From Eutreptiella sp. 'Long Island Sound 2002' (taxonomy: Eukaryota > Euglenozoa > Euglenophyceae > Eutreptiales > Eutreptiaceae), in the NCBI GenBank assembly GCA_964036045.1, contig OZ038380.1, forward strand, positions 124,292,899 to 124,356,898: DNA of 64,000 nucleotides, given 5' to 3'. The notes beneath the pieces are model-generated. The model worked only from the letters and a program-made list of their open reading frames with translations. It was not told the DNA's origin and made no database searches. Shown here piece by piece: positions 1 through 64,000 of the stretch. The position numbers and the translations under genes were made by a program. The stretch's first letter is position 1, and each line of letters begins with the position of its first letter.

Positions 1-118
1 ATCAAATAATTCACGGAGCTGGTTGAACAATTCACGGAGGTATCAAATAATTCACGCAGGGGGTTAAATAATTCACGGAGGGATTAAATAATTCACGGAG
101 GGGGTTAAATAATTCACG
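1..118 (+). repeat. 41-bp satellite, left edge
   Basis: Head-to-tail copies of the TTCACGGAGG monomer, alternating a GTATC-type and a GGGGTT-type linker. The segment ends at TTCACG, where element 1 begins. The orientation is the same as in every other satellite block in the window, so this is one interrupted array. Confidence 0.95.
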
Positions 119-241
119 ATAGGGGGAACCGACAAGGGCCGAGAGAGCAAGGGTCAGGGTGCAGGGAAGTTGGGTTCTGGTTGCCCCCGACGATTGCAAC
201 CCCCATCCGCCTTTGCACTCGTGAAGTGGAGATCTAAGGAG

Positions 242-1855
242 ATGTCGGTACCCCCGGTGATAAAATGGCGTGATGTCTTTGCTTTCAACAATGTTGTTGC
301 CCAGAGTTTGGCAAAACTGGTGGGCAGGGCGCTGAGGCTGCTTTTGCACGACATGTATGTTACACTGTCTTCTCTGGCGATGCCTGTCACGGTCGGTGTC
401 AGGGACTTGGTCTGTGCAGTGTCCAAGACACAGAGTCGGAGGTCCCATGTGCGTCCCTTGGAGGCAGATGTGGACGATATGTTCTGGGAGCTTGGCAAGG
501 AGGTGTGTATGTCGGCTATTTCACATGCACTCTCCACAGCGAAGCGCACGCGTCGGGAGAAGGACATGGTCTTTTCGCTCCACAAGGATGGTGATAAGTC
601 GCTGGATAGGATTGGAGGCTCCACCTCCGAGGAGTTTCGGGTCCTTGCAGAGGATGAACTACTGAGATTTGTCCGTTGGGGGTCTTTCGAGAATACCCTT
701 GTGGTATGTGGCCCGGTCATCCTATCTCAAGGGAAGCAAGGTGTCCCTATTGGGGGACATCTTGCGGCACATATCGCAGACTTCTGGGCGATGTATGCTG
801 AACATTTGACGTTTTCTGGTGAGTCCAAAGAGAGGGCACAAAGACAGGAGGAATGGCAGCAAGGGGTTGAGAGCCTCAAGCTGAGTGAGCCAGTAATTGT
901 GGTCCTGCCGGGGGCTGAGCCTTTGGTTTGTTTTCGCTCGGGGTCCACACACCGACTGTTTGGGGATGTGTGGGCGTCGAGGGAGAGGTTTTGGGCCAGC
1001 ACAGAGCAGGTACAGTCCAGGGGCCTGACAGGCTGGTGGGCTCCTGCGGACCGCCTCCTTGCGTGGGTGACTGTGGGGTGTGTTGATATCCCTATTCTGG
1101 GTGTTGTTCCCTGGGACAGTGCCCCAGGTGGTCGGGTGCAACACATTGTACAGCGTACTCCGAGGAGGGATAAGGCCCGTGTGCTCGACTTTCTGTCCCA
1201 GTTTGCCCCCATGGAGTTTGTGATGGGCGAACTGGGTAGCCGAGCGCCCCAGCCGGAGTGTGCCTCACCCATGGTGTTCCTTGCGAGATTTGGGGATGAT
1301 ATATATATTTTCCTGATTAATATGCCTGATGCTTTGGCTGAGGTTGTTCAGCTTGTGGTGTTTCAACTTCTGCGGTCCATGTATCGTGTCCCACTTAAGT
1401 GGGAGGTGCATGGGGCCACTGTGCAATGGTGTGAGGCGGCGATCCCTAATACGAGGGATCTCCGCCTTCTCCGCAAAGGGGTTGTTCTGGACCTGAACTG
1501 TTTTTCTGCGGATGAGGCCGACTGGGCCCGATGGCTGCCCGCTTCGGCTCCGAATTCAGGTCCAGTGATGCAGGCACAGGTCCCCTCGATTTTGCAGAAG
1601 TCCCTGTGGTTTGCACTGCAGTGGCGTGATGTATATGCCAATGTTCGCTCTTTTCTGTGGGGGCTGGGGGTGCTGGGCTACCCACATCGCTGGTGGAAAC
1701 CACCGTTGGACCGGTTTTTTACTCAGCATGCGTTGCGGTCCAGGTTTCCGGATGCGGTGATTGAGAGCTGGTACAAGGAGGGCAGGGTACACGCCTCCGG
1801 ACATGTGGCAGTGGAGGCGAGCGGCTACCCTAGTTCTGCACTCGCCCCGTTTTGA
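242..1855 (+). CDS. Reverse-transcriptase-like protein with F-G-D-D box and a large B-C insertion
   Basis: About 537 residues from the first ATG at 242 to TGA 1853-1855; the frame is open upstream but has no earlier ATG. Three blocks line up with RT palm motifs. Motif A is EADVDDMFWEL, with its first Asp near residue 76. Motif B is KQGVPIGGHLAAHIADF, around residues 165-181. Motif C is ARFGDDIYIFL, with Asp pair 352-353. VPLKWEVHGATVQWCEAAI follows and resembles the motif D/E strands of RTs whose next strand reads 'FLD'. About 180 residues separate motifs B and C, where most RTs have a few tens, so this is either an insertion domain or a divergent lineage. No endonuclease or RNase H domain is seen. 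The family is not recognised; the RT call is inference from motif order. Downstream lie a small frame at 1912 and the nested transposon. Confidence 0.5.
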   Translation: MSVPPVIKWRDVFAFNNVVAQSLAKLVGRALRLLLHDMYVTLSSLAMPVTVGVRDLVCAVSKTQSRRSHVRPLEADVDDMFWELGKEVCMSAISHALSTAKRTRREKDMVFSLHKDGDKSLDRIGGSTSEEFRVLAEDELLRFVRWGSFENTLVVCGPVILSQGKQGVPIGGHLAAHIADFWAMYAEHLTFSGESKERAQRQEEWQQGVESLKLSEPVIVVLPGAEPLVCFRSGSTHRLFGDVWASRERFWASTEQVQSRGLTGWWAPADRLLAWVTVGCVDIPILGVVPWDSAPGGRVQHIVQRTPRRDKARVLDFLSQFAPMEFVMGELGSRAPQPECASPMVFLARFGDDIYIFLINMPDALAEVVQLVVFQLLRSMYRVPLKWEVHGATVQWCEAAIPNTRDLRLLRKGVVLDLNCFSADEADWARWLPASAPNSGPVMQAQVPSILQKSLWFALQWRDVYANVRSFLWGLGVLGYPHRWWKPPLDRFFTQHALRSRFPDAVIESWYKEGRVHASGHVAVEASGYPSSALAPF

Positions 1856-1911
1856 TATAAATATAATTACGGTCCTGCCCTAAGCATTGCATATTCCGTT
1901 TCCGGTGTGGG

Positions 1912-2129
1912 ATGTTTGAGTGGCCATTGAGAGTGTGTCTGCACGGTGTTGTTGGTCGACTGTGGCGGGGACTATGGGGAGCGTGGAGTGCTGAGTGCCC
2001 CACCATAGCAGACCGCGACCTTTTGCCAGTACGAGCATACAGCTTTATGTGGCTGGGAGGGGGCACAGCGGGGAATGCAAGTCAGCGCAGGGAGGGCTGG
2101 CTGGACTGCCTCTTGTTCCTTTCCGGTGG
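1912..2129 (+). pseudogene. 5' half of a small ORF split by the nested transposon (resumes at 6385)
   Basis: An ATG at 1912 opens a frame that runs to the target duplication GGTGG (2125-2129). Removing the nested transposon and one GGTGG copy joins 2129 to 6385 in frame, and the frame then stays open to a TGA at 6611-6613, giving about 148 residues in total. The product is Cys-, Trp- and Leu-rich and matches no family I know. It follows the RT-like gene by 57 bp. The frame running through the repaired junction is the main support; a frame of this length in GC-rich DNA could also be chance. Confidence 0.35.
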
Positions 2130-2154
2130 CTTAGGCGTCACAAGTTGCCCACCC
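2130..2154 (+). repeat. Left TIR of nested transposon
   Basis: Perfect 25-bp inverted match to 6355-6379, immediately preceded by GGTGG. It contains one CpG, in GGCGTC. Confidence 0.9.
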
Positions 2155-2334
2155 TCTAGGACCCTGTATACGCGCGATTTGACAATATTCTACATTTCTA
2201 CTTTGAGTATGTTATTTGACGTATGCGACCAAAGTTGTTGGCAGAGCTGTATGACACCCGTTGAAACACGTGTTGATGTGTTAGCCTTGTGTATCCCCGT
2301 CTTCTAGTGTGTTGTATTTGACGTTTTTTTGAAG

Positions 2335-2635
2335 CTGGCCGAAATTTCGGCCAGGTTTTGGGTAACATTGCAAACAACTATGTGTATATGCAGTTTTTGA
2401 CCCTTCTGGCCGAAATTTCGGCCAGCTTTTTGGTTTCTTGGTGAATAGGCATGATTATTTTCATTTTTCTTAGGGCTGGCCGAAATTTCGGCCAGCTTTT
2501 TGGTCTGTTCACTATTCAAGCACTTATATTCTGGTTTTTGGGTGGGCTGGCCGAAATTTCGGCCAGCTTTTCCTATTTTTGAACATGTAAGCAATTATTT
2601 CCCCTTTGAACACATCTGGCCGAAATTTCGGCCAG
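2335..2635. repeat. Five copies of a 20-bp palindrome, left subterminal cluster
   Basis: The perfect palindrome CTGGCCGAAATTTCGGCCAG occurs at 2335-2354, 2406-2425, 2476-2495, 2547-2566 and 2616-2635, so starts are 71, 70, 71 and 69 bp apart. The DNA between copies is AT-rich and not repeated. The core is identical in all copies while the spacers differ, which points to selection or recent homogenisation of a binding site, for example for the element's own transposase. The last copy ends 19 bp before the first ATG of the downstream frame, so a promoter or operator role is also possible. Confidence 0.9.
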
Positions 2636-2654
2636 CTTGCAATTGTCGTTGTTC

Positions 2655-4919
2655 ATGAGTATTACACCATACAACCTACATAACTGTTTCCTTGTCTCAG
2701 CATTAATGTCTTCTGCTATTACTGCCACTGTTGTACATGCTGCAGTTACTGGTGCTTTTGCTACTACAGCCAAAGGGCTGTTGCGAAATGCATTACGTGG
2801 TGGGACTCTGCAAAAGCTTTTGCAATTCTGCCTCTTGTTGCGGAAGAATCGCAGGAGCCGGCACTCCCTGACACAGTTGAAGGCCGCCGCCACTGAGAAG
2901 AAGCCCCCACGATGGTACATGACATTTTTGTCACAGTTCCATGCCCTATACTGCCTGCTGCGCCGTATGGCCCTCCCATACTCTAACTGTGGGTCTGGTT
3001 ACAACTGGGGTATTATGTCCTGCCGCCAACGCCGTAAGGTAGGAGTCCTTGGTCAGTGTAACACTAAGCAGGAGTCCATTCACCATCGTGCTGGACTAGC
3101 AGCACACAACTTGTGGAACACCATGCACCGTAGGCAAGTTTGTATATGGTTTGATAACCTGAGGCGTTACAGGTCGGGAGCTGATCCCCATTCACCCGAC
3201 TTAACCCTAAACTGTACAGCTGTTGCTGTTTTGCACACTACTGCCCTACCTGCATACCGGGGTCTGCCGGAGCTGGCCGAAATTGAGGCCAGGGTACCAA
3301 AGGTTGCTGATGACATCTTTCGCTCACATAGAGCATTGTTTCATCGTATTGATGTTGCCAACCAAGGTATTCAGAGAGTTTGGGTTCGTGCTCCTTTGGA
3401 TATTGCCAGAAAAGATGTGCGTTCCCTCAACTAGAGACCCTTTTTCCTGTCTGAGCTCCGCTCCGGCACACACAAAGAGCTTTTGCAACTCGTGGTTGAT
3501 TTGTCATGTGTGGAACACCGCACCAGACACTGTGTTCCGCTGCTTGTGGACATGAAAATACACTTTGCCCTACTTAAGCTGTGTTATGGTGCTGCTTATG
3601 TTCCCTGGAATGTACCACAATTACTGTTGGGTTTTCCTTTGGTGTACGGAGTATGGCATGGCTATAAGTATTGCGTTGAATTGATCTACAGGGCGTTCCT
3701 GCCGTTCATTAAGTTTTTGGAGCAGGGGAACAGCCTTCAGGTTGGGTCTATCCTCCCTCGCAAGGTCAAGGTCATCCATATGGAGAAGACGTTGCTTGGA
3801 CTCATGCTAGCCACATCGTCCAATAGAGGCAGACTAGATGAGCGCGTCACTTCCCTGCTCAATAGCCAGCGGGACTTGACACCCATTCAGCGCAAGGGTT
3901 TGCGTATGTTATTAGCCCTTAAGGCTTTGCTGTACACATACTGTCCAGCTGCTTTCAGCATTGGGACTTTGGTTCGTGAGTGCAACTGGGAGGGACGGGG
4001 GGCAGGTTCCGGTATTGTAGCTAAGCAGGCACTTGAGATGTCCCTACTGCTCATGCTGAACATCCTAAAGCCCGAGGAACAGTTAACCACGGAGTATGTG
4101 AAAACCACCGCTGTTGCTCTTTTGTTTTGGAGTCAGTGGCATTCCGCCTCCCTAGGGTGTATCCACTCTGAGGAGCTGGGTGAGGCACTTCTGAGTCGGT
4201 TCTCAGCCCACTGTCGCCGCAACACTGCCTGTACTAGTGTCCAACAGTCGTCTGATTTATTTCTGACACTTCCCCCTGTCCAACCCGGAGAGAAAGTTTT
4301 GCGTGGTGTGCTGACTGAGAGATCCCTGGCAATGTTCTCTGCCAATCTTAAACAATTCATCTTGACAGCCCATACACAGAGCCTGCCCATTTGTGTTCCC
4401 GTTCCGGACTATAAAGTTGAGGTGAGAAGACTGGATGGAGTTGAGGATTTGACGTTCCCCGGTACCATGTCTAGGACACGAATCACCACAGACCGTTTAA
4501 AAGTGGTTCTGTTGCATGCAATGCAAAATCTGGTTGCGCGCACCAGGGTTCCTGAGGGTGTTGAGGATTTTTTACAGACAAATGCACCTGCCCGCACTGC
4601 TGCCGAGCAAGGGGTGTTGCGTACTGCACATGCTTCTATTCGCGCTGCCAACCGTGCACCGCCTGCTGCTGCTGCTGCTGCTCCTGGTGGAATTGCCTTG
4701 CCCCCAAAGCCACCCCCGAAGCCCCGAGCCAGAGGCCCCCCAGTACCCCCCCCGGCCCCCCCCCGCCCAGTACCCCCCCTCCCCGCCCTTGATGATTCCA
4801 TTGCTGTCGACTCTTGTGATAGTGACCAGGATATTGATTGTGATGCAGACAGCGTTGCCTCCTTTGAAGCCCTAGATGAGGCGGAACACATCGGTGTGGA
4901 TACCCAGGATTGGGACTGA
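2655..4919 (+). CDS. Candidate transposase of nested transposon, interrupted by in-frame TAG 3432-3434
   Basis: The frame opens at ATG 2655, meets TAG at 3432-3434, and continues in the same frame to TGA 4917-4919 (754 codons). Coherent protein lies on both sides of the TAG. Before it there is a basic region (residues about 60-90) and the block VCIWFDNLRRYRSG. After it come PLLVDMKIHFALLKLCYG, LVYGVWHGYKYCVELIYRAF and HMEKTLLGLMLA. The Asp in FDNL, the Asp in LVDMK and a following Glu would suit an RNase-H-fold DDE catalytic triad; this is inference. The C-terminal tail is a poly-Ala/Pro linker and a strongly acidic segment (DSCDSDQDIDCDADS). As the main frame of a TIR element it is the natural transposase candidate. 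A degenerate palindrome copy (3273-3292) lies inside the coding sequence. The TAG may be a mutation, readthrough or a sequence error. Confidence 0.55.
3273..3292. repeat. Degenerate palindrome copy within coding sequence
   Basis: CTGGCCGAAATTGAGGCCAG differs from the perfect element palindrome at two positions in its right half. It encodes LAEIEA in the transposase frame. It may be a chance or captured copy of the subterminal site. Confidence 0.6.
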
Positions 4920-5072
4920 TTTCTGTTTGCAGCTGTGTTTGTCACTGTGGTATGGGTTCTGCCACGCATTGCCAGTGATTTTGGTGTGTCATTTCTTTTG
5001 AGCCTGGTTCCGGTCCCAGAACGGGCAGGCAACTGGTTTTTGCTGGGGACTCTGTCTGTGTCTTTTGCAAGC

Positions 5073-5594
5073 ATGATGTCTACCAGGTTTTCCAAGGACT
5101 GTAATGTTGTGTGTGCCCTTTTGGGTGAGGAGACTGTTGTGCCCGATGACTTTGTTCAGCTCATCAGAGCAGGTATCACCAACGCCGACACGTGCCCCCC
5201 CAAGTCATGGGAGGATGTGTACCACGACTTGGGGCAAGGTTTTCCGGTGGATTGTTCTGGGGTTAGGTATGTAGATGAGGATCCTGAGGAGCAAGATGGG
5301 GAGGCAGAGTCGCAACCAGAGACACAGACTCCAAAGAAGAAACCCAAAACTGCCCCTGCCCCCTCACCCAGTGGCACGCAGTGCGCTCAGGCCACCCCAG
5401 CTTCCTCCTCAGGCACTGTTGCCCCTACTGGCAAAGGTATGAATACTTTTGTGAATCATTTTTCACCATCCCAGGGTGGAAACACACAGTCACAGAACTC
5501 TGCCACTGCCAAGTCTGGTGCTGCAGCCCCTGCCAAGCAGCCTGCTAACACAGGTGCTAAGAAGCCCCGTGCATCTGGTCTGCGCAAGCGCTAA
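5073..5594 (+). CDS. Hypothetical protein with acidic middle and Lys/Arg-rich tail, in frame with upstream gene
   Basis: The frame is the same as 2655-4919, separated only by TGA 4917-4919, and is open from 4920. The first ATG pair is at 5073/5076, which gives 173 residues ending at TAA 5592-5594. Residues 1-60 look globular (FVQLIRAGITNADTCPPKSW). Then come an acidic stretch (DEDPEEQDGEAES), a Lys-rich PKKKPKT segment, a Ser/Gln/Ala-rich linker, and a basic end KKPRASGLRKR. The basic tail suggests nucleic-acid binding or nuclear localisation. It could be the C-terminal part of the transposase made by readthrough, or a separate small protein. A TTTCTGTTTGCAG acceptor-like string follows the TGA, but I found no donor in matching phase. 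Confidence 0.45.
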   Translation: MMSTRFSKDCNVVCALLGEETVVPDDFVQLIRAGITNADTCPPKSWEDVYHDLGQGFPVDCSGVRYVDEDPEEQDGEAESQPETQTPKKKPKTAPAPSPSGTQCAQATPASSSGTVAPTGKGMNTFVNHFSPSQGGNTQSQNSATAKSGAAAPAKQPANTGAKKPRASGLRKR

Positions 5595-5633
5595 TGCCAG
5601 TCCTGCTGCTTATGTTGCCTGTCAGCATGAAGT

Positions 5634-5956
5634 CTGGCCGAAATTTCGGCCAGCATGCAGTCCTCAGCCTCTTCAGCCTTTTATTATTGTGTTTCCCCAT
5701 AGGCACTGCAAAAGTCTGCTTTGATTCGTCAGGTGGCAAGTATTTGCTTGTAATTGAGTATATTATGTTGCACACCCTGTTCAAATGTCACTGCTCCTGT
5801 GTTCCTTGCTCATGTCTACTGTCTTAGGTACCCATTTCAGTGATCATATTCGGAGTTTCGATGGACCTGGCCGAAATTTCGGCCAGCTTAGGCCTGTCTG
5901 TCAAATAGGACCATGTGTTTGGACTTTTTCGAAGAGCTGGCCGAAATTTCGGCCAG
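5634..5956. repeat. Three copies of the 20-bp palindrome, right subterminal cluster
   Basis: Perfect copies lie at 5634-5653, 5867-5886 and 5937-5956, the last two again 70 bp apart. With the left cluster they bracket the coding region. No coding potential is seen in 5957-6354, which is AT-rich and includes a C-run near 6104-6115. Confidence 0.9.
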
Positions 5957-6354
5957 GTTGGTTAAAATAGGAAATACAAGTACATGCTTTGGGATAGTTT
6001 TTTGTGTGCTTCAATGAAAGGTATGTTTGGGGTTCCCTCATCTGTGGTGTATAGGGGGGTTCTGTGATCAACCTCGAACAAAGGGGAGAGAAAAATAGGC
6101 AGCCCCCCCCCCCCCACACACTGGAATGCAGTGGTCTAAATGTAAAACAACACTATATTTTGGTGATTGAATGTCTTTATTTTGAAAATCTGTGTGTTTC
6201 CAGAAATGCAAATAATGGCATATATTTGAAATACACACCTTGTTTTTGCATGTTGCCACCAGGGGGGTTTGGGTACCCAAAAAATAACACCCCTTTTCAC
6301 ATACTTTTCCCCTCATTACAACATGGACTTCCGTGGGCCATAGCGCCAGGTGGG

Positions 6355-6379
6355 GGGTGGGCAACTTGTGACGCCTAAG
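6355..6379 (-). repeat. Right TIR of nested transposon
   Basis: Reverse complement of 2130-2154, immediately followed by GGTGG (6380-6384). Confidence 0.9.
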
Positions 6380-6384
6380 GGTGG

Positions 6385-6932
6385 GATGCTGTTTTTTTTT
6401 TGCCATCTGCCGGCGTCGCGCCTGTTGAGGGCAGATTGTGCGCCCTGTGGTGAGCATGTGGTAAGGGAGGGAGTGGTCCAGCCGGCGCCCTGGACCCGGG
6501 TGACTTTGTTTTGTGGTATCTCTGGTCGTCTGGTTTGTTCTTCCGATGACTTGCCAGCTCTGTGTGCTTTTGCAGGGCTGCTGTGCGCACAGCCCCACGG
6601 ACCAGCTATATGACACGAGTGGCATGGTGCGGCACCAATTGATGTGATACAGGGTGGTTTAGTATGAGGGTGGGAAGACCTGTGCGCACTGAAGTGTGGA
6701 CCTGCTCGGTTCATGTCTTGTGTGAATAGGGAGTGAGAGACAGAAAGGGCATGGGCGTGTATGCACGAGACAGCCAGGTGCCTGTGGTTTGAAAGCAATT
6801 TTCTGAGATAACCGTCCCTGGTGCGCACAGTGCGCTGTCCTCTGCTGTGTACAGCCTTTTGGAATTCTACTGATGAAGTCTTTCACTGTGCCCGCTTGCT
6901 AGCGCTTCTTCTTAGCAGCTACACCCCCGGAG
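6385..6932 (+). other. 3' part of outer element 1
   Basis: Up to TGA 6611-6613 the sequence continues the small frame begun at 1912. From 6614 to 6932 I see no coding or repeat structure. The extreme end carries CTTAGCAGCTAC (6911-6922), which resembles the right terminus of element 2 (CTTAGCAGTTAC). This may be coincidence or a shared terminal sequence. Confidence 0.4.
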
Positions 6933-7118
6933 ACGGAGGTATCCGATAATTCATGGAGGGGGTTAAATAATTCACGGAGGTATCAAGTAATTCACGGAGG
7001 GGGTTAAATAATTCACGGAGGTATCAAATAATTCACGGAGGGGGTTAAATAATTCACGGAGGTATGAAATATCGCACGGAGGGGGTCAAATAATTGACGG
7101 CGGTATGAAATAATTCAC
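6933..7118 (+). repeat. 41-bp satellite between elements 1 and 2
   Basis: About four and a half dimers of the same array and orientation. The right-hand units are more diverged, with TCGCACGG and TTGACGGCGG variants. The block ends TTCAC at 7118. Confidence 0.95.
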
Positions 7119-7136
7119 TGTAACTGCTAAGATCTG
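7119..7136 (+). repeat. Left TIR of element 2
   Basis: 18 bp, TGTAACTGCTAAGATCTG, perfectly inverted at 14528-14545. Confidence 0.9.
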
Positions 7137-7145
7137 TTCACATAG

Positions 7146-7179
7146 ACGCGTACGTGTTGAAACCTCAACACGTACGCGT
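7146..7179. repeat. Terminal hairpin made of two phased array motifs
   Basis: The arms ACGCGTACGTGTTGA (7146-7160) and its exact reverse complement (7165-7179) are separated by AACC. The two CGTACG centres (7149 and 7171) are 22 bp apart, the same step as in the larger arrays. The hairpin lies 10 bp inside the left TIR, as a subterminal transposase site would. Confidence 0.85.
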
Positions 7180-7388
7180 TGGTTTTTTCTTTGTTGGAAA
7201 TTTGTTATTTTTCATGCAAAATTCATGTGTGGGGTATCACCTTACCCAACCCAACCCCTCTTTGCACTTCCCCTACACCACTGGGTGCCACTGCAAACAT
7301 TGCCGACCGTAGGTCGCCTTCTCCCTCTGCATAGTGTCCCAAAAACCATACTGAATTTCCCAAAACCTTGCTTTCAGATTGTCCTCTG

Positions 7389-7556
7389 ACGCGTGCGTGT
7401 TGGAAGTGCAACGCGTACGCGTTGGGTGCGTGGCGCGTACGTGTTGGTGTTTCGACGCGTACGCGTTGGTAACTTAACACGTACGCGTCGAAACAGCAAC
7501 GCGTACGTGTTAGATGACGGACGCGTACGCGTTGATCTGCAGGTGCGTACGCAGTT
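7389..7556. repeat. Phased array 1: eight CpG-rich 22-bp repeats
   Basis: CGTACG or near-identical centres fall at 7392 (CGTGCG), 7414, 7436, 7458, 7480, 7502, 7524 and 7546, exactly 22 bp apart. The conserved core is about 12-14 bp (ACGCGTACGYGTT) and the 7-9 bp between cores varies. It lies downstream of the transposase gene, near the left end. Confidence 0.9.
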
Positions 7557-7589
7557 CGTACGCACCGCCTACTCGTTATGTGCTATGGC

Positions 7590-7660
7590 AGCTGGTTGGT
7601 CTAGAGGTATGTGCATGTTCCTTGCGTTTCGGAACCCTCGGTTCGAACCCTTGCATACGC
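7590..7660 (+). ncRNA. tRNA-like relic with Pol III A and B boxes
   Basis: TGGTCTAGAGG (7597-7607) fits an A box and GGTTCGAACCC (7640-7650) fits a B box, with spacing as in a tRNA. Between them GTTCC/GGAAC can pair as an anticodon stem with a 9-nt loop. The D-arm text resembles eukaryotic tRNA-Pro. The acceptor stem does not pair and the T stem has two mismatches, so this is not a working tRNA. It may be a tRNA-derived SINE head or a Pol III promoter carried by the transposon. Confidence 0.4.
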
Positions 7661-8161
7661 ACTGTGTCTGCACCTTAGGATGAGGACACACAAGAGCAGG
7701 AGAGGGCGTGAGGCGACCCCAACCGCATGACCAGGGGCCCACAAAGGAGGTGGATCCGGCCGAAGACGCGATGAGGAGATGCCCGCCATAGACCTACCTA
7801 GTGGGGCAACCAACAAATACAGGCGCTGAAGACAGGCATTGAAATGAGACCACTAGCTGCCCTTGGTTTTTTTTAGTAATAAGGCCTGCACCAGAACACC
7901 ATGATGAATGCAATGTGCATTGAAGACGTAGTATACTTGCACAAAGCAATTCAATGGAATCCCAAATCAGATATCATACACAAGAGCTGAAACACCATAC
8001 AGACTCCTAAGGCGTGTTGGCCTTCCAATACGTTTCGTGTTCCTTCACGCGTGGTTGTTGTGTCCATGCACGCACCCATACATCCCACCCCCTCCTTAAC
8101 AAACCCGAATCCAGATTATCATTTTTTACAACTTCCCTCCACCCTTTCACGAAAACTTGCC
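7661..8161. other. Non-coding stretch, element 2
   Basis: No convincing coding sequence, repeat or RNA. The sequence turns C-rich toward 8160-8220, which is the 3' end and the Gly/Lys-rich C-terminal coding part of the minus-strand transposase. Confidence 0.5.
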
Positions 8162-9667
8162 TCACCAGTCTACCTCTCCGTCCCCGTACCCCCCCCTTTT
8201 ACTTTCCTTGCCCCCCCCCTTGAAGCTCCTAAACCGAATCTCTGTTTTCAGAGTCTTGTGCCTTTCTTCTGCCTTGAAGGCAGCAAAGGCGCCAAGGGCA
8301 TGCCACTGCTTAGCATACCCAAGTAGGTGGTCAACCCAAAGGTGCACCCACAGGGTTTGCCCCAGTTGGCACCTTTTGTGATGCACTGCCATTTGGGGTA
8401 GCACATTTTTTAGGGTGTCAATTTCTTGGGCTCCTAACCGCCCCTCCTTTTTGGAAATGGTTGCACTTTTGTGCAAACAGTCCCACCATGAGTCAAAATT
8501 TTGCGCCCAAGTATGACCCCCTTCCACGACATGTTGCAAGAGACCTTCATCATTCAGCCCTACAATGAGGGGACCCCAGGCCTTTGTCGAAACAAATAGA
8601 ATTGCTGCCCTCTGTTCACAACGGAGTAACGGTTCGTCACATGCCTGCCCTCCGATGTCTTGCGGTGCAACACTGTGTGAGGCAACCCTGCAAGGATTTA
8701 CATGGGTCTGCACCCATGTAATGGCGCGTCTCTTCGTGAAGCGATGGTGCTGTACAAGAGCCCTCCAGCATCCATCAAGGCCACTGTGAGTTACACGTGT
8801 GACCCCATGCAATGCATAGTAGGGAGGCCTGTACTTGGGCACAATGCTACGTAGCACCTGCCCGTACCAGGTCCAGTGTGACAGAATGGGTGAAAGTCCC
8901 TTTCCAAAGTCGCGATCGCAATGTGCCCTGCATTTGCCGCATACCCAGCACACTGGGTCCACACTGGTGCAGTTCCATCTTTTGATGCCTGCCATTGCCT
9001 GTTGTGCAATGACATCTGCAACCAGGAAAATATGGGGTTTTTCCATGTAACCCCCTCGTACCTCATACCTTGTGTTTAGGGCCTCTTGCACCTGCTCATC
9101 CATTTTGCTAACCCTTGTGAGCGATCGCAGCAGAACACGTTTTTCAGAGCCGTGCAAAATGCACCAGCTACCAAGCGGGTTGCCCGATCCAAGCACTCCA
9201 AGCATAAAATGCTCGAAGTGCCGCTTCTGTAGTTGTGTACCATCCACACATAGGCGTACCCATAGGTTCGGGTACAAATTTGCCTTACGGGCGGCCATCA
9301 TGAGTCCCAGCTTCTCCCTCAAATTTGTACCGGCCCCCAGCAATATGTGGTCCCCGTCCATTGCATTGTAGTCCACACGTCAGATTTCATCAAGGGGGCA
9401 TTTGATCCTTGACGTAGGGATGGAGTACTGGAGGGCCCGCCAGCTTTTGCCCTCTTTGCGGCAATCCCACAGGAGGGCCTCGGCATGCCACATCTGGTTT
9501 TTGGGCATGCGCCCTTCCGTCGTTTTCAAAATGAGGGTGCCCACGTTTTCGCCAGCTTGCACTTGCCAGGTTGGGCCAAGAATTTCTGTGACTGCCGTTT
9601 GCAGTTCGGCCATCCGTTCCCATCTCTTAGTCCTTCCCAACTGTTGGTACTCCTTGAACGGGGGCAT
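8162..9667 (-). CDS. DDE-like transposase with Cys cluster, in-frame TGA at 9380-9382
   Basis: ATG at 9665-9667 starts a frame of 501 codons, broken only by TGA 9380-9382 (codon 96). After the TGA come YPNLWVRLCVDGTQLQKRHF (Asp about residue 142), HIFLVADVIAQQAM (Asp about 218), a metal-ligand-like cluster CWVCGKCRAHC (about 240-250), YALHGVTRVTHSGLDGCW, and near the C-terminus AFKAEERHKTLKTE (Glu about 467). D-D-E order with a Cys cluster between the second Asp and the Glu suits RNase-H-fold transposases with a zinc insert, a feature also of KDZ transposases. The C-terminal tail is Gly/Lys-rich. It is the only transposase candidate in element 2. The TGA may be a mutation, readthrough or a short unrecognised intron. 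Confidence 0.6.
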
Positions 9668-9694
9668 GTTCCTTGACGGGGGGGAAAAAAAACC

Positions 9695-10057
9695 CTAGGG
9701 AAAGACAACAGGGGGGGGGGGGGTGCATGGACACAACAAGGTTCACACGTGTAGGCAACATGCAACACGTACGTCTGCGCGTACGAGCCGCGTACGCGTT
9801 CCATTCTTAATGCGTACGTTCCACAACACCGAATCGTACGTTTCATGAACGCAACGCGTACGCGCCAGAACAGCGAATCGTACGCGTCATGACCCCAGCG
9901 CGTACGCACCAACACAGCAACGCGTACGATGCAACACTGTAACGCGTACGCACCACGTACGCCAGCGCGTACACGCCCCTGCCACAACGCGCGCGTGTTG
10001 AAGCACACTTCACCCATCAATCATTAATGCACAATTATTAATGCATGCACATGCTAC
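9695..10057 (-). other. Possible intron or spacer containing phased array 2
   Basis: On the minus strand a donor-like AGG/GTAGCA follows the TET/JBP-like domain at 10058/10057, and an acceptor-like CTTTCCCTAG ends at 9695, just upstream of the transposase ATG. If spliced, the dioxygenase and transposase would be one transcript. The phase is off by one, but A8 and G8 homopolymers lie between acceptor and ATG, so a length error is possible. It is equally possible that this is an ordinary intergenic spacer. Confidence 0.3.
9768..9995. repeat. Phased array 2: about ten CpG-rich 22-bp repeats
   Basis: CGTACG centres lie at 9791, 9813, 9835, 9857, 9879, 9901, 9923 and 9945, exactly 22 bp apart. 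Off-phase copies occur at 9768, 9780 and 9956, and decayed copies near 9968 and 9989. Several copies read TCGTACG instead of GCGTACG. Confidence 0.9.
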
Positions 10058-10643
10058 CCTGCACATAGCCGGAACCCAAGACTGCGCAGCAGTACGAGGT
10101 CCTCCCAGGACACCTTGCCAAGACCGACCTGGGTAAAAAACACCAGTGCGTAGCGCTCACCACGCCACGGGGCTGGCATGTGCAAGTACCACTGCAAAAA
10201 ACAACCCCATTCCGGGCATCCAATGCCACCCCATCCTCATCCACTCTGTCTTGGCCCTCTGGCCCTGCAATACATGCCATTGTGTAGGGGCGGTTTCCCT
10301 TTGTGGGGAACACGAGCCCCGCCTCTTCCACACAAAACTCCCCACCTGAAAAATCACCAACATTCACAATGGCACTCAAGGGCAAGTGGTCGTGGTGCTT
10401 GTGCCCTGGCATAGTGCTTGAAGGGGAAATACTATGGTTCACTTGGACGGCAGTCCAAGTGAACCACGATGGCAACCGTGCGCGCCCGTAGGCGTTGATG
10501 GCCCGGCACACCTTCGGGAAGTTGCGTGTTGCAACCGCCACCCGGACATTGCCACGCTGCTCCACCCCAAACATCGCGGAGCGCAATCGTACTCCCCACC
10601 TGTCCTTGGTCTGCCACGCCCCCCCATCCAACCCCTCCAACAA
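10054..10643 (-). CDS. TET/JBP-like 2OG-Fe(II) dioxygenase domain, one frameshift
   Basis: No ATG start is seen: the frame is continuous upstream through TGA 10686-10688 into the coiled-coil segment. Visible motifs are RSAMFGVEQRGNVRVAV, the iron-binding HHD within GHKHHDHLPLS (codons 83-85 counted from 10643), and VNVGDFSGGEF. After a shift at the T6 run (10196-10201 as A6 on the plus strand) the frame reads LQWYLHMPAPWRGERYALVF, supplying the distal His and the 2OG-binding Arg. HxD, then GDFxGGE, then H...GERY in this order is the double-stranded beta-helix pattern of TET/JBP-type nucleic-acid oxygenases, which oxidise 5-methylcytosine or thymine. The frame ends at TAG 10054-10056. The shift in a homopolymer may be a sequence error. 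Another 2OG oxygenase family remains possible. Confidence 0.55.
10435..10466. repeat. 14-bp perfect inverted repeat inside the dioxygenase frame
   Basis: The arm TGGTTCACTTGGAC (10435-10448) and its exact reverse complement (10453-10466) surround a 4-nt loop GGCA. It encodes WFTWTAVQVNH just before the HxD motif. It would form a strong hairpin in RNA or single-stranded DNA. Confidence 0.85.
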
Positions 10644-10685
10644 AAAACATAGGTGGGCAGAGGGGAGCGCAGCAGCCCCTTGGAG

Positions 10686-11845
10686 TCAACTCCCACCACC
10701 ACTGCCACCGCCGGGCTGCTCCGCCTGCTTGCCTGCCTGCAGACTCCGGACGTTGTACTTGTCCGTCAATGCTATAAGGGCTGTGAGAGTCTTCTGTCCC
10801 TGTGATGTCTCCTTGCCTCTTGCATCCGACAGTGAATCCCTCAGGTCCTCAATGGATGTGCTGGCTTGGACAAGGCCATCCCTGATTTCCATTGCTGCCA
10901 GTTGCAAAAAAACTCCGCTGGTCTTCCACATCCTTCCCCCCCTCCCTAGGGCCAGGGCTGGCTGGGCCTTTCTTGCTTGCCCTCACAGAGGCATCCTGCA
11001 GCTTCACTCTTAAGTCCCTAATCTCACTGTCTTTTTCTCTTCGCTCTTCCTCCCACTTTACACAGTCTTTCCCTCAGCATGTCCTCTGCAGCTTTCTGTG
11101 CCGCCGCACTCTCCTTGCGCACCTTCTCAAGTTCCACAATTCGCGCCTTTAGCTGCGCCTGTGTGTCCTTGAGGTGCTCACGCAGTGGTCCTCAGGGGGA
11201 GATGGGGGGCTGTTGGGGGACTACGGGCCCCCCCTTGGCACCAAGGTTTGGTTTCTTGGCACGGGACATACGAGAACCGTGCCGCGATTGGTCGGTGTCG
11301 TAGCCCTCCTCTCCCCCCCCCGTCCCCGTGTCCCTCTTCCCCCCAACCTTCCCCGCAAGGAGAAGCTTCCACCTCTCCATTGCACCCTCCACCTCTGCAA
11401 CAACAGCAGCGTCGGTGATTGGCAGGTAACCCGCTACCCCTGACCACTGAGCACGCTTGGCCTGCTTGAGCTGCCCTCCCTGCACACGCCACGTCTGCAC
11501 GTAACTGTGGCTGTCACCTTTGATCTGGTACAAAGTCCCCCCAACGGCATGGCCCTTCATCCACATGGGAAAGCGGACGGTCATGGGCTCAAGCCATTTG
11601 ACCGCACCACTGTCATCCTTTACCTTTGCCTGCAACGTAACCTGATCAAAAAAACTATACTTGGCAACATCCCCAACATGGACGTTGTCCACCACATCCT
11701 CCTTACTCACTTGCACCAGCTGCCCTGCAATTGTCCCTATCGACTCAGGGTCCGAGGCAACCAAGGAATATGGAGGCGTCGGGTGCACCTGTGCTTCAGA
11801 GGGCCAAGGGCGCCGCTCCTTGTACTTGAAGGGGGTGACGTTCAA
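10686..11845 (-). CDS. Coiled-coil exon of element 2, broken by TGA 11192-11194 and two shifts
   Basis: It begins after a strong acceptor (CTTTCCTCTTGCAG) at 11845 and reads LNVTPFKYKERRPWPSEAQ, then a globular domain (QLVQVSKEDVVDNVHVGD; WSGVAGYLPITDAAVVAEVE) to TGA 11192-11194. In the same frame a heptad-rich helix follows (LREHLKDTQAQLKARIVELE). A shift near 11050-11075 leads into WEEERREKDSEIRDLRVKL, and one at the A7 run 10906-10912 leads into EIRDGLVQASTSIEDLRDSL, ending with a Gly/Ser linker and TGA 10686-10688. The linker leads, in frame, to the TET/JBP-like domain. This looks like a long oligomerisation module between two dioxygenase domains. I do not recognise the N-terminal domain. 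The shifts lie at or near short runs and may be sequence errors. Confidence 0.45.
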
Positions 11846-12150
11846 CTGCAAGAGGAAAGCGTAGAGACACGTTAATTATGAAACAACACGTGTGGGCAAC
11901 ACACGCAACACGTACGCGTTGGTACATTAGCGCGTACGATCTACTTGGGCAACACGTACGTGCTGGGACGTCAACGCGTACGAGGCGCTTCGGCAACGCG
12001 TACGTGTTGCTACCCCAACACGTACGATCTGTGTGGCCTACACGTACGTGTTGGCAGGTCAACACGTACGCACCAAAAACGTAACGCGTACGATGCACTT
12101 GCACAAAACGTACGCGGTGCGCACGTGCCCCATGCGCAAGACATGCATAC
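11846..12150 (-). other. Predicted phase-0 intron holding phased array 3
   Basis: On the minus strand the donor GAG/GTATGC lies at 12151/12150 and the acceptor CTTTCCTCTTGCAG ends at 11846. The exon from ATG 14205 to 12151 is 2055 nt, exactly 685 codons, and the frame at 11845 is open, so splicing joins phase 0 to phase 0. Without splicing the first frame runs into the repeat array and ends there. The intron is 305 bp and is mostly array 3. Confidence 0.6.
11911..12114. repeat. Phased array 3: ten CpG-rich 22-bp repeats
   Basis: CGTACG centres lie at 11911, 11933, 11955, 11977, 11999, 12021, 12043, 12065, 12087 and 12109, all exactly 22 bp apart. A decayed copy (CGTGTG) sits one step earlier, at 11889. 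Spacers differ from copy to copy. Confidence 0.95.
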
Positions 12151-14205
12151 CTCCCCATAATTATCACAATTGTCCATGCACCCACATGAGTACGCCATTC
12201 CGCCCGTCGCCGTCGGCCGCTGCACCACCCAGTTCTGCTCCACCGCCTCCGCAACACTTGCGGGCGCCACATGCAGGGCATGCCCCATGGCTGCCCACTC
12301 CATCCATTCCGGCCCATCCTCATCCCGCCTCAACACGTAACCACACGTGGCAAACGTGAACACCAACGAACCTTTCTCAACCGCAAACCGTGTCCCGCCG
12401 TCAAAATTTCCCTTTGGGAGGTACCAACGGTGAAACCGGGCCAAGGGACATGGTGGCTCCTCGGGGCCCGGGGGGCACTTAAAAAAGAAAGTTGCACCTT
12501 GCACACCATGGCCCAAAATCACAACGTCGCCACAATCGGGGATAGCTTGCCGTCGCCGAATAAGCAACGGCGCCGAAAAATGGGTAAAAGATTCCCAAGG
12601 GATAGGAACACCTTTCGCATCTTTTAGAAATTGAACCATAGGAGGAAGGGCATACAATTGGCGAGCAAGATGCACCTTTGACATGGTGGCAGCATGCTCC
12701 AATGGGACAAACGGGATGAACAAAGTGTAGCGCCCCTTCTCCCCACCACCCGCCCCGCGATGAAAGGTGCAACCTTTTAAAAGAAGGATGTCACCCAATT
12801 CCATGGAACACACATCCCAACGATTGGACTCATGTTGCCCAACCTGATGTGAACCCACTCCGACTTGCAAAGCACACTCGGGAGGATTATTGTCCAAGGG
12901 AATAAAGACTTGGATGCAATCCTTCATCCAAGGTGGACCCATAAGGTTGTGATCCGAATGGACCAACTGATACCCATCCCATGGGGCGCATGGGGTACAA
13001 TGTAGCAATTTCAGATCCACGGGTTTCAACGCACTCCACTCAACACCCTCAATGCGCGTCACCGCACCCAACACTTGCGTGCGCCACTCCTCGGGCAACC
13101 ATTTCGAAGACCGTTTTGTTTGCTTCGGAATCACGTTGGCACTTGCATAAGTGTCATCTTCCAACGTAATCACCTCCCAATCACGGGGGGCAATGTCAAC
13201 GTTTAAAATGGCTTCGTCAGTAACCGCATCAAACGAATGCCGTTCAATGAAATAACCGGCATGTGCAAACCCATGCACATTTTCAACGGGTGCGTCCGGA
13301 AGCAATTGGTTTGAGGGCAAGGGCATATCACAAAAAAATGGTGTGGGTGCACCGTAACCCAATGCAAAAACTTCTGCTGCGGTTGCATACACATATGGCC
13401 CTGAGCAATCGGGGTGGTAATCTACCGAAAGCGGTGGGGGCACACATTGAATGGGGCCATGCTCATTCCATTCATCCGATGCACACCCCATGTACCGCAC
13501 AAAGGAGTCCGTGCGACAAATGCTATCCACGTCACTGGCAACGGGATTGGGGAAAAGGGTACCATCGTTGAGCACCGCATATTTGTGGGTAAGGGTCTTG
13601 GCAACTCTCTTACGCAAGGACGCATTCATAGTTGTGAAAAGTGCGTCACACTCACCAACACTCAAACTAATGGAAACCATGAGCAAACGCTCACCCACAA
13701 ACACATACAAAGCAGCAGGGAGAAGGGTGTGGGGCATGGCATCGGCATTGGGCCATGCAAGAACGGAACGACTATCAACAACAGCAATAACACCTAGTCC
13801 TTGCGCATTCACATCCAAAAGCAAAAGATCTTGCCATGAACTTGGCAATTCCGGGAGACCCTTAATGTCTTCCTCACCCAACGCTAAATGAACAACAGCA
13901 ACACCATGAACACCGTGAGCAAGATCTCCTGCCTCACGAGTGTCCGTGAACCAACGCTCCACCGATTCATCCTCCTCCAGCAACCCAACCTCCAAGGCCC
14001 GCTTCACAATCTCGGCGGGCCTATTGCCTTTCGCCACCACCTCATCCTCCTCCTCCTCCTCCTCCTCCAAATCCACGTCCCCCTCCACCACGTCTTGACC
14101 CACACTTGTCCTTGGCGCCCTCCTTGCCACGGCCCCGGCTTCGGCGGCAGGCACGGAGCCTTTCCTCGCCACCTTCTTCTTCCCGGGTTTTTTCTTGCCG
14201 GGCAT
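12151..14205 (-). CDS. 2OG-Fe(II) dioxygenase with basic/acidic N-terminus (exon 1)
   Basis: ATG at 14203-14205 and 685 codons to the predicted donor. The N-terminus is Lys-rich (MPGKKKPGKKKVARKG), followed by an Ala/Arg stretch and an acidic run of about ten Glu/Asp near residues 46-55, suggesting nuclear localisation. A double-stranded beta-helix is visible at 400-500: HSDHN (His416, Asp418) for iron, ELGDILLLKGCTFHRGA (His482), and KGRYTLFIPF (Arg492) for 2-oxoglutarate. The order and spacing resemble phytanoyl-CoA-hydroxylase-like and related oxygenases more than the TET/JBP-like domain downstream. A second conserved-looking region follows (GDVVILGHGVQGATFFF; ARFHRWYLPKGNFDGGTRF). Residues 100-320 are unassigned. 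It is the first gene of the minus-strand unit, and array 4 lies upstream. Confidence 0.65.
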
Positions 14206-14311
14206 GTGTGCAGAAAAGCACTAACGAAAGGAAAACAGACATGAAGGAAAGTAAAAGTGTTTCTTTGTCACCTCAAAAGGAGCACAATTCAACCGCCAGT
14301 ACTGCAGGCAG

Positions 14312-14505
14312 CGTACGGGCACCATAGGCAGCGCGCACGCGTTGCGGTGTGAGTGCGTACGCGCCAAAATACCAACGCGTACGCGCCAAAATACCAGCGC
14401 GTACGCACTCAGAACACAACGCGTACGCGCTCAGATCGCAACGCGTACGCCCTGGTTCGCTGGTTCATGCGCGTTACAAAATCAGTGCGTACGATAACGC
14501 GTACA
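14312..14505. repeat. Phased array 4: CpG-rich 22-bp repeats at right end
   Basis: Centres lie at 14312, 14334 (CGCACG), 14356, 14378, 14400, 14422, 14444, 14466 (decayed) and 14488 on a strict 22-bp grid, with an off-phase copy at 14500. It lies between the dioxygenase ATG and the right TIR, where a promoter or a transposase subterminal site would be. Confidence 0.9.
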
Positions 14506-14527
14506 CATACATGTGATCAAAATGGGG

Positions 14528-14545
14528 CAGATCTTAGCAGTTACA
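14528..14545 (-). repeat. Right TIR of element 2
   Basis: CAGATCTTAGCAGTTACA, the reverse complement of 7119-7136. Satellite resumes directly with ACGGAGG. Confidence 0.9.
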
Positions 14546-17500
14546 ACGGAGGTATCAAGTGATTCACGGAGGGTGTTAAATAATTCACGGAGGTATAAGA
14601 TAATTCATGGAGGGGGTGAGATAATTCACGGAGGTATGAAATAATTCACGGAGGGGGTTAGATAATTCACGGAAGTATGAAATAATTCACGGAGGGGGTT
14701 AAATGATTCACGGAGGTATCAAATGATACACGGAGAGGGTTGAATGATTCACGGAGGTATGAAATAATTCACGGAGGGGGTTACATAATTCACGGAGGTA
14801 TGAAATAATTCACGGAGGTATGAAATAGTACACGGTGGGGTTAATATTTCAGGGAGGGGGTTGAATAATTCACGGAGGTATCAAATAATTCACGGAGGGG
14901 GTTAAAGAATTCACGGAGCTATGAAATAGTTCACGGAGGGGGTTGACTAATTCACGGAGGGATCAAGTGATTCACGGAGGGTGTTAAATAATTCACGGAG
15001 GTATCACATAATTCATGGAGGGGGTGAGATAATTCACGGAGGTATGAAATAATTCACGGAGGGGGTTAGATATTTCACGGAAGTATGAAATAATTCACGG
15101 AGGGGGTTAAATGATTCAGGGAGGTATCAAATAATTCACGGAGGGGGTTACATAATTCACGGAGGTATGAAATAATTCACGGAGGTATGAAATAGTACAC
15201 GGTGGGGTTAATATTTCAGGGAGGGGGTTAAATAATTCACGGAGGTATCAAATAATTCACGGAGGGGGTTAAATAATTCACGGAGGTACGAAATAATTCA
15301 CCGAGGGGGTTGAATAATTCACGGAGGTATCAAATAATTCACAGAGGGGGTTGAATAATTCACGCAGGTATCAAAAAATTCACGGAGGGGGTTGAATAAT
15401 TCGGGGAGGTATGAAACAATTCACGGAGGAGGTTACATAATTCACCCAGGTATGAAATAATTCACGGAGGGGGTTAAATGATTCACGGAGGCATGAAATA
15501 ATTCACGGAGGGGATTCAATAATTCACGGAGGTATGAAGTAATTCACTGAGGGGGTTTTATAACTCACGAAGGTATGAAATAATTCACAGAGGGGGTTAA
15601 ATAATTCACGGAGGGATCAAATAATTCACGGAGGGGGTTAAATAATTCACGGAGGTATCAGATAATTCACGGAGGGGGTTATATAATTCACGGAGGTATC
15701 AAATACTTCACGGAGGGGGTTAAATAATTCACGGAGGTATGAAATAACGCACGGAGGGGGTTAAACAATTGACGGCGGTATGAAACAATTCACGGAGGTA
15801 TCAAATAATTCAAGGAGGTGTGAAATGATTCACGGAGGGGGTTGAATAATTCACGGAGGTATCAAATAATTCACTGAGGGGGTTAAATAATTCACGGAGG
15901 TATCAAATAATTCACGGAGGGTGTTAAATAATTCACGGATGTATCAAATAATTCACGGAGGGGGTTAAATAATTCACGGAGGTATCAAATAATTCACGGA
16001 GGGGGTTGAATAATTCACAGAGGTGTGAAATAATTCACGGAGGGGGTTACATAATTCACGGAGGTATGAAATAATTCATGGAGGTATGAAATAATCCACG
16101 GAGGGGGTTAAATAATTCACGGAGGTATCAAATAATTCACGGAGGGGGTCAAATACTTCACGGAGGCATGAAATAATTCAGTGAGGGGGTTAAATAATTC
16201 CGGAGCTATGAAATAGTTCACGGAGGGGGTTAAATTGTTCACGGGAGTATGAAATAATTCACGGAGGTATCAAATAATTCACGGAAGGGGTTAAATAATT
16301 CACGGAGGTCTGAAGTAATTCAGGGAGGTATCAAATAATTCACGGCGGGGGTTGAATAATTCACGGAGGTATCAAATAATTCACGGAGGGGGTTGAATGA
16401 TTCACGGAGGTATGAAATAATTCGCGGTGGGGGTTAAGTAGTTCACGGAGGCATGAAATAACTCACGGAGATATCAAATAATTCACGGAGGGGGTTAAAT
16501 AATTCACAGAGGTGTGAAATAATTCACGGAGGGGGTTAAATGATTCACGGAGGTATGAAGTAATTCACGGAGGGGGTTCAATAATTCCACAAGGTATGAA
16601 ATAATGCAGGGAGATATCAAATAATTCTCAGAGGGGGTTAAAAAATTGACGGAGGTATCAGATAATAGATGGAGGGGGTTAAATAATTCACGGAGGTATC
16701 AAACAACTCACGGAGGGTTTACATAATTCACGGAGGTATGAAATAATTCACGGAGGGGGTTAAATAATTCACGGAGGGGGTTCAATAATTCACGAAGGTA
16801 TGAAATAATTCACGGAGGTATCAAATAATTCACGCAGGGGGTTAAATAATTCACGGAGGGATCAAACAATTCACAGAGGGGGTTGAAAAATTGACGGAGG
16901 TATCAGATAATTCATGGAGGGGGTTAAATAGTTCACGGAGGTATCAAATAATTCACGGGGGGGTTAAATAATTCACGGAGGTATCAAATAATTCGCGGAG
17001 GGGGTTAAATAATTCACGGAGCTACGAAATAATTCACGGAGGGGCTTACATATTTCACGGAGGTATGAAAAAATTCACGGAGGGGGTGAAATAATTCACG
17101 GAGGCATGAAATAATCCACGGAGGGGGTTAAACAAATAATTCACGGAGGGGGTTGAATAATTCATGGAGGTATCACATAATTCATTGAGGGGGTTAAATA
17201 ATTCACGGAGGTATCGAATAGTTCACGGAGGGGGTTAAATAATTCACGGAGGTATGAAACAATCCACGGCAGGGGTTACATAATTCACGGGGGTATCAGA
17301 TATTTCATGGAGGGGGTTAAATAATTCACGGAGGTATGAAATACTTCACGGAGGGGTTAAATAATTCACGGAGGCATGAAATAATTCACGGAGGGGGTTG
17401 AATAATTCACGGACGTATCAAATAATTCACGAAGGAGGTTAACTGATTCACGCAGGTATCAAATAATTCACGGAGGGGGTTAAATAATTCACGGAGGTAT

Positions 17501-20500
17501 CAAATAATTCATCGAAGGGGTTGAATAATTCACGGAGGTATGAAATCATTCACGGAGGGGGTTAAATAATTCACGGAGGTATCAAATAATTCACGGAGGG
17601 GGTTAAATAATTCACGGAGGGGGTTAAAAAATCCCCGGAGGTATGAAATAATTCACAGAGGTATCAAATAATTCACGGAGGGGGTTAAATAATTCACGGA
17701 GGTATCGAATAGTTCACGGAGGGGGTTAAATAATTCACGGAGGTATGAAACAATTCACGGCAGGGGTTACATAATTCACGGGGGTATCAGATATTTCATG
17801 GAGGGGGTTAAATAATTCACGGAGGTGTGCAATAATTCACGGAGGCGGTTGAATAATTCACGGAGGTATAGAATAATTCACTAAGGGGGTCAAATTATTC
17901 ACGGAGGTATGAAACAAGTCACGGAGGGTGTTAAATTATTCACGGAGGTATTAAATAATTCACGGAGGGGGTTGAATAATTCACGGAGGTATCAAATGAT
18001 TCACGGAGGGGGTTAAATAATTCACGGAGGTATCAAATAATTCAAGGAGCGGGTTGAATAATTCACGGAGGTAAAAATAATTCACGGAGGGGGTTGAATA
18101 ATACACGGAGGTATGAAATAATTCACGGAGGGAGTTAAATAATTCACGGAGGTATCAAATGATTCACGGAGGAGGTTAAAGGATTCACGGAGGTATCAAA
18201 TAGTTCACGGAGGGGGTTAAATAATTCACGGAGGTATCAAATAATTCATGCTGGGGGTTGAATAATTCATGGAGGTATGAAATATTTCACGGAGGGGGTT
18301 AAATAATTCACGGAGGTATCAAATAACTCACGGAGGGGGTTAAATAATTCACGGAGGGGGTTAAATAATTCACGGAGGTATGAAATAATTCACGGAGGTA
18401 TCAAATAATTCACAGAAGGGGTTAAGTAATTCACGGAGGTGTGAAATAATTCACCGAGGGGGTTGAATAATTCACGATGGTATAGAATAATTCACGGAGG
18501 GGGTTGCATAATTCACGGAGGTATCAAATAACTCACGGACGGGGTTAAATAATTCACGGAGGGGGTTAAATAATTCACGGAGGTATGAAATAATTCACGG
18601 AGGTATCAAATAATTCACAGAAGGGGTGAAGTAATTCACCGAGGTGTGAAATAATTCACCGAGGGGGTTGAATAATTCACGATTGTATAGAAAAACTCAC
18701 GGAGGGGGTTGCATAATTCACGAAGGTATGAAATAATTCACGGAGGGGGTTAAATAATTCATGGAGCCATGAAATAATTCACGGAGGGGGTTCAATAATT
18801 CACGCAGGTATCAAAGGATTCACAGAGGGGGTTAAATAATTCACGGAGGTATGAAACAATTCACGGAGGGGGTTACATAATTCACGGAGGTATGAAATAA
18901 TTCACGGAAGGGTTAGATGATTCACGGAGGCATGAAATAATTCACGGAGGGGGTTAAATAATTCACGGAGCTATGAAATAATTCACGAAGGTATGGAATA
19001 ATTCACCAAGGGTGTTAAATAATTCACGGAGGTATTAAATAATTCACGGAGGTATTAAATAATTCGCAGAGGTATCAAATAATTCACGGAGGGGGTTAAA
19101 TAATTCACGGAGGTATCAAATAATTCAAGGAGGGGGTTGAGTAATTCACGGAGGTATGAAATAATTCACGGAGGGGGTTAAATAATTCACGGAGGTGTCA
19201 AATAATTCAAGGAGGGGGTTAAATAATTCACGGAGGTATGAAATAATTCACACAGGTATCAAATAATCCACGGAGGGGGTTAAGTAATTCACGGAGGTGT
19301 GAAACAATTCACCGAGGGGGTTGAATAATTCACGGAGGTATAGAATAATTCACGCAGGGGGTTACATAATTCACGGGGGTATGAAATAATTCACGGAGGG
19401 GGTTAAATAATTCATGGAGGCATGAAATAATTCACTGAGGGGGTTAAATAATTCACGGAGGCTTGAAATAATTCACGAAGGTATGAAACAATTCACCGAG
19501 GGTGTTAAATAATTCACGGACGTATTACATAATTCACGGAGGAGGTTGAATAATTCACGGAGGTATCAAATGTTTTCCGGAGGGGGTTAAATAATTCACG
19601 GAGGTATCAAATAATTCAAGGAGGGGGTTGAATGATTCACGGAGGTAAAAATAATTCACGGAGGGGGTTGAATAATACACGGAGGAATGAAATAATTCAC
19701 GGAGGGGGTTAAATAATTCACGGAGGTATGAAATAATTCACGGAGGGGGTTACATAATTCACGGAGGTATCAAATAATTCACGGAGGAGGTTAAAGGATT
19801 GACGCATGTATCAAATAGTTCACGGAGGGGGTTGAATAATTCACGGAGGTATCAAATGATTCATGGAGTGGGTTGAATAATTCATGGAGGTATGAAATAA
19901 TTCACGCAGGTATCAAATAATTCACGGATGGGGTTAAATGATTCACTGAGGGGGTTAAATAATTCACGGAGGTATGCAATAATTCACGGAGGGGGTTGAA
20001 TAATTCACGGAGGTATGAAATGATTCACGGAGGTATCAAATAATTCACGGGGGGGGTTGAGTAATTCACGGAGGTATCAAACAATTTACGGAGGGGCTAA
20101 ATAATTCACAGAGGTATCAAAAAACTCAAGGAGGGGGTTGAATAATTCACGGAGGTATCAAATAATTCACGGAGGGGGTTAAATAATTCACGGAGGTATG
20201 AAATGATTCACGGAGGGGGTTGAATAATTCACGGAGGTTTAAAATATATCATGGAGGGGTCGGAATAATTCACGGAGGTACGAAATGATTCACGGAGGGG
20301 GTTAAATACTCTACGGAGGCATGAAATCATTCACGGAGGGGGTTAAATAATTCGGGGAGGTATGAAATAATTCACGGAGGGGGTTAAATAAGTCACGGAG
20401 GTATGAAATAATTCACGGAGGTATCAAATAGTTCACGGAGGGGGTTAAATAATTCACGGAGGTATCAAATAATTCACGGAGGCCGCCCAATAATTCACGG

Positions 20501-23500
20501 AGGTATCAAGTAATTCATGGAGGGGGTTGAATAATTCACGGAGGTATGAAATAATTCACGGAGGGGGTTAAATAATTCACGCAGGTATCAAATAATTCAC
20601 GGATGGGGTTAAATAATTCACGGAGGGGGTTGAATAATTCACGGAGGTATGAAATAATCCACCGAGGGGGTTGAATAATTCACGGAGGTATGAAATATTT
20701 CACGGAGGGGGTTAAATAATTCACGGAGGTATCAAATAACTCACGGAGGGGGTTAAATAATTCACGGAGGGGGTTAAATAATTCACGGAGGTATGAAATA
20801 ATTCACGGAGGTATCAAATAATTCACAGAAGGGGTTAAGTAATTCACGGAGGTGTGAAATAATTCACCGAGGGGGTTGAATAATTCACGATGGTATAGAA
20901 TAATTCACGGAGGGGGTTGCATAATTCACGGAGGTATCAAATAACTCACGGACGGGGTTAAATAATTCACGGAGGGGGTTAAATAATTCACGGAGGTATG
21001 AAATAATTCACGGAGGTATCAAATAATTCACAGAAGGGGTGAAGTAATTCACCGAGGTGTGAAATAATTCACCGAGGGGGTTGAATAATTCACGATTGTA
21101 TGGAAAAACTCACGGAGGGGGTTGCATAATTCACGAAGGTATGAAATAATTCACGGAGGGGGTTAAATAATTCATGGAGCCATGAAATAATTCACGGAGG
21201 GGGTTCAATAATTCACGCAGGTATCAAAGGATTCACAGAGGGGGTTAAATAATTCACGGAGGTATGAAACAATTCACGGAGGGGGTTACATAATTCACGG
21301 AGGTATGAAATAATTCACGGAAGGGTTAGATGATTCACGGAGGCATGAAATAATTCACGGAGGGGGTTAAATAATTCACGGAGCTATGAAATAATTCACG
21401 AAGGTATGGAATAATTCACCAAGGGTGTTAAATAATTCACGGAGGTATTAAATAATTCACGGAGGTATTAAATAATTCGCAGAGGTATCAAATAATTCAC
21501 GGAGGGGGTTAAATAATTCACGGAGGTATCAAATAATTCAAGGAGGGGGTTGAGTAATTCACGGAGGTATGAAATAATTCACGGAGGGGGTTAAATAATT
21601 CACGGAGGTATCAAATAATTCAAGGAGGGGGTTAAATAATTCACGGAGGTATGAAATAATTCACACAGGTATCAAATAATCCACGGAGGGGGTTAAGTAA
21701 TTCACGGAGGTGTGAAACAATTCACCGAGGGGGTTGAATAATTCACGGAGGTATAGAATAATTCACGCAGGGGGTTACATAATTCACGGGGGTATGAAAT
21801 AATTCACGGAGGGGGTTAAATAATTCATGGAGGCATGAAATAATTCACTGAGGGGGTTAAATAATTCGCGGAGGTATGAAACAATTCACGGAGGGGGTTA
21901 CATAATTCACGGAGGTATGAAATAATTCACGGAAGGGTTAGATGATTGACGGAGGCATGAAATAATTCATGGAGGGGGTTTAATAATTCACGGAGGCTTG
22001 AAATAATTCACGAAGGTATGAAACAATTCACCGAGGGTGTTAAATAATTCACGGACGTATTACATAATTCACGGAGGAGGTTGAATAATTCACGGAGGTA
22101 TCAAATGTTTTCCGGAGGGGGTTAAATAATTCACGGAGGTATCAAATAATTCAAGGAGGGGGTTGAATGATTCACGGAGGTAAAAATAATTCACGGAGGG
22201 GGTTGAATAATACACGGAGGAATGAAATAATTCACGGAGGGGGTTAAATAATTCACGGAGGTATGAAATAATTCACGGAGGGGGTTACATAATTCACGGA
22301 GGTATCAAATAATTCACGGAGGAGGTTAAAGGATTGACGCATGTATCAAATAGTTCACGGAGGGGGTTGAATAATTCACGGAGGTATCAAATGATTCATG
22401 GAGTGGGTTGAATAATTCATGGAGGTATGAAATAATTCACGCAGGTATCAAATAATTCACGGATGGGGTTAAATGATTCACTGAGGGGGTTAAATAATTC
22501 ACGGAGGTATGCAATAATTCACGGAGGGGGTTGAATAATTCACGGAGGTATGAAATGATTCACGGAGGTATCAAATAATTCACGGGGGGGGGTTGAGTAA
22601 TTCACGGAGGTATCAAACAATTTACGGAGGGGCTAAATAATTCACAGAGGTATCAAAAAACTCAAGGAGGGGGTTGAATAATTCACGGAGGTATCAAATA
22701 ATTCACGGAGGGGGTTAAATAATTCACGGAGGTATGAAATGATTCACGGAGGGGGTTGAATAATTCACGGAGGTTTAAAATATATCATGGAGGGGTCGGA
22801 ATAATTCACGGAGGTACGAAATGATTCACGGAGGGGGTTAAATACTCTACGGAGGCATGAAATCATTCACGGAGGGGGTTAAATAATTCGGGGAGGTATG
22901 AAATAATTCACGGAGGGGGTTAAATAAGTCACGGAGGTATGAAATAATTCACGGAGGTATCAAATAGTTCACGGAGGGGGTTAAATAATTCACGGAGGTA
23001 TCAAATAATTCACGGAGGCCGCCCAATAATTCACGGAGGTATCAAGTAATTCATGGAGGGGGTTGAATAATTCACGGAGGTATGAAATAATTCACGGAGG
23101 GGGTTAAATAATTCACGCAGGTATCAAATAATTCACGGATGGGGTTAAATAATTCACGGAGGGGGTAAAATAACTCACGGAGGTATGAAATAATTCACGG
23201 AGGGGGTTGAATGATTCACGGAGGTATCAAATAATTCATGGAGGGGGTTGAATAATTCACGGAGGTATCAAAAAACTCAAGGAGGGGGTTAAAAAGTTTA
23301 CGGAGGTATCATGTAATTCACGGAGTGGGTTAAATACTCTACGGAGGCATGAAATCATTCACGGAGGGGGTTAAATAATTCACGGAGGTATGAAATAATT
23401 CATGGAAGGGGTTAAATAATCCACGGAGGTATGAAATAATTCACGGAGGTATCAAATACCTCACGGAGAGGGTTAAATAATTCACGGAGGTATGAAATAA

Positions 23501-26500
23501 TTCACTGAGGGGGTTAAATTATTCACGGAGGTATCAAATAATTCAAGGAGGGGGTTGAATAATTCACGGAGGTAAAAATAATTCACGGAGGGGGTAAAAT
23601 AATTCACGGAGGTATCAAATAATTCATCGAGGGGGTGAAATAATTCACGGAGGTATCAAATAATTCACGGAGGGGGTTAAATAATTCACGGGAGTATCAA
23701 ATAATTCACAGAGGGGATTAGATAATTCACGGAGGTATGGAATGATTCACGGAGGGGGTTAAATAATTCACGGAGGTTTGAAATAATTCACGGAGGTATC
23801 AAATCATTCACGGAGGGGGTTAGACAATTCACGGAGGGATCAAATAATTCACGGAGGGGGTTAAATAATTCACGGACATATCAGATAATTCATGGAGGGG
23901 GTTAAATAATTCATGGAGGTATCAAATAATTCACGGAGGCTGTAAATAATTCACGGAGGTATCAAATAATTCACTGAGGGGGTTAAATAATTCACGGAGG
24001 TATGAAAAAATTCACGGAGGGGGTTAAATTACTCACGGAGGTATCAAATAGTTCACGGAGGGGGTGACATAATTCACGGAGGTATGAAATAGTTCACGGA
24101 GGGGGTTAAATAATTCACGGAGATATGAAATCATTCACGGAGGGGGTTAAATAATTCACGCAGGTATGAAATAATTCACGGAGGGGGTACAATAATTCAT
24201 GGAGGTATCAAATGATTCACGGAGGGGGTTAAATAATTCACGGAGGTATCAAATAATTCACCGAGGGGGTGAAATAACTCACGGAGGTATCAAATAATTC
24301 ACGGAGGGGGTTGGTTAATTCACGGGAGGATGATATAAGTCACGGAGGGGTTAAATAATTCACGGAGGTCTCAAATAATTCACGAAGGGGGTTAGATAAT
24401 TCATGGAGGTATCAACTAATTCACCGAGGGGGTGATATAATTCACGGAGGTATCAAATAATTCACGCAGGGGGTTAAATAATTCATGGGGGTATGAAATA
24501 ATTCACGGAGGGGGTTAAATCATTCACGGAGGTATGAAATAAGTCACGGAGGGGTTAAAAAATTCACGGAGGTATCAAATGATTCACGGAGGGGGTTAAA
24601 TAATTCACGAAGGTATGAAATATTTCACGGAGGGGGTTAAATGATTCACGGAGGAATAAAATAATTCACGGAGGGGGTTAAATAATTCACAGAGCTATCA
24701 AATAATTCACGGAGGGTGTTGAATAATTCACGGAGGTATCAAATAATTCACGGAGGGGGTTAAATAATTCACCGAGGTATGAAATAATTCACGGAGGGGG
24801 TTCAATAATTCAGGGAGGTATCCAATAATTCATGCAGGGGGTTGAATAATTCACGGAGGTATCAAATAATTCACGGAGGGGGTTGAATAATTCACGGTGG
24901 TATGAAATGATTCACGGAGGGGGTTAAATAATTCACGGAGGTATCAAATAATTCACGGAGGGGGTTAAATAATTCACCGAGGTACCAAAGAATTCACGGA
25001 GGGGGTTGAGTAGTTCACAGAGGTATCACATAGTTCACGGAGGGGGTTGAATAATTCACGGAGGTATCAAATAATTTACGCAGGGCGTTAAAAGATTCAC
25101 GGCGGTATGAAATAATTCACGGAGGGGGTTAAATAATTCACGGAGGTATGAAATAATTGACGGAGGGGGTTAAATTGTTCACGGAGGTATGAATTAATTC
25201 ACGGAGGGGGTTAAATAATTCAGGGAGGTATCAAATAATTCACGGAGGCGGTTAAATAATTCACGGAGGTATGCAATAATCCACGGAAGGGGTTAAATGA
25301 TTCACGGAGGTATGAAATAACTCACGGAGCAGGTTAAATAATTCACGGAGGTATCAAATAATTCACGGAGGGGGTGAAATAATCCACGGAGGTTTGAAAT
25401 AATTCACGGAGGGGGTTACATAATTCACCGAGGTATCAAATTATTCACGGAGCGGGTTAGATAAATCACGGAGGTATGAAATAAACCACGGAGGGGGTTA
25501 AATAATTCACGGAGGTATGAAATAATTCACGGAGGGGGTTAAATAATTCACGGAGGTATGAAATGATTCACGGAGGGGGTTAAATAATGCATGGAGGTAT
25601 GCAATAATTCGCGGAGGGTGTTGAATAATTCACGGAGTTATGAAATAACTCACGCAGGAGCGTAAATACTTCACGGGGGTATCAAATAATTCATGGAGGG
25701 GGTTAAATAATTCACGGAGGTATGAAATAATTCACGGAGGGGGTTAAATCATTCACGGAGATATGAAACAATTCGCGGTGGAGGTATGAGATAATTCAGG
25801 GAGGGGGTTGAATAATTCACGGAGGTATCAAATAATGCACGGAGGTATCGGATAATTCATGGAGGGGGTTAAATGATTCACGGAGGTATGAAATGATTCA
25901 CGGAGGGGATTAGATAATTCACGGAGGTATCAAATAATTCACGGAGGTATGAAAAAACTCATGGAGGAGGTTAAATGATTCCGGTAGGTATGAAATAATT
26001 CACGGCGGCGGTGAAATAATTCACGGAGGTATGAAAAATTCACGGAGGGGGTTGAATTATTCACCGAGGTATCATATCTTTCACGGAGGGGGTTAAATAA
26101 TTCACGGAGGTATGAAATAATTCACGGAGGGGGTTAAATAATTCATGGAGGTATCAAATAATTCACGGAGGGGGTTAAATAATTCACGGAGGTACCAGAT
26201 AATTCATGCAGGGGGTTAAATAATTTCCGGAGATGTCAAATACGTCACGGAGGGGGTTAAATGATTCACGGAGGTATGAAATAATTCACGGACGGGGTTA
26301 AATACTTCACGGAGGTATGAAATAATTCAACCAGGGGGTTAAATAATTCACGGAGGTATGAAATAATTCACGGAGGGGGTTAAATAATTCACCGAGGTAT
26401 CAAATTATTCACAGAAGGGGTTAAATACTTCACGGAGGTATGAAATGATTCACGGAGGGGGTTAAATAATGCATTGAGGTATGCAATAATTCGCGGAGGG

Positions 26501-27008
26501 TGTTGAATAATTCACGGAGGTATGAAATAACTCACGCAGGAGCGAAAATACTTCACGGGGGTATCAAATAAATCACGGAGGGGGTTAAATCATTCACCGA
26601 GGTATGAAATAACTCACGGAGAGAGTTCAATAGTTCACGGAGGTATCAACTAATTCACGCAGGGGGTTAAATATTTCACCGAGGTATCACGGAGGGGCGT
26701 CAATAGTTCACGCAGGTATGACATGATTCGCGGCGGAGGTATGAGATAATTCAGGGAGGGGGTTGAATAATTCACGGAGTTATCAAATAATGCACGGAGG
26801 TATCAGATAATTCACGGAGGGGGTTAAATAATTCACGGAGGTATGAAGTGATTCACGGAGGGGATTAAATAATTCACGGAGGTATCAAATAATTTACCGA
26901 GGGGGTTAAATAATTCACGGAGGTATGCAATAACTGATGGAGGAGGTTAAACAATTCCGGTAGGTATGAAATAATTCACGGAGGGGGTGAAATAATTCAC
27001 GGAGGTAT
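14546..27008 (+). repeat. 41-bp satellite block, 12.5 kb
   Basis: Continuous dimers with scattered point changes, single-monomer deletions (two GTATC-type monomers in a row) and sporadic 1-3 bp changes. No gene, RNA or other repeat is seen within it. Divergence is uneven: duplicated segments carry shared private variants, which shows that local tandem duplication shapes the array. Confidence 0.97.
18275..23160 (+). repeat. 2.4-kb tandem segmental duplication inside the satellite
   Basis: Rare variants recur in order at a fixed offset. CGATGG in a TTCACGATGG unit is at 18475 and again at 20888 (offset 2413). GGCCGCCC, unique to these places, is at 20481 and 23017 (offset 2536). The offsets differ by 123 bp, exactly three 41-bp dimers, explained by extra units in the second copy near 21870-21990. 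Edges are approximate: copy 1 runs about 18275-20690 and copy 2 about 20690-23160. Confidence 0.85.
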
Positions 27009-27127
27009 AAAATCTTAGCTCAGCCGTGCCTGAGCTTTGGTTTTGCTCGTCGGGTGGTGTGTGTGTGCGCATGCGTGTGTGCAGTGAGGCTCTGTACTTG
27101 TAGAGCATTTTTGCTTGTTGCCAGCAG
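27009..27127 (+). repeat. Split direct repeat A1
   Basis: 119 bp, starts AAAATCTTAGCTCAGCC, identical to 33125-33243. It contains an inverted repeat GCTCAG/CTGAGC at 27018-27035, a possible recombinase-binding arm, and a GT-rich stretch. Confidence 0.95.
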
Positions 27128-27189
27128 ACCATAGGTGGTCACACGTAGAGCCTGCTCCGTGACACTTTGGAACGACCCGGTCTGTGAAT

Positions 27190-28239
27190 ATGTCAGTTGA
27201 CGATTTTGCCGTCTTCGCGAAGGGAACAATTTGTTCCCAGTTCATTGATAGCGTTCCCATGCTGGAGATAGCCAGGGCTGCCTCGCAGGTGGAGATGAAG
27301 CTGTCGGTGCTGCTGGAACGCAGGTCAGAGTGGGAGGCTAGTTTCGTCGCCAGGTACGGAATAGAGTTGGGGGAGGTGGGGCTGGTGAAGATGATCGCCT
27401 CGTATTGCGTCATGGCCCAGTGCGACCTGGATGTGGCGTCGCTGGGCTTTGTCAAGGTGGAGGTACCGCCCCAGCAGCCGCAGACGGTGTCGCCAGAGCT
27501 TCAGGAGCTCAAGCAGTTGGTTCAAGGACAGGCCCTTGTGATGGAGGGCCTGCGCAAGCAGTTGGAGGCGGTCAGTGCCAAGGCCGAGGCGGAGTCCAAG
27601 AGGAAAATGGCGAAGGTCCCGCCGCTGTGTAAAGCGGAAATCGTGAAGGTGAGGGAGTTGGATTCTAAGCCCCAGTGGATCTTCGCCAGCCTTCTCGCGC
27701 TGTCCACCTTGTTGTGGCGCAGGGAGGTGCCCCAACACGAATACGTCTCCAAGTACAAGGACAAGGAAAAGTTCACGGACGCCATCCTGGACGAGCTGGC
27801 GCCGGTGGTGGACGCGGACTCCGCGGACACGGAAGTGTGGCAGCTGGAGTCCATGGATGATGACGAACTTACGCGCCTTCGGAGTTTTGTCCAGGCGGTC
27901 TGGACGTTCACGGTGACTAGCCTGTCGGCATACAGGGGCAAGAAGGGCTTGGACCCCGGACAGGTCGGCGAGGGGTCGGACGCGGCCGAGCATGCGTCCG
28001 ATGTGCCTGTGCTGTCCGCTGGTTGTACGGGAGCGGCGGAGGAGGAGGTGGTGGGGCGGCGGCTGCAAGCCATGAAGGGTAAGTTCCGCGTTGAGGGGGG
28101 CCGCCGCCTGTACACCGCCAAGCCGGGTGCCGAGCCGATGGACGTCACCAATGCCCCGGTGACAGCGTGTCGGGCATGCAAGAACGCTGGGAGGGGAGTG
28201 AAACGGCATTGGTTTCACGAGTGCCCCGGCTTTGACTGA
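27190..28239 (+). CDS. Gag-like protein with C-terminal zinc knuckle variant
   Basis: ATG at 27190, about 350 codons, TGA 28237-28239. The order is an N-terminal helical region, a coiled coil near 100-145 (LQELKQLVQGQALVMEGLRK), a basic patch, then a central helical region (PQWIFASLLALSTLLWRREV). The C-terminus is CRACKNAGRGVKRHWFHEC, a CX2CX9HX4C knuckle with a longer Cys-His gap than the retroviral CX2CX4HX4C. Position and knuckle fit the nucleic-acid-binding capsid-like protein of a retroelement. The reading frame continues past the TGA directly into the recombinase, so Gag-recombinase readthrough is possible. Confidence 0.75.
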   Translation: MSVDDFAVFAKGTICSQFIDSVPMLEIARAASQVEMKLSVLLERRSEWEASFVARYGIELGEVGLVKMIASYCVMAQCDLDVASLGFVKVEVPPQQPQTVSPELQELKQLVQGQALVMEGLRKQLEAVSAKAEAESKRKMAKVPPLCKAEIVKVRELDSKPQWIFASLLALSTLLWRREVPQHEYVSKYKDKEKFTDAILDELAPVVDADSADTEVWQLESMDDDELTRLRSFVQAVWTFTVTSLSAYRGKKGLDPGQVGEGSDAAEHASDVPVLSAGCTGAAEEEVVGRRLQAMKGKFRVEGGRRLYTAKPGAEPMDVTNAPVTACRACKNAGRGVKRHWFHECPGFD

Positions 28240-29724
28240 TGGGGAAGCTGCCCCATCCGGCCCATCCCTCCCGAGCCCCGGGAGGCCTTGGTGGTTCTCG
28301 GACCGCCGGACTTCCGGGATGGCGAGGACGTGGTCTGGCGCCTGGTGTGGGCAGCGTGGAGACGGATATGGAAGGAGGATGAGATCACCTCCGTGGACGC
28401 CCTGCAGGCATCCTCCTGGGCAAAAAGCACCATGGGTACGTATTGTACCCACTTCCGCAAGATGGCCCTCTGGGTGGGCTACACGCCCACGTCCGAGCTT
28501 GAACGAGCGGCGTGCCGCTACATTTTCCAGTTATGGGGACTGGGGTACTCGGGAAGCTCCCTCAAGGTCGCAGTGTCGGCGTTCCGGGCGCTGGAGGACA
28601 TGGGATGGCTGCCCGCGTTCGTCAGTCGCCGGGTCTGGCGCTGTGCCAAGTGGGCGCCCACGGAGCCGGCCCTACGGCCCTACGCAGGTTTGGACGACCT
28701 CCGCAACTTCGCGCTGGCTTGCACGGAGCGACCGCAGTGGACCGTCTATGGGATGGCAGTCCTGGCGTTCACCTGCCTTCTGCGGGTGGGTGAGGCCGCG
28801 CCCCTCCGTCGGGGGGGATCCCGGTGTCGGGGATTGGCGTTCCGCACGGTCAAGGTGGCGCCGCGCATCGTGCGCAGGCGACTCGGGAAGTATGCCCAAG
28901 AGTGGCTGGGCTGGCTCGATGCCACGGGGGCCACGTCTGCTGTCGTCGGAGCGCAATTCTGTCCGCAGGGACCAGCTTTCATGCAGTCGGTCATGGCTAC
29001 CGCGTTGGGGGGCAGCGACAACCCCCACGCCAGGTGGCACGCATGGAGGCGAGGGGGCTCCGCGGCCCTGCGATGGTTGGGGCTGCCCATCAAGTGGCTG
29101 GCTTGGTGGGGGCGGTGGCTTTCGGAGACGGTGGCAGTCCACTACGCCGACGCGCCCGACGACTTCGTCGTCACGACCGGGGCTGTCCTCCCCTGGCCCC
29201 CTGACAACCATGCAGGAGAGTTCGTTTGGCGCGCCGTGTCCCTCCGGGACGTTTTCCCGAAGGAGCTCCTGGAGCTCTGTGCCCCTGATGCCGATGAGCC
29301 CCCACAATGGGGGGGTGACGGGGATGGGTCGGCAGGAGGTCGGGGGGGATCGTGCCCTGGGGAGTCCGCGAGTCCTGCCGCTGCGGGAGCTGCTGGGAGG
29401 GAGGACCGGGCTGGCGCACGTGACCCGGGGGCCCCTCCGGCCCTTACGGCTGTTGAGGGGTCCTCAGGACGCGGGCGCCGGCCGCGGGGGGACGGGGGGG
29501 GGGAAGTCATTGATGTGGATGCAGACCCCCCACCTGCCTCCGCAGCAGGCTCCTCCATCAGGCGGCTGCGCATCGCGGCCCGCAGGACGGGTGAGGTCGC
29601 GTCCGTCTTGGGCAAGCGGAAGGCCGCGGGCCCGGCCAGGATTGTGGGTGCGGCTGCCCGAACGGCAATTTCCCGTCGCGTCGGAGCTGGGTCAGTGGGT
29701 GCGGGAGCGCCTTCGGACCGGTGA
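28240..29724 (+). CDS. Tyrosine recombinase (YR) of element 3
   Basis: In frame with Gag after TGA 28237-28239, with no ATG before the N-terminal domain (the first usable one, in AKSTMGTYCTHFRKMALW, lies within it). This suggests expression by readthrough or as a fusion. The N-terminal SAM-like DNA-binding domain covers roughly 28410-28640. The catalytic residues are all visible: Arg in LLRVGEAAPL, His and Arg in WHAWRRGGSAALRW, Trp in AWWGRWLSE and Tyr in VHYAD (codon 29143-29145). This is the R-HxxR-W-Y set of DIRS/PAT recombinases, which integrate circular cDNA. The C-terminal third is low-complexity Gly/Arg/Pro, overlaps the RT frame and ends at TGA 29722-29724. Confidence 0.88.
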   Translation, partial: WGSCPIRPIPPEPREALVVLGPPDFRDGEDVVWRLVWAAWRRIWKEDEITSVDALQASSWAKSTMGTYCTHFRKMALWVGYTPTSELERAACRYIFQLWGLGYSGSSLKVAVSAFRALEDMGWLPAFVSRRVWRCAKWAPTEPALRPYAGLDDLRNFALACTERPQWTVYGMAVLAFTCLLRVGEAAPLRRGGSRCRGLAFRTVKVAPRIVRRRLGKYAQEWLGWLDATGATSAVVGAQFCPQGPAFMQSVMATALGGSDNPHARWHAWRRGGSAALRWLGLPIKWLAWWGRWLSETVAVHYADAPDDFVVTTGAVLPWPPDNHAGEFVWRAVSLRDVFPKELLELCAPDADEPPQWGGDGDGSAGGRGGSCPGESASPAAAGAAGREDRAGARDPGAPPALTAVEGSSGRGRRPRGDGGGEVIDVDADPPPASAAGSSIRRLRIAARRTGEVASVLGKRKAAGPARIVGAAARTAISRRVGAGSVGAGAPSDR

Positions 29725-31712
29725 GTGGGACGCCTGGTTGTGCTCCCTGCGGGCTTGTCTGCCCCGCGCACCGCCTGGTTTACTGGAGCGTCGCCTGTTG
29801 CAGTTTCTGGAGTGGGGCAGGGAAGCTGCCCGTGATCTCAGACAGCCGGAGTTTCTGCGAGTCTTGGCTGTGGCTTTGTCCTCATTTAGCCCTGAGGTTT
29901 GGGAGTCGCTCTTGCATGATTCGACGTCGCCCAAATTGCTTATGCAGCGTATCAGGGAGGAGGTATTGGCGCGGGGTTTGGGGCCGGTGGGGCGTGTGGA
30001 TATCCCCCGCGAGGTCTGGGATAGTTGTGTGCCGGACGGCTTCGCAGAATTGGTAGGCAGGCAGTTTTCTGGGATAATTCCCCCGTCGGATGAGGCGGTG
30101 GTCATGATGAGGGCGTTGCGGGACCAGGGTTTGCTTTTCCCCCTGCCGCCGGGGTCACCTGGGCCCAATGGGGGTGTTTTTGCGATACCCAAGACGGAGG
30201 AGAAGTGCAGTTTGATTGTCAATCTGGTGCCCCTTAATGAGGAGATGCGGTCTCGGCCGGAGAAGTTCTCCCTCCCCTCTGTGGAGGTGTTGGCCCTTTT
30301 GGCGCAGGTGGCACAGCAAGGGTCCTCCTTTTTCCTCCCCTCTTTTTATGCCCGAGCGCGTTGCATGAGGCCGGTGTGGGATATTCTGTCCCTGCCGGGG
30401 GGGGGGGGGGGAAGAGCTGTGCATGTGCCACATCGACCTGAGTAATTGCTTTTGGTCACTTCAGCTGCCGCGCGAGTTCTGGGGTGCCTTTCGCGTCTCG
30501 GATGGAGAGGGGGGGGTGTTGGCTTTCCGGTGCTTGCCCTTTGGGTGGAAGTACAGCCCCCTCCTGTGCCAGCGAGTGTTAGAGGGTCTGGTGGCCGGCG
30601 CGGGATTGTTAGGGGTGCTGGTTTTAATTTACTTGGATGATGTCCTGGTTGTGGGGCGCGGACGCGCGCGTGTGCGAGAGCAGACGGCAAGGGCGGCGGA
30701 GGCGTTGCGCCGTGCAGGTGCTGTAGTCAGCCCAAAGAGTACGTTGGAGCCTGTGCAGCGGCTGGTGTGGCTGGGGAAGGATATTGATTTGCAGGGGGGG
30801 GAGGTGCGGACTGCTGGCAACGCGTGGGAAGCTCTGTTTGCGCATTGGTTGAGGTTGTCTGTGGGACCCTGTAGGGTAAAACGGCTGCAGCAGTTCTTGG
30901 GGCGGGCACAGTGGATATGTCGCCCGGGTTCTGGGCACAGTCCGCACCTGTCTGGTGTGTGGGCTCATGTGCTCTGGGCGCCCCCCCGGCTGCCGTTTAC
31001 CCCAGTGCGTTTGCTTAAGTCTATGTGCGTGGCGTGCGTGCTTGCCAGGAGGCAATGGTCAGTGGTGTCCCTCCCCAGGGTGGTGAAGCGATCGCCGTTG
31101 GTTGTTTACGTCGACGCGGCGCTGGACGCGGGTGAATACCGGCTGGGCCTGTTTTCGATGGATGTGGGTTCTCGATCGGTTGTGCCCGCGGAGCAGCCGC
31201 CCAACCAGCAGTGTGCGGAGGCTGCCGCGCTGCTCTGGGGCTTGAAGCTCATCCTCAATGTAGGCGTTCGGGAGGCCCATTTGTTTGGGGATAATGCGGC
31301 GGCGCTAGTGCAGTTCCTACGGTGTAAAGCCAAGGTGGGGCGTAAATTCCAGCAGTCCATTCTGAAGCGTTTCCGCTACCTGTGGGCGTCGTGCCCAGGC
31401 TTCACGGTATATATGCACTGGGTGCGTGGTTCACATAATCCCGCTGATCCTATCAGTAGGTTGAGTGACAACTTCAATGGAGATCTGGGTTTGGCGCGCG
31501 AGGTGGCGGCGCGCAGGGTTGGGGATCTCTGGGCCTTTCCCGATAGGCGCACGGTTTTTTTGTGGACCCTGGGGGTGCCAATGGGGCCCTTTGTTCTGCC
31601 GCATTCGTGGAGAGCGGGCCTGTGGTCCCCGGGGGGTGGTGAAGGGGGGGCGGAGTTCCACGAGGTTTTTTTGCAGTACCGCTTGGAGGAGTCGGTGGGT
31701 GCAATGACTTGA
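29600..31712 (+). CDS. Reverse transcriptase-RNase H of element 3, frame change at G15
   Basis: The first part reads in frame 2 to the G15 run at 30397-30411; the rest reads in frame 0 to TGA 31710-31712. The start is uncertain because the frame overlaps the recombinase and has no obvious ATG. RT motifs are GGVFAIPKTEEKCSLIVNLV (fingers), HIDLSNCFWSLQLP (motif A Asp), RCLPFGWKYSPLLCQ (motif B), IYLDDVLVVG (catalytic YLDD, about 30630) and LVWLGKDIDL. RNase H follows, with VVYVDAALDAG, CAEAAALLWGLKL, LFGDNAAALVQFL and GSHNPADPISRL supplying Asp, Glu, Asp and the His/Asp pair. All catalytic residues are present. The G-run change is a polymerase or assembly length error, or a programmed slip. 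Confidence 0.88.
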
Positions 31713-31768
31713 GGTCGTGTAGTGCCGTCGCCTGCTTGTAGCACTCGTTTCTCTTGGTGCATGTGATC

Positions 31769-32284
31769 ATGACCCGGCGCCGCCGTAACCGCCGTGCGCG
31801 TAGCGGCGGGCGGAAGCGGGGCAAGAGCCGCTCGCGCAAGCGGTCGGAGGAGGCCGTTCAGCGGCGCGCGGCGCGGCGCCGCGCCGCGCTGCGGGAGAAG
31901 TTGGGAGCCTTGGTGGGCCGCAGGGCCTGTCACCGGGTGCTCCTCCGGAATGGGGTGCGGCTGTACGTCGCGTATGGCGTGCCAGAAGATCCCAAGGAGA
32001 GGGACGACTTCCTGGGTGCCGCGGCCATGGACATCGCCAAGCGGGTTCGGGGGCAGGCGACGCGGCGCACCACCGCGGTTGGGGACCCCGGGGTGAAGCC
32101 AGGGGGCAGGCACACTTGCGGGGGGATGTGGGATGTGGTGACGGGGTCGAGGGGAGGTCAGAGGGTGGTGGTGTCGCTGACGGACTGGAACGGGGGTCGT
32201 CGTACCCCCGTCCCGTATCTATGGGTGCAGGGGTCTTATCCCTTGGTGGTGAGAATAGCTGGCCACTTCAGGCCGTTGGTGTAG
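31769..32284 (+). CDS. Small Arg-rich protein downstream of RT
   Basis: ATG at 31769, 171 codons, TAG 32282-32284. The first 40 residues are almost half Arg (TRRRRNRRARSGGRKRGKSR), then a compact region (HRVLLRNGVRLYVAYGVPED) and a Trp/Gly-rich C-terminus ending VRIAGHFRPLV. The basic arm suggests RNA or DNA binding. Some Ngaro-like elements carry an extra third gene, but I see no hydrolase motif here and no methyltransferase as in DIRS. The function is unknown. It lies 56 bp after the RT stop. Confidence 0.5.
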   Translation: MTRRRRNRRARSGGRKRGKSRSRKRSEEAVQRRAARRRAALREKLGALVGRRACHRVLLRNGVRLYVAYGVPEDPKERDDFLGAAAMDIAKRVRGQATRRTTAVGDPGVKPGGRHTCGGMWDVVTGSRGGQRVVVSLTDWNGGRRTPVPYLWVQGSYPLVVRIAGHFRPLV

Positions 32285-32979
32285 TCTGTTTTTTGGGTGG
32301 TCAGCCGGTCTCCGAGGGGCTGGGGTGGGAGTGTGCGCTCACCCTTTGCTTTGCGTTCTGTGTCAGGTCTCTGAGTGCCACCCTGGGATGGCCGGGCTGC
32401 TTTGCGCCCGGGCATTGCTCGCGCATTTGTGGGCGTTTTTTGGCTTCCATGGCTGCGCCAATGTTCTGGTTGTTGTGTGTGGCTCGTATTCTATCTGCGT
32501 TTTGGCAGGTCCAGTGTGCGCAGGCGGGAGCCCTCCGGGCGATTGTCTGTAGAGGCGGCCCTGCCCTGCGTGGATGTCGCGGGCTGATTTTGTGGTTATA
32601 TGCCGGGCGTTGGTCCTTTGGCCTGCACCGCTGCCACTTTGTTGTGGGTCCGGGGTCCATGCTTTCTTAGGGTTGGAGCTGGGTTGGGCGCTGGCCCGCC
32701 ATTTTGAGATCTGCTGCGGATCTCAGGGGTGCTGCCCTGGGCTGACCGGGCAGCTCTGCGACAGGGCGGCAGTGCCTGACGGTCGCTGTACATTTACCGC
32801 TTCCTCATTGGCGGCGGCAGGGGTCGTCCACGCTCTCTTGGGCTTGGTCTGCGGACGCCTGAAGCCTGGCGGGTGGCGCCGGTGTGTGCGGGGCGCCTTT
32901 GGCGATTTATGTTTGGGGCGGCCGTATACTTCGAGGGTGTGGCGTGCGTTGCGCATGGGAGCCGCTGGGTCTCAGACCT

Positions 32980-33012
<33 letters not shown>

Positions 33013-33036
33013 TGCGGCAGTTTGGCATGAACGAGA
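32285..33036 (+). other. 3' non-coding region of element 3 with G30 tract
   Basis: GC-rich sequence without a supported gene; overlapping frames exist but none shows a domain. An uninterrupted run of 30 G occurs at 32980-33009, close to B1. It could be an RT pause site or G-quadruplex, or have an inaccurate length. Confidence 0.7.
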
Positions 33037-33127
33037 CCCACGAGGAGGCGGCACACTGACGAGATGTGCCACAGGAGACGTGCGTGTTTTGCCTCGTGTT
33101 TGCGTGTTTGCTTGTGGTTTTAGCAAA
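33037..33127 (+). repeat. Split direct repeat B1
   Basis: 91 bp, starts CCCACGAGGAGGCGGCAC and ends TTTTAGCAAA, running straight into A2. It differs from B2 only at the T of TTTTAGC (TTTCAGC in B2). Confidence 0.95.
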
Positions 33128-33243
33128 ATCTTAGCTCAGCCGTGCCTGAGCTTTGGTTTTGCTCGTCGGGTGGTGTGTGTGTGCGCATGCGTGTGTGCAG
33201 TGAGGCTCTGTACTTGTAGAGCATTTTTGCTTGTTGCCAGCAG
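33125..33243 (+). repeat. Split direct repeat A2
   Basis: 119 bp, identical to A1. Its first three bases (AAA) are shared with the end of B1, recreating the junction of a circular intermediate. Confidence 0.95.
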
Positions 33244-33308
33244 CCCACCCGTCCCACCCAATGACGCTATTTGCGACTTCTATTGCCCATACCGGGCTTT
33301 TGTGACTG

Positions 33309-33399
33309 CCCACGAGGAGGCGGCACACTGACGAGATGTGCCACAGGAGACGTGCGTGTTTTGCCTCGTGTTTGCGTGTTTGCTTGTGGTTTCAGCAAA
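33309..33399 (+). repeat. Split direct repeat B2, right end of element 3
   Basis: 91-bp copy of B1. Between A2 and B2 lie 65 bp of unique sequence (33244-33308). Satellite resumes at 33400 with GGTATAAAATAATTCACGG. Confidence 0.95.
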
Positions 33400-36300
33400 G
33401 GTATAAAATAATTCACGGAGGGGGTTACATTATTCACGGAGGTATGCAATAATTCACGGAGGGGGTTTAATGATTCACGGAGGTATGAAATATTTCACGG
33501 AGGGGGTGAAACAATTCACGGAGGTATCAGGTAATTCACGGAGGTATGAAATAATTCACGGAGGTATCAAATAATTCACGGAGGGGGTTAAACGATTCAC
33601 GGAGGTATGCAATAATTCACGCAGGGGCTTAAATAATGCACGGACGTATGAAATAACTCACGGAGGAGGTTAAACAATTCAAGGAGGTATGCAATAATTC
33701 ACGGGGGGTGTTAAATAATTCAGGGAGGTATGAAATAACTCACGGCGGAGGTTCAATAATTCACGGGGGTATCAAAAAATTCACGGAGGTATCAGATAAT
33801 TCACGGAGGTATCAGATAATTCACGGAGGGGGTTAAATAATTCACGGAGGTATGAAATAATTCAAAGAGGGGGTTAAATGATTCACGGAGGTATCAAATA
33901 ATTCACGGAGGGGGTTAAACATTTCACGGAGGTATGCAATAATTCACGCAGGGGGTTAAATAATGCACGGGGGTATCAAATATTTCACGGATGGGGTTAA
34001 AGAATTCACGGAGGTATCAGATAATTCACGGAGGGGGTTAAATAATTCACGGCGGTATCAAATAAATCACGGTGAGGGTTAAAAAATTCACGGAGGGTGT
34101 TAAATAGTTCACGGACGTATCAAATAATTCACGGAGGGTGTTAAATAATTCACAGAGGTATCAAATAATTCACGGAGGGGGTTAAATGATTCATGGGGGT
34201 ATCAAATAATTCACGGAGGGGGTTAAATACTTCACGGAGGTATCAGATGATTCACGGAGGGGGTTAAATACTTCACGGAGGTATCAAATATTTCACTGAG
34301 GGGGTTAAACAATTCACGGAGGTATTTAAATAATTCACGGAGGGGGTTAAATAATTCACGGTGGTATCAAATAATTCACGGAGGATGTTTAATGATTCAC
34401 GCAGGTATAAAATAATTCACGGAGGTATGAAATAATTCACGGAGGTATCAGATAATTCACTGAGGGGGTTAAATAATTCACGGAGGTATGAAATATTTCA
34501 CGCAGGGGGTGATATAATTCACCGAGGTATCAGGTAATTCACAGAGGTATGAAATAATTCACGGAGGGGGTTGAATAATTCACGGAGGTATCAAATGATT
34601 CACGGAGGGGGTTAAACATTTCACGGAGGTATGCAATAATTCACGCAGGGGGTTAAATAATGCACGGGGGTATCAAATAATTCACGGTGAGGGTTAAATA
34701 ATTCACGGAAGATGTTAAATAGTTCACGGACGTATCAAATAATTCACGGAGGGTGTTAAGTAATTCATGGGGGTATCAAATAATTTACAGAGGGGGTTAA
34801 ATACTACACGGAGGTATCAAATAGTTCACGGACGGGGTTAAATAATTCACGGGCGTATCAAATAATTCACGGAGGGGGTTGAATAATTCACCCAGGTAGC
34901 ACATATTTCACGGAGGGGGTTAAATAATTCACGGAGGTATCAAATAATTCACGGTGGGGGTTAAATAAATCACGGAGGTAAAAAAAAATAGCGGAGGGGG
35001 TTAACTAATTGACGGAGGTATCAAATAACTCACGGAGGGGGTTAGATAATTCACGGAGGTATCAAATAATTCACGGGGGTATCAAATAATTCACGGAGGG
35101 GGTTAAATAATTCACGGAGGTATAAAATAATTCAGTGAGGGGGTTAAATAATTCACGAAGGTATCAAATATTTCACGGAGGGGGTTGAATAATTCACGGA
35201 GGTATCAAATAATTCACGGAGCGGGTTAAATAATTCACAGGGGTATCGAACAATTCACGGAGGGGCTTAAATAATTCACGGAGGTATGAAGTAGTGCACT
35301 GAGGGGGTTAAATAAATCACGGAGGTATCAAATAATTCACAGAGGTATCAAATATTTCACGGAGGGGGTTAAATAGTTCTCCGAGGTATGAAATAATTCA
35401 CCGAGGGAGTTGCATAATTATCGGAGGCATGACACGGAGGGGTTAAATAATTCACGGAGGTATCAAATAATTCACGGAGGGGGTTAAATAATTCACGGAG
35501 GTATGAAACAATTCACGGAGGGGCTTACATAATTCACCTAGGTATGAAATAAATCACGGACGGGGTTGAATAATTCATGGAGGCATGAAATAATTCACGG
35601 AGGGGGTTCAATAATTCACGGAGGTATGAAGTTATTCACGGATGGGGTTAAATAATTCACGAAGGTATGAAATAATTCACGGAGGTATCAAATAATTCAC
35701 GGAGGGGGTTGAATAATTCACGGAGGTATAAAATAATTCACGGAGGGGGTTAAATAATTCACGGAGGGATCAAAGAATTCACGGAGGGGGTGAAATAATT
35801 CACGGAGGTATCAGATAATTAATGGAGGGGGTTAAATAATTCACGGAGGTATCAAATAATTCACGGAGGGGGGTTAAATAATTCACGGAGGTATCAAATA
35901 ATTCACGGAGGGGGTTAAATGATTCACGGAGGTATGAAATAATCCACGGAGGGGCTTACATAATTCACGGAGGTACAAAAAAATTCACGGAGGGGGTTAA
36001 ATAATTCACGGAGGCATGAAATAATCCACGGAGGGGGTTAAATAATTCACGGTGGCATGAAATAACTCACGGAGGGGGTTAAATAATTGACGGCGGTATG
36101 AAATACTTCACGGAGGTATCAAATAATTCACGGAGGGGGTTAAGTAATTCACGGAGGTATCAAATAATTCACCGAGGGGGTTAAATAATTCACGCAGGTA
36201 TCAAATAAGTCACGGAGGGTGTTAAATAATCCACGGGGGTATTGGATGATTCATGGAGGGGGTGAAATAGTTCACGGAGGTACGAAATAATTCACGGAGG

Positions 36301-39300
36301 GGTTAAATAATTCACGGAAGTATGAAATAATTCACGGTGGGGTTTAAATAATTCACGGAGGTATGAAGTAATTCACGGGGGGGGGGTTAAATAATTCACG
36401 AAGGTATGAAATACTTCACGGAGATATCAAGTAATTCACGGAGGGGGTTAAATAATTCACGGAGGTATCAAATAATTCACGGAGGGGGTTGAATAATTCA
36501 CGGAGGTATCAAATAATTCACGGAGGGGGTTAAATGATTCACGCAGGTACGAAATAATTCACTGAGGGGGTTAAATAATTCACGGAGGTGTTAAATAATT
36601 CACGGAGGGGGTTGAATAATTCACAGAGGTATCAAATAATTCACGGAGGGGGTTAAATAATTCACGGAGGTATGAAACAATTCACGGAGGGGGTTACATA
36701 ATTCACCTAGGTATGAAATGAATCACGGACGGGGTTAAATAATTCACGGAGGCATGAAATAATTCACGGAGGGGGTTCAATAATTCACGGAGGTATGAAG
36801 TTATTCACGGAGGGGGTTAAATAATTCACGAAGGTATGAAATAATTCACGGAGGTATCAAATAATTCACGGAGGGGGTTGAATAATTCACGGAGGTATCA
36901 AATAATTCACGGAGGGGGTTAAATAATTCACGGAGGGATCAAAGAATTCACGGAGGGGGTGAAATAATTCACGGAGGTATCAGATAATTCATGGAGGGGG
37001 TTAAATAATTCACGGAGGGATAAAATAATTCACGGAGGGGGGTTAAATAATTCACGGAGGTATCAAATAATTCACGGAGGGGGTTAAATAATTCACGGAG
37101 GTATGAAATAATACACGGAGGGGCTTACATAATTCACGGAGGTACAAAAAAAGTCACGGAGGGTTGAATAATTCACGGAGGCATGAAATAATCCACGGAG
37201 GGGGTTAAATAATTCACGGTGGTATAAAATAAACACGGAGGGGGTTAAATAATTGACGGCGGTATGAAATACTTCACGGAGGTATCAAATAATTCACGGA
37301 GGGGGTTAAGTAATTCACGGAGGTGTGAAATAATTCACGGAGGTATCAAATAATTCACCGAGGGGGTTAAATAATTCACGCAGGTATCAAATAAGTCACG
37401 GAGGGTGTGAAATGATTCACGGAGGTATTGGATAATTCATGGAGGGGGTGAAATAGTTCACGGAGGTATGAAATAATTCACGGAGGGGGTTAAATAATTC
37501 ACGGAAGTATGAAATAATTCACGGTGGGGTTTAAATAATTCACGGAGGTATGAAGTAATTCACGGGGGGGGGGGTTAAATAATTCACGAAGGTATGAAAT
37601 ACTTCACGGAGATATCAAGTAATTCACGGAGGGGGTTAAATAATTCACGGAGGGGGTTGAATAATTCACGGAGGCATGAAATAATTCACGGAGGGGGTTC
37701 AATAATTCACGGAGGTATGAAGTTATTCACGGAGGGGGTTACATAATTCACGAAGGTATGAAATAATTCACGGAGGTATCAAATAATTCACGGAGGGGGT
37801 TGAATAATTCACGGAGGTATCAAATAATTCACGGAGGGGGTTAAATAATTCACGGAGGGATCAAAGAATTCACGGAGGGGGTGAAATAATTCACGGAGGT
37901 ATCAGATAATTCATGGAGGGGGTTAAATAATTCACGGAGGTATCAAATAATTCACGGAGTGGGGTTAAATAATTCACGGAGGTATCAAATAATTCACGGA
38001 GGGGGTTAAATAATTCACGGAGGTATGAAATAATCCACGGAGGGGCTTACATAATTCACGGAGGTACAAAAACGTTCACGGAGGGGGTTAAATCATTCAC
38101 GGAGGCATGAAATAATCCACGGAGGGGGTTAAATAATTCACGGTGGTATGAAATAACTCACGGAGGGGGTTAAATAATTGACGGCGGTATGAAATACTTC
38201 ACGGAGGTATCAAACAATTCACGGAGGGGGTTAAGTAATTCACGGAGGTGTGAAATAATTCACGGAGGTATCAAATAATTCACCGAGGGGGTTAAACCAT
38301 TCACGCAGGTATCAAATAAGTCACGGAGGGTGTTAAATAATTCAACGAGGTATTGGATAATTCATGGAGGGGGTGAAATAGTTCACGGAGGTATGAAATA
38401 ATTCACGGAGGGGGTTAAATAATTCACGGAAGTATGAAATAATTCACGGTGGGGTTTAAATAATTCACGGAGGTATGAAGTAATTCACGGGGGGGGTTTA
38501 AATAACTGACGAAGGTATAAAATACTTCACGGAGATATCAAGTAATTCACGGAGGGGGTTGGAACAAATCACGGAGGGGATTGAATAATTCACGGAGGTA
38601 TCAAACAATTCACGGAGGGGGTTAAATAATTCACGCAGGTACGAAATAATTCACTGAGGGGGTTAAATAATTCACGGAGGTTTTAAATAATTCACGGAGG
38701 GGGTTGAATAATTCACGGAGGTATCAAATAATTCCCGGGGGGGGTTAAATAATTCACAGAGGTATGAAACAATTCACGGAGGGGGTTACATAATTCACCT
38801 AGGTATGAAATAAATCACGGACGGGGTTAAATAATTCACGGAGGCATGAAATAATTCACGGAGGGGGTTCAATAATTCACGGAGGTATGAAGTTATTCAC
38901 GGAGGGGGTTACATAATTCACGAAGGTATGAAATAATTCACGGAGGTATCAAATAATTCACGGAGGGGGTTAAATCATTCACGGAGGTATCAAATAATTC
39001 ACGGAGGGGGTTAAATAATGCACGGAGGTATGAAATAATTCACGGAGGGGGTTAAATAATTGACGGCGGTATAAAAAAATTCACGGAGGTATCAAATAAT
39101 TCACGGAGGGGGTTAAGTAATTCACGGAGGTGTGAAATAATTCACGGAGGTATCAAATAATTCACTGAGGGGGTTAAATAATTCACGCAGGTATCAAATA
39201 AGTCACGGAGGGTGTTAAATAATTCACGGAGGTATTGGATAATTCAATGGAGGGGGTGAAAAAGTTCACGGAGGTATGAAATAATTCACGGAGCGGGTTC

Positions 39301-42300
39301 AATAATTCACGGAAGTATGAAATAATTCACGGTGGGGTTTAAATAATTCATGGAGGTATGAAGTAATTCACGGGGGGGGGGTTAAATAATTCACGAAGGT
39401 ATGAAATACTTCACAGAGATATCAAGTAATTCACGGAGGGGGTTAAATAATTCACGGATGTGTGAAATAATTCACGGAGGGGGTTGAATAATTCACGGAG
39501 GTATCAAATACTTCACGGAGGGGGTTAAATGATTCACGGAGGTATGAAACAATCCACGGAGGGGGTTACATAATTCACCTAGGTATGAAATAAATCACGG
39601 ACGGGGTTAAATAATTCACGGAGGCATGAAATAATTCACGGAGGGGGTTCAATAATTCACGGAGGTATGAAGTTATTCACGGAGGGGGTTAAATAATTCA
39701 CGGAGGTGTTAAATAATTCACGTAGGGGGTTGAATAATTCACGGAGGTATCAAATAATTCACGGAGGGGGTTAAATAATTCACGGAGGTATGAAACAATC
39801 CACGGAGGGGGTTACATAATTCACCTAGGTATGAAATAAATCACGGACGGGGTTAAATAATTCACCGAGGCATGAAATAATTCACGGAGGGGGTTCAATA
39901 ATTCACGGAGGTATGAAGTTGTTCACGGAGGGGGTTAAATAATTCACGAAGGTATGAAATAATTCACGGAGGTATCAAATAATTCACGGAGGGGGTTGAA
40001 TAATTCACGGAGGTATCAAATAATTCACAGAGGGGGTTAAATAATTCACGGAGGGATCAAAGAATTCACGGAGGGGGTGAAATAATTCACGGAGGTATCA
40101 GATAATTCATGGAGGGGGTTAAATAATTCACGGAGGTATGAAAAAATCCACGGAGGGGCTTACATAATTCACGGAGGTATAAAGAAATTCACGGAGGGGG
40201 TTAAATAATTCACGGAGGCATGAAATAATCCACGGAGGGGGTTTAATAATTCACGGTTGTATGAAATAACTCACGGAGGGGGTTAAATAATTGACGGCGG
40301 TATGAAATACTTCACGGAGGTATCAAATAATTCACGGAGGGGGTTAAGTAATTCACGGAGGTGTGAAATAATTCACGGAGGTATCAAATAATTCACCGAG
40401 GGGGTTAAATAATTCACGCAGGTATCAAATATGTCACGGAGTGTGTTAAATAATTCACGGAGGTATTAGATGATTCATGGAGGGGGTGAAATAGTTCACG
40501 GAGGTATGAAATAGTTCACGGAGGGGGTTAAATAATTCACGGAAGTATGAAATAATTCAGGGAGGTATCAAAAAATTCACGGAGGGGGTTAAATAATTCA
40601 CGGAGGTATCAAATAATTCATGGAGGGGGTGAAACAATTCACGGAGGTATCAAATAATTCATGGAGGGGGTTAAATAATTCACGGAGGTATCAAATAATT
40701 CAAGGAGGGGGTTGAATAATTCACGGAGGTATGAAATCATTCACGGAGGGGGTTAAACAATTCACGGAGGTATCAAATAATTCACGGAGGGGGTTAAATA
40801 CTTCACGGAGGCATGAAATAATTCACGGAGGGGGTTAAAGAATTCACGGAGGTATGAAATAATTCACGGAGGTGTCAAATAATTCACGGAGGGGGTTAAA
40901 TAATTCACGGAGGACTGAAATAATTCACTAAGGGGGTTAGATTATTCACGGAGGTATGAAATAATTCACGGAGGTATCAAATAATTTAAGGTTAAGTAAT
41001 TCACGGAGATGTGAAATAATTCACGGAGGGGGTTGAATAATTCACGGAGGTATCAAATAATTCACGGAGGGGGTTAAATAATTCACGGAGGGATGGAAGA
41101 ATTCACAGAGGGGGTGTAATAATTCACGGAGGTATCAGATAATTCATGGAGGGGGTTAAATAATTCACGGAGGTATCAAATAATTCACGGAGGGAGGTTA
41201 AATAATTCACGGACGTATCAATTAATTCACGGAGGGGGTTAAATAATTCACGGAGGCATGAAATAATCCACGGAGGGGGTTAAGTAATTCACGGTGGTAT
41301 TAAATAACTCACGGAGGGGGTTAAATAATTGACGGCCCTATGAAATACTTCACGGAGGGGGTTAAATAATTCACGCAGGTGTCAAATAAGTCACGGAGGG
41401 TGTTAAATAATTCACGGAGGTATTAGATAATTCATGGAGGGGGTGAAATAATTCACGGAGGTATTACATAATTCACGGAAGGGGTTAAATAATTCACGGA
41501 AGTATGAAATAATTCACGGTGGGGTTTAAATAATTCATGGAGGTATGAAGTAATTCACGGGGGGGGGGGTACAATAATTCACGAAGGTATGAAATACTTC
41601 ACGGAGATATCAAGTAATTCACGGAGGGGGTTGAATAATTCACGGAGGTATCAAATAATTCACGGAGGGGGTTAAATAATTCACGCAGGTACGAAAGAAT
41701 TCACTGAGGGGGTTAAATAATTCACGGAGGTGTTAAATGATTCACGCAGGGGGTTGAATAATTCACGGAGGACTGAAATAATTCACTAAGGGGGTTAGAT
41801 TATTCACGGAGGTATGAAATAATTCACGGAGGTATCAAATAATTTAAGGTTAAGTAATTCACGGAGATGTGAAATAATTCCCGGGGGGGGTTAAATAATT
41901 CACGGAGGTATGAAAGAATTCACGGAGGGGGTTACATAATTCACCTAGGTATGAAATAAATCACGGACGGGGTTAAATGATTCACGGAGGCATGAAATAA
42001 TTCACGGAGGTGGTTCAATAATTCACGGAGGTATGAAGTTATTCACGGAGGGGGTTAAATAATTCACGAAGGTATGAAATAATTCACGGAGGTATCAAAT
42101 AATTCACGGAGGGGGTTCAATAATTCACGCACGTATCGAATAATTCACAGAGGGGGTTAAATAATTCACGGAGGGATCAAAGAATTCACGGAGGGGGTGA
42201 AATAATTCACGGAGGTATCAGATAATTCATGGAGAGGGTTAAACAATTCACGGAGGTATGAAATAATCCACGGAGGGGCTTACATATTTCACAGAGGTAT

Positions 42301-45300
42301 AAAGAAATTCACGGAGGGGGTTAAATAATTCACGGAGGCATGAAATAATCCACGGAGGGGGTTAAATAATTCACGGTGGTATGAAATAACTCACGGAGGG
42401 GGTTAAATAATTGACGGCGGTATGAAATACTTCACGGAGGTATCAAATAATTCACGGAGGGGGTTAAGTAATTCACGGAGGTGTGAAATAATTCACGGAG
42501 GGGCTTGAATAATTCACGGAGGTATTAGATAATTCATGGAGGGGGTGAAATAGTTCACGGAGGTATGAAATAATTCACGGAGGGGGTGAAATAATTCACG
42601 GAAGTATGAAATAATTCAGGGAGGTATCAAAAAATTCACGGAGGGGGTTAAGTAATTCACGGAGGTGTGAAATAATTCACGGAGGGGGTTGAATAATTCA
42701 CGGAGGTATCAAATAACTCACACAGGGTGTTAAATAATTCACGGAGGTATCACATAATTCATGGAGGGGGTGAAATAATTCACGGAGGTATCAAATAATT
42801 CACAGAGGGTGTTGAATAATTCACGGAGGTATCAGATAATTCAAGGAGGGGGTGAAATGATTCACGGAGGTATGAAATCATTCACCACGGAGGGGGTTAA
42901 ATACTTCACGGAGGCATGAAATAATTCACGGAGGGGGTTGAATAACTCACGGAGGACTGAAATAATTCACTAAGGGGGTTAGATTATTCACGGAGGTATG
43001 AAATAATTCACGGAGGTATTAAATAATTCACGGAGGGGGTTGAATAATTCACGGAGGTATCAAATGATTCACGGAGGGGGTTAAATAATTCATGGAGGGA
43101 TGAAAGAATTCACGGAGGGGGTGTAATAATTCACGGAGGTATCAGATAATTCATGGAGGGGGTTAAATAATTCACGGAGGTATCAAATGATTCACGGAGG
43201 GAGGTTAAATAATTCACGGAGGTATCAAATAATTCACGGAGGGGGTTAAATAATTCACGGAGGCATGAAATAATCCACGGAGGGGGTTAAATAATTCACG
43301 GTGGTATGAAATAACTCACGGAGGGGGTTAAATAATTGACGGCGGTATGAAATTCCTCACGGAGGGGGTTAAATAATTCACGCAGGTGTCAAATAAGTCA
43401 CACAGGGTGTTAAATAATTCACGGAGGTATTAGATAATTCATGGAGGGGGTGAAATAATTCACGGAAGTATGAAATAATTCACGGAGGTATCAAATAATT
43501 CACCGAGGGGGTTAAGTAATTCACGGAGGTGTGAAATAATTCACGGAGGGGGTTAAATAGTTCACGGAGGTATCAAATAATTCACGGAGGGGGTTAAATA
43601 ATTCACGGAGGTATGAAATTATTCACGGAGGGGGTTACATAATTCACGGAGGTACGGGATAATTCACGGAGGTATGAAATAATCCACGGTGGGGTTAATA
43701 TTTCACGGAGGGGGTTGAATAATTCACGGAGGTATCAAATAATTCACGGAGGGGGTTAGATAATTCAGGGAGCTCTGAAATAGTTCACGGAGGGGGTTGA
43801 ATAATTCACGGGAGTATGAAATAGTTCACGGAGGTATCAAAAAATTCACGGAGGGGGTGAAGTAATTCACGGAGGTGTGAAATAATTCACGGAGGGGGTT
43901 GAATAGTTGAACGAGGTATCAAATAATTCAGGGAGGGGGTTAGATAATTCATGGAGGTATGAAATAATTCACGGAGGGGGTTACATAATTCACGGAGGTA
44001 TCGAATAATTCACGGAGGTATGAAATAATCCACGGTGGGGTTATTATTTCACGGAGGGGGTTGAATAATTCACGGAGGTGTGAAATATCTCACGGAGGGG
44101 GTTAAATAATTCACCGAGCTATGAAATAGTTCACGGAGGGGGTTGAATAATTCACGGAGGACTGAAATAATTTCACTAAGGGGGTTAAATTATTCACGGA
44201 GGGGGTTAAATAGTTCACGGAGGTGTGAGATAATTCACGGAGGGGGTTAAATAAGTCACGGAGGTATGGAATAATACACGGAGGGGGTTACATAATTCAC
44301 GGAGGTATGCGATAATTCACGGAGGGGCTTAAATAATTCACGGAGGCATGAAAGATTCACGGAGGGGGTTATATAACTCACGGAGGTATGAAGTGATTCA
44401 CGGAGTGGGTTACATCATTCACGGAGGTATGGAATAATTCACGGAGGTATGAAATAATCCACGGTGGGGTAAATACTTCACGGAGGGGGTTGGATAATTC
44501 ACGGAGGTGTCAAATAATTCACGGAGGTATGAAATAATTCACGGAGGGGGTTAAATAATTCACGGAGCTATCAAATAATTCACGGAGGGGGTTATATACT
44601 TCACGGAGGTATGAAATAATTCACGGAGGGGGTTGAATAATTCACGGAGGTGTCAGATAATTCATGGAGGGGGTGAAATAATTCACGGAGGTATCAAATA
44701 ATTCACGGAGGGGGTAAATAATTCACGGAGGTATCAAATAATTCACGGAGGGGGTTAAATAATTCACGGAGGTATGAAGTAATTCACGCAGGGGGTTAAA
44801 TAATCCACGAAGGCATGAAATAATTCACAGAGATATCAAATAATTCACGGAGGGGGTTAAATAATACACGGAGGTGTAAAATAATTCACGGAGGGGGTTG
44901 AATAATTCATGGAGGTATCAAATACTTCACGGAGGTATCAAATAATTCACGGAGGGGGTTAAATAATTCACGGAGGCATGAAATAATTCACGGAGGGGGT
45001 TAAATAATTCACGGAGGTATGAAGTAATTCACGGAGGGGGCTAAAGAATTCACGAAGGCATGAAATAATTCACGGACGTATCAAATAATTCGCGGAGGGG
45101 GTTAAATAATACACGGAGGTGTAAAATAATATACGGAGGGGGTTGAATAATTCACGGAGGTGTGAAATAATTCACGGAGGGGGTTGAATAATTCACGGAT
45201 GTATCAAATAATTCACAGAGGGGGTTAAATAATTCCCGGAGGCATGAAATAAATCACGGAGGGGGTTCAATAATTCGCGGAGGTATGAAGTAATTCACAG

Positions 45301-48300
45301 AGGGGGTCAAATAATTCACGGAGATATCAAATAATTCACGGAGGGGGTTAAATAATAAACGGAGGTGTAAAATAATTCACGGAGGGGGTTGAATAATTCA
45401 CGGAGGTATCAAATAATTCACGGAGGGGGTTAAATAATTCACGGAGGTATGAAACAATTCACGGAGGGGGTTACATAATTCACCTAGGTATGAAATAATT
45501 CACAGAGGGGGTTAAAGAATTCACGCAGGTATGAAATAATTCACTGAGGGGGTTAAATAATTCACGGAGGTATCAAATAATTCACAGAGGGGGTTAAATA
45601 ATTCCCGGAGGCATGAATTAATTCACGGAGGGGGTTCAATAATTCACGGAGGTATGAAGTAATTCACATAGGGGGTTGAATAATTCACGAAGGTATGAAA
45701 TATTTCACGGAGGTATCAAATAATTCACGGAGGGGGTTAAATAATTCCCGGAGGCATGAAATAATTCACGGAGGGGGTTCAATAATTCACGGAGGTATGA
45801 AGTAATTCACGGAGGGGGTTGAATAATTCACGAAGGTATGAAATATTTCACGGAGGTATCAAATAATTCACGGAGGGGGTTGAATAATTCACGGAGGTAT
45901 CAGATAATTCATCGAGGGGGTTAAATAATTCACGGAGGTATCAAAAAATTCACGGTGGGGGTTAAGTAATTCACGGAGGCGTGAAATAATTCACGGAGGG
46001 GGTTGAATAATTCACGGAGGTATCAAAAAATTCACGGAGGGGGTTAAATAATTCACGGAGGTATCAAATAATTCACGGAGGGGGTTAAATAATTCACGGA
46101 GGTATGGAATAACTCACGGAGGTATGAAATAATCCACGGTGGGGTAAATATTTCACGCAGGCGGTTGAATAATTCACGTAGGTGTGAAATAATTCACGGA
46201 GGTATGAAATAATTCACGGAGTGGGTTAAATAATTCACGGAGGTATCAAATAACTCACGGAGGGGGTTAAATACTTCACGGAGGCATGAAATAATTCACG
46301 GAGAGGGATAAATAAGTCACGGAGCTATGAAATAGTTCACGGAGGGGGTTAAATAATTCACGGAGGTATCAAATAATTCTGGGAGCGGGTTAAATAATTC
46401 ACGGAGGACTGAAATAATTCACTAAGGGGGTTAAATTATTCACGGAGGTATCAAATAATTCGCGGAGCACGTTGACTAATTCACGGAGGTCTGAAATCAT
46501 TCAGGGAGGTATCAAATAATTCACGCAGGTATGAAATAATTCACGGAGGGGTTTAAATCATTCACGGAGGTATCAAATAATTCACGGAGGGGGTAAATAA
46601 TTCACGGAGGTATGCAATACTTGACGGAGGGGGTTAAATAATTCACGGAGGTATGAAATAATTCACGGAGGGTGTTAAATAATTCACGGATGTATCAGAT
46701 AATTCATGGAGGGGGTGAAATAATTCACGGAGGTATCAAATAATTCACGGAGGGGGTTCAATAATTCACGGAGGTATGAAGTAATTCACAGAGGGGGTTG
46801 AACAATTCACGGAGGTATCAAATAATTCACGGAGGGGGTTGAATAATTCACGGATGTATCAAATAATTCAAAGGGGGGGTTAAATCATTCCCGGAGGCAT
46901 GAAATAATTCACGCAGGGGGTTCAATAATTCACGGAGGTATGAAGTAATTCACAGAGGGGGTTAAATAATTCACGGAGCTATCAAATAACTCACGGAGGG
47001 GGTTAACTCATACACGGAGGTGTAAAATAATTCACCGAGGGGGTTGAATAATTCACGGAGGTATCAACTAATTCACGGGGGGGGGTTAAATAATTCACGG
47101 AGGTATGAAACAATTCACGCAGGGGGTTACATAATTCACCTAGGTATGAAACAATTCACGGAGGGGGTTAAAGAATTCACGCAGGTATGAAATAATTCAC
47201 GAGGGGGTTAAATAATTCACGGAGGTATCAAATAATTCACAGAGGGGGTTAAATAATTCCCGGAGGCATGAAATAATTCACGGAGGGGGTTCAATAATTC
47301 ACGGAGGTATGAAATATTTCACGGAGGGGGTTGAATAATTCACGAAGGTATGAAATATTTCACGGAGGTATCAAATAATTCACGGAGGGGGTTGAATAAT
47401 TCACGGAGGTATCAGATAATTCACGGAGGGGGTTAAATAATTCACGGAGGTATCAAAAAATTCACGGAGGGGGTTAAGTAATTCACGGAGATGTGAAATA
47501 ATTCACGGAGGGGGTTGAATAATTCACGGAGGTATCAAATAATTCACGGAGGGGGTTAAATAATTCACGGAGGTATGCAAAAATTGACGGAGGGGGTGCA
47601 GTATTTCACGGAGGTATCAAATAATTCACAGAGGGTGTTAAATAATTCACGGAGGTATCACATAATTCATGGAGGGGGTGAAATAATTCACGGAGGTATC
47701 AAATAATTCACGGAGGGGGTTATATAATTCACGGAGGTATGAAATAATTCACGTAGGGGGTTAAATGATTCACGGAGGTATCAAATAATTCACGGAGGGG
47801 GTTAAATACTTCACGGAGATATGGAATAATTCACGGAGGTATGAAATAATCCACGGTGGGGTAAATATTTCACGGAGCTGGTTGAATAATTCACGGAGGT
47901 GTCAAATAATTCACGGAGGTATGAAATAATTCACGGAGGGGGTTAAATAATTCACGGAGGTATCAAATAATTCACGGAGGGGATTAAATACTTCACGGAG
48001 GTATGAAAGAATTCACGGAGGGGGATAAATAATTCACGGAGCTATGAAATAGTTCACGGAGGGGGTTAAATAATTCACGGAGGTATCAAATAATTCACGG
48101 AGCAGGTTAACTAATTCACCGAGGTTTGAAATAATTCAGGGAGGTATGGAATAATTCACGGAGGGGGTTAAATAAATCACGGAGGTGTCAGACGATTCAT
48201 GGAGGGGGTGAAATATCTCACGGAGGTATCAAATAATTCACGGAGGGGGTAAATAATTCACGGAGGTATCACATATTTCACGGAGGGGGTTAAATAATTC

Positions 48301-51300
48301 ACGGAGATATGAAATAATTCCCTAAGGGGTTTGAATAATTCCCGGATGTATCAAATAATTCACGGAGGGGGTTAAAGAATTCACGCAAGTATGAAATAAT
48401 TCACGGAGGGGGTTAAATGATTCACGGAGGTATCAAATAATTCACGAAGGGGGTTAAATATTTCACGGAGGCATGAAATAATTCACGGAGGGGGTTGAAT
48501 AATTCACGGAGGTATGAAGTAATTCACAGAGGGGGTTCAATAATTCACGAAGGCATGAAATAATTCACGGAGGTTAAAAATAATTCACGGAGGGGGTTGA
48601 ATAATTCACGGAGGTATCAAATAATTCACGGAGGTATCAAATAATTCACGGAGGGGCTTGGATAATTCACGGAGGCATGAAATAATTCACAGAGGGGGTT
48701 AAATGGTTCACCTAGGTATGAAATAATTCACGGAGGGGGTTAAATAATTCACGGAGGTGTGAAATAATTCACGGAGGGGGCTGAATAATTCACGGATGTA
48801 TCAAAAAATTTACAGAGGGGGTTAAATAATTACCGGAGGTATGCAATAATTCACGGAGGGGGTTCAATAATTCACGGAGGTATGAAGTAATTCACAGAGG
48901 GGGTTAAATAATTCACGGAGATATCAAATAACTCACGGAGGGGGTTAAATAATACACGGAGGTGTAAAATAATTCACGGAGGGGGTTGAATAATTCACGG
49001 AGGTATCAAATAATTCACAGAGGGGGCTAAATAATTCACGGAGGTATGAAACAATTCACGGAGGGGGTTACACAATTCACCTAGGTATGAAATAATTCAC
49101 GGAGGAGGTGAAAGAATTCACGCTGGTATGAAATAATTCACTGAGGGGGTTAAATAATTCCCGGAGGCATGAAATAATTCACGGAGGGGGTTCAATAATT
49201 CACAAAGGTATGAAGTAATTCACGGAGGGGGTTGAATAATTCACGAAGGTATGAAATATTTCACGGAGGTATCAAATAATTCACGGAGGGGGTTGAATAA
49301 TTCACGGAGGTATCAGATAATTTTTGGAGGGGGTTAAATAATTCACGGATTTATCAAAAAATTCACGGAGGGGGTTAATTAATTCAGGGAGGCGTGAAAC
49401 AATTCACGGAGGGGGTTGAATAAGTCACGGAGGTATCAAATAATTCACGGAGGGGGTTAAGTAATTCACGGAGGTGTGAAATAATTCGCGGAGGGGTTGA
49501 ATAATTCACGGAGGTATCAAATAATTCATGGAGGGGGTGAAATAATTCACGGAGGTATCACATAATTCATGGAGGGTGTTAAATAATTCACGGAGGTATC
49601 AGATGATTCATGGAGGGGGTGAAATAATTCACGGAGGTATGAAATAATTTACGGAGGGGGTTATATGATTCACGGAAGTATGAAATTATTCACGGAGGTA
49701 TCAAATAATTCACGGAGGGGGTTAAGTAATCCACGGAGGTGTGAAATAATTCACGGAGGGGTTGAATAATTCACGGAGGTATCAAATAATTCATGGAGGG
49801 GGTGAAATATTTCACGGAGGTATCAAATAATTCACAGAGGGTGTTAAATAATTCACGGAGGTATCACATAATTCATGGAGGGGTGAAATAATTCACGGAG
49901 GTATCAAATAATTCACGGAGGGGGTTAAATGATTCACGGAGGTATGAAATATTTCACGGAGGGGGTCAAATAATTCACGGAGGTATCAACCAATTCACGG
50001 AGGGGGTTAAATACTTCACGGAGGTGTGGAATAATTCACGGAGGTATGAAATAATCCACGGTGGGGTAAATATTTCACGGAGGGGGTTGAATAATTCACG
50101 GAGGTGTCAAATAATTCACGGAGGTATGGAATAATTCACAGAGGGGGTTAAATAATTCACGGAGGTATCAAATAATTCACGGAGGGGGTTAAATACTTCA
50201 CGGAGGTATGAAATAGTTCACGGAGGGGGATAAATAATTCACGGAGCTATGAAATAGTTCACGGAGGGGGTTAAATAATTCACGGAGGTATCAAATAATT
50301 CTGGGAGCGGGTTAAATCATTCACGGAGGACTGAAATAATTCACTAAGGGGGTTAAATTATTCATGGAGGTATCAAATAATTCACGGACCAGGTTAACTA
50401 ATTCACGGAGGTCTGAAATAATTCAGGGAGGTATCAAATAATTCACGGAGGGGGTTAAATAAATCACGGAGGTGTCAAATAATTCACGGAGAGGGTAAAT
50501 AATTCACGGAGATATCAGATAGGTCACGGAGGGGGTTAAATAATTCACGGAGGTGTGAAATAATTCCCTAAGGGGTTTGAATAATTCACGGATGTATCAA
50601 ATAATTCACGGAGGGGGTTCAAGAATTCACGCAGGTATGAAATAATTCACGGAGGGGGTTAAATCATTCACGGAGGTATCAAATAATTCACGGAGGGGGT
50701 TAAATATTTCACGGAGGCATGAAATAATTCACGGAGGGGGTTGAATAATTCACGGAGGTATGAAGTAATTCACAGAGGGGGTTCAATAATTCACGAAGGC
50801 ATGAAATAATTCACGGAGATATCAAATAATTCACGGAGGGGGTTAAATAATACACGGAGGTGTAAAATAATTCACAGACGGGGTTGAATAATTCACGGAG
50901 CTATCAAATAATTCACGGAGGTATCAAATAATTCACGGAGGGGGTTAAATAATTCACGGAGGCATGAAATAATTCACAGAGGGGGTTAAATGATTCACCT
51001 AGGTATCAAATAATTCACGGAGGGGGTTAAATAATTCACGGAGGTGTGAAATAATTCACGGAGGGGGTTGAATGATTCACGGATGTATCAAATAATTCAC
51101 AGAGGGGGTTAAATAATTACCGGGGGCATGAAATAATTCACGGAGAGGGTTCAATAATTCACGGAGGTATGAAGTAATTCTCAGAGGGGGTTAAATAATT
51201 CACGGAGATATCAAATAACTCACGGAGGCGGTTAAATAATACACGGAGGTGTAAAATAATTCACGGAGGGGGTTGAATAATTCACGGAGGTATCAAATAA

Positions 51301-54300
51301 TTCACGGAGGGGGACAAATAATTCACGGAGGTATGAAACAATTCACGGAGGGGGTTACATAATTCACCTAGGTATGAAATAATTCACGGAGGGGGTTAAA
51401 GAATTCACGCAGGTATGAAATAATTCACGGAGGGGGTTACGTAATTCACGGAGGTATCAAATAATTCACAGAGGGGGTTAAATAATTCCCGGAGGCATGA
51501 AATAATTCACGGAGGGGGTTCAATAATTCACGGAGGTATGAAGTAATTCACGTAGGGGGTTGAATAATTCACGAAGGTATGAAATATTTCACGGAGGTAT
51601 CAAATAATTCACGGAGGGGGTTGAATAATTCACGGAGGTATCAGATAAGTCATGGAGGGGGTTAAGTAATTCACGGAGGCGTGAAACAATTCACGGAGGG
51701 GGTTGAATAATTCACGGAGGTATCAAATAACCGGAGGGGGTTAAATAATTCACGGAGGTATGCAATAATTGACGTAGGGGGTTAAATAATTCACGGAGGT
51801 TTCAAATAATTCACGGAGGGTGTTAAATAATTCACGGAGGTATCAGATAATTCATGGAGGGGGTGAAATAATTCACGGAGGTATGAAATAATTCACGGAG
51901 GGGGTTATATGATTCACGGAAGTATGAAATAATTCACGGAGGTATCAAATAATTCACGGAGGGGGTTAAGTAATTCACGGAGGTCTGAAATAATTCGCGG
52001 AGGGGTTGAATAATTCACGGAGATATCAAATAATTCATGGAGGGGTGAAATATTTCACGGAGGTATCAAATATCTCACATAGGGTGTTAAATAATTCACG
52101 GAGGTATCACATAATTCATGGAGGGGGTGAAATAATTCACGGAGGTATCAAATAATTCACGGAGGGGGTTAAATAATTCACGGAGGTATCAAATAATTCA
52201 CGGAGGGCGTTAAATACTTCACGGAGGTATGGGATAATTCACGGAGGTATGAAATAATCCACGGTGGGGTAAATATTTCACGGAGGGGGTTGAATAATTC
52301 ACGGAGGTGTCAAATAATTCACGGAGGTATGAAATAGCTCACGGAGGGGGTTAAATAATTCACGGAGGTATCAAATAATTCACGGAGGGGGTTAAATACT
52401 TCACAGAGTGGGTTACATCATTCACGGAGGTATGGAATAATTCACGGAGGTATGAAATAATCCACGGTGGGGTAAATATTTCACGGAGAGGGTTGAATAA
52501 TTCACGGAGGTGTCAAATATTTCACGGAGGTATCAAATAATTCACGGAGGGGGTAAATAATTCAGGGAGGTATCAAATAGGTCACAGAGGGGGTTAAATA
52601 ATTCACGGAGGTGCGAAATAATTCACGGAGGGGGTTGAATAATTCACGGATGTATCAAATAATTCACGGAGGGGGTTAAAGAATTCACGCAGGTATGAAA
52701 TAATTCACGGAGGGGGTTAAATAATTCACGGAGGTATCAAATAATTCACGGAGGGGGTTAAATAATTCACGGTGGCATGAAATAATTCACGGAGGGGGTT
52801 AAATGATTCACGGACGGATGAAGTAATTCACGGAGGGGGTTCAATAATTCACGAAGGCATAAAATAATTCACGGGGATATCAAATAATTCACCGGGGGGG
52901 GTTAAATAATACATGGAGGTGTAAAATAATTCACGGAGGGGGTTGAATAATTCACGGAGGTATCAAATAATTCACGGAGGCATGAAATAATTCACGGAGG
53001 GGGTTAAATAATTCACGGAGGTATGAAGTAATTCACGGAGATATCAAATAATTCACGGAGGGGGTTGAATAATTCACGGAGGTATCAAATAATTCACGGA
53101 GGGGGTTGAATAATTCACGGGGGTATCAAATAATTCACGGAGGCGGTTAAATAATTCATGGAGGTATGAAACAATTCACGGAGTGGGTTACATAATTCAC
53201 CTAGGTATGAAATAATTCACGGAGGGGGTTAAATAATTTACGGAGGTGTGAAATAATTCACGGAGGGGGTTGAATAATTCACGGAGGTATCAAATAATTC
53301 ACTGAGGGGGTTAAATAATTCCTGGAGGCATGAAATAATTCACGGAGGGGGTTCAATAATTCACGGAGGTATGGAGTAATTCACGGAGGGGGTTAAATAA
53401 TTCACGGTGGGATCAAAGAATTCACGGAGGGGGTGAAATAATTCACGGAGGTATCAGATAATTCATGGAGGGGGTTAAATAATTCACGGAGGTATCAAAA
53501 AACTCACGGAGGGGGTTAAATAATACACGGAGGTGTAAAATAATTCACGGAGGGGGTTCAATAATTCACGGAGGTATGAAACAATTCACGGAGGGGGTTA
53601 CATAATTCACCTAGGTATGAAATAATTCACGGAGGGGGTTAAAGAATTCACGCAGGTATGAAATAATTCACGGAGGGGGTTAAATAATTCACGGAGGTAT
53701 CAAATCATTCACAGAGGGGGTTAAATAATTCCCGGAGGCATGAAACAATTCACGGAGGGGGTGGAATATTTAACGGAGGTATCAAATAATTCACGGAGGG
53801 GGTGGAAAAATTCACGGAGGTATCAGATAATTCATGGAGGGGGTTAAATGATTCACGGAGGTATCAAAAAATTCACCGAGGGGGTTAAGTAATTCACGGA
53901 GGCGTGAAAGAATTCACGGAGGGGGTTAAATACTTCACGGAGGTATGGAATAATTCACGGAGGTATGAAATAATCCACGGTGGGGTAAATATTTCACGGA
54001 GGGGGTTGAATAATTCACGGAGGTGTCAAATAATTCACGGAGGGGGTTAGATACTTCACGGAGGCATGAAATAATTCACGGAGGGGGTTACATAATTCAC
54101 GGAGGCATGAAATAGTTCACGGAGGGGGTTAAATAATTCATGGAGGTATCAAATAATTCTGGGAGCGGGTGAAATAAATCACGGAGGACTGAAATAATTC
54201 ACTAAGGGGGTTAAATTATTCACGGAGGTATCAAATAATTCACGCAGCAGGTTAACTAATTCACGGAGGTCTGAAATAATTCAGGGAGGTATCAAATAAT

Positions 54301-57300
54301 TCACGGAGGGGGTTAAATAAATCACGGAGGTGTCAGATAATTCACGGAGGGGGTGAAATAATTAACGGAGGTATCAAATAATTCACGGAGGGGTAAATCA
54401 TTCACGGAGGTATGAAATAATTCACGGAGGGGGTTAAATACTTCACGGAGGTATGGAATAATTCACGGAGGTATGAAATAATGCACGGCGGGGTAAATAA
54501 TTCAAGGAGGGGGTTGAATAATTCACGGAGGTGTCAAATAATTCACGGAGGGGGTTAAGTACTTCACGGAGGCATGAAATAATTCACGGAGGGGGTTAAA
54601 TAATTCACGGAGCTATGAAATAGTTCACGGAGGGGGTTAAATAATTCATGGAGGTATCAAATAATTCTGGGAGCGGGTGAAATAATTCACGGAGGACTGA
54701 AATAATTCACTAAGGGGGTTAAATTATTCACGGAGGTATCAAATAATTCACGGAGGGGGTTAAATAAATCACGGAGGTGTCAGATAATTCACGGAGCGGG
54801 TGAAATAATTAACGGAGGTATCAAATTATTCACGGAGGGGTAAATAATTCACGCAGGTATCAAATAATTCACGGAGGGGGTTAAATAATCCACGAAGGTA
54901 TGAAATAATTCACGGAGATATCAAATAGGTCACGGAGGGGGTTAAATAATTCACCGAGGTGTGAAATAATTCACGGAGGGGGTTGAATAATTCACGGATG
55001 TATCAAATAATTCACGGAGGGGGTTAAAGAATTCACGCAGGTATGAAATAATTCACGCAGGGGGTGAAATAATTCACGGAGGTATCAAATAATTCACGGA
55101 GGGGGTGAAATAATTCACGGAGGCATGAAATAATTCACGGAGGGGGTTAAATAATTCACGGAGGTGTGAAGTAATTCACGGAGGGGGTTCAACAATTCAC
55201 GAAGGCAAGAAATAATTCACGGAGATATCAAATAATTCACGGAGGGGGTTAAATAATACACGGAGGTGTAAAATAATTCACGGAGGGGGTTGAATAATTC
55301 ACGGTGGTATCAAATAACCCACGGAGGTATCAAATAATTCACGGAGGGGGTAAATAATTCACGGAGGCATGGAATAATTCAAGGAGGGGGTTAAATAATT
55401 CACGGAGGTATGAAGTAATTCACCGAGGGGGTTAAATAATTCACGAAGGCATGAAATAATTCACGGACATATCAAATAATTCACGGAGGGGGTTAAATGA
55501 TACACGGAGGTGTAAAATAATTCACGGAGGGGGTTGAATAATTCACGGAGGTATCAAATAATTCACGGAGGGGGTTAAATAATTCACGGAGGTATGAAAC
55601 AATTCACGGAGGGGGTTACATAATTCACCTAGGTATGAAATAATTCACGGAGGGGGTTAAAGAATCCACGCAGGTACGAAATAATTCACTGAGGGTGTTA
55701 AATGACTCCCGGAGGCATGAAATAATTCACGGAGGGGGTTCAATAATTCGTGGAGGTATGAAATAATTCACGGAGGGGGTCAAATAGTTCACGGAAGGAT
55801 CAAAGATTTCACGGAGGGGGTGAAATAATTCACGGAGGTATCAGATAATACATGGAGGGGGTTAAATAATTCACGGAGGTATCAAATAATTCACGGAGGG
55901 GGTTACATAATTCACGGAGGTATGGAATAATTCACAGAGGTATGAAATAATCCACGGTGGGGTTAATATTTCACGGAGGGGGTTAAATAGTTCACGGAGG
56001 TGTCAAATAATTCACGGAGGGCGTTAGATAATTCACGGAGGTATGAAATAATTCACGGAGGGGGTTAAATAATTCACGGAGGTATCAAATAATTCACGGA
56101 GGGGGTTAAATACCTCACGGAGGCATGAAATAATTCACGGAGGGGGTTGAATAATTCACGGGGGACTGAAATAATTTCACTAAGGGGGTCAAATTATTCA
56201 CGGTGGTATCAAATAATTCACGGCGCAGGTTCACGGAGATTCACGGAGGGGGTTAAATACTTCACGGAGGTGTCAGATAATTCATGGAGGGGGTTAAATA
56301 ATTCACGGAGGTATCAAATAATTCACGGAGGGGGTTAATAATTCACGGAGGTATCAAATAATTCACGGAGGGGGTTAAATAATTCACGGAGGTATGGAAT
56401 AATTCACGGACGGGGTTACATAATTCACGGAGGTATGAAGTGATTCACGGAGGGGGTTACAAAATTCACGGAGGTATGGAATAATTCACGGAGGTATGAA
56501 ACAATCCACGGTGGGGTAAATATTTCACGGAGGGGGTTGAATAATTCACGGAGGGGGTTAAGTAATTCACGGAGGTATGAAAAAATTCACGGAGGGGGTT
56601 AAATAATTCACGGAGGTATCAAATGATTCAAGGAGGGGGTTAAATAATTCTGGGAGCGGGTTAAATAATTCATGGAGGACTGAAATAATTCACTAAGGGG
56701 GTGAAATTATTCACGGAGGTATCAAATAATTCACGGAGCAGGTTAACTAATTCACGGATATCTGAAATAATTCAGGGAGGTATCAAATAATTCACGGAGG
56801 GGGTTAAATAATTCACGGAGGTGTCAGATAATTCACGGAGGGGGTAAATAATTCACAGAGGTATCAAATAATTCACGGAGGGGGTTAAATAATTCACGGA
56901 GGTATGGAATAATTCACGGAGGGGGTTACATAATTCACGGAGGTATGCGATAATTCACGGAGGGGGTTAAATGATTCACGGAGGCATGAAAGATTCACCG
57001 AGGGGGTTATATACGGAGGTATGAAGTCATTCACGGAGGGGGTTACATAATTCACGGAGGTATGGAATAATTCACGGAGGTATGAAATAATCCACGGTGG
57101 GGTAAATATTTCACGGAGGGGGTTGAATAATTCACGGAGGTGTCAAATAATTCCCGGAGGTATGAAATAATTCACGGAGGGGGTTAAATAATTCACGGAG
57201 GTATCAAATAATTCACGGAGGGGGTTAAATACTTCACGGAGGCATGAAATAATTCACGGAGGGGGTTAAATAATTCACGGAGCTATGAAATAGTTCACGG

Positions 57301-57565
57301 AGGGGGTTAAATAATTCACGGGAGTATGAAATAATTCTCGGAGGTATCAAATAATTCTGGGAGCGGGTTAAATAATTCACGGAGGACTGAAATAATTCAC
57401 TAAGGGGGTTAAATTATTCACGGAGGTATCAAATACTTCACGGAGCACGTTAACTAATTCACGATCGTCGGAAATAATTCAGGGAGGTATCAAATAATTC
57501 ACGGAGGGGGTTCAATAATTCACGGAGGTATGAAGTAATTCACAGAGGGGGTTAAATATTTCACG
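33400..57565 (+). repeat. 41-bp satellite block, 24 kb, with higher-order repeats
   Basis: Same dimer and orientation. Marker variants recur in groups. A TTCACCTAGG unit appears near 35535, 36703, 38795, 39573, 39814 and 41941 and again repeatedly from 45480 to 55630. A long-G unit (CACGGGGGGG followed by GTTAAATAATTCACGAAGG or a close variant) starts at 36374, 37561, 38486, 39369 and 41556, giving steps of 1187, 925, 883 and 2187 bp. So higher-order units of roughly 0.9-1.2 kb formed by local duplication. No genes are seen. Confidence 0.95.
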
Positions 57566-57720
57566 CCACCGCACGCCGCCGACCCCCAGAGCCCAGCTCT
57601 GGACCGCAGACAGTCGAGCTCCCACACCCGACACCCCTCCCCTTACCACACGAACGCCCCATCCCTCTCCCCCAGCCGACGCCACCGCGCGACGCAGGTC
57701 GCACCCAACGACGACCCCCG

Positions 57721-58220
57721 CCCACGCTGGGCCCACCAGCCCCCCCCCCCCCTTCTTACTTTGCGCCACCGCCGGTAGCACTGTTCGCTCTGCATGCCGG
57801 AGCCTGCGGGCCTCGAGCGCTTGCCTCGGCTTTTTCTGCCCCCCACCAGCCCACCCCGCCCCACACCCAACACCAGCCCCCGGCGCGAGCCTCCCGCCCG
57901 CCTGGCACCACACCCAGCGACCACGCACGCCCAGCACCACCTCACGACACTCGCCACGCCCAGCGACGACCACCACCCGCACCTAGCCCACCCCCCCCCC
58001 CTTTCTACATTTGCGCCACTGCCGGTAGCACTGTTCGCTCTGCATTTTGGAGCCTCCGGACCCTGAGCGCTCGCCTCGGCTTCTCCCTTTCTCCCGCCCG
58101 CCCACCCCGACCAACCCCTCCCACCCTCATCCCACACCACGGCTGGCGCCCGCAGCCGTCAACGGACCTCTCACCCCCCGGCACGCCGTGTGTCGGACCC
58201 TCCCCTTGCTCCGCTCCCCA
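57721..58220 (+). repeat. Two 250-bp 5' monomers
   Basis: TTGCGCCACCGCCGGTAGCA at 57761 recurs as TTGCGCCACTGCCGGTAGCA at 58011, 250 bp later. Each copy is preceded by a C-run of ten or more, and a GCACTGTTCGCTCTGCAT block follows in both. Such tandem 5' units often act as internal promoters in non-LTR elements; this is inference. The ATG at 58229 follows. Confidence 0.85.
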
Positions 58221-58228
58221 CAAGCACC

Positions 58229-61200
58229 ATGGCACACCCATTCTCAGCTCTGTCCCCCGACCTCCAGCGCGAACAGTTGACGGCGGCCGACGCCTGGCCC
58301 CTCCTGTCCATCGCCCTGGACTCCCAGCAACCCCCACGCCTGCTGGCCTCCGCGCGCCACATGCCGGCGAATGTGGACGTCCTCTCCATGCCCCTCGCCG
58401 GCTCCTCCATCGAAGCCAGCCCCCTCCTCTGGTGGTTCGCCTTCACCGAGCAGCTCACCGAGAACGAGATCTCCCTCCTCACCACACACCACGACGCCTC
58501 GTGGCTCCCCTACGCCTCCTTCATGAGCACCCTCATCGACTGGGGCTCTCGTGCCTCCACCCTCGACCAGGCCACTCTCGCCTCGGCCGCCCTCGCCCAC
58601 ATTTCCCCCTTCTCCCCCGACCTCCCCCCCTCCATCCCCTTCCGCCGCCTCCTGGACCTCCTCGCCTTCGAGGAGGCCATCAAGCCCAAGGTCGCCCGGG
58701 TCGCCGCGCTCCACTGGGTAGCAACCCTGGGGGGCCCAGCAGACCGGCTCCCGGCTGGCCTGCCCCCCCCTCAGCTGCGTCTTCGACCCCGCCAGCCCCC
58801 ACGTCCGTGTCCCCGCCTCTTGCCCCCTGTCAGCCCAACGGTGGTACACCCAGTTGAACCATCGGAAGGATGATGGTTCAATTCGCACCCCCAACATCTC
58901 CACCGCCATCACCGCAGCCGCCCGCCGCGCTCACCCGCAGGCAGATGACCCTCCTGTGGACCCCGGTGTCCCCGCCCCCCGCCGCCGCCCCTGCACCCCC
59001 CAACGCTTCGCAAACCTTGTCCCCGCCTCTCCCCCGTCCCCAACCCCCACAGCCGGCCGCACCACCCCCGTGAGACTGGGAGACGCTCTTCCAGGCTGGC
59101 CCAGCCCTGAGCTCCCAAGACACACTGTCCTTACTCGACGGCCTCTCCTCCGTCCCCGAGGCCCACGCCCACCACACGGCCATGTGCATTGTGGCCATGG
59201 GCAAGAACTGCCACCTGCCCCCCAGGACCGTGCAACACCTCTCGGTCTCCACGTCCACCGCCAGCTTGGTGCTCGCCGCCAAGGGTGCCTGGCACTCCTG
59301 CCCCAACCTCCACAAGCCCACTCTCCGCCTCCACCTCAACAAGCTCCTCACCCTGGTCTCCCAACGGTACGGAGCCGCCGCCTCCTCCGCGGCCTCCCTG
59401 CCTGCCCTCCAGGCCATCCAGCGCCTCATCACAGCCGCTCAGGCCCATGCCGACACTCCCTGGCTGACAGCGTCCTTCACCATCGCCAGCGCCCCCTCCT
59501 TCCCCATAGAGGCTTACCAGGACCTCCAACACGTCGCCTCCGCCGACACCCTCCGCGCAGCCATCGCACGGCTGTGTGGCCGTCTATCCACCCCGGCCCA
59601 GTTCCAGGAGCTCATCTCCTACACCAAAACTGCCCTCCCCCCCCGCACCACGGCGGACCCGGACTGGTTCCGCCTTGGCTCCTCCGCACCGCCAGCGCCC
59701 TCCCTGCAAGCCCCCGGCGCCACCGCCCCGCCAGCGCCACTCTCCGCCCCACCCCTCCTCAGCTAGCCCCCCCTCCCGGGCGCCCCCGCGCCCTCCGCCA
59801 CCGGCGCCACCCCCGCCTCCTCGGTCCCCACCTTCGCCCCTGTCGGCTCCTCGCCAGCCACCACCGGCATCGTCCGCGTCTCAGGCCTCCGCCTAGGCCC
59901 GCACCCCTCCATGGCAGTCACCCTCACCCACAACCTGCAGACCGTCGTGTACGTCACTAACGCCGACGCCCGCCGCGGACACGCGTTTGCATCCATCGCC
60001 CCCGCCTTGCACACCTCCCTCTTCGCCTCACTGCCCACGCGCGTCATCCAGCACGACGAGGGCTGGTCCCTTACGGTCCAGGGCAGACGGGACGATGGGC
60101 CACCTTGGCACGCCCCCGCTGCCACACTCAACCCCCCCCCCTCCCACCGCCCGCCCGTCCCGGGAGACCCTCAGCCCCGTCCCACCAAACGCAGCCGCCA
60201 GCAGTCACCCCCCCGTTCCTCCCCCCGACGCTCCCCGAGGCACCATGGCCGCACAGCGCCCTCGGCCCCCACGTCAGGCAGAGCAGTCCGCGGCGCCATG
60301 TTCCCCAGTGCCCGCAGACACAACTGACTCGCCCCGCCAGACACTCTCCCCGCCTCCAGCGCTCCCGACCTCCCGACCCTGGCCTGGGCGACCTTCCTCG
60401 CCTCCCACTTTCCCCGCCCACTCGACGCCCACCGCGCCGGGGCTGACCTCCTCTCCGGCCCGGTGCCCCGTCCCCAATCCTACGCCCGGGAGACCCCCCC
60501 CCGCACACCCTCTACACCACCGGCCTCCGCCCCCCGTATATGCCTTCACTGCGGCACGCTGCGGCGCCCGGCCCTCACGCACTGCCCCGAGTGCACACAC
60601 TCTGCTGACCTTCTCCCCCTTTGCCTCCCCCCGGCCGCCAACCTCCCCACGGGCCCCCTCCGAGACCTCCTGCACGCCGCCCAGGTCTCCACGTCGCTAC
60701 CCCCCTCGCTCCTCGCCTCCGCCCTCCCCACAATGTGCGGTTGGCTCGCCTCCTTCCCCCGCCAGCGCCGCGACCCCCCCTTTTGGATCAACCCGCCCCT
60801 GCACGTGGACGCCAAGTGGACCGCCTTCTGGGACACCGCCCACTTGCCGTCAGCCCCCCTCCCCCCGTTTCCCCAGCGTATGCTCGCTCGTCAGGCCCGA
60901 CCTCGACGTGGACGCTACACCCCGCCCTCCCCGACGCCCAACTCGTCACCTCCTCCGCTTGCCCCGGCTGTGGACGCCCCAGGCCTCACACCGCCTTCGT
61001 CGACCTCCCCGCATCGCCGACCGACCACTGGCCTCACTTCTTCTGCACCTCCCCCCACAAAGCCCCGCCCGTGTGCACTCGTGACACCGCCGCCCGCTGT
61101 GTGGTCGACTTCCAGGGCATGCTACTGCCCGGGGCTGTCCCCGTCTCGGCCATCCCCTGGGCCACCCCTTGCGCCCCCCCTCCCGACCGCCTCGTCCAGC

Positions 61201-61759
61201 CGACCCCCGCCTTCGTCCTCTCCCTCCCCGACCCCCGAGACCAGGCGTCCACCCCCCTCCGCGACACAGCCCTCACCTTCCTCACGCACAACTGGGGCGG
61301 CATCGCCGGCCAAGTCTCCCTCGCCCGCACCTAGCTCGAGGCCCTGTCCCCCGACGTGGGCGCCGAGCAGGAACTCTGGGACTTGGCCGCGGCCCGCCCC
61401 GCCCTCCCACCGCGGTACGAGGCCCACTATAGCACCGCATCCGGCCAGGGCTCAGGCCTCCGCACGGCCTGGCTCCGGTCCCTCCGCGCCCCCTCCCACA
61501 CTCACCACGTCCTCCCCTGCCACACCTCACACGCCATGGTGCTGGCGCAGGTCACCCTGCACCACCGCTCCTGCGACGCCCACTCCTCGCCGCCACCCCC
61601 CCCGGGCAATGCATACTGCTTGCCGCCAACCCCTCGGTCCTCAGTGAGGTCCTCATTGGGCACGCCGATGCCCTGCACGTGCGCCCGCTGCTGCCCGACC
61701 TGCACGTTGCGTACGCCCCCGGCACACCCGTCGACCCCTCCGTATGGGACTCTCAGTGA
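58229..61759 (+). pseudogene. Long C-rich gene of element 4, broken by three in-frame stops and four C-run shifts
   Basis: Starts CACCATGG (ATG 58229). A coherent protein can be followed through frame changes at C-runs 58763-58770, 59065-59069, 60853-60866 and 61607-61613, and through in-frame TAG 59764-59766, TGA 60325-60327 and TAG 61332-61334, to TGA 61757-61759. Recognisable pieces are an N-terminal helical region (ALSPDLQREQLTAADAWPLL), WYTQLNHRKDDGSIRTP, a second helical region (MCIVAMGKNCHLPPRTVQHL), a basic Ser/Pro/Arg linker (PTKRSRQQSPPRSSPRR), Cys pairs CLHCGTLRRPALTHCPEC and ACPGCGRPRPHTAF with DHWPHFFCTSPH, and a C-terminal VRPLLPDLHVAYAPGTPVD. The Cys pairs suggest zinc binding. 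No polymerase, nuclease or recombinase motif is seen. The family is unknown. As every shift is in a C-run, sequence error is as likely as decay. Confidence 0.5.
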
Positions 61760-62440
61760 GGCCACCGGCCACCGGCCGGCCCGCACACACCACCCCGCGC
61801 TCGCCTCTGGCGCTCGTGCCCGTGGACGCCGCTACCCACGCGCCCGGCTCCGGCCTCAGCCCCCGAGCAGCGCTTCCTGCCAGCCGCAGGTCCCACGGCC
61901 CGCAGGGGGCCCCCGACAGACACGCCGACACCCTTGCGCGCGCACCCCCCGCAGCTTGGCCTGCACGGCGCGCTCTCCCCCGACACGCCCACCGACCCCA
62001 CTGTGTGGGGCTCTTGGGGCCTCTGCCGACCGCCGGCTGGACCGCCCGCACCTCCCAGCGACCGCCACGGGCCCCGCACCCGCATGGCGCCGCCTCCGCC
62101 TCGGCCGCCCGCCGCTACCCATGCGCCCGGCACCGGCCTCGGCCCCCAGGCAACGCAACAAGCTCACCGCAGGTCGCTCGGCCCGCATAGGGGCCCGCAC
62201 CGGGCGCGCCGACGCCCTTGCGCGCGCGCCCCCCGCAGCTTGGCCTGCAAGACGCGCCCCCCCCCGGCACGCCCACCGACCCCGCTGTGTGGGGCGCTCA
62301 GGGCCCTTGCCGGCCGCCGGCCGGACCGCCCGCACCCCACCGCGACCGGCACGGGCCCCGCACCCGCATGGCGCCGCTTCCGCCTCGGCCGCCCGCCGCT
62401 ACCCATGCGCCCGGCCCGGGCCTCGAGCCCCGCCGGCTGT
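61661..62440 (+). repeat. Degenerate 284-bp tandem repeat covering the gene's 3' end
   Basis: GCTACCCAYGCGCCCGG recurs at 61831, 62114 and 62398 (steps 283 and 284), and CCCTTGCGCGCGC at 61931 and 62215. The segment from CACGCCGATGCC (61661) to the gene's stop also aligns with the copy starting at 61921, so the repeat unit includes the last codons of the gene and its 3' flank. The extra copies are non-coding in the original frame. Confidence 0.75.
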
Positions 62441-62459
62441 GCCGCGCGGCGTCCCGTAA

Positions 62460-63101
62460 GCAGGACACAGGGACAGGCACCAGGGGACAGCACCTGAACC
62501 AAACACAACACGCCAGCCGCCGTATACCCATGACAGTGCTCTTGTGCTCCCGCCCTTGTGCCCTCCCTCCCCCATGACCGACGCGCGCGCGCCCGCACTA
62601 CCGGGGACGAGGCGGCCACACCACAACGCGAGCAAAGGTGACTAGGCGCCAGCAGACAGCAACTCCCGGGCCTCCCCTCGCCCCCGTAGAAGGCTAGAAG
62701 CACGTGCCAGCGCCCCCGGCCTCGCCACGGCCGCACACGAGGAACGGCCACCTCGGCGGGACGTTCGGGCAAGGCGCGGAGTGTCCGTGGACCCGGGCGT
62801 GCCTTCCCCACACCAAGGTCACCGCCCCGCCCTCCACCCCCTCCACAGCCGCTTCGCACAGGACGAGTCACTCCCCCCCCGCGAGACGGGGGAGGGCTCC
62901 AGAGTAACTTCCACACGTGGCCCCACCCTCCTCCACGCGCGCCCCCCCCCCTCCACACCACGGCGCCCCCCCCCCCCCCCCCCCCCCCGGTCGTTGTCGG
63001 CACACGCCCGGCCAGCGTGACGCCGGCCAACTGCTCCCTTGCGCCCTGCCCAGGGAGAGCGTGTCTGGCAATTTCTCCCGCCGGCACGTGCTGGGTGCCC
63101 T
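62460..63101 (+). other. 3' non-coding region of element 4
   Basis: C-rich DNA without a supported gene. It holds a long C-run near 62967-62988. Overlapping frames on both strands are compositional. Confidence 0.6.
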
Positions 63102-63120
63102 CACAACAACAACAACAACA
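63102..63120 (+). repeat. (ACA)n tail of element 4
   Basis: Six ACA triplets directly before the right TCACG copy. Simple-repeat 3' tails of this sort are typical of some non-LTR retrotransposons. Confidence 0.8.
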
Positions 63121-64000
63121 TCACGACGGTATGAAATAATTGACGGAGGGGGTTAGATAATTCACGGAGGTATCAAACAATTCACGGAGGGGGTTGAACA
63201 ATTCACGGAGGGGGTTATATAATTCACGGAAGTATGAAAAAAATGCACGGAGGGGGTTAAATAGTTCACGGAGGTATCCCATAATTCACGGAGGGGGTCA
63301 TATAATTCACGGAGGTATGAAAAAAATTCACGGAGAGGGTTAAATAATTCACGGAGGTATCCCAATGTTCCCAGAGGGGGTTAAATAATTCAGGGGGGTA
63401 TGAAATAATTCACGGAGGGGGTGTAATAATTCACAAAGGTGTCAAATATTTCACGGAGGGGGTTAAATATTTCACGGAGGTATCAAATAATTCATGGAGG
63501 GGCTTTAATATTTGACGGAGGTATCAAATAATTCACGGATGAAGTTAAATAATTCCCGGAGGTCTGAAATAATTCACGGAGGGGGTAAATTATTTCCCGG
63601 GGGTATCAAATAATTTACGGAGGGGGTTAAATGATTCCCGGAGGTATCAAATAATTCACGGAGAGGCTTAAATAATTCACGGAGGGTGTTTAATAATTCA
63701 CGGAGGTATCAAATAATTCACGGAGGGGGTTAAATAATTCACGGAGGTCCGAAATAATTCACGGAGGGGGTAAATTATTTCCCGGAGGTATCAAATAATT
63801 TACGGAGGGGGTTAAATGATTGCCGGAGGTATCAAATAATTCACGGAGGGGGTTAAATAATTCACGGAGGTCTGAAATAATTCACGGAGGGGGTAAATTA
63901 TTTCCCGGAGGTATCAAATAATTTACGGAGGGGATTAAATGATTCACGGAGGTATGAGACAATTCACGGAGGGGGTTAGATAATTCACGGAGGTATAAAA
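63121..64000 (+). repeat. 41-bp satellite, right edge
   Basis: The array resumes in the same orientation. A TTTCCCGGAGG or TTTCCCGGGGG variant with GGGGTAAATTA recurs at about 63590, 63775 and 63900, another local higher-order duplication. Confidence 0.95.

Follow-up and report, generated by a model that had tools for sequence, protein, structure and literature searches.

Positions 7119 to 14545 of the window, by which we mean the whole 64-kb stretch of DNA analyzed here, are occupied by a real eukaryotic DNA transposon bounded by terminal inverted repeats (TIRs). Its parts, in order of position, are the following.

7117..7118, no strand: left copy of the 2-bp target-site duplication (TSD), AC, from satellite comparison
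7119..7136, plus strand: left TIR, TGTAACTGCTAAGATCTG, from TIR comparison
7144..7181, no strand: pair of palindromic sites, 22 bp apart, near the left end, from site counts
7387..7578, no strand: array 1, left subterminal, CGTACG mostly at 22-bp steps, from site counts
8010..9667, minus strand: gene for a DDE transposase with D, D, C(2)C, H(4)H and E, broken in this copy, open in relative P0010
9763..10000, no strand: array 2, on the upstream side of the transposase gene; relatives P0021, P0023 and P0030 have it too
10054..10685, minus strand: second 2OG-Fe(II) oxygenase-like domain (HxD, GDFSGGE, H...GERY), broken in this copy, open in relative P0024
10686..11845, minus strand: coiled-coil protein block (N part, helix of about 70 residues), broken in this copy, open in relatives P0025 and P0026
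11846..12150, minus strand: probable phase 0 intron from gene B to the coiled-coil block, holding array 3
11906..12119, no strand: array 3, ten CGTACG spaced exactly 22 bp apart; relatives P0001, P0002 and P0003 have it too
12151..14205, minus strand: gene B, 2OG-Fe(II) oxygenase-like and of phytanoyl-hydroxylase type, with an open frame in this copy
14312..14510, no strand: array 4, at the element's right end, upstream of gene B, from site counts
14528..14545, minus strand: right TIR, from TIR comparison
14546..14547, no strand: right TSD copy, AC, from satellite comparison

The borders proposed in the earlier note are exact. The TIRs are perfect over 18 bp and are the sole two matches in the 64 kb at up to three mismatches, where 0.02 would be expected. 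The element is inserted in a 41-bp satellite, and we read the duplication as 2 bp, AC, because the satellite stretches contain AATTCACGGAGG 843 times and AATTCACACGGAGG never. This copy has decayed: stops or frame changes interrupt the genes for the transposase and the second oxygenase as well as the coiled-coil block. A search of bacterial genome contigs with the TIR matched two Ruminococcus contigs; these were taken as chance, about 7 random 18-mer matches being expected in that collection by our estimate.

The same note had named a lack of further copies with this gene set, or of arrays in them, among the results that would refute it. The first of these did not arise, every coding block having relatives when coding sequences are compared (whole-element DNA being represented by one copy); nor did the second for arrays 2 and 3, which are present at the same places in relatives. 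Relatives of gene B form 9 clusters (161 member sequences) and those of the transposase 14 clusters (152 member sequences), one of the latter being a distant relative. The coiled-coil/oxygenase block has 9 clusters (64 member sequences), found with a 600-residue query, so that oxygenase-only proteins shorter than about 330 residues fall outside. P0001 and P0026, both open, stand for 52 and 51 member sequences, respectively. In P0009 the right TIR appears in translation beside a different flank, by a match of 15 residues, implying another insertion. The element is a multicopy DNA transposon. Viral contigs contained no relatives of it.

The transposase of this copy has a stop near 9380 and changes frame near 8160-8183. 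The catalytic and zinc motifs of the DDE-like enzyme originally proposed are present and are shared with a relative of about 40% identity. In the open relative P0010 they read VDGT at 183, LVAD at 257, CWVC at 282, HLWVDH at 484 and EERHK at 509, and P0018 has counterparts to all of them. Against Pfam, the P0010 transposase gave no match of any kind at E up to 10. In the accessible text of PMC12730594, the CMCT clade (EnSpm/Plavaka/Transib) is defined by D, D and E with C(2)C and H(3-4)H between the second D and the E, and mostly by 5'-CA..TG-3' termini and a 2-5 bp duplication; PlavakaA is printed there as an exception, with TGT..ACA termini and a 2-bp duplication. The element's transposase has the D-D-C(2)C-H(4)H-E signature. 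Its 2-bp duplication lies within the CMCT range, its termini are TGT..ACA rather than CA..TG, and both of these end features agree with PlavakaA. By its motifs the transposase is of the CMCT type, and the ends of the element are PlavakaA-like.

This bears on the comparison with known carriers of TET/JBP genes. The KDZ transposons of fungi (Kyakuja, Dileera, Zisupton) are such carriers, but their duplications in print are 7-8 bp; we reject KDZ membership because the element has a 2-bp duplication and CMCT motifs. A closer likeness is to the TET+ CMCT transposons of fungi (EnSpm, ESTA and PlavakaB in the accessible text of PMC12730594), which, as here, combine a CMCT-type transposase and a 2OG oxygenase with TET/JBP-like motifs in one TIR-bounded element. 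TET+ transposons, CMCT ones included, are already known in fungi, and the element is a variation on them. It differs in having two oxygenase domains, a transposase without a Pfam match and an oxygenase that is TET/JBP-like only by motifs. It also has palindrome arrays, which that part of PMC12730594 does not describe for the fungal elements, and PlavakaA-type ends, although the same text finds no TET+ family in PlavakaA.

The second oxygenase had been described as a dioxygenase with TET/JBP motifs. All three motifs, HxD, GDFSGGE and H...GERY, are indeed present, but in this copy a frame change near 10190-10200 puts H...GERY out of frame with the other two motifs. In the open relative P0024 they share one frame, and the HxD, the GG after the second strand and the H...R near the C end follow in order, an order also found in other 2OG families. 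Profile searches placed the domain among the 2OG-Fe(II) oxygenases but did not single out TET/JBP, and Pfam gave no match. With a low-power query profile of two near-identical rows, hhalign gave E 0.013 to six phage Tet_JBP-like proteins and 9e-5 and 4e-4 to other 2OG oxygenases; the same low-power profile gave 4e-4 to CcTet/NgTet fragments. TET/JBP was not the best match. The domain aligned with a TET/JBP consensus, written after seeing the element's sequence, at 3e-10; that consensus itself scores Tet_JBP at 7e-12. P0024 had no relatives among phage records, and its predicted model has a mean pLDDT of 41 (below 50 over residues 246-422). Judged by sequence, the second oxygenase is 2OG-Fe(II) oxygenase-like and resembles TET/JBP enzymes in its motifs.

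Gene B is the further 2OG dioxygenase that the earlier note had recognized, and the identification holds up: the 2OG motifs are present, and the domain searched alone matched solely the phytanoyl-hydroxylase group, weakly and below threshold, though clearly by shuffles. The whole gene or longer pieces gave other sub-threshold matches, and one to the 53-BP1 Tudor (0.016-0.046) was taken as chance. HxD is kept in five of the six relatives inspected and lost in P0008; the predicted P0001 model has a mean pLDDT of 25. Gene B is phytanoyl-hydroxylase-like. Enzymes of this family act mostly on small-molecule substrates.

Between the two oxygenases lies the coiled-coil block. Residues 177-246 of P0024 are modelled as one helix, with a pLDDT of 81-90 over residues 181-240. 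The boundaries GAG/GTATGC and TTGCAG/TTG, together with the conservation pattern in relatives, point to an intron at 11846..12150 that would join gene B to this block. Pfam, PHROGs and NCBIfam returned nothing for the element proteins beyond matches taken as chance; the strongest of these, phrog_4866 (E 0.0055) and Pfam FapA (0.015), cover coiled-coil stretches. Searches of PDB by sequence gave only sub-threshold matches to unrelated proteins, and no DNA-binding domain was recognized in the domain searches.

The four phased arrays reported earlier are real. The element contains 38 CGTACG sites, compared with 0.96 expected and a maximum of 4 in 300 shuffles, which rejects chance, and it holds 38 of the 39 in the window. 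Of the 37 intervals, 27 are 22 bp, three are 11, two are 44, one is 12 and four are jumps between arrays. The core with four CpGs, ACGCGTACGCGT, does exist, but it has just three exact occurrences, every one of them in array 1; the prevalent core is CGTACG, which contains two CpGs. At a 22-bp phase the palindromes would lie on nearly the same face of the helix. At each end of the element, sites come to within about 30-55 bp of the terminus, and others lie upstream of gene B, of the coiled-coil block (probably in an intron) and of the transposase gene; no array separates the coiled-coil block from the second oxygenase. The neighbouring element, three of whose ORFs showed no Pfam match, carries phased palindromes of its own.

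The sequence evidence for methylation decay is mixed. CpG observed/expected in the element's genes is 0.54-0.79 and TpG/CpA 1.34-1.40, as expected of a CpG-methylating host; the neighbouring element also has 0.54, so low CpG is not special to this one. Among differences between copies, CpG loss accounts for 3 of 39 (P0001) and 3 of 36 (P0002) in gene B, 2 of 31 and 0 of 4 in two transposase pieces (P0010), 0 of 9 (P0026) and 0 of 7 (P0025) in the coiled-coil block, and 1 of 11 in the second oxygenase (P0024). In none of these do CpG losses dominate, and strong recent CpG decay between copies is unsupported.

The layout suggests, rather than proves, that the element fights the silencing of its own DNA. 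Our main reading, with a probability of roughly 0.4, is self-addressed anti-silencing with a VANC-like layout, in which a protein encoded by the element would dock on the palindromes and recruit the oxygenase to promoters and ends of the element itself. Palindromic sites suit a dimer; the best candidate for the binder is the coiled-coil protein, perhaps one polypeptide with an oxygenase. The delivered oxygenase would oxidize methylated CpGs there, so that the genes would stay active and the transposase could still use the ends. Against this reading stand the profile comparisons, in which TET/JBP does not stand out, the copy differences, a low CpG content that the neighbouring element has as well, the neighbour's palindromes, the resemblance of gene B to a small-molecule enzyme family, the domain searches, which recognized no DNA-binding domain, and the lack of an array to separate the second oxygenase from the coiled-coil block.

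In the VANDAL/VANC system of Arabidopsis, dense tandem-repeat motif arrays lie in noncoding regions, in introns and upstream of the VANA transposase gene (PMC5735166); here too, dense motif arrays are noncoding and include the probable intron. VANDALs are, however, MuDR elements, unlike the CMCT-type element here, and the VANC21 motif is a same-orientation YAGTATTAY, whereas the sites here are palindromes that contain CpG and are set strictly 22 bp apart (PMC5735166). The proposed system would also differ in using an enzyme. We know of no VANC protein that is an oxygenase.

A bolder form, which we consider unlikely, is a transposon that has a DNA-base oxygenase as well as an address label of its own: an element protein would deliver a TET/JBP-type oxygenase to phased CpG palindromes at ends, promoters and intron, and the element would demethylate itself and little else. 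If true, this would be enzymatic self-addressed anti-silencing, possibly outside fungi, joining the VANC and TET+ transposon principles in one element.

According to section 4.2 in the accessible text of PMC12730594, the benefit of TET/JBP enzymes to the transposons that carry them has not been experimentally validated in print. Here, where oxygenase genes sit next to CpG palindromes that can be counted and are strictly phased, such a role becomes testable, with one motif to bind and one place to read methylation. Should the link between oxygenase and palindromes hold, the element would also offer a compact demethylation system, natural and locus-specific.

A serious possibility is that the arrays are ordinary subterminal and promoter sites of an accessory protein, serving end pairing and transcription, and that the substrates of the oxygenases are proteins, RNA or small molecules, with no role in CpG methylation. 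The TnpA sites of En/Spm are an example of such sites. The siting of the palindromes, close to each end and in front of three coding blocks, fits this, as do the phytanoyl-hydroxylase matches of gene B and the neighbour's palindromes; left unexplained are the retention of two oxygenase domains by a transposon, the TET/JBP-like motifs of the second and an array in the probable intron, like VANC arrays. It is improbable that the second oxygenase is a TET/JBP enzyme oxidizing methylcytosine genome-wide without an address, the arrays serving transposition only: its motifs would agree, and non-target-specific oxidation in mushrooms is speculated upon in section 4.2 of the accessible text of PMC12730594, but profile comparisons do not single out TET/JBP and the palindromes are specific to the element in the window. 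Slightly less probable still is that the oxygenase genes and arrays are captured passengers of no function for the element. The broken second oxygenase and coiled-coil block of this copy speak for it; against it, open relatives exist (P0001 and P0026), gene B mostly keeps its HxD, and the position of arrays 2 and 3 is conserved in relatives.

The boundaries proposed in the earlier note for a transposon at 7119-14545 held up well: its ends form a perfect inverted repeat of 18 bp, with no other match in the 64-kb window at up to 3 mismatches. Because the surroundings are repeats of a 41-bp satellite, the empty site can be read. The satellite stretches contain AATTCACGGAGG 843 times and AATTCACACGGAGG not at all; the flanks, AATTCAC and ACGGAGG, therefore reveal a 2-bp duplication of AC and a clean insertion. 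The satellite itself (ACGGAGGTATGAAATAATTC...) totals about 36 kb, at 14546-27013 and 33399-57565, and the mobile elements described here adjoin it. Every coding block of the element lies on the minus strand:

12151-14205, minus strand, gene B (2OG oxygenase-like)
10686-11845, minus strand, coiled-coil block
10054-10685, minus strand, second oxygenase domain
8010-9667, minus strand, transposase

The motifs VDGT, L[VI]AD, CW[VC]C, HLWVDH and EERHK are common to P0010, an open relative of the transposase, and P0018, a distant one (about 40% identity). P0010 matched no family in Pfam. TET-bearing transposons of the CMCT clade are already in print from fungi (PMC12730594); the element fits the published description in ends and motifs, with Plavaka membership itself not supported by a family match.

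A search of 5.8 billion proteins, among whose member sequences a single species may be represented by more than one assembly, found relatives of all coding blocks: 9 clusters for gene B (161 member sequences), 14 for the transposase (152, P0018 included) and 9 for the middle block (64). Two relatives join different blocks. In P0006, gene B is fused with a piece of the transposase region. P0030 has array 2 together with the coiled-coil block and the end of the oxygenase, the latter frame-shifted. The blocks therefore travel together, as seen in partial copies, none read whole. P0009, in which a translated right inverted repeat with a different flank (a 15-residue match) is fused to an inner stretch of gene B, is an internally deleted copy at a different insertion site.

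Phase-0 splice-like junctions, GAG/GTATGC and TTGCAG/TTG, were read from the sequence between gene B and the coiled-coil block. In P0027 and P0031, residues upstream of the acceptor diverge and those downstream are conserved; in P0030, 8 residues ahead of the acceptor are still similar to the window copy, which lacks an ATG from the upstream stop up to where the block becomes conserved. Together, the junctions, the conservation break and the missing ATG lead us to infer, from sequence rather than transcripts, a candidate 305-bp intron that would enclose array 3 and join gene B to the coiled-coil block. That block ends at one common position in P0025-P0028, and P0029 reads through; the oxygenase domain that follows may be an additional exon or a separate gene. 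In P0024, an open relative of the second oxygenase, a deletion places block and oxygenase domain in a single frame. A perfect hairpin (10435-10466; arms 14 bases, loop 4 bases) lies within the second oxygenase coding region, and its encoded residues are retained in P0024, whose deletion junction is close to it.

Gene B carries HSD, GSH, GD and H...R in the order of phytanoyl-type hydroxylases, and its PhyH and FtmOx1 database matches were all sub-threshold. Its 122-residue domain alone gave one Pfam match (PhyH, E 0.25, below cut-off) and ten PDB matches, all verruculogen synthase (FtmOx1, PhyH-type; E about 0.5); local alignment with an FtmOx1 fragment scored above all 2000 shuffles, both ways. 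The whole protein (E 0.046) and a 298-residue piece (E 0.016) matched a 53-BP1 Tudor model below cut-off, and in PDB the whole protein met unrelated chains only (E at least 0.07). By hhalign, gene B reached E 0.19 with the Tet_JBP-like phage set, 0.21 with CcTet/NgTet fragments and 0.08 with the second oxygenase domain.

For that second domain, the TET/JBP-like motifs stand in order in P0024 (HxD...GDFSGGEF...H...GERYALVFF), but hhalign favoured four other phage oxygenases (E 9e-5) and one 2OG-FeII_Oxy_3 protein (4e-4) over six Tet_JBP-like phage proteins (0.013); CcTet/NgTet fragments gave 4e-4. Ten phage oxygenases served as natural yardsticks. Pfam Tet_JBP was matched by six of them (E 0.003 to 7e-7, in every case below the curated cut-off; one annotated Tet-like) and other 2OG families by three, and one had no match. 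The domain's score against the CcTet fragment was reached by 24 and 11 of 2000 shuffles, against NgTet by 932 and 989 (chance level) and against FtmOx1 by 252 and 237 (near chance). A TET/JBP-like consensus scored strongly, though it was drawn up after the element had been seen and is not independent. Neither of two structure models resolved the oxygenase parts. Motifs and weak profile matches thus indicate that the domain is a 2OG oxygenase, with TET/JBP plausible.

The phased arrays are real. The element holds 38 copies of CGTACG, against 0.96 expected and a maximum of 4 in 300 shuffles; the rest of the window has one. Of the 37 intervals in the element, 27 are exactly 22 bp, the others being 11 (3), 44 (2), 12 (1) and between-array jumps (4). 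The unit centres on a 16-bp palindrome, CAACGCGTACGCGTTG; the four-CpG core that had been proposed, ACGCGTACGCGT, occurs in full only 3 times. Among 49 sites scoring at least 10/16, some of them chance sites (shuffles yield 14.5 such positions), changes within CpGs are commonest at the outer pairs (G to A at 13, C to T at 12), and inner CpGs are mostly retained. With relatives mapped back onto the element, P0001, P0002 and P0003 proved to carry array 3 behind gene B, while P0021, P0023 and P0030 carry array 2; the check in other copies covers these two arrays, as relative proteins end short of arrays 1 and 4.

In the VANC system of Arabidopsis, each protein recognises motifs densely arrayed in the noncoding regions, introns included, of the element that encodes it, and this binding is accompanied by loss of CG methylation (PMC5735166). 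The layout here is similar, an oxygenase standing where VANC does. This likeness leads us to favour, at a probability of about 0.4, self-addressed anti-silencing, in which the element's oxygenase would take VANC's place at the arrays. Among the literature matches listed, no element combined oxygenase genes with phased palindrome arrays. A caution comes from the neighbouring element (about 119-6932), where an exact palindrome, GGCCGAAATTTCGGCC, occurs 8 times with 5 of 7 intervals at 69-71 bp (0 expected); phased palindromes may therefore be a wider habit of this host's mobile elements. It is quite possible, if short of even odds, that the arrays are plain transposition and promoter sites and the oxygenases unrelated to them: arrays lie close to each end of the element and also upstream of gene B, the coiled-coil block and the transposase, and none lies ahead of the second oxygenase domain. 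TET-like oxidation without an address is unlikely, and that the oxygenases are passengers is the least probable reading.

The element's genes have CpG o/e of 0.54-0.79 and TpG/CpA of 1.34-1.40, and the arrays reach a CpG o/e of 1.77-2.14 because of the motif itself; the neighbouring element is equally low (0.54), so low CpG is not peculiar to the transposon. CpG losses make up 3/39 and 3/36 of the amino-acid differences of gene B from P0001 and P0002, 2/31 and 0/4 for transposase pieces against P0010, 0/9 and 0/7 for the coiled-coil block against P0026 and P0025, and 1/11 for the second oxygenase against P0024. These differences lend no support to strong recent CpG decay, and such scarcity would fit protection and, equally, absent methylation.

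The neighbouring element is bordered by the same 41-bp satellite. The three of its ORFs that were searched matched no Pfam family. An ORF at 113-1855 has RT-like motifs by eye (QGVPIGG, FGDDIYIF), with no match in Pfam or PDB. Another mobile element, at 27163-31712, encodes a reverse transcriptase domain (Pfam RVT_1, 3e-11) and an RNase H-like one (RVT_3, 2e-5); because the ORF ahead of them looks tyrosine-recombinase-like by eye, it is perhaps DIRS-like. At 61827-62431, a 284-bp tandem repeat of about 2 copies lies within a G+C-rich stretch.
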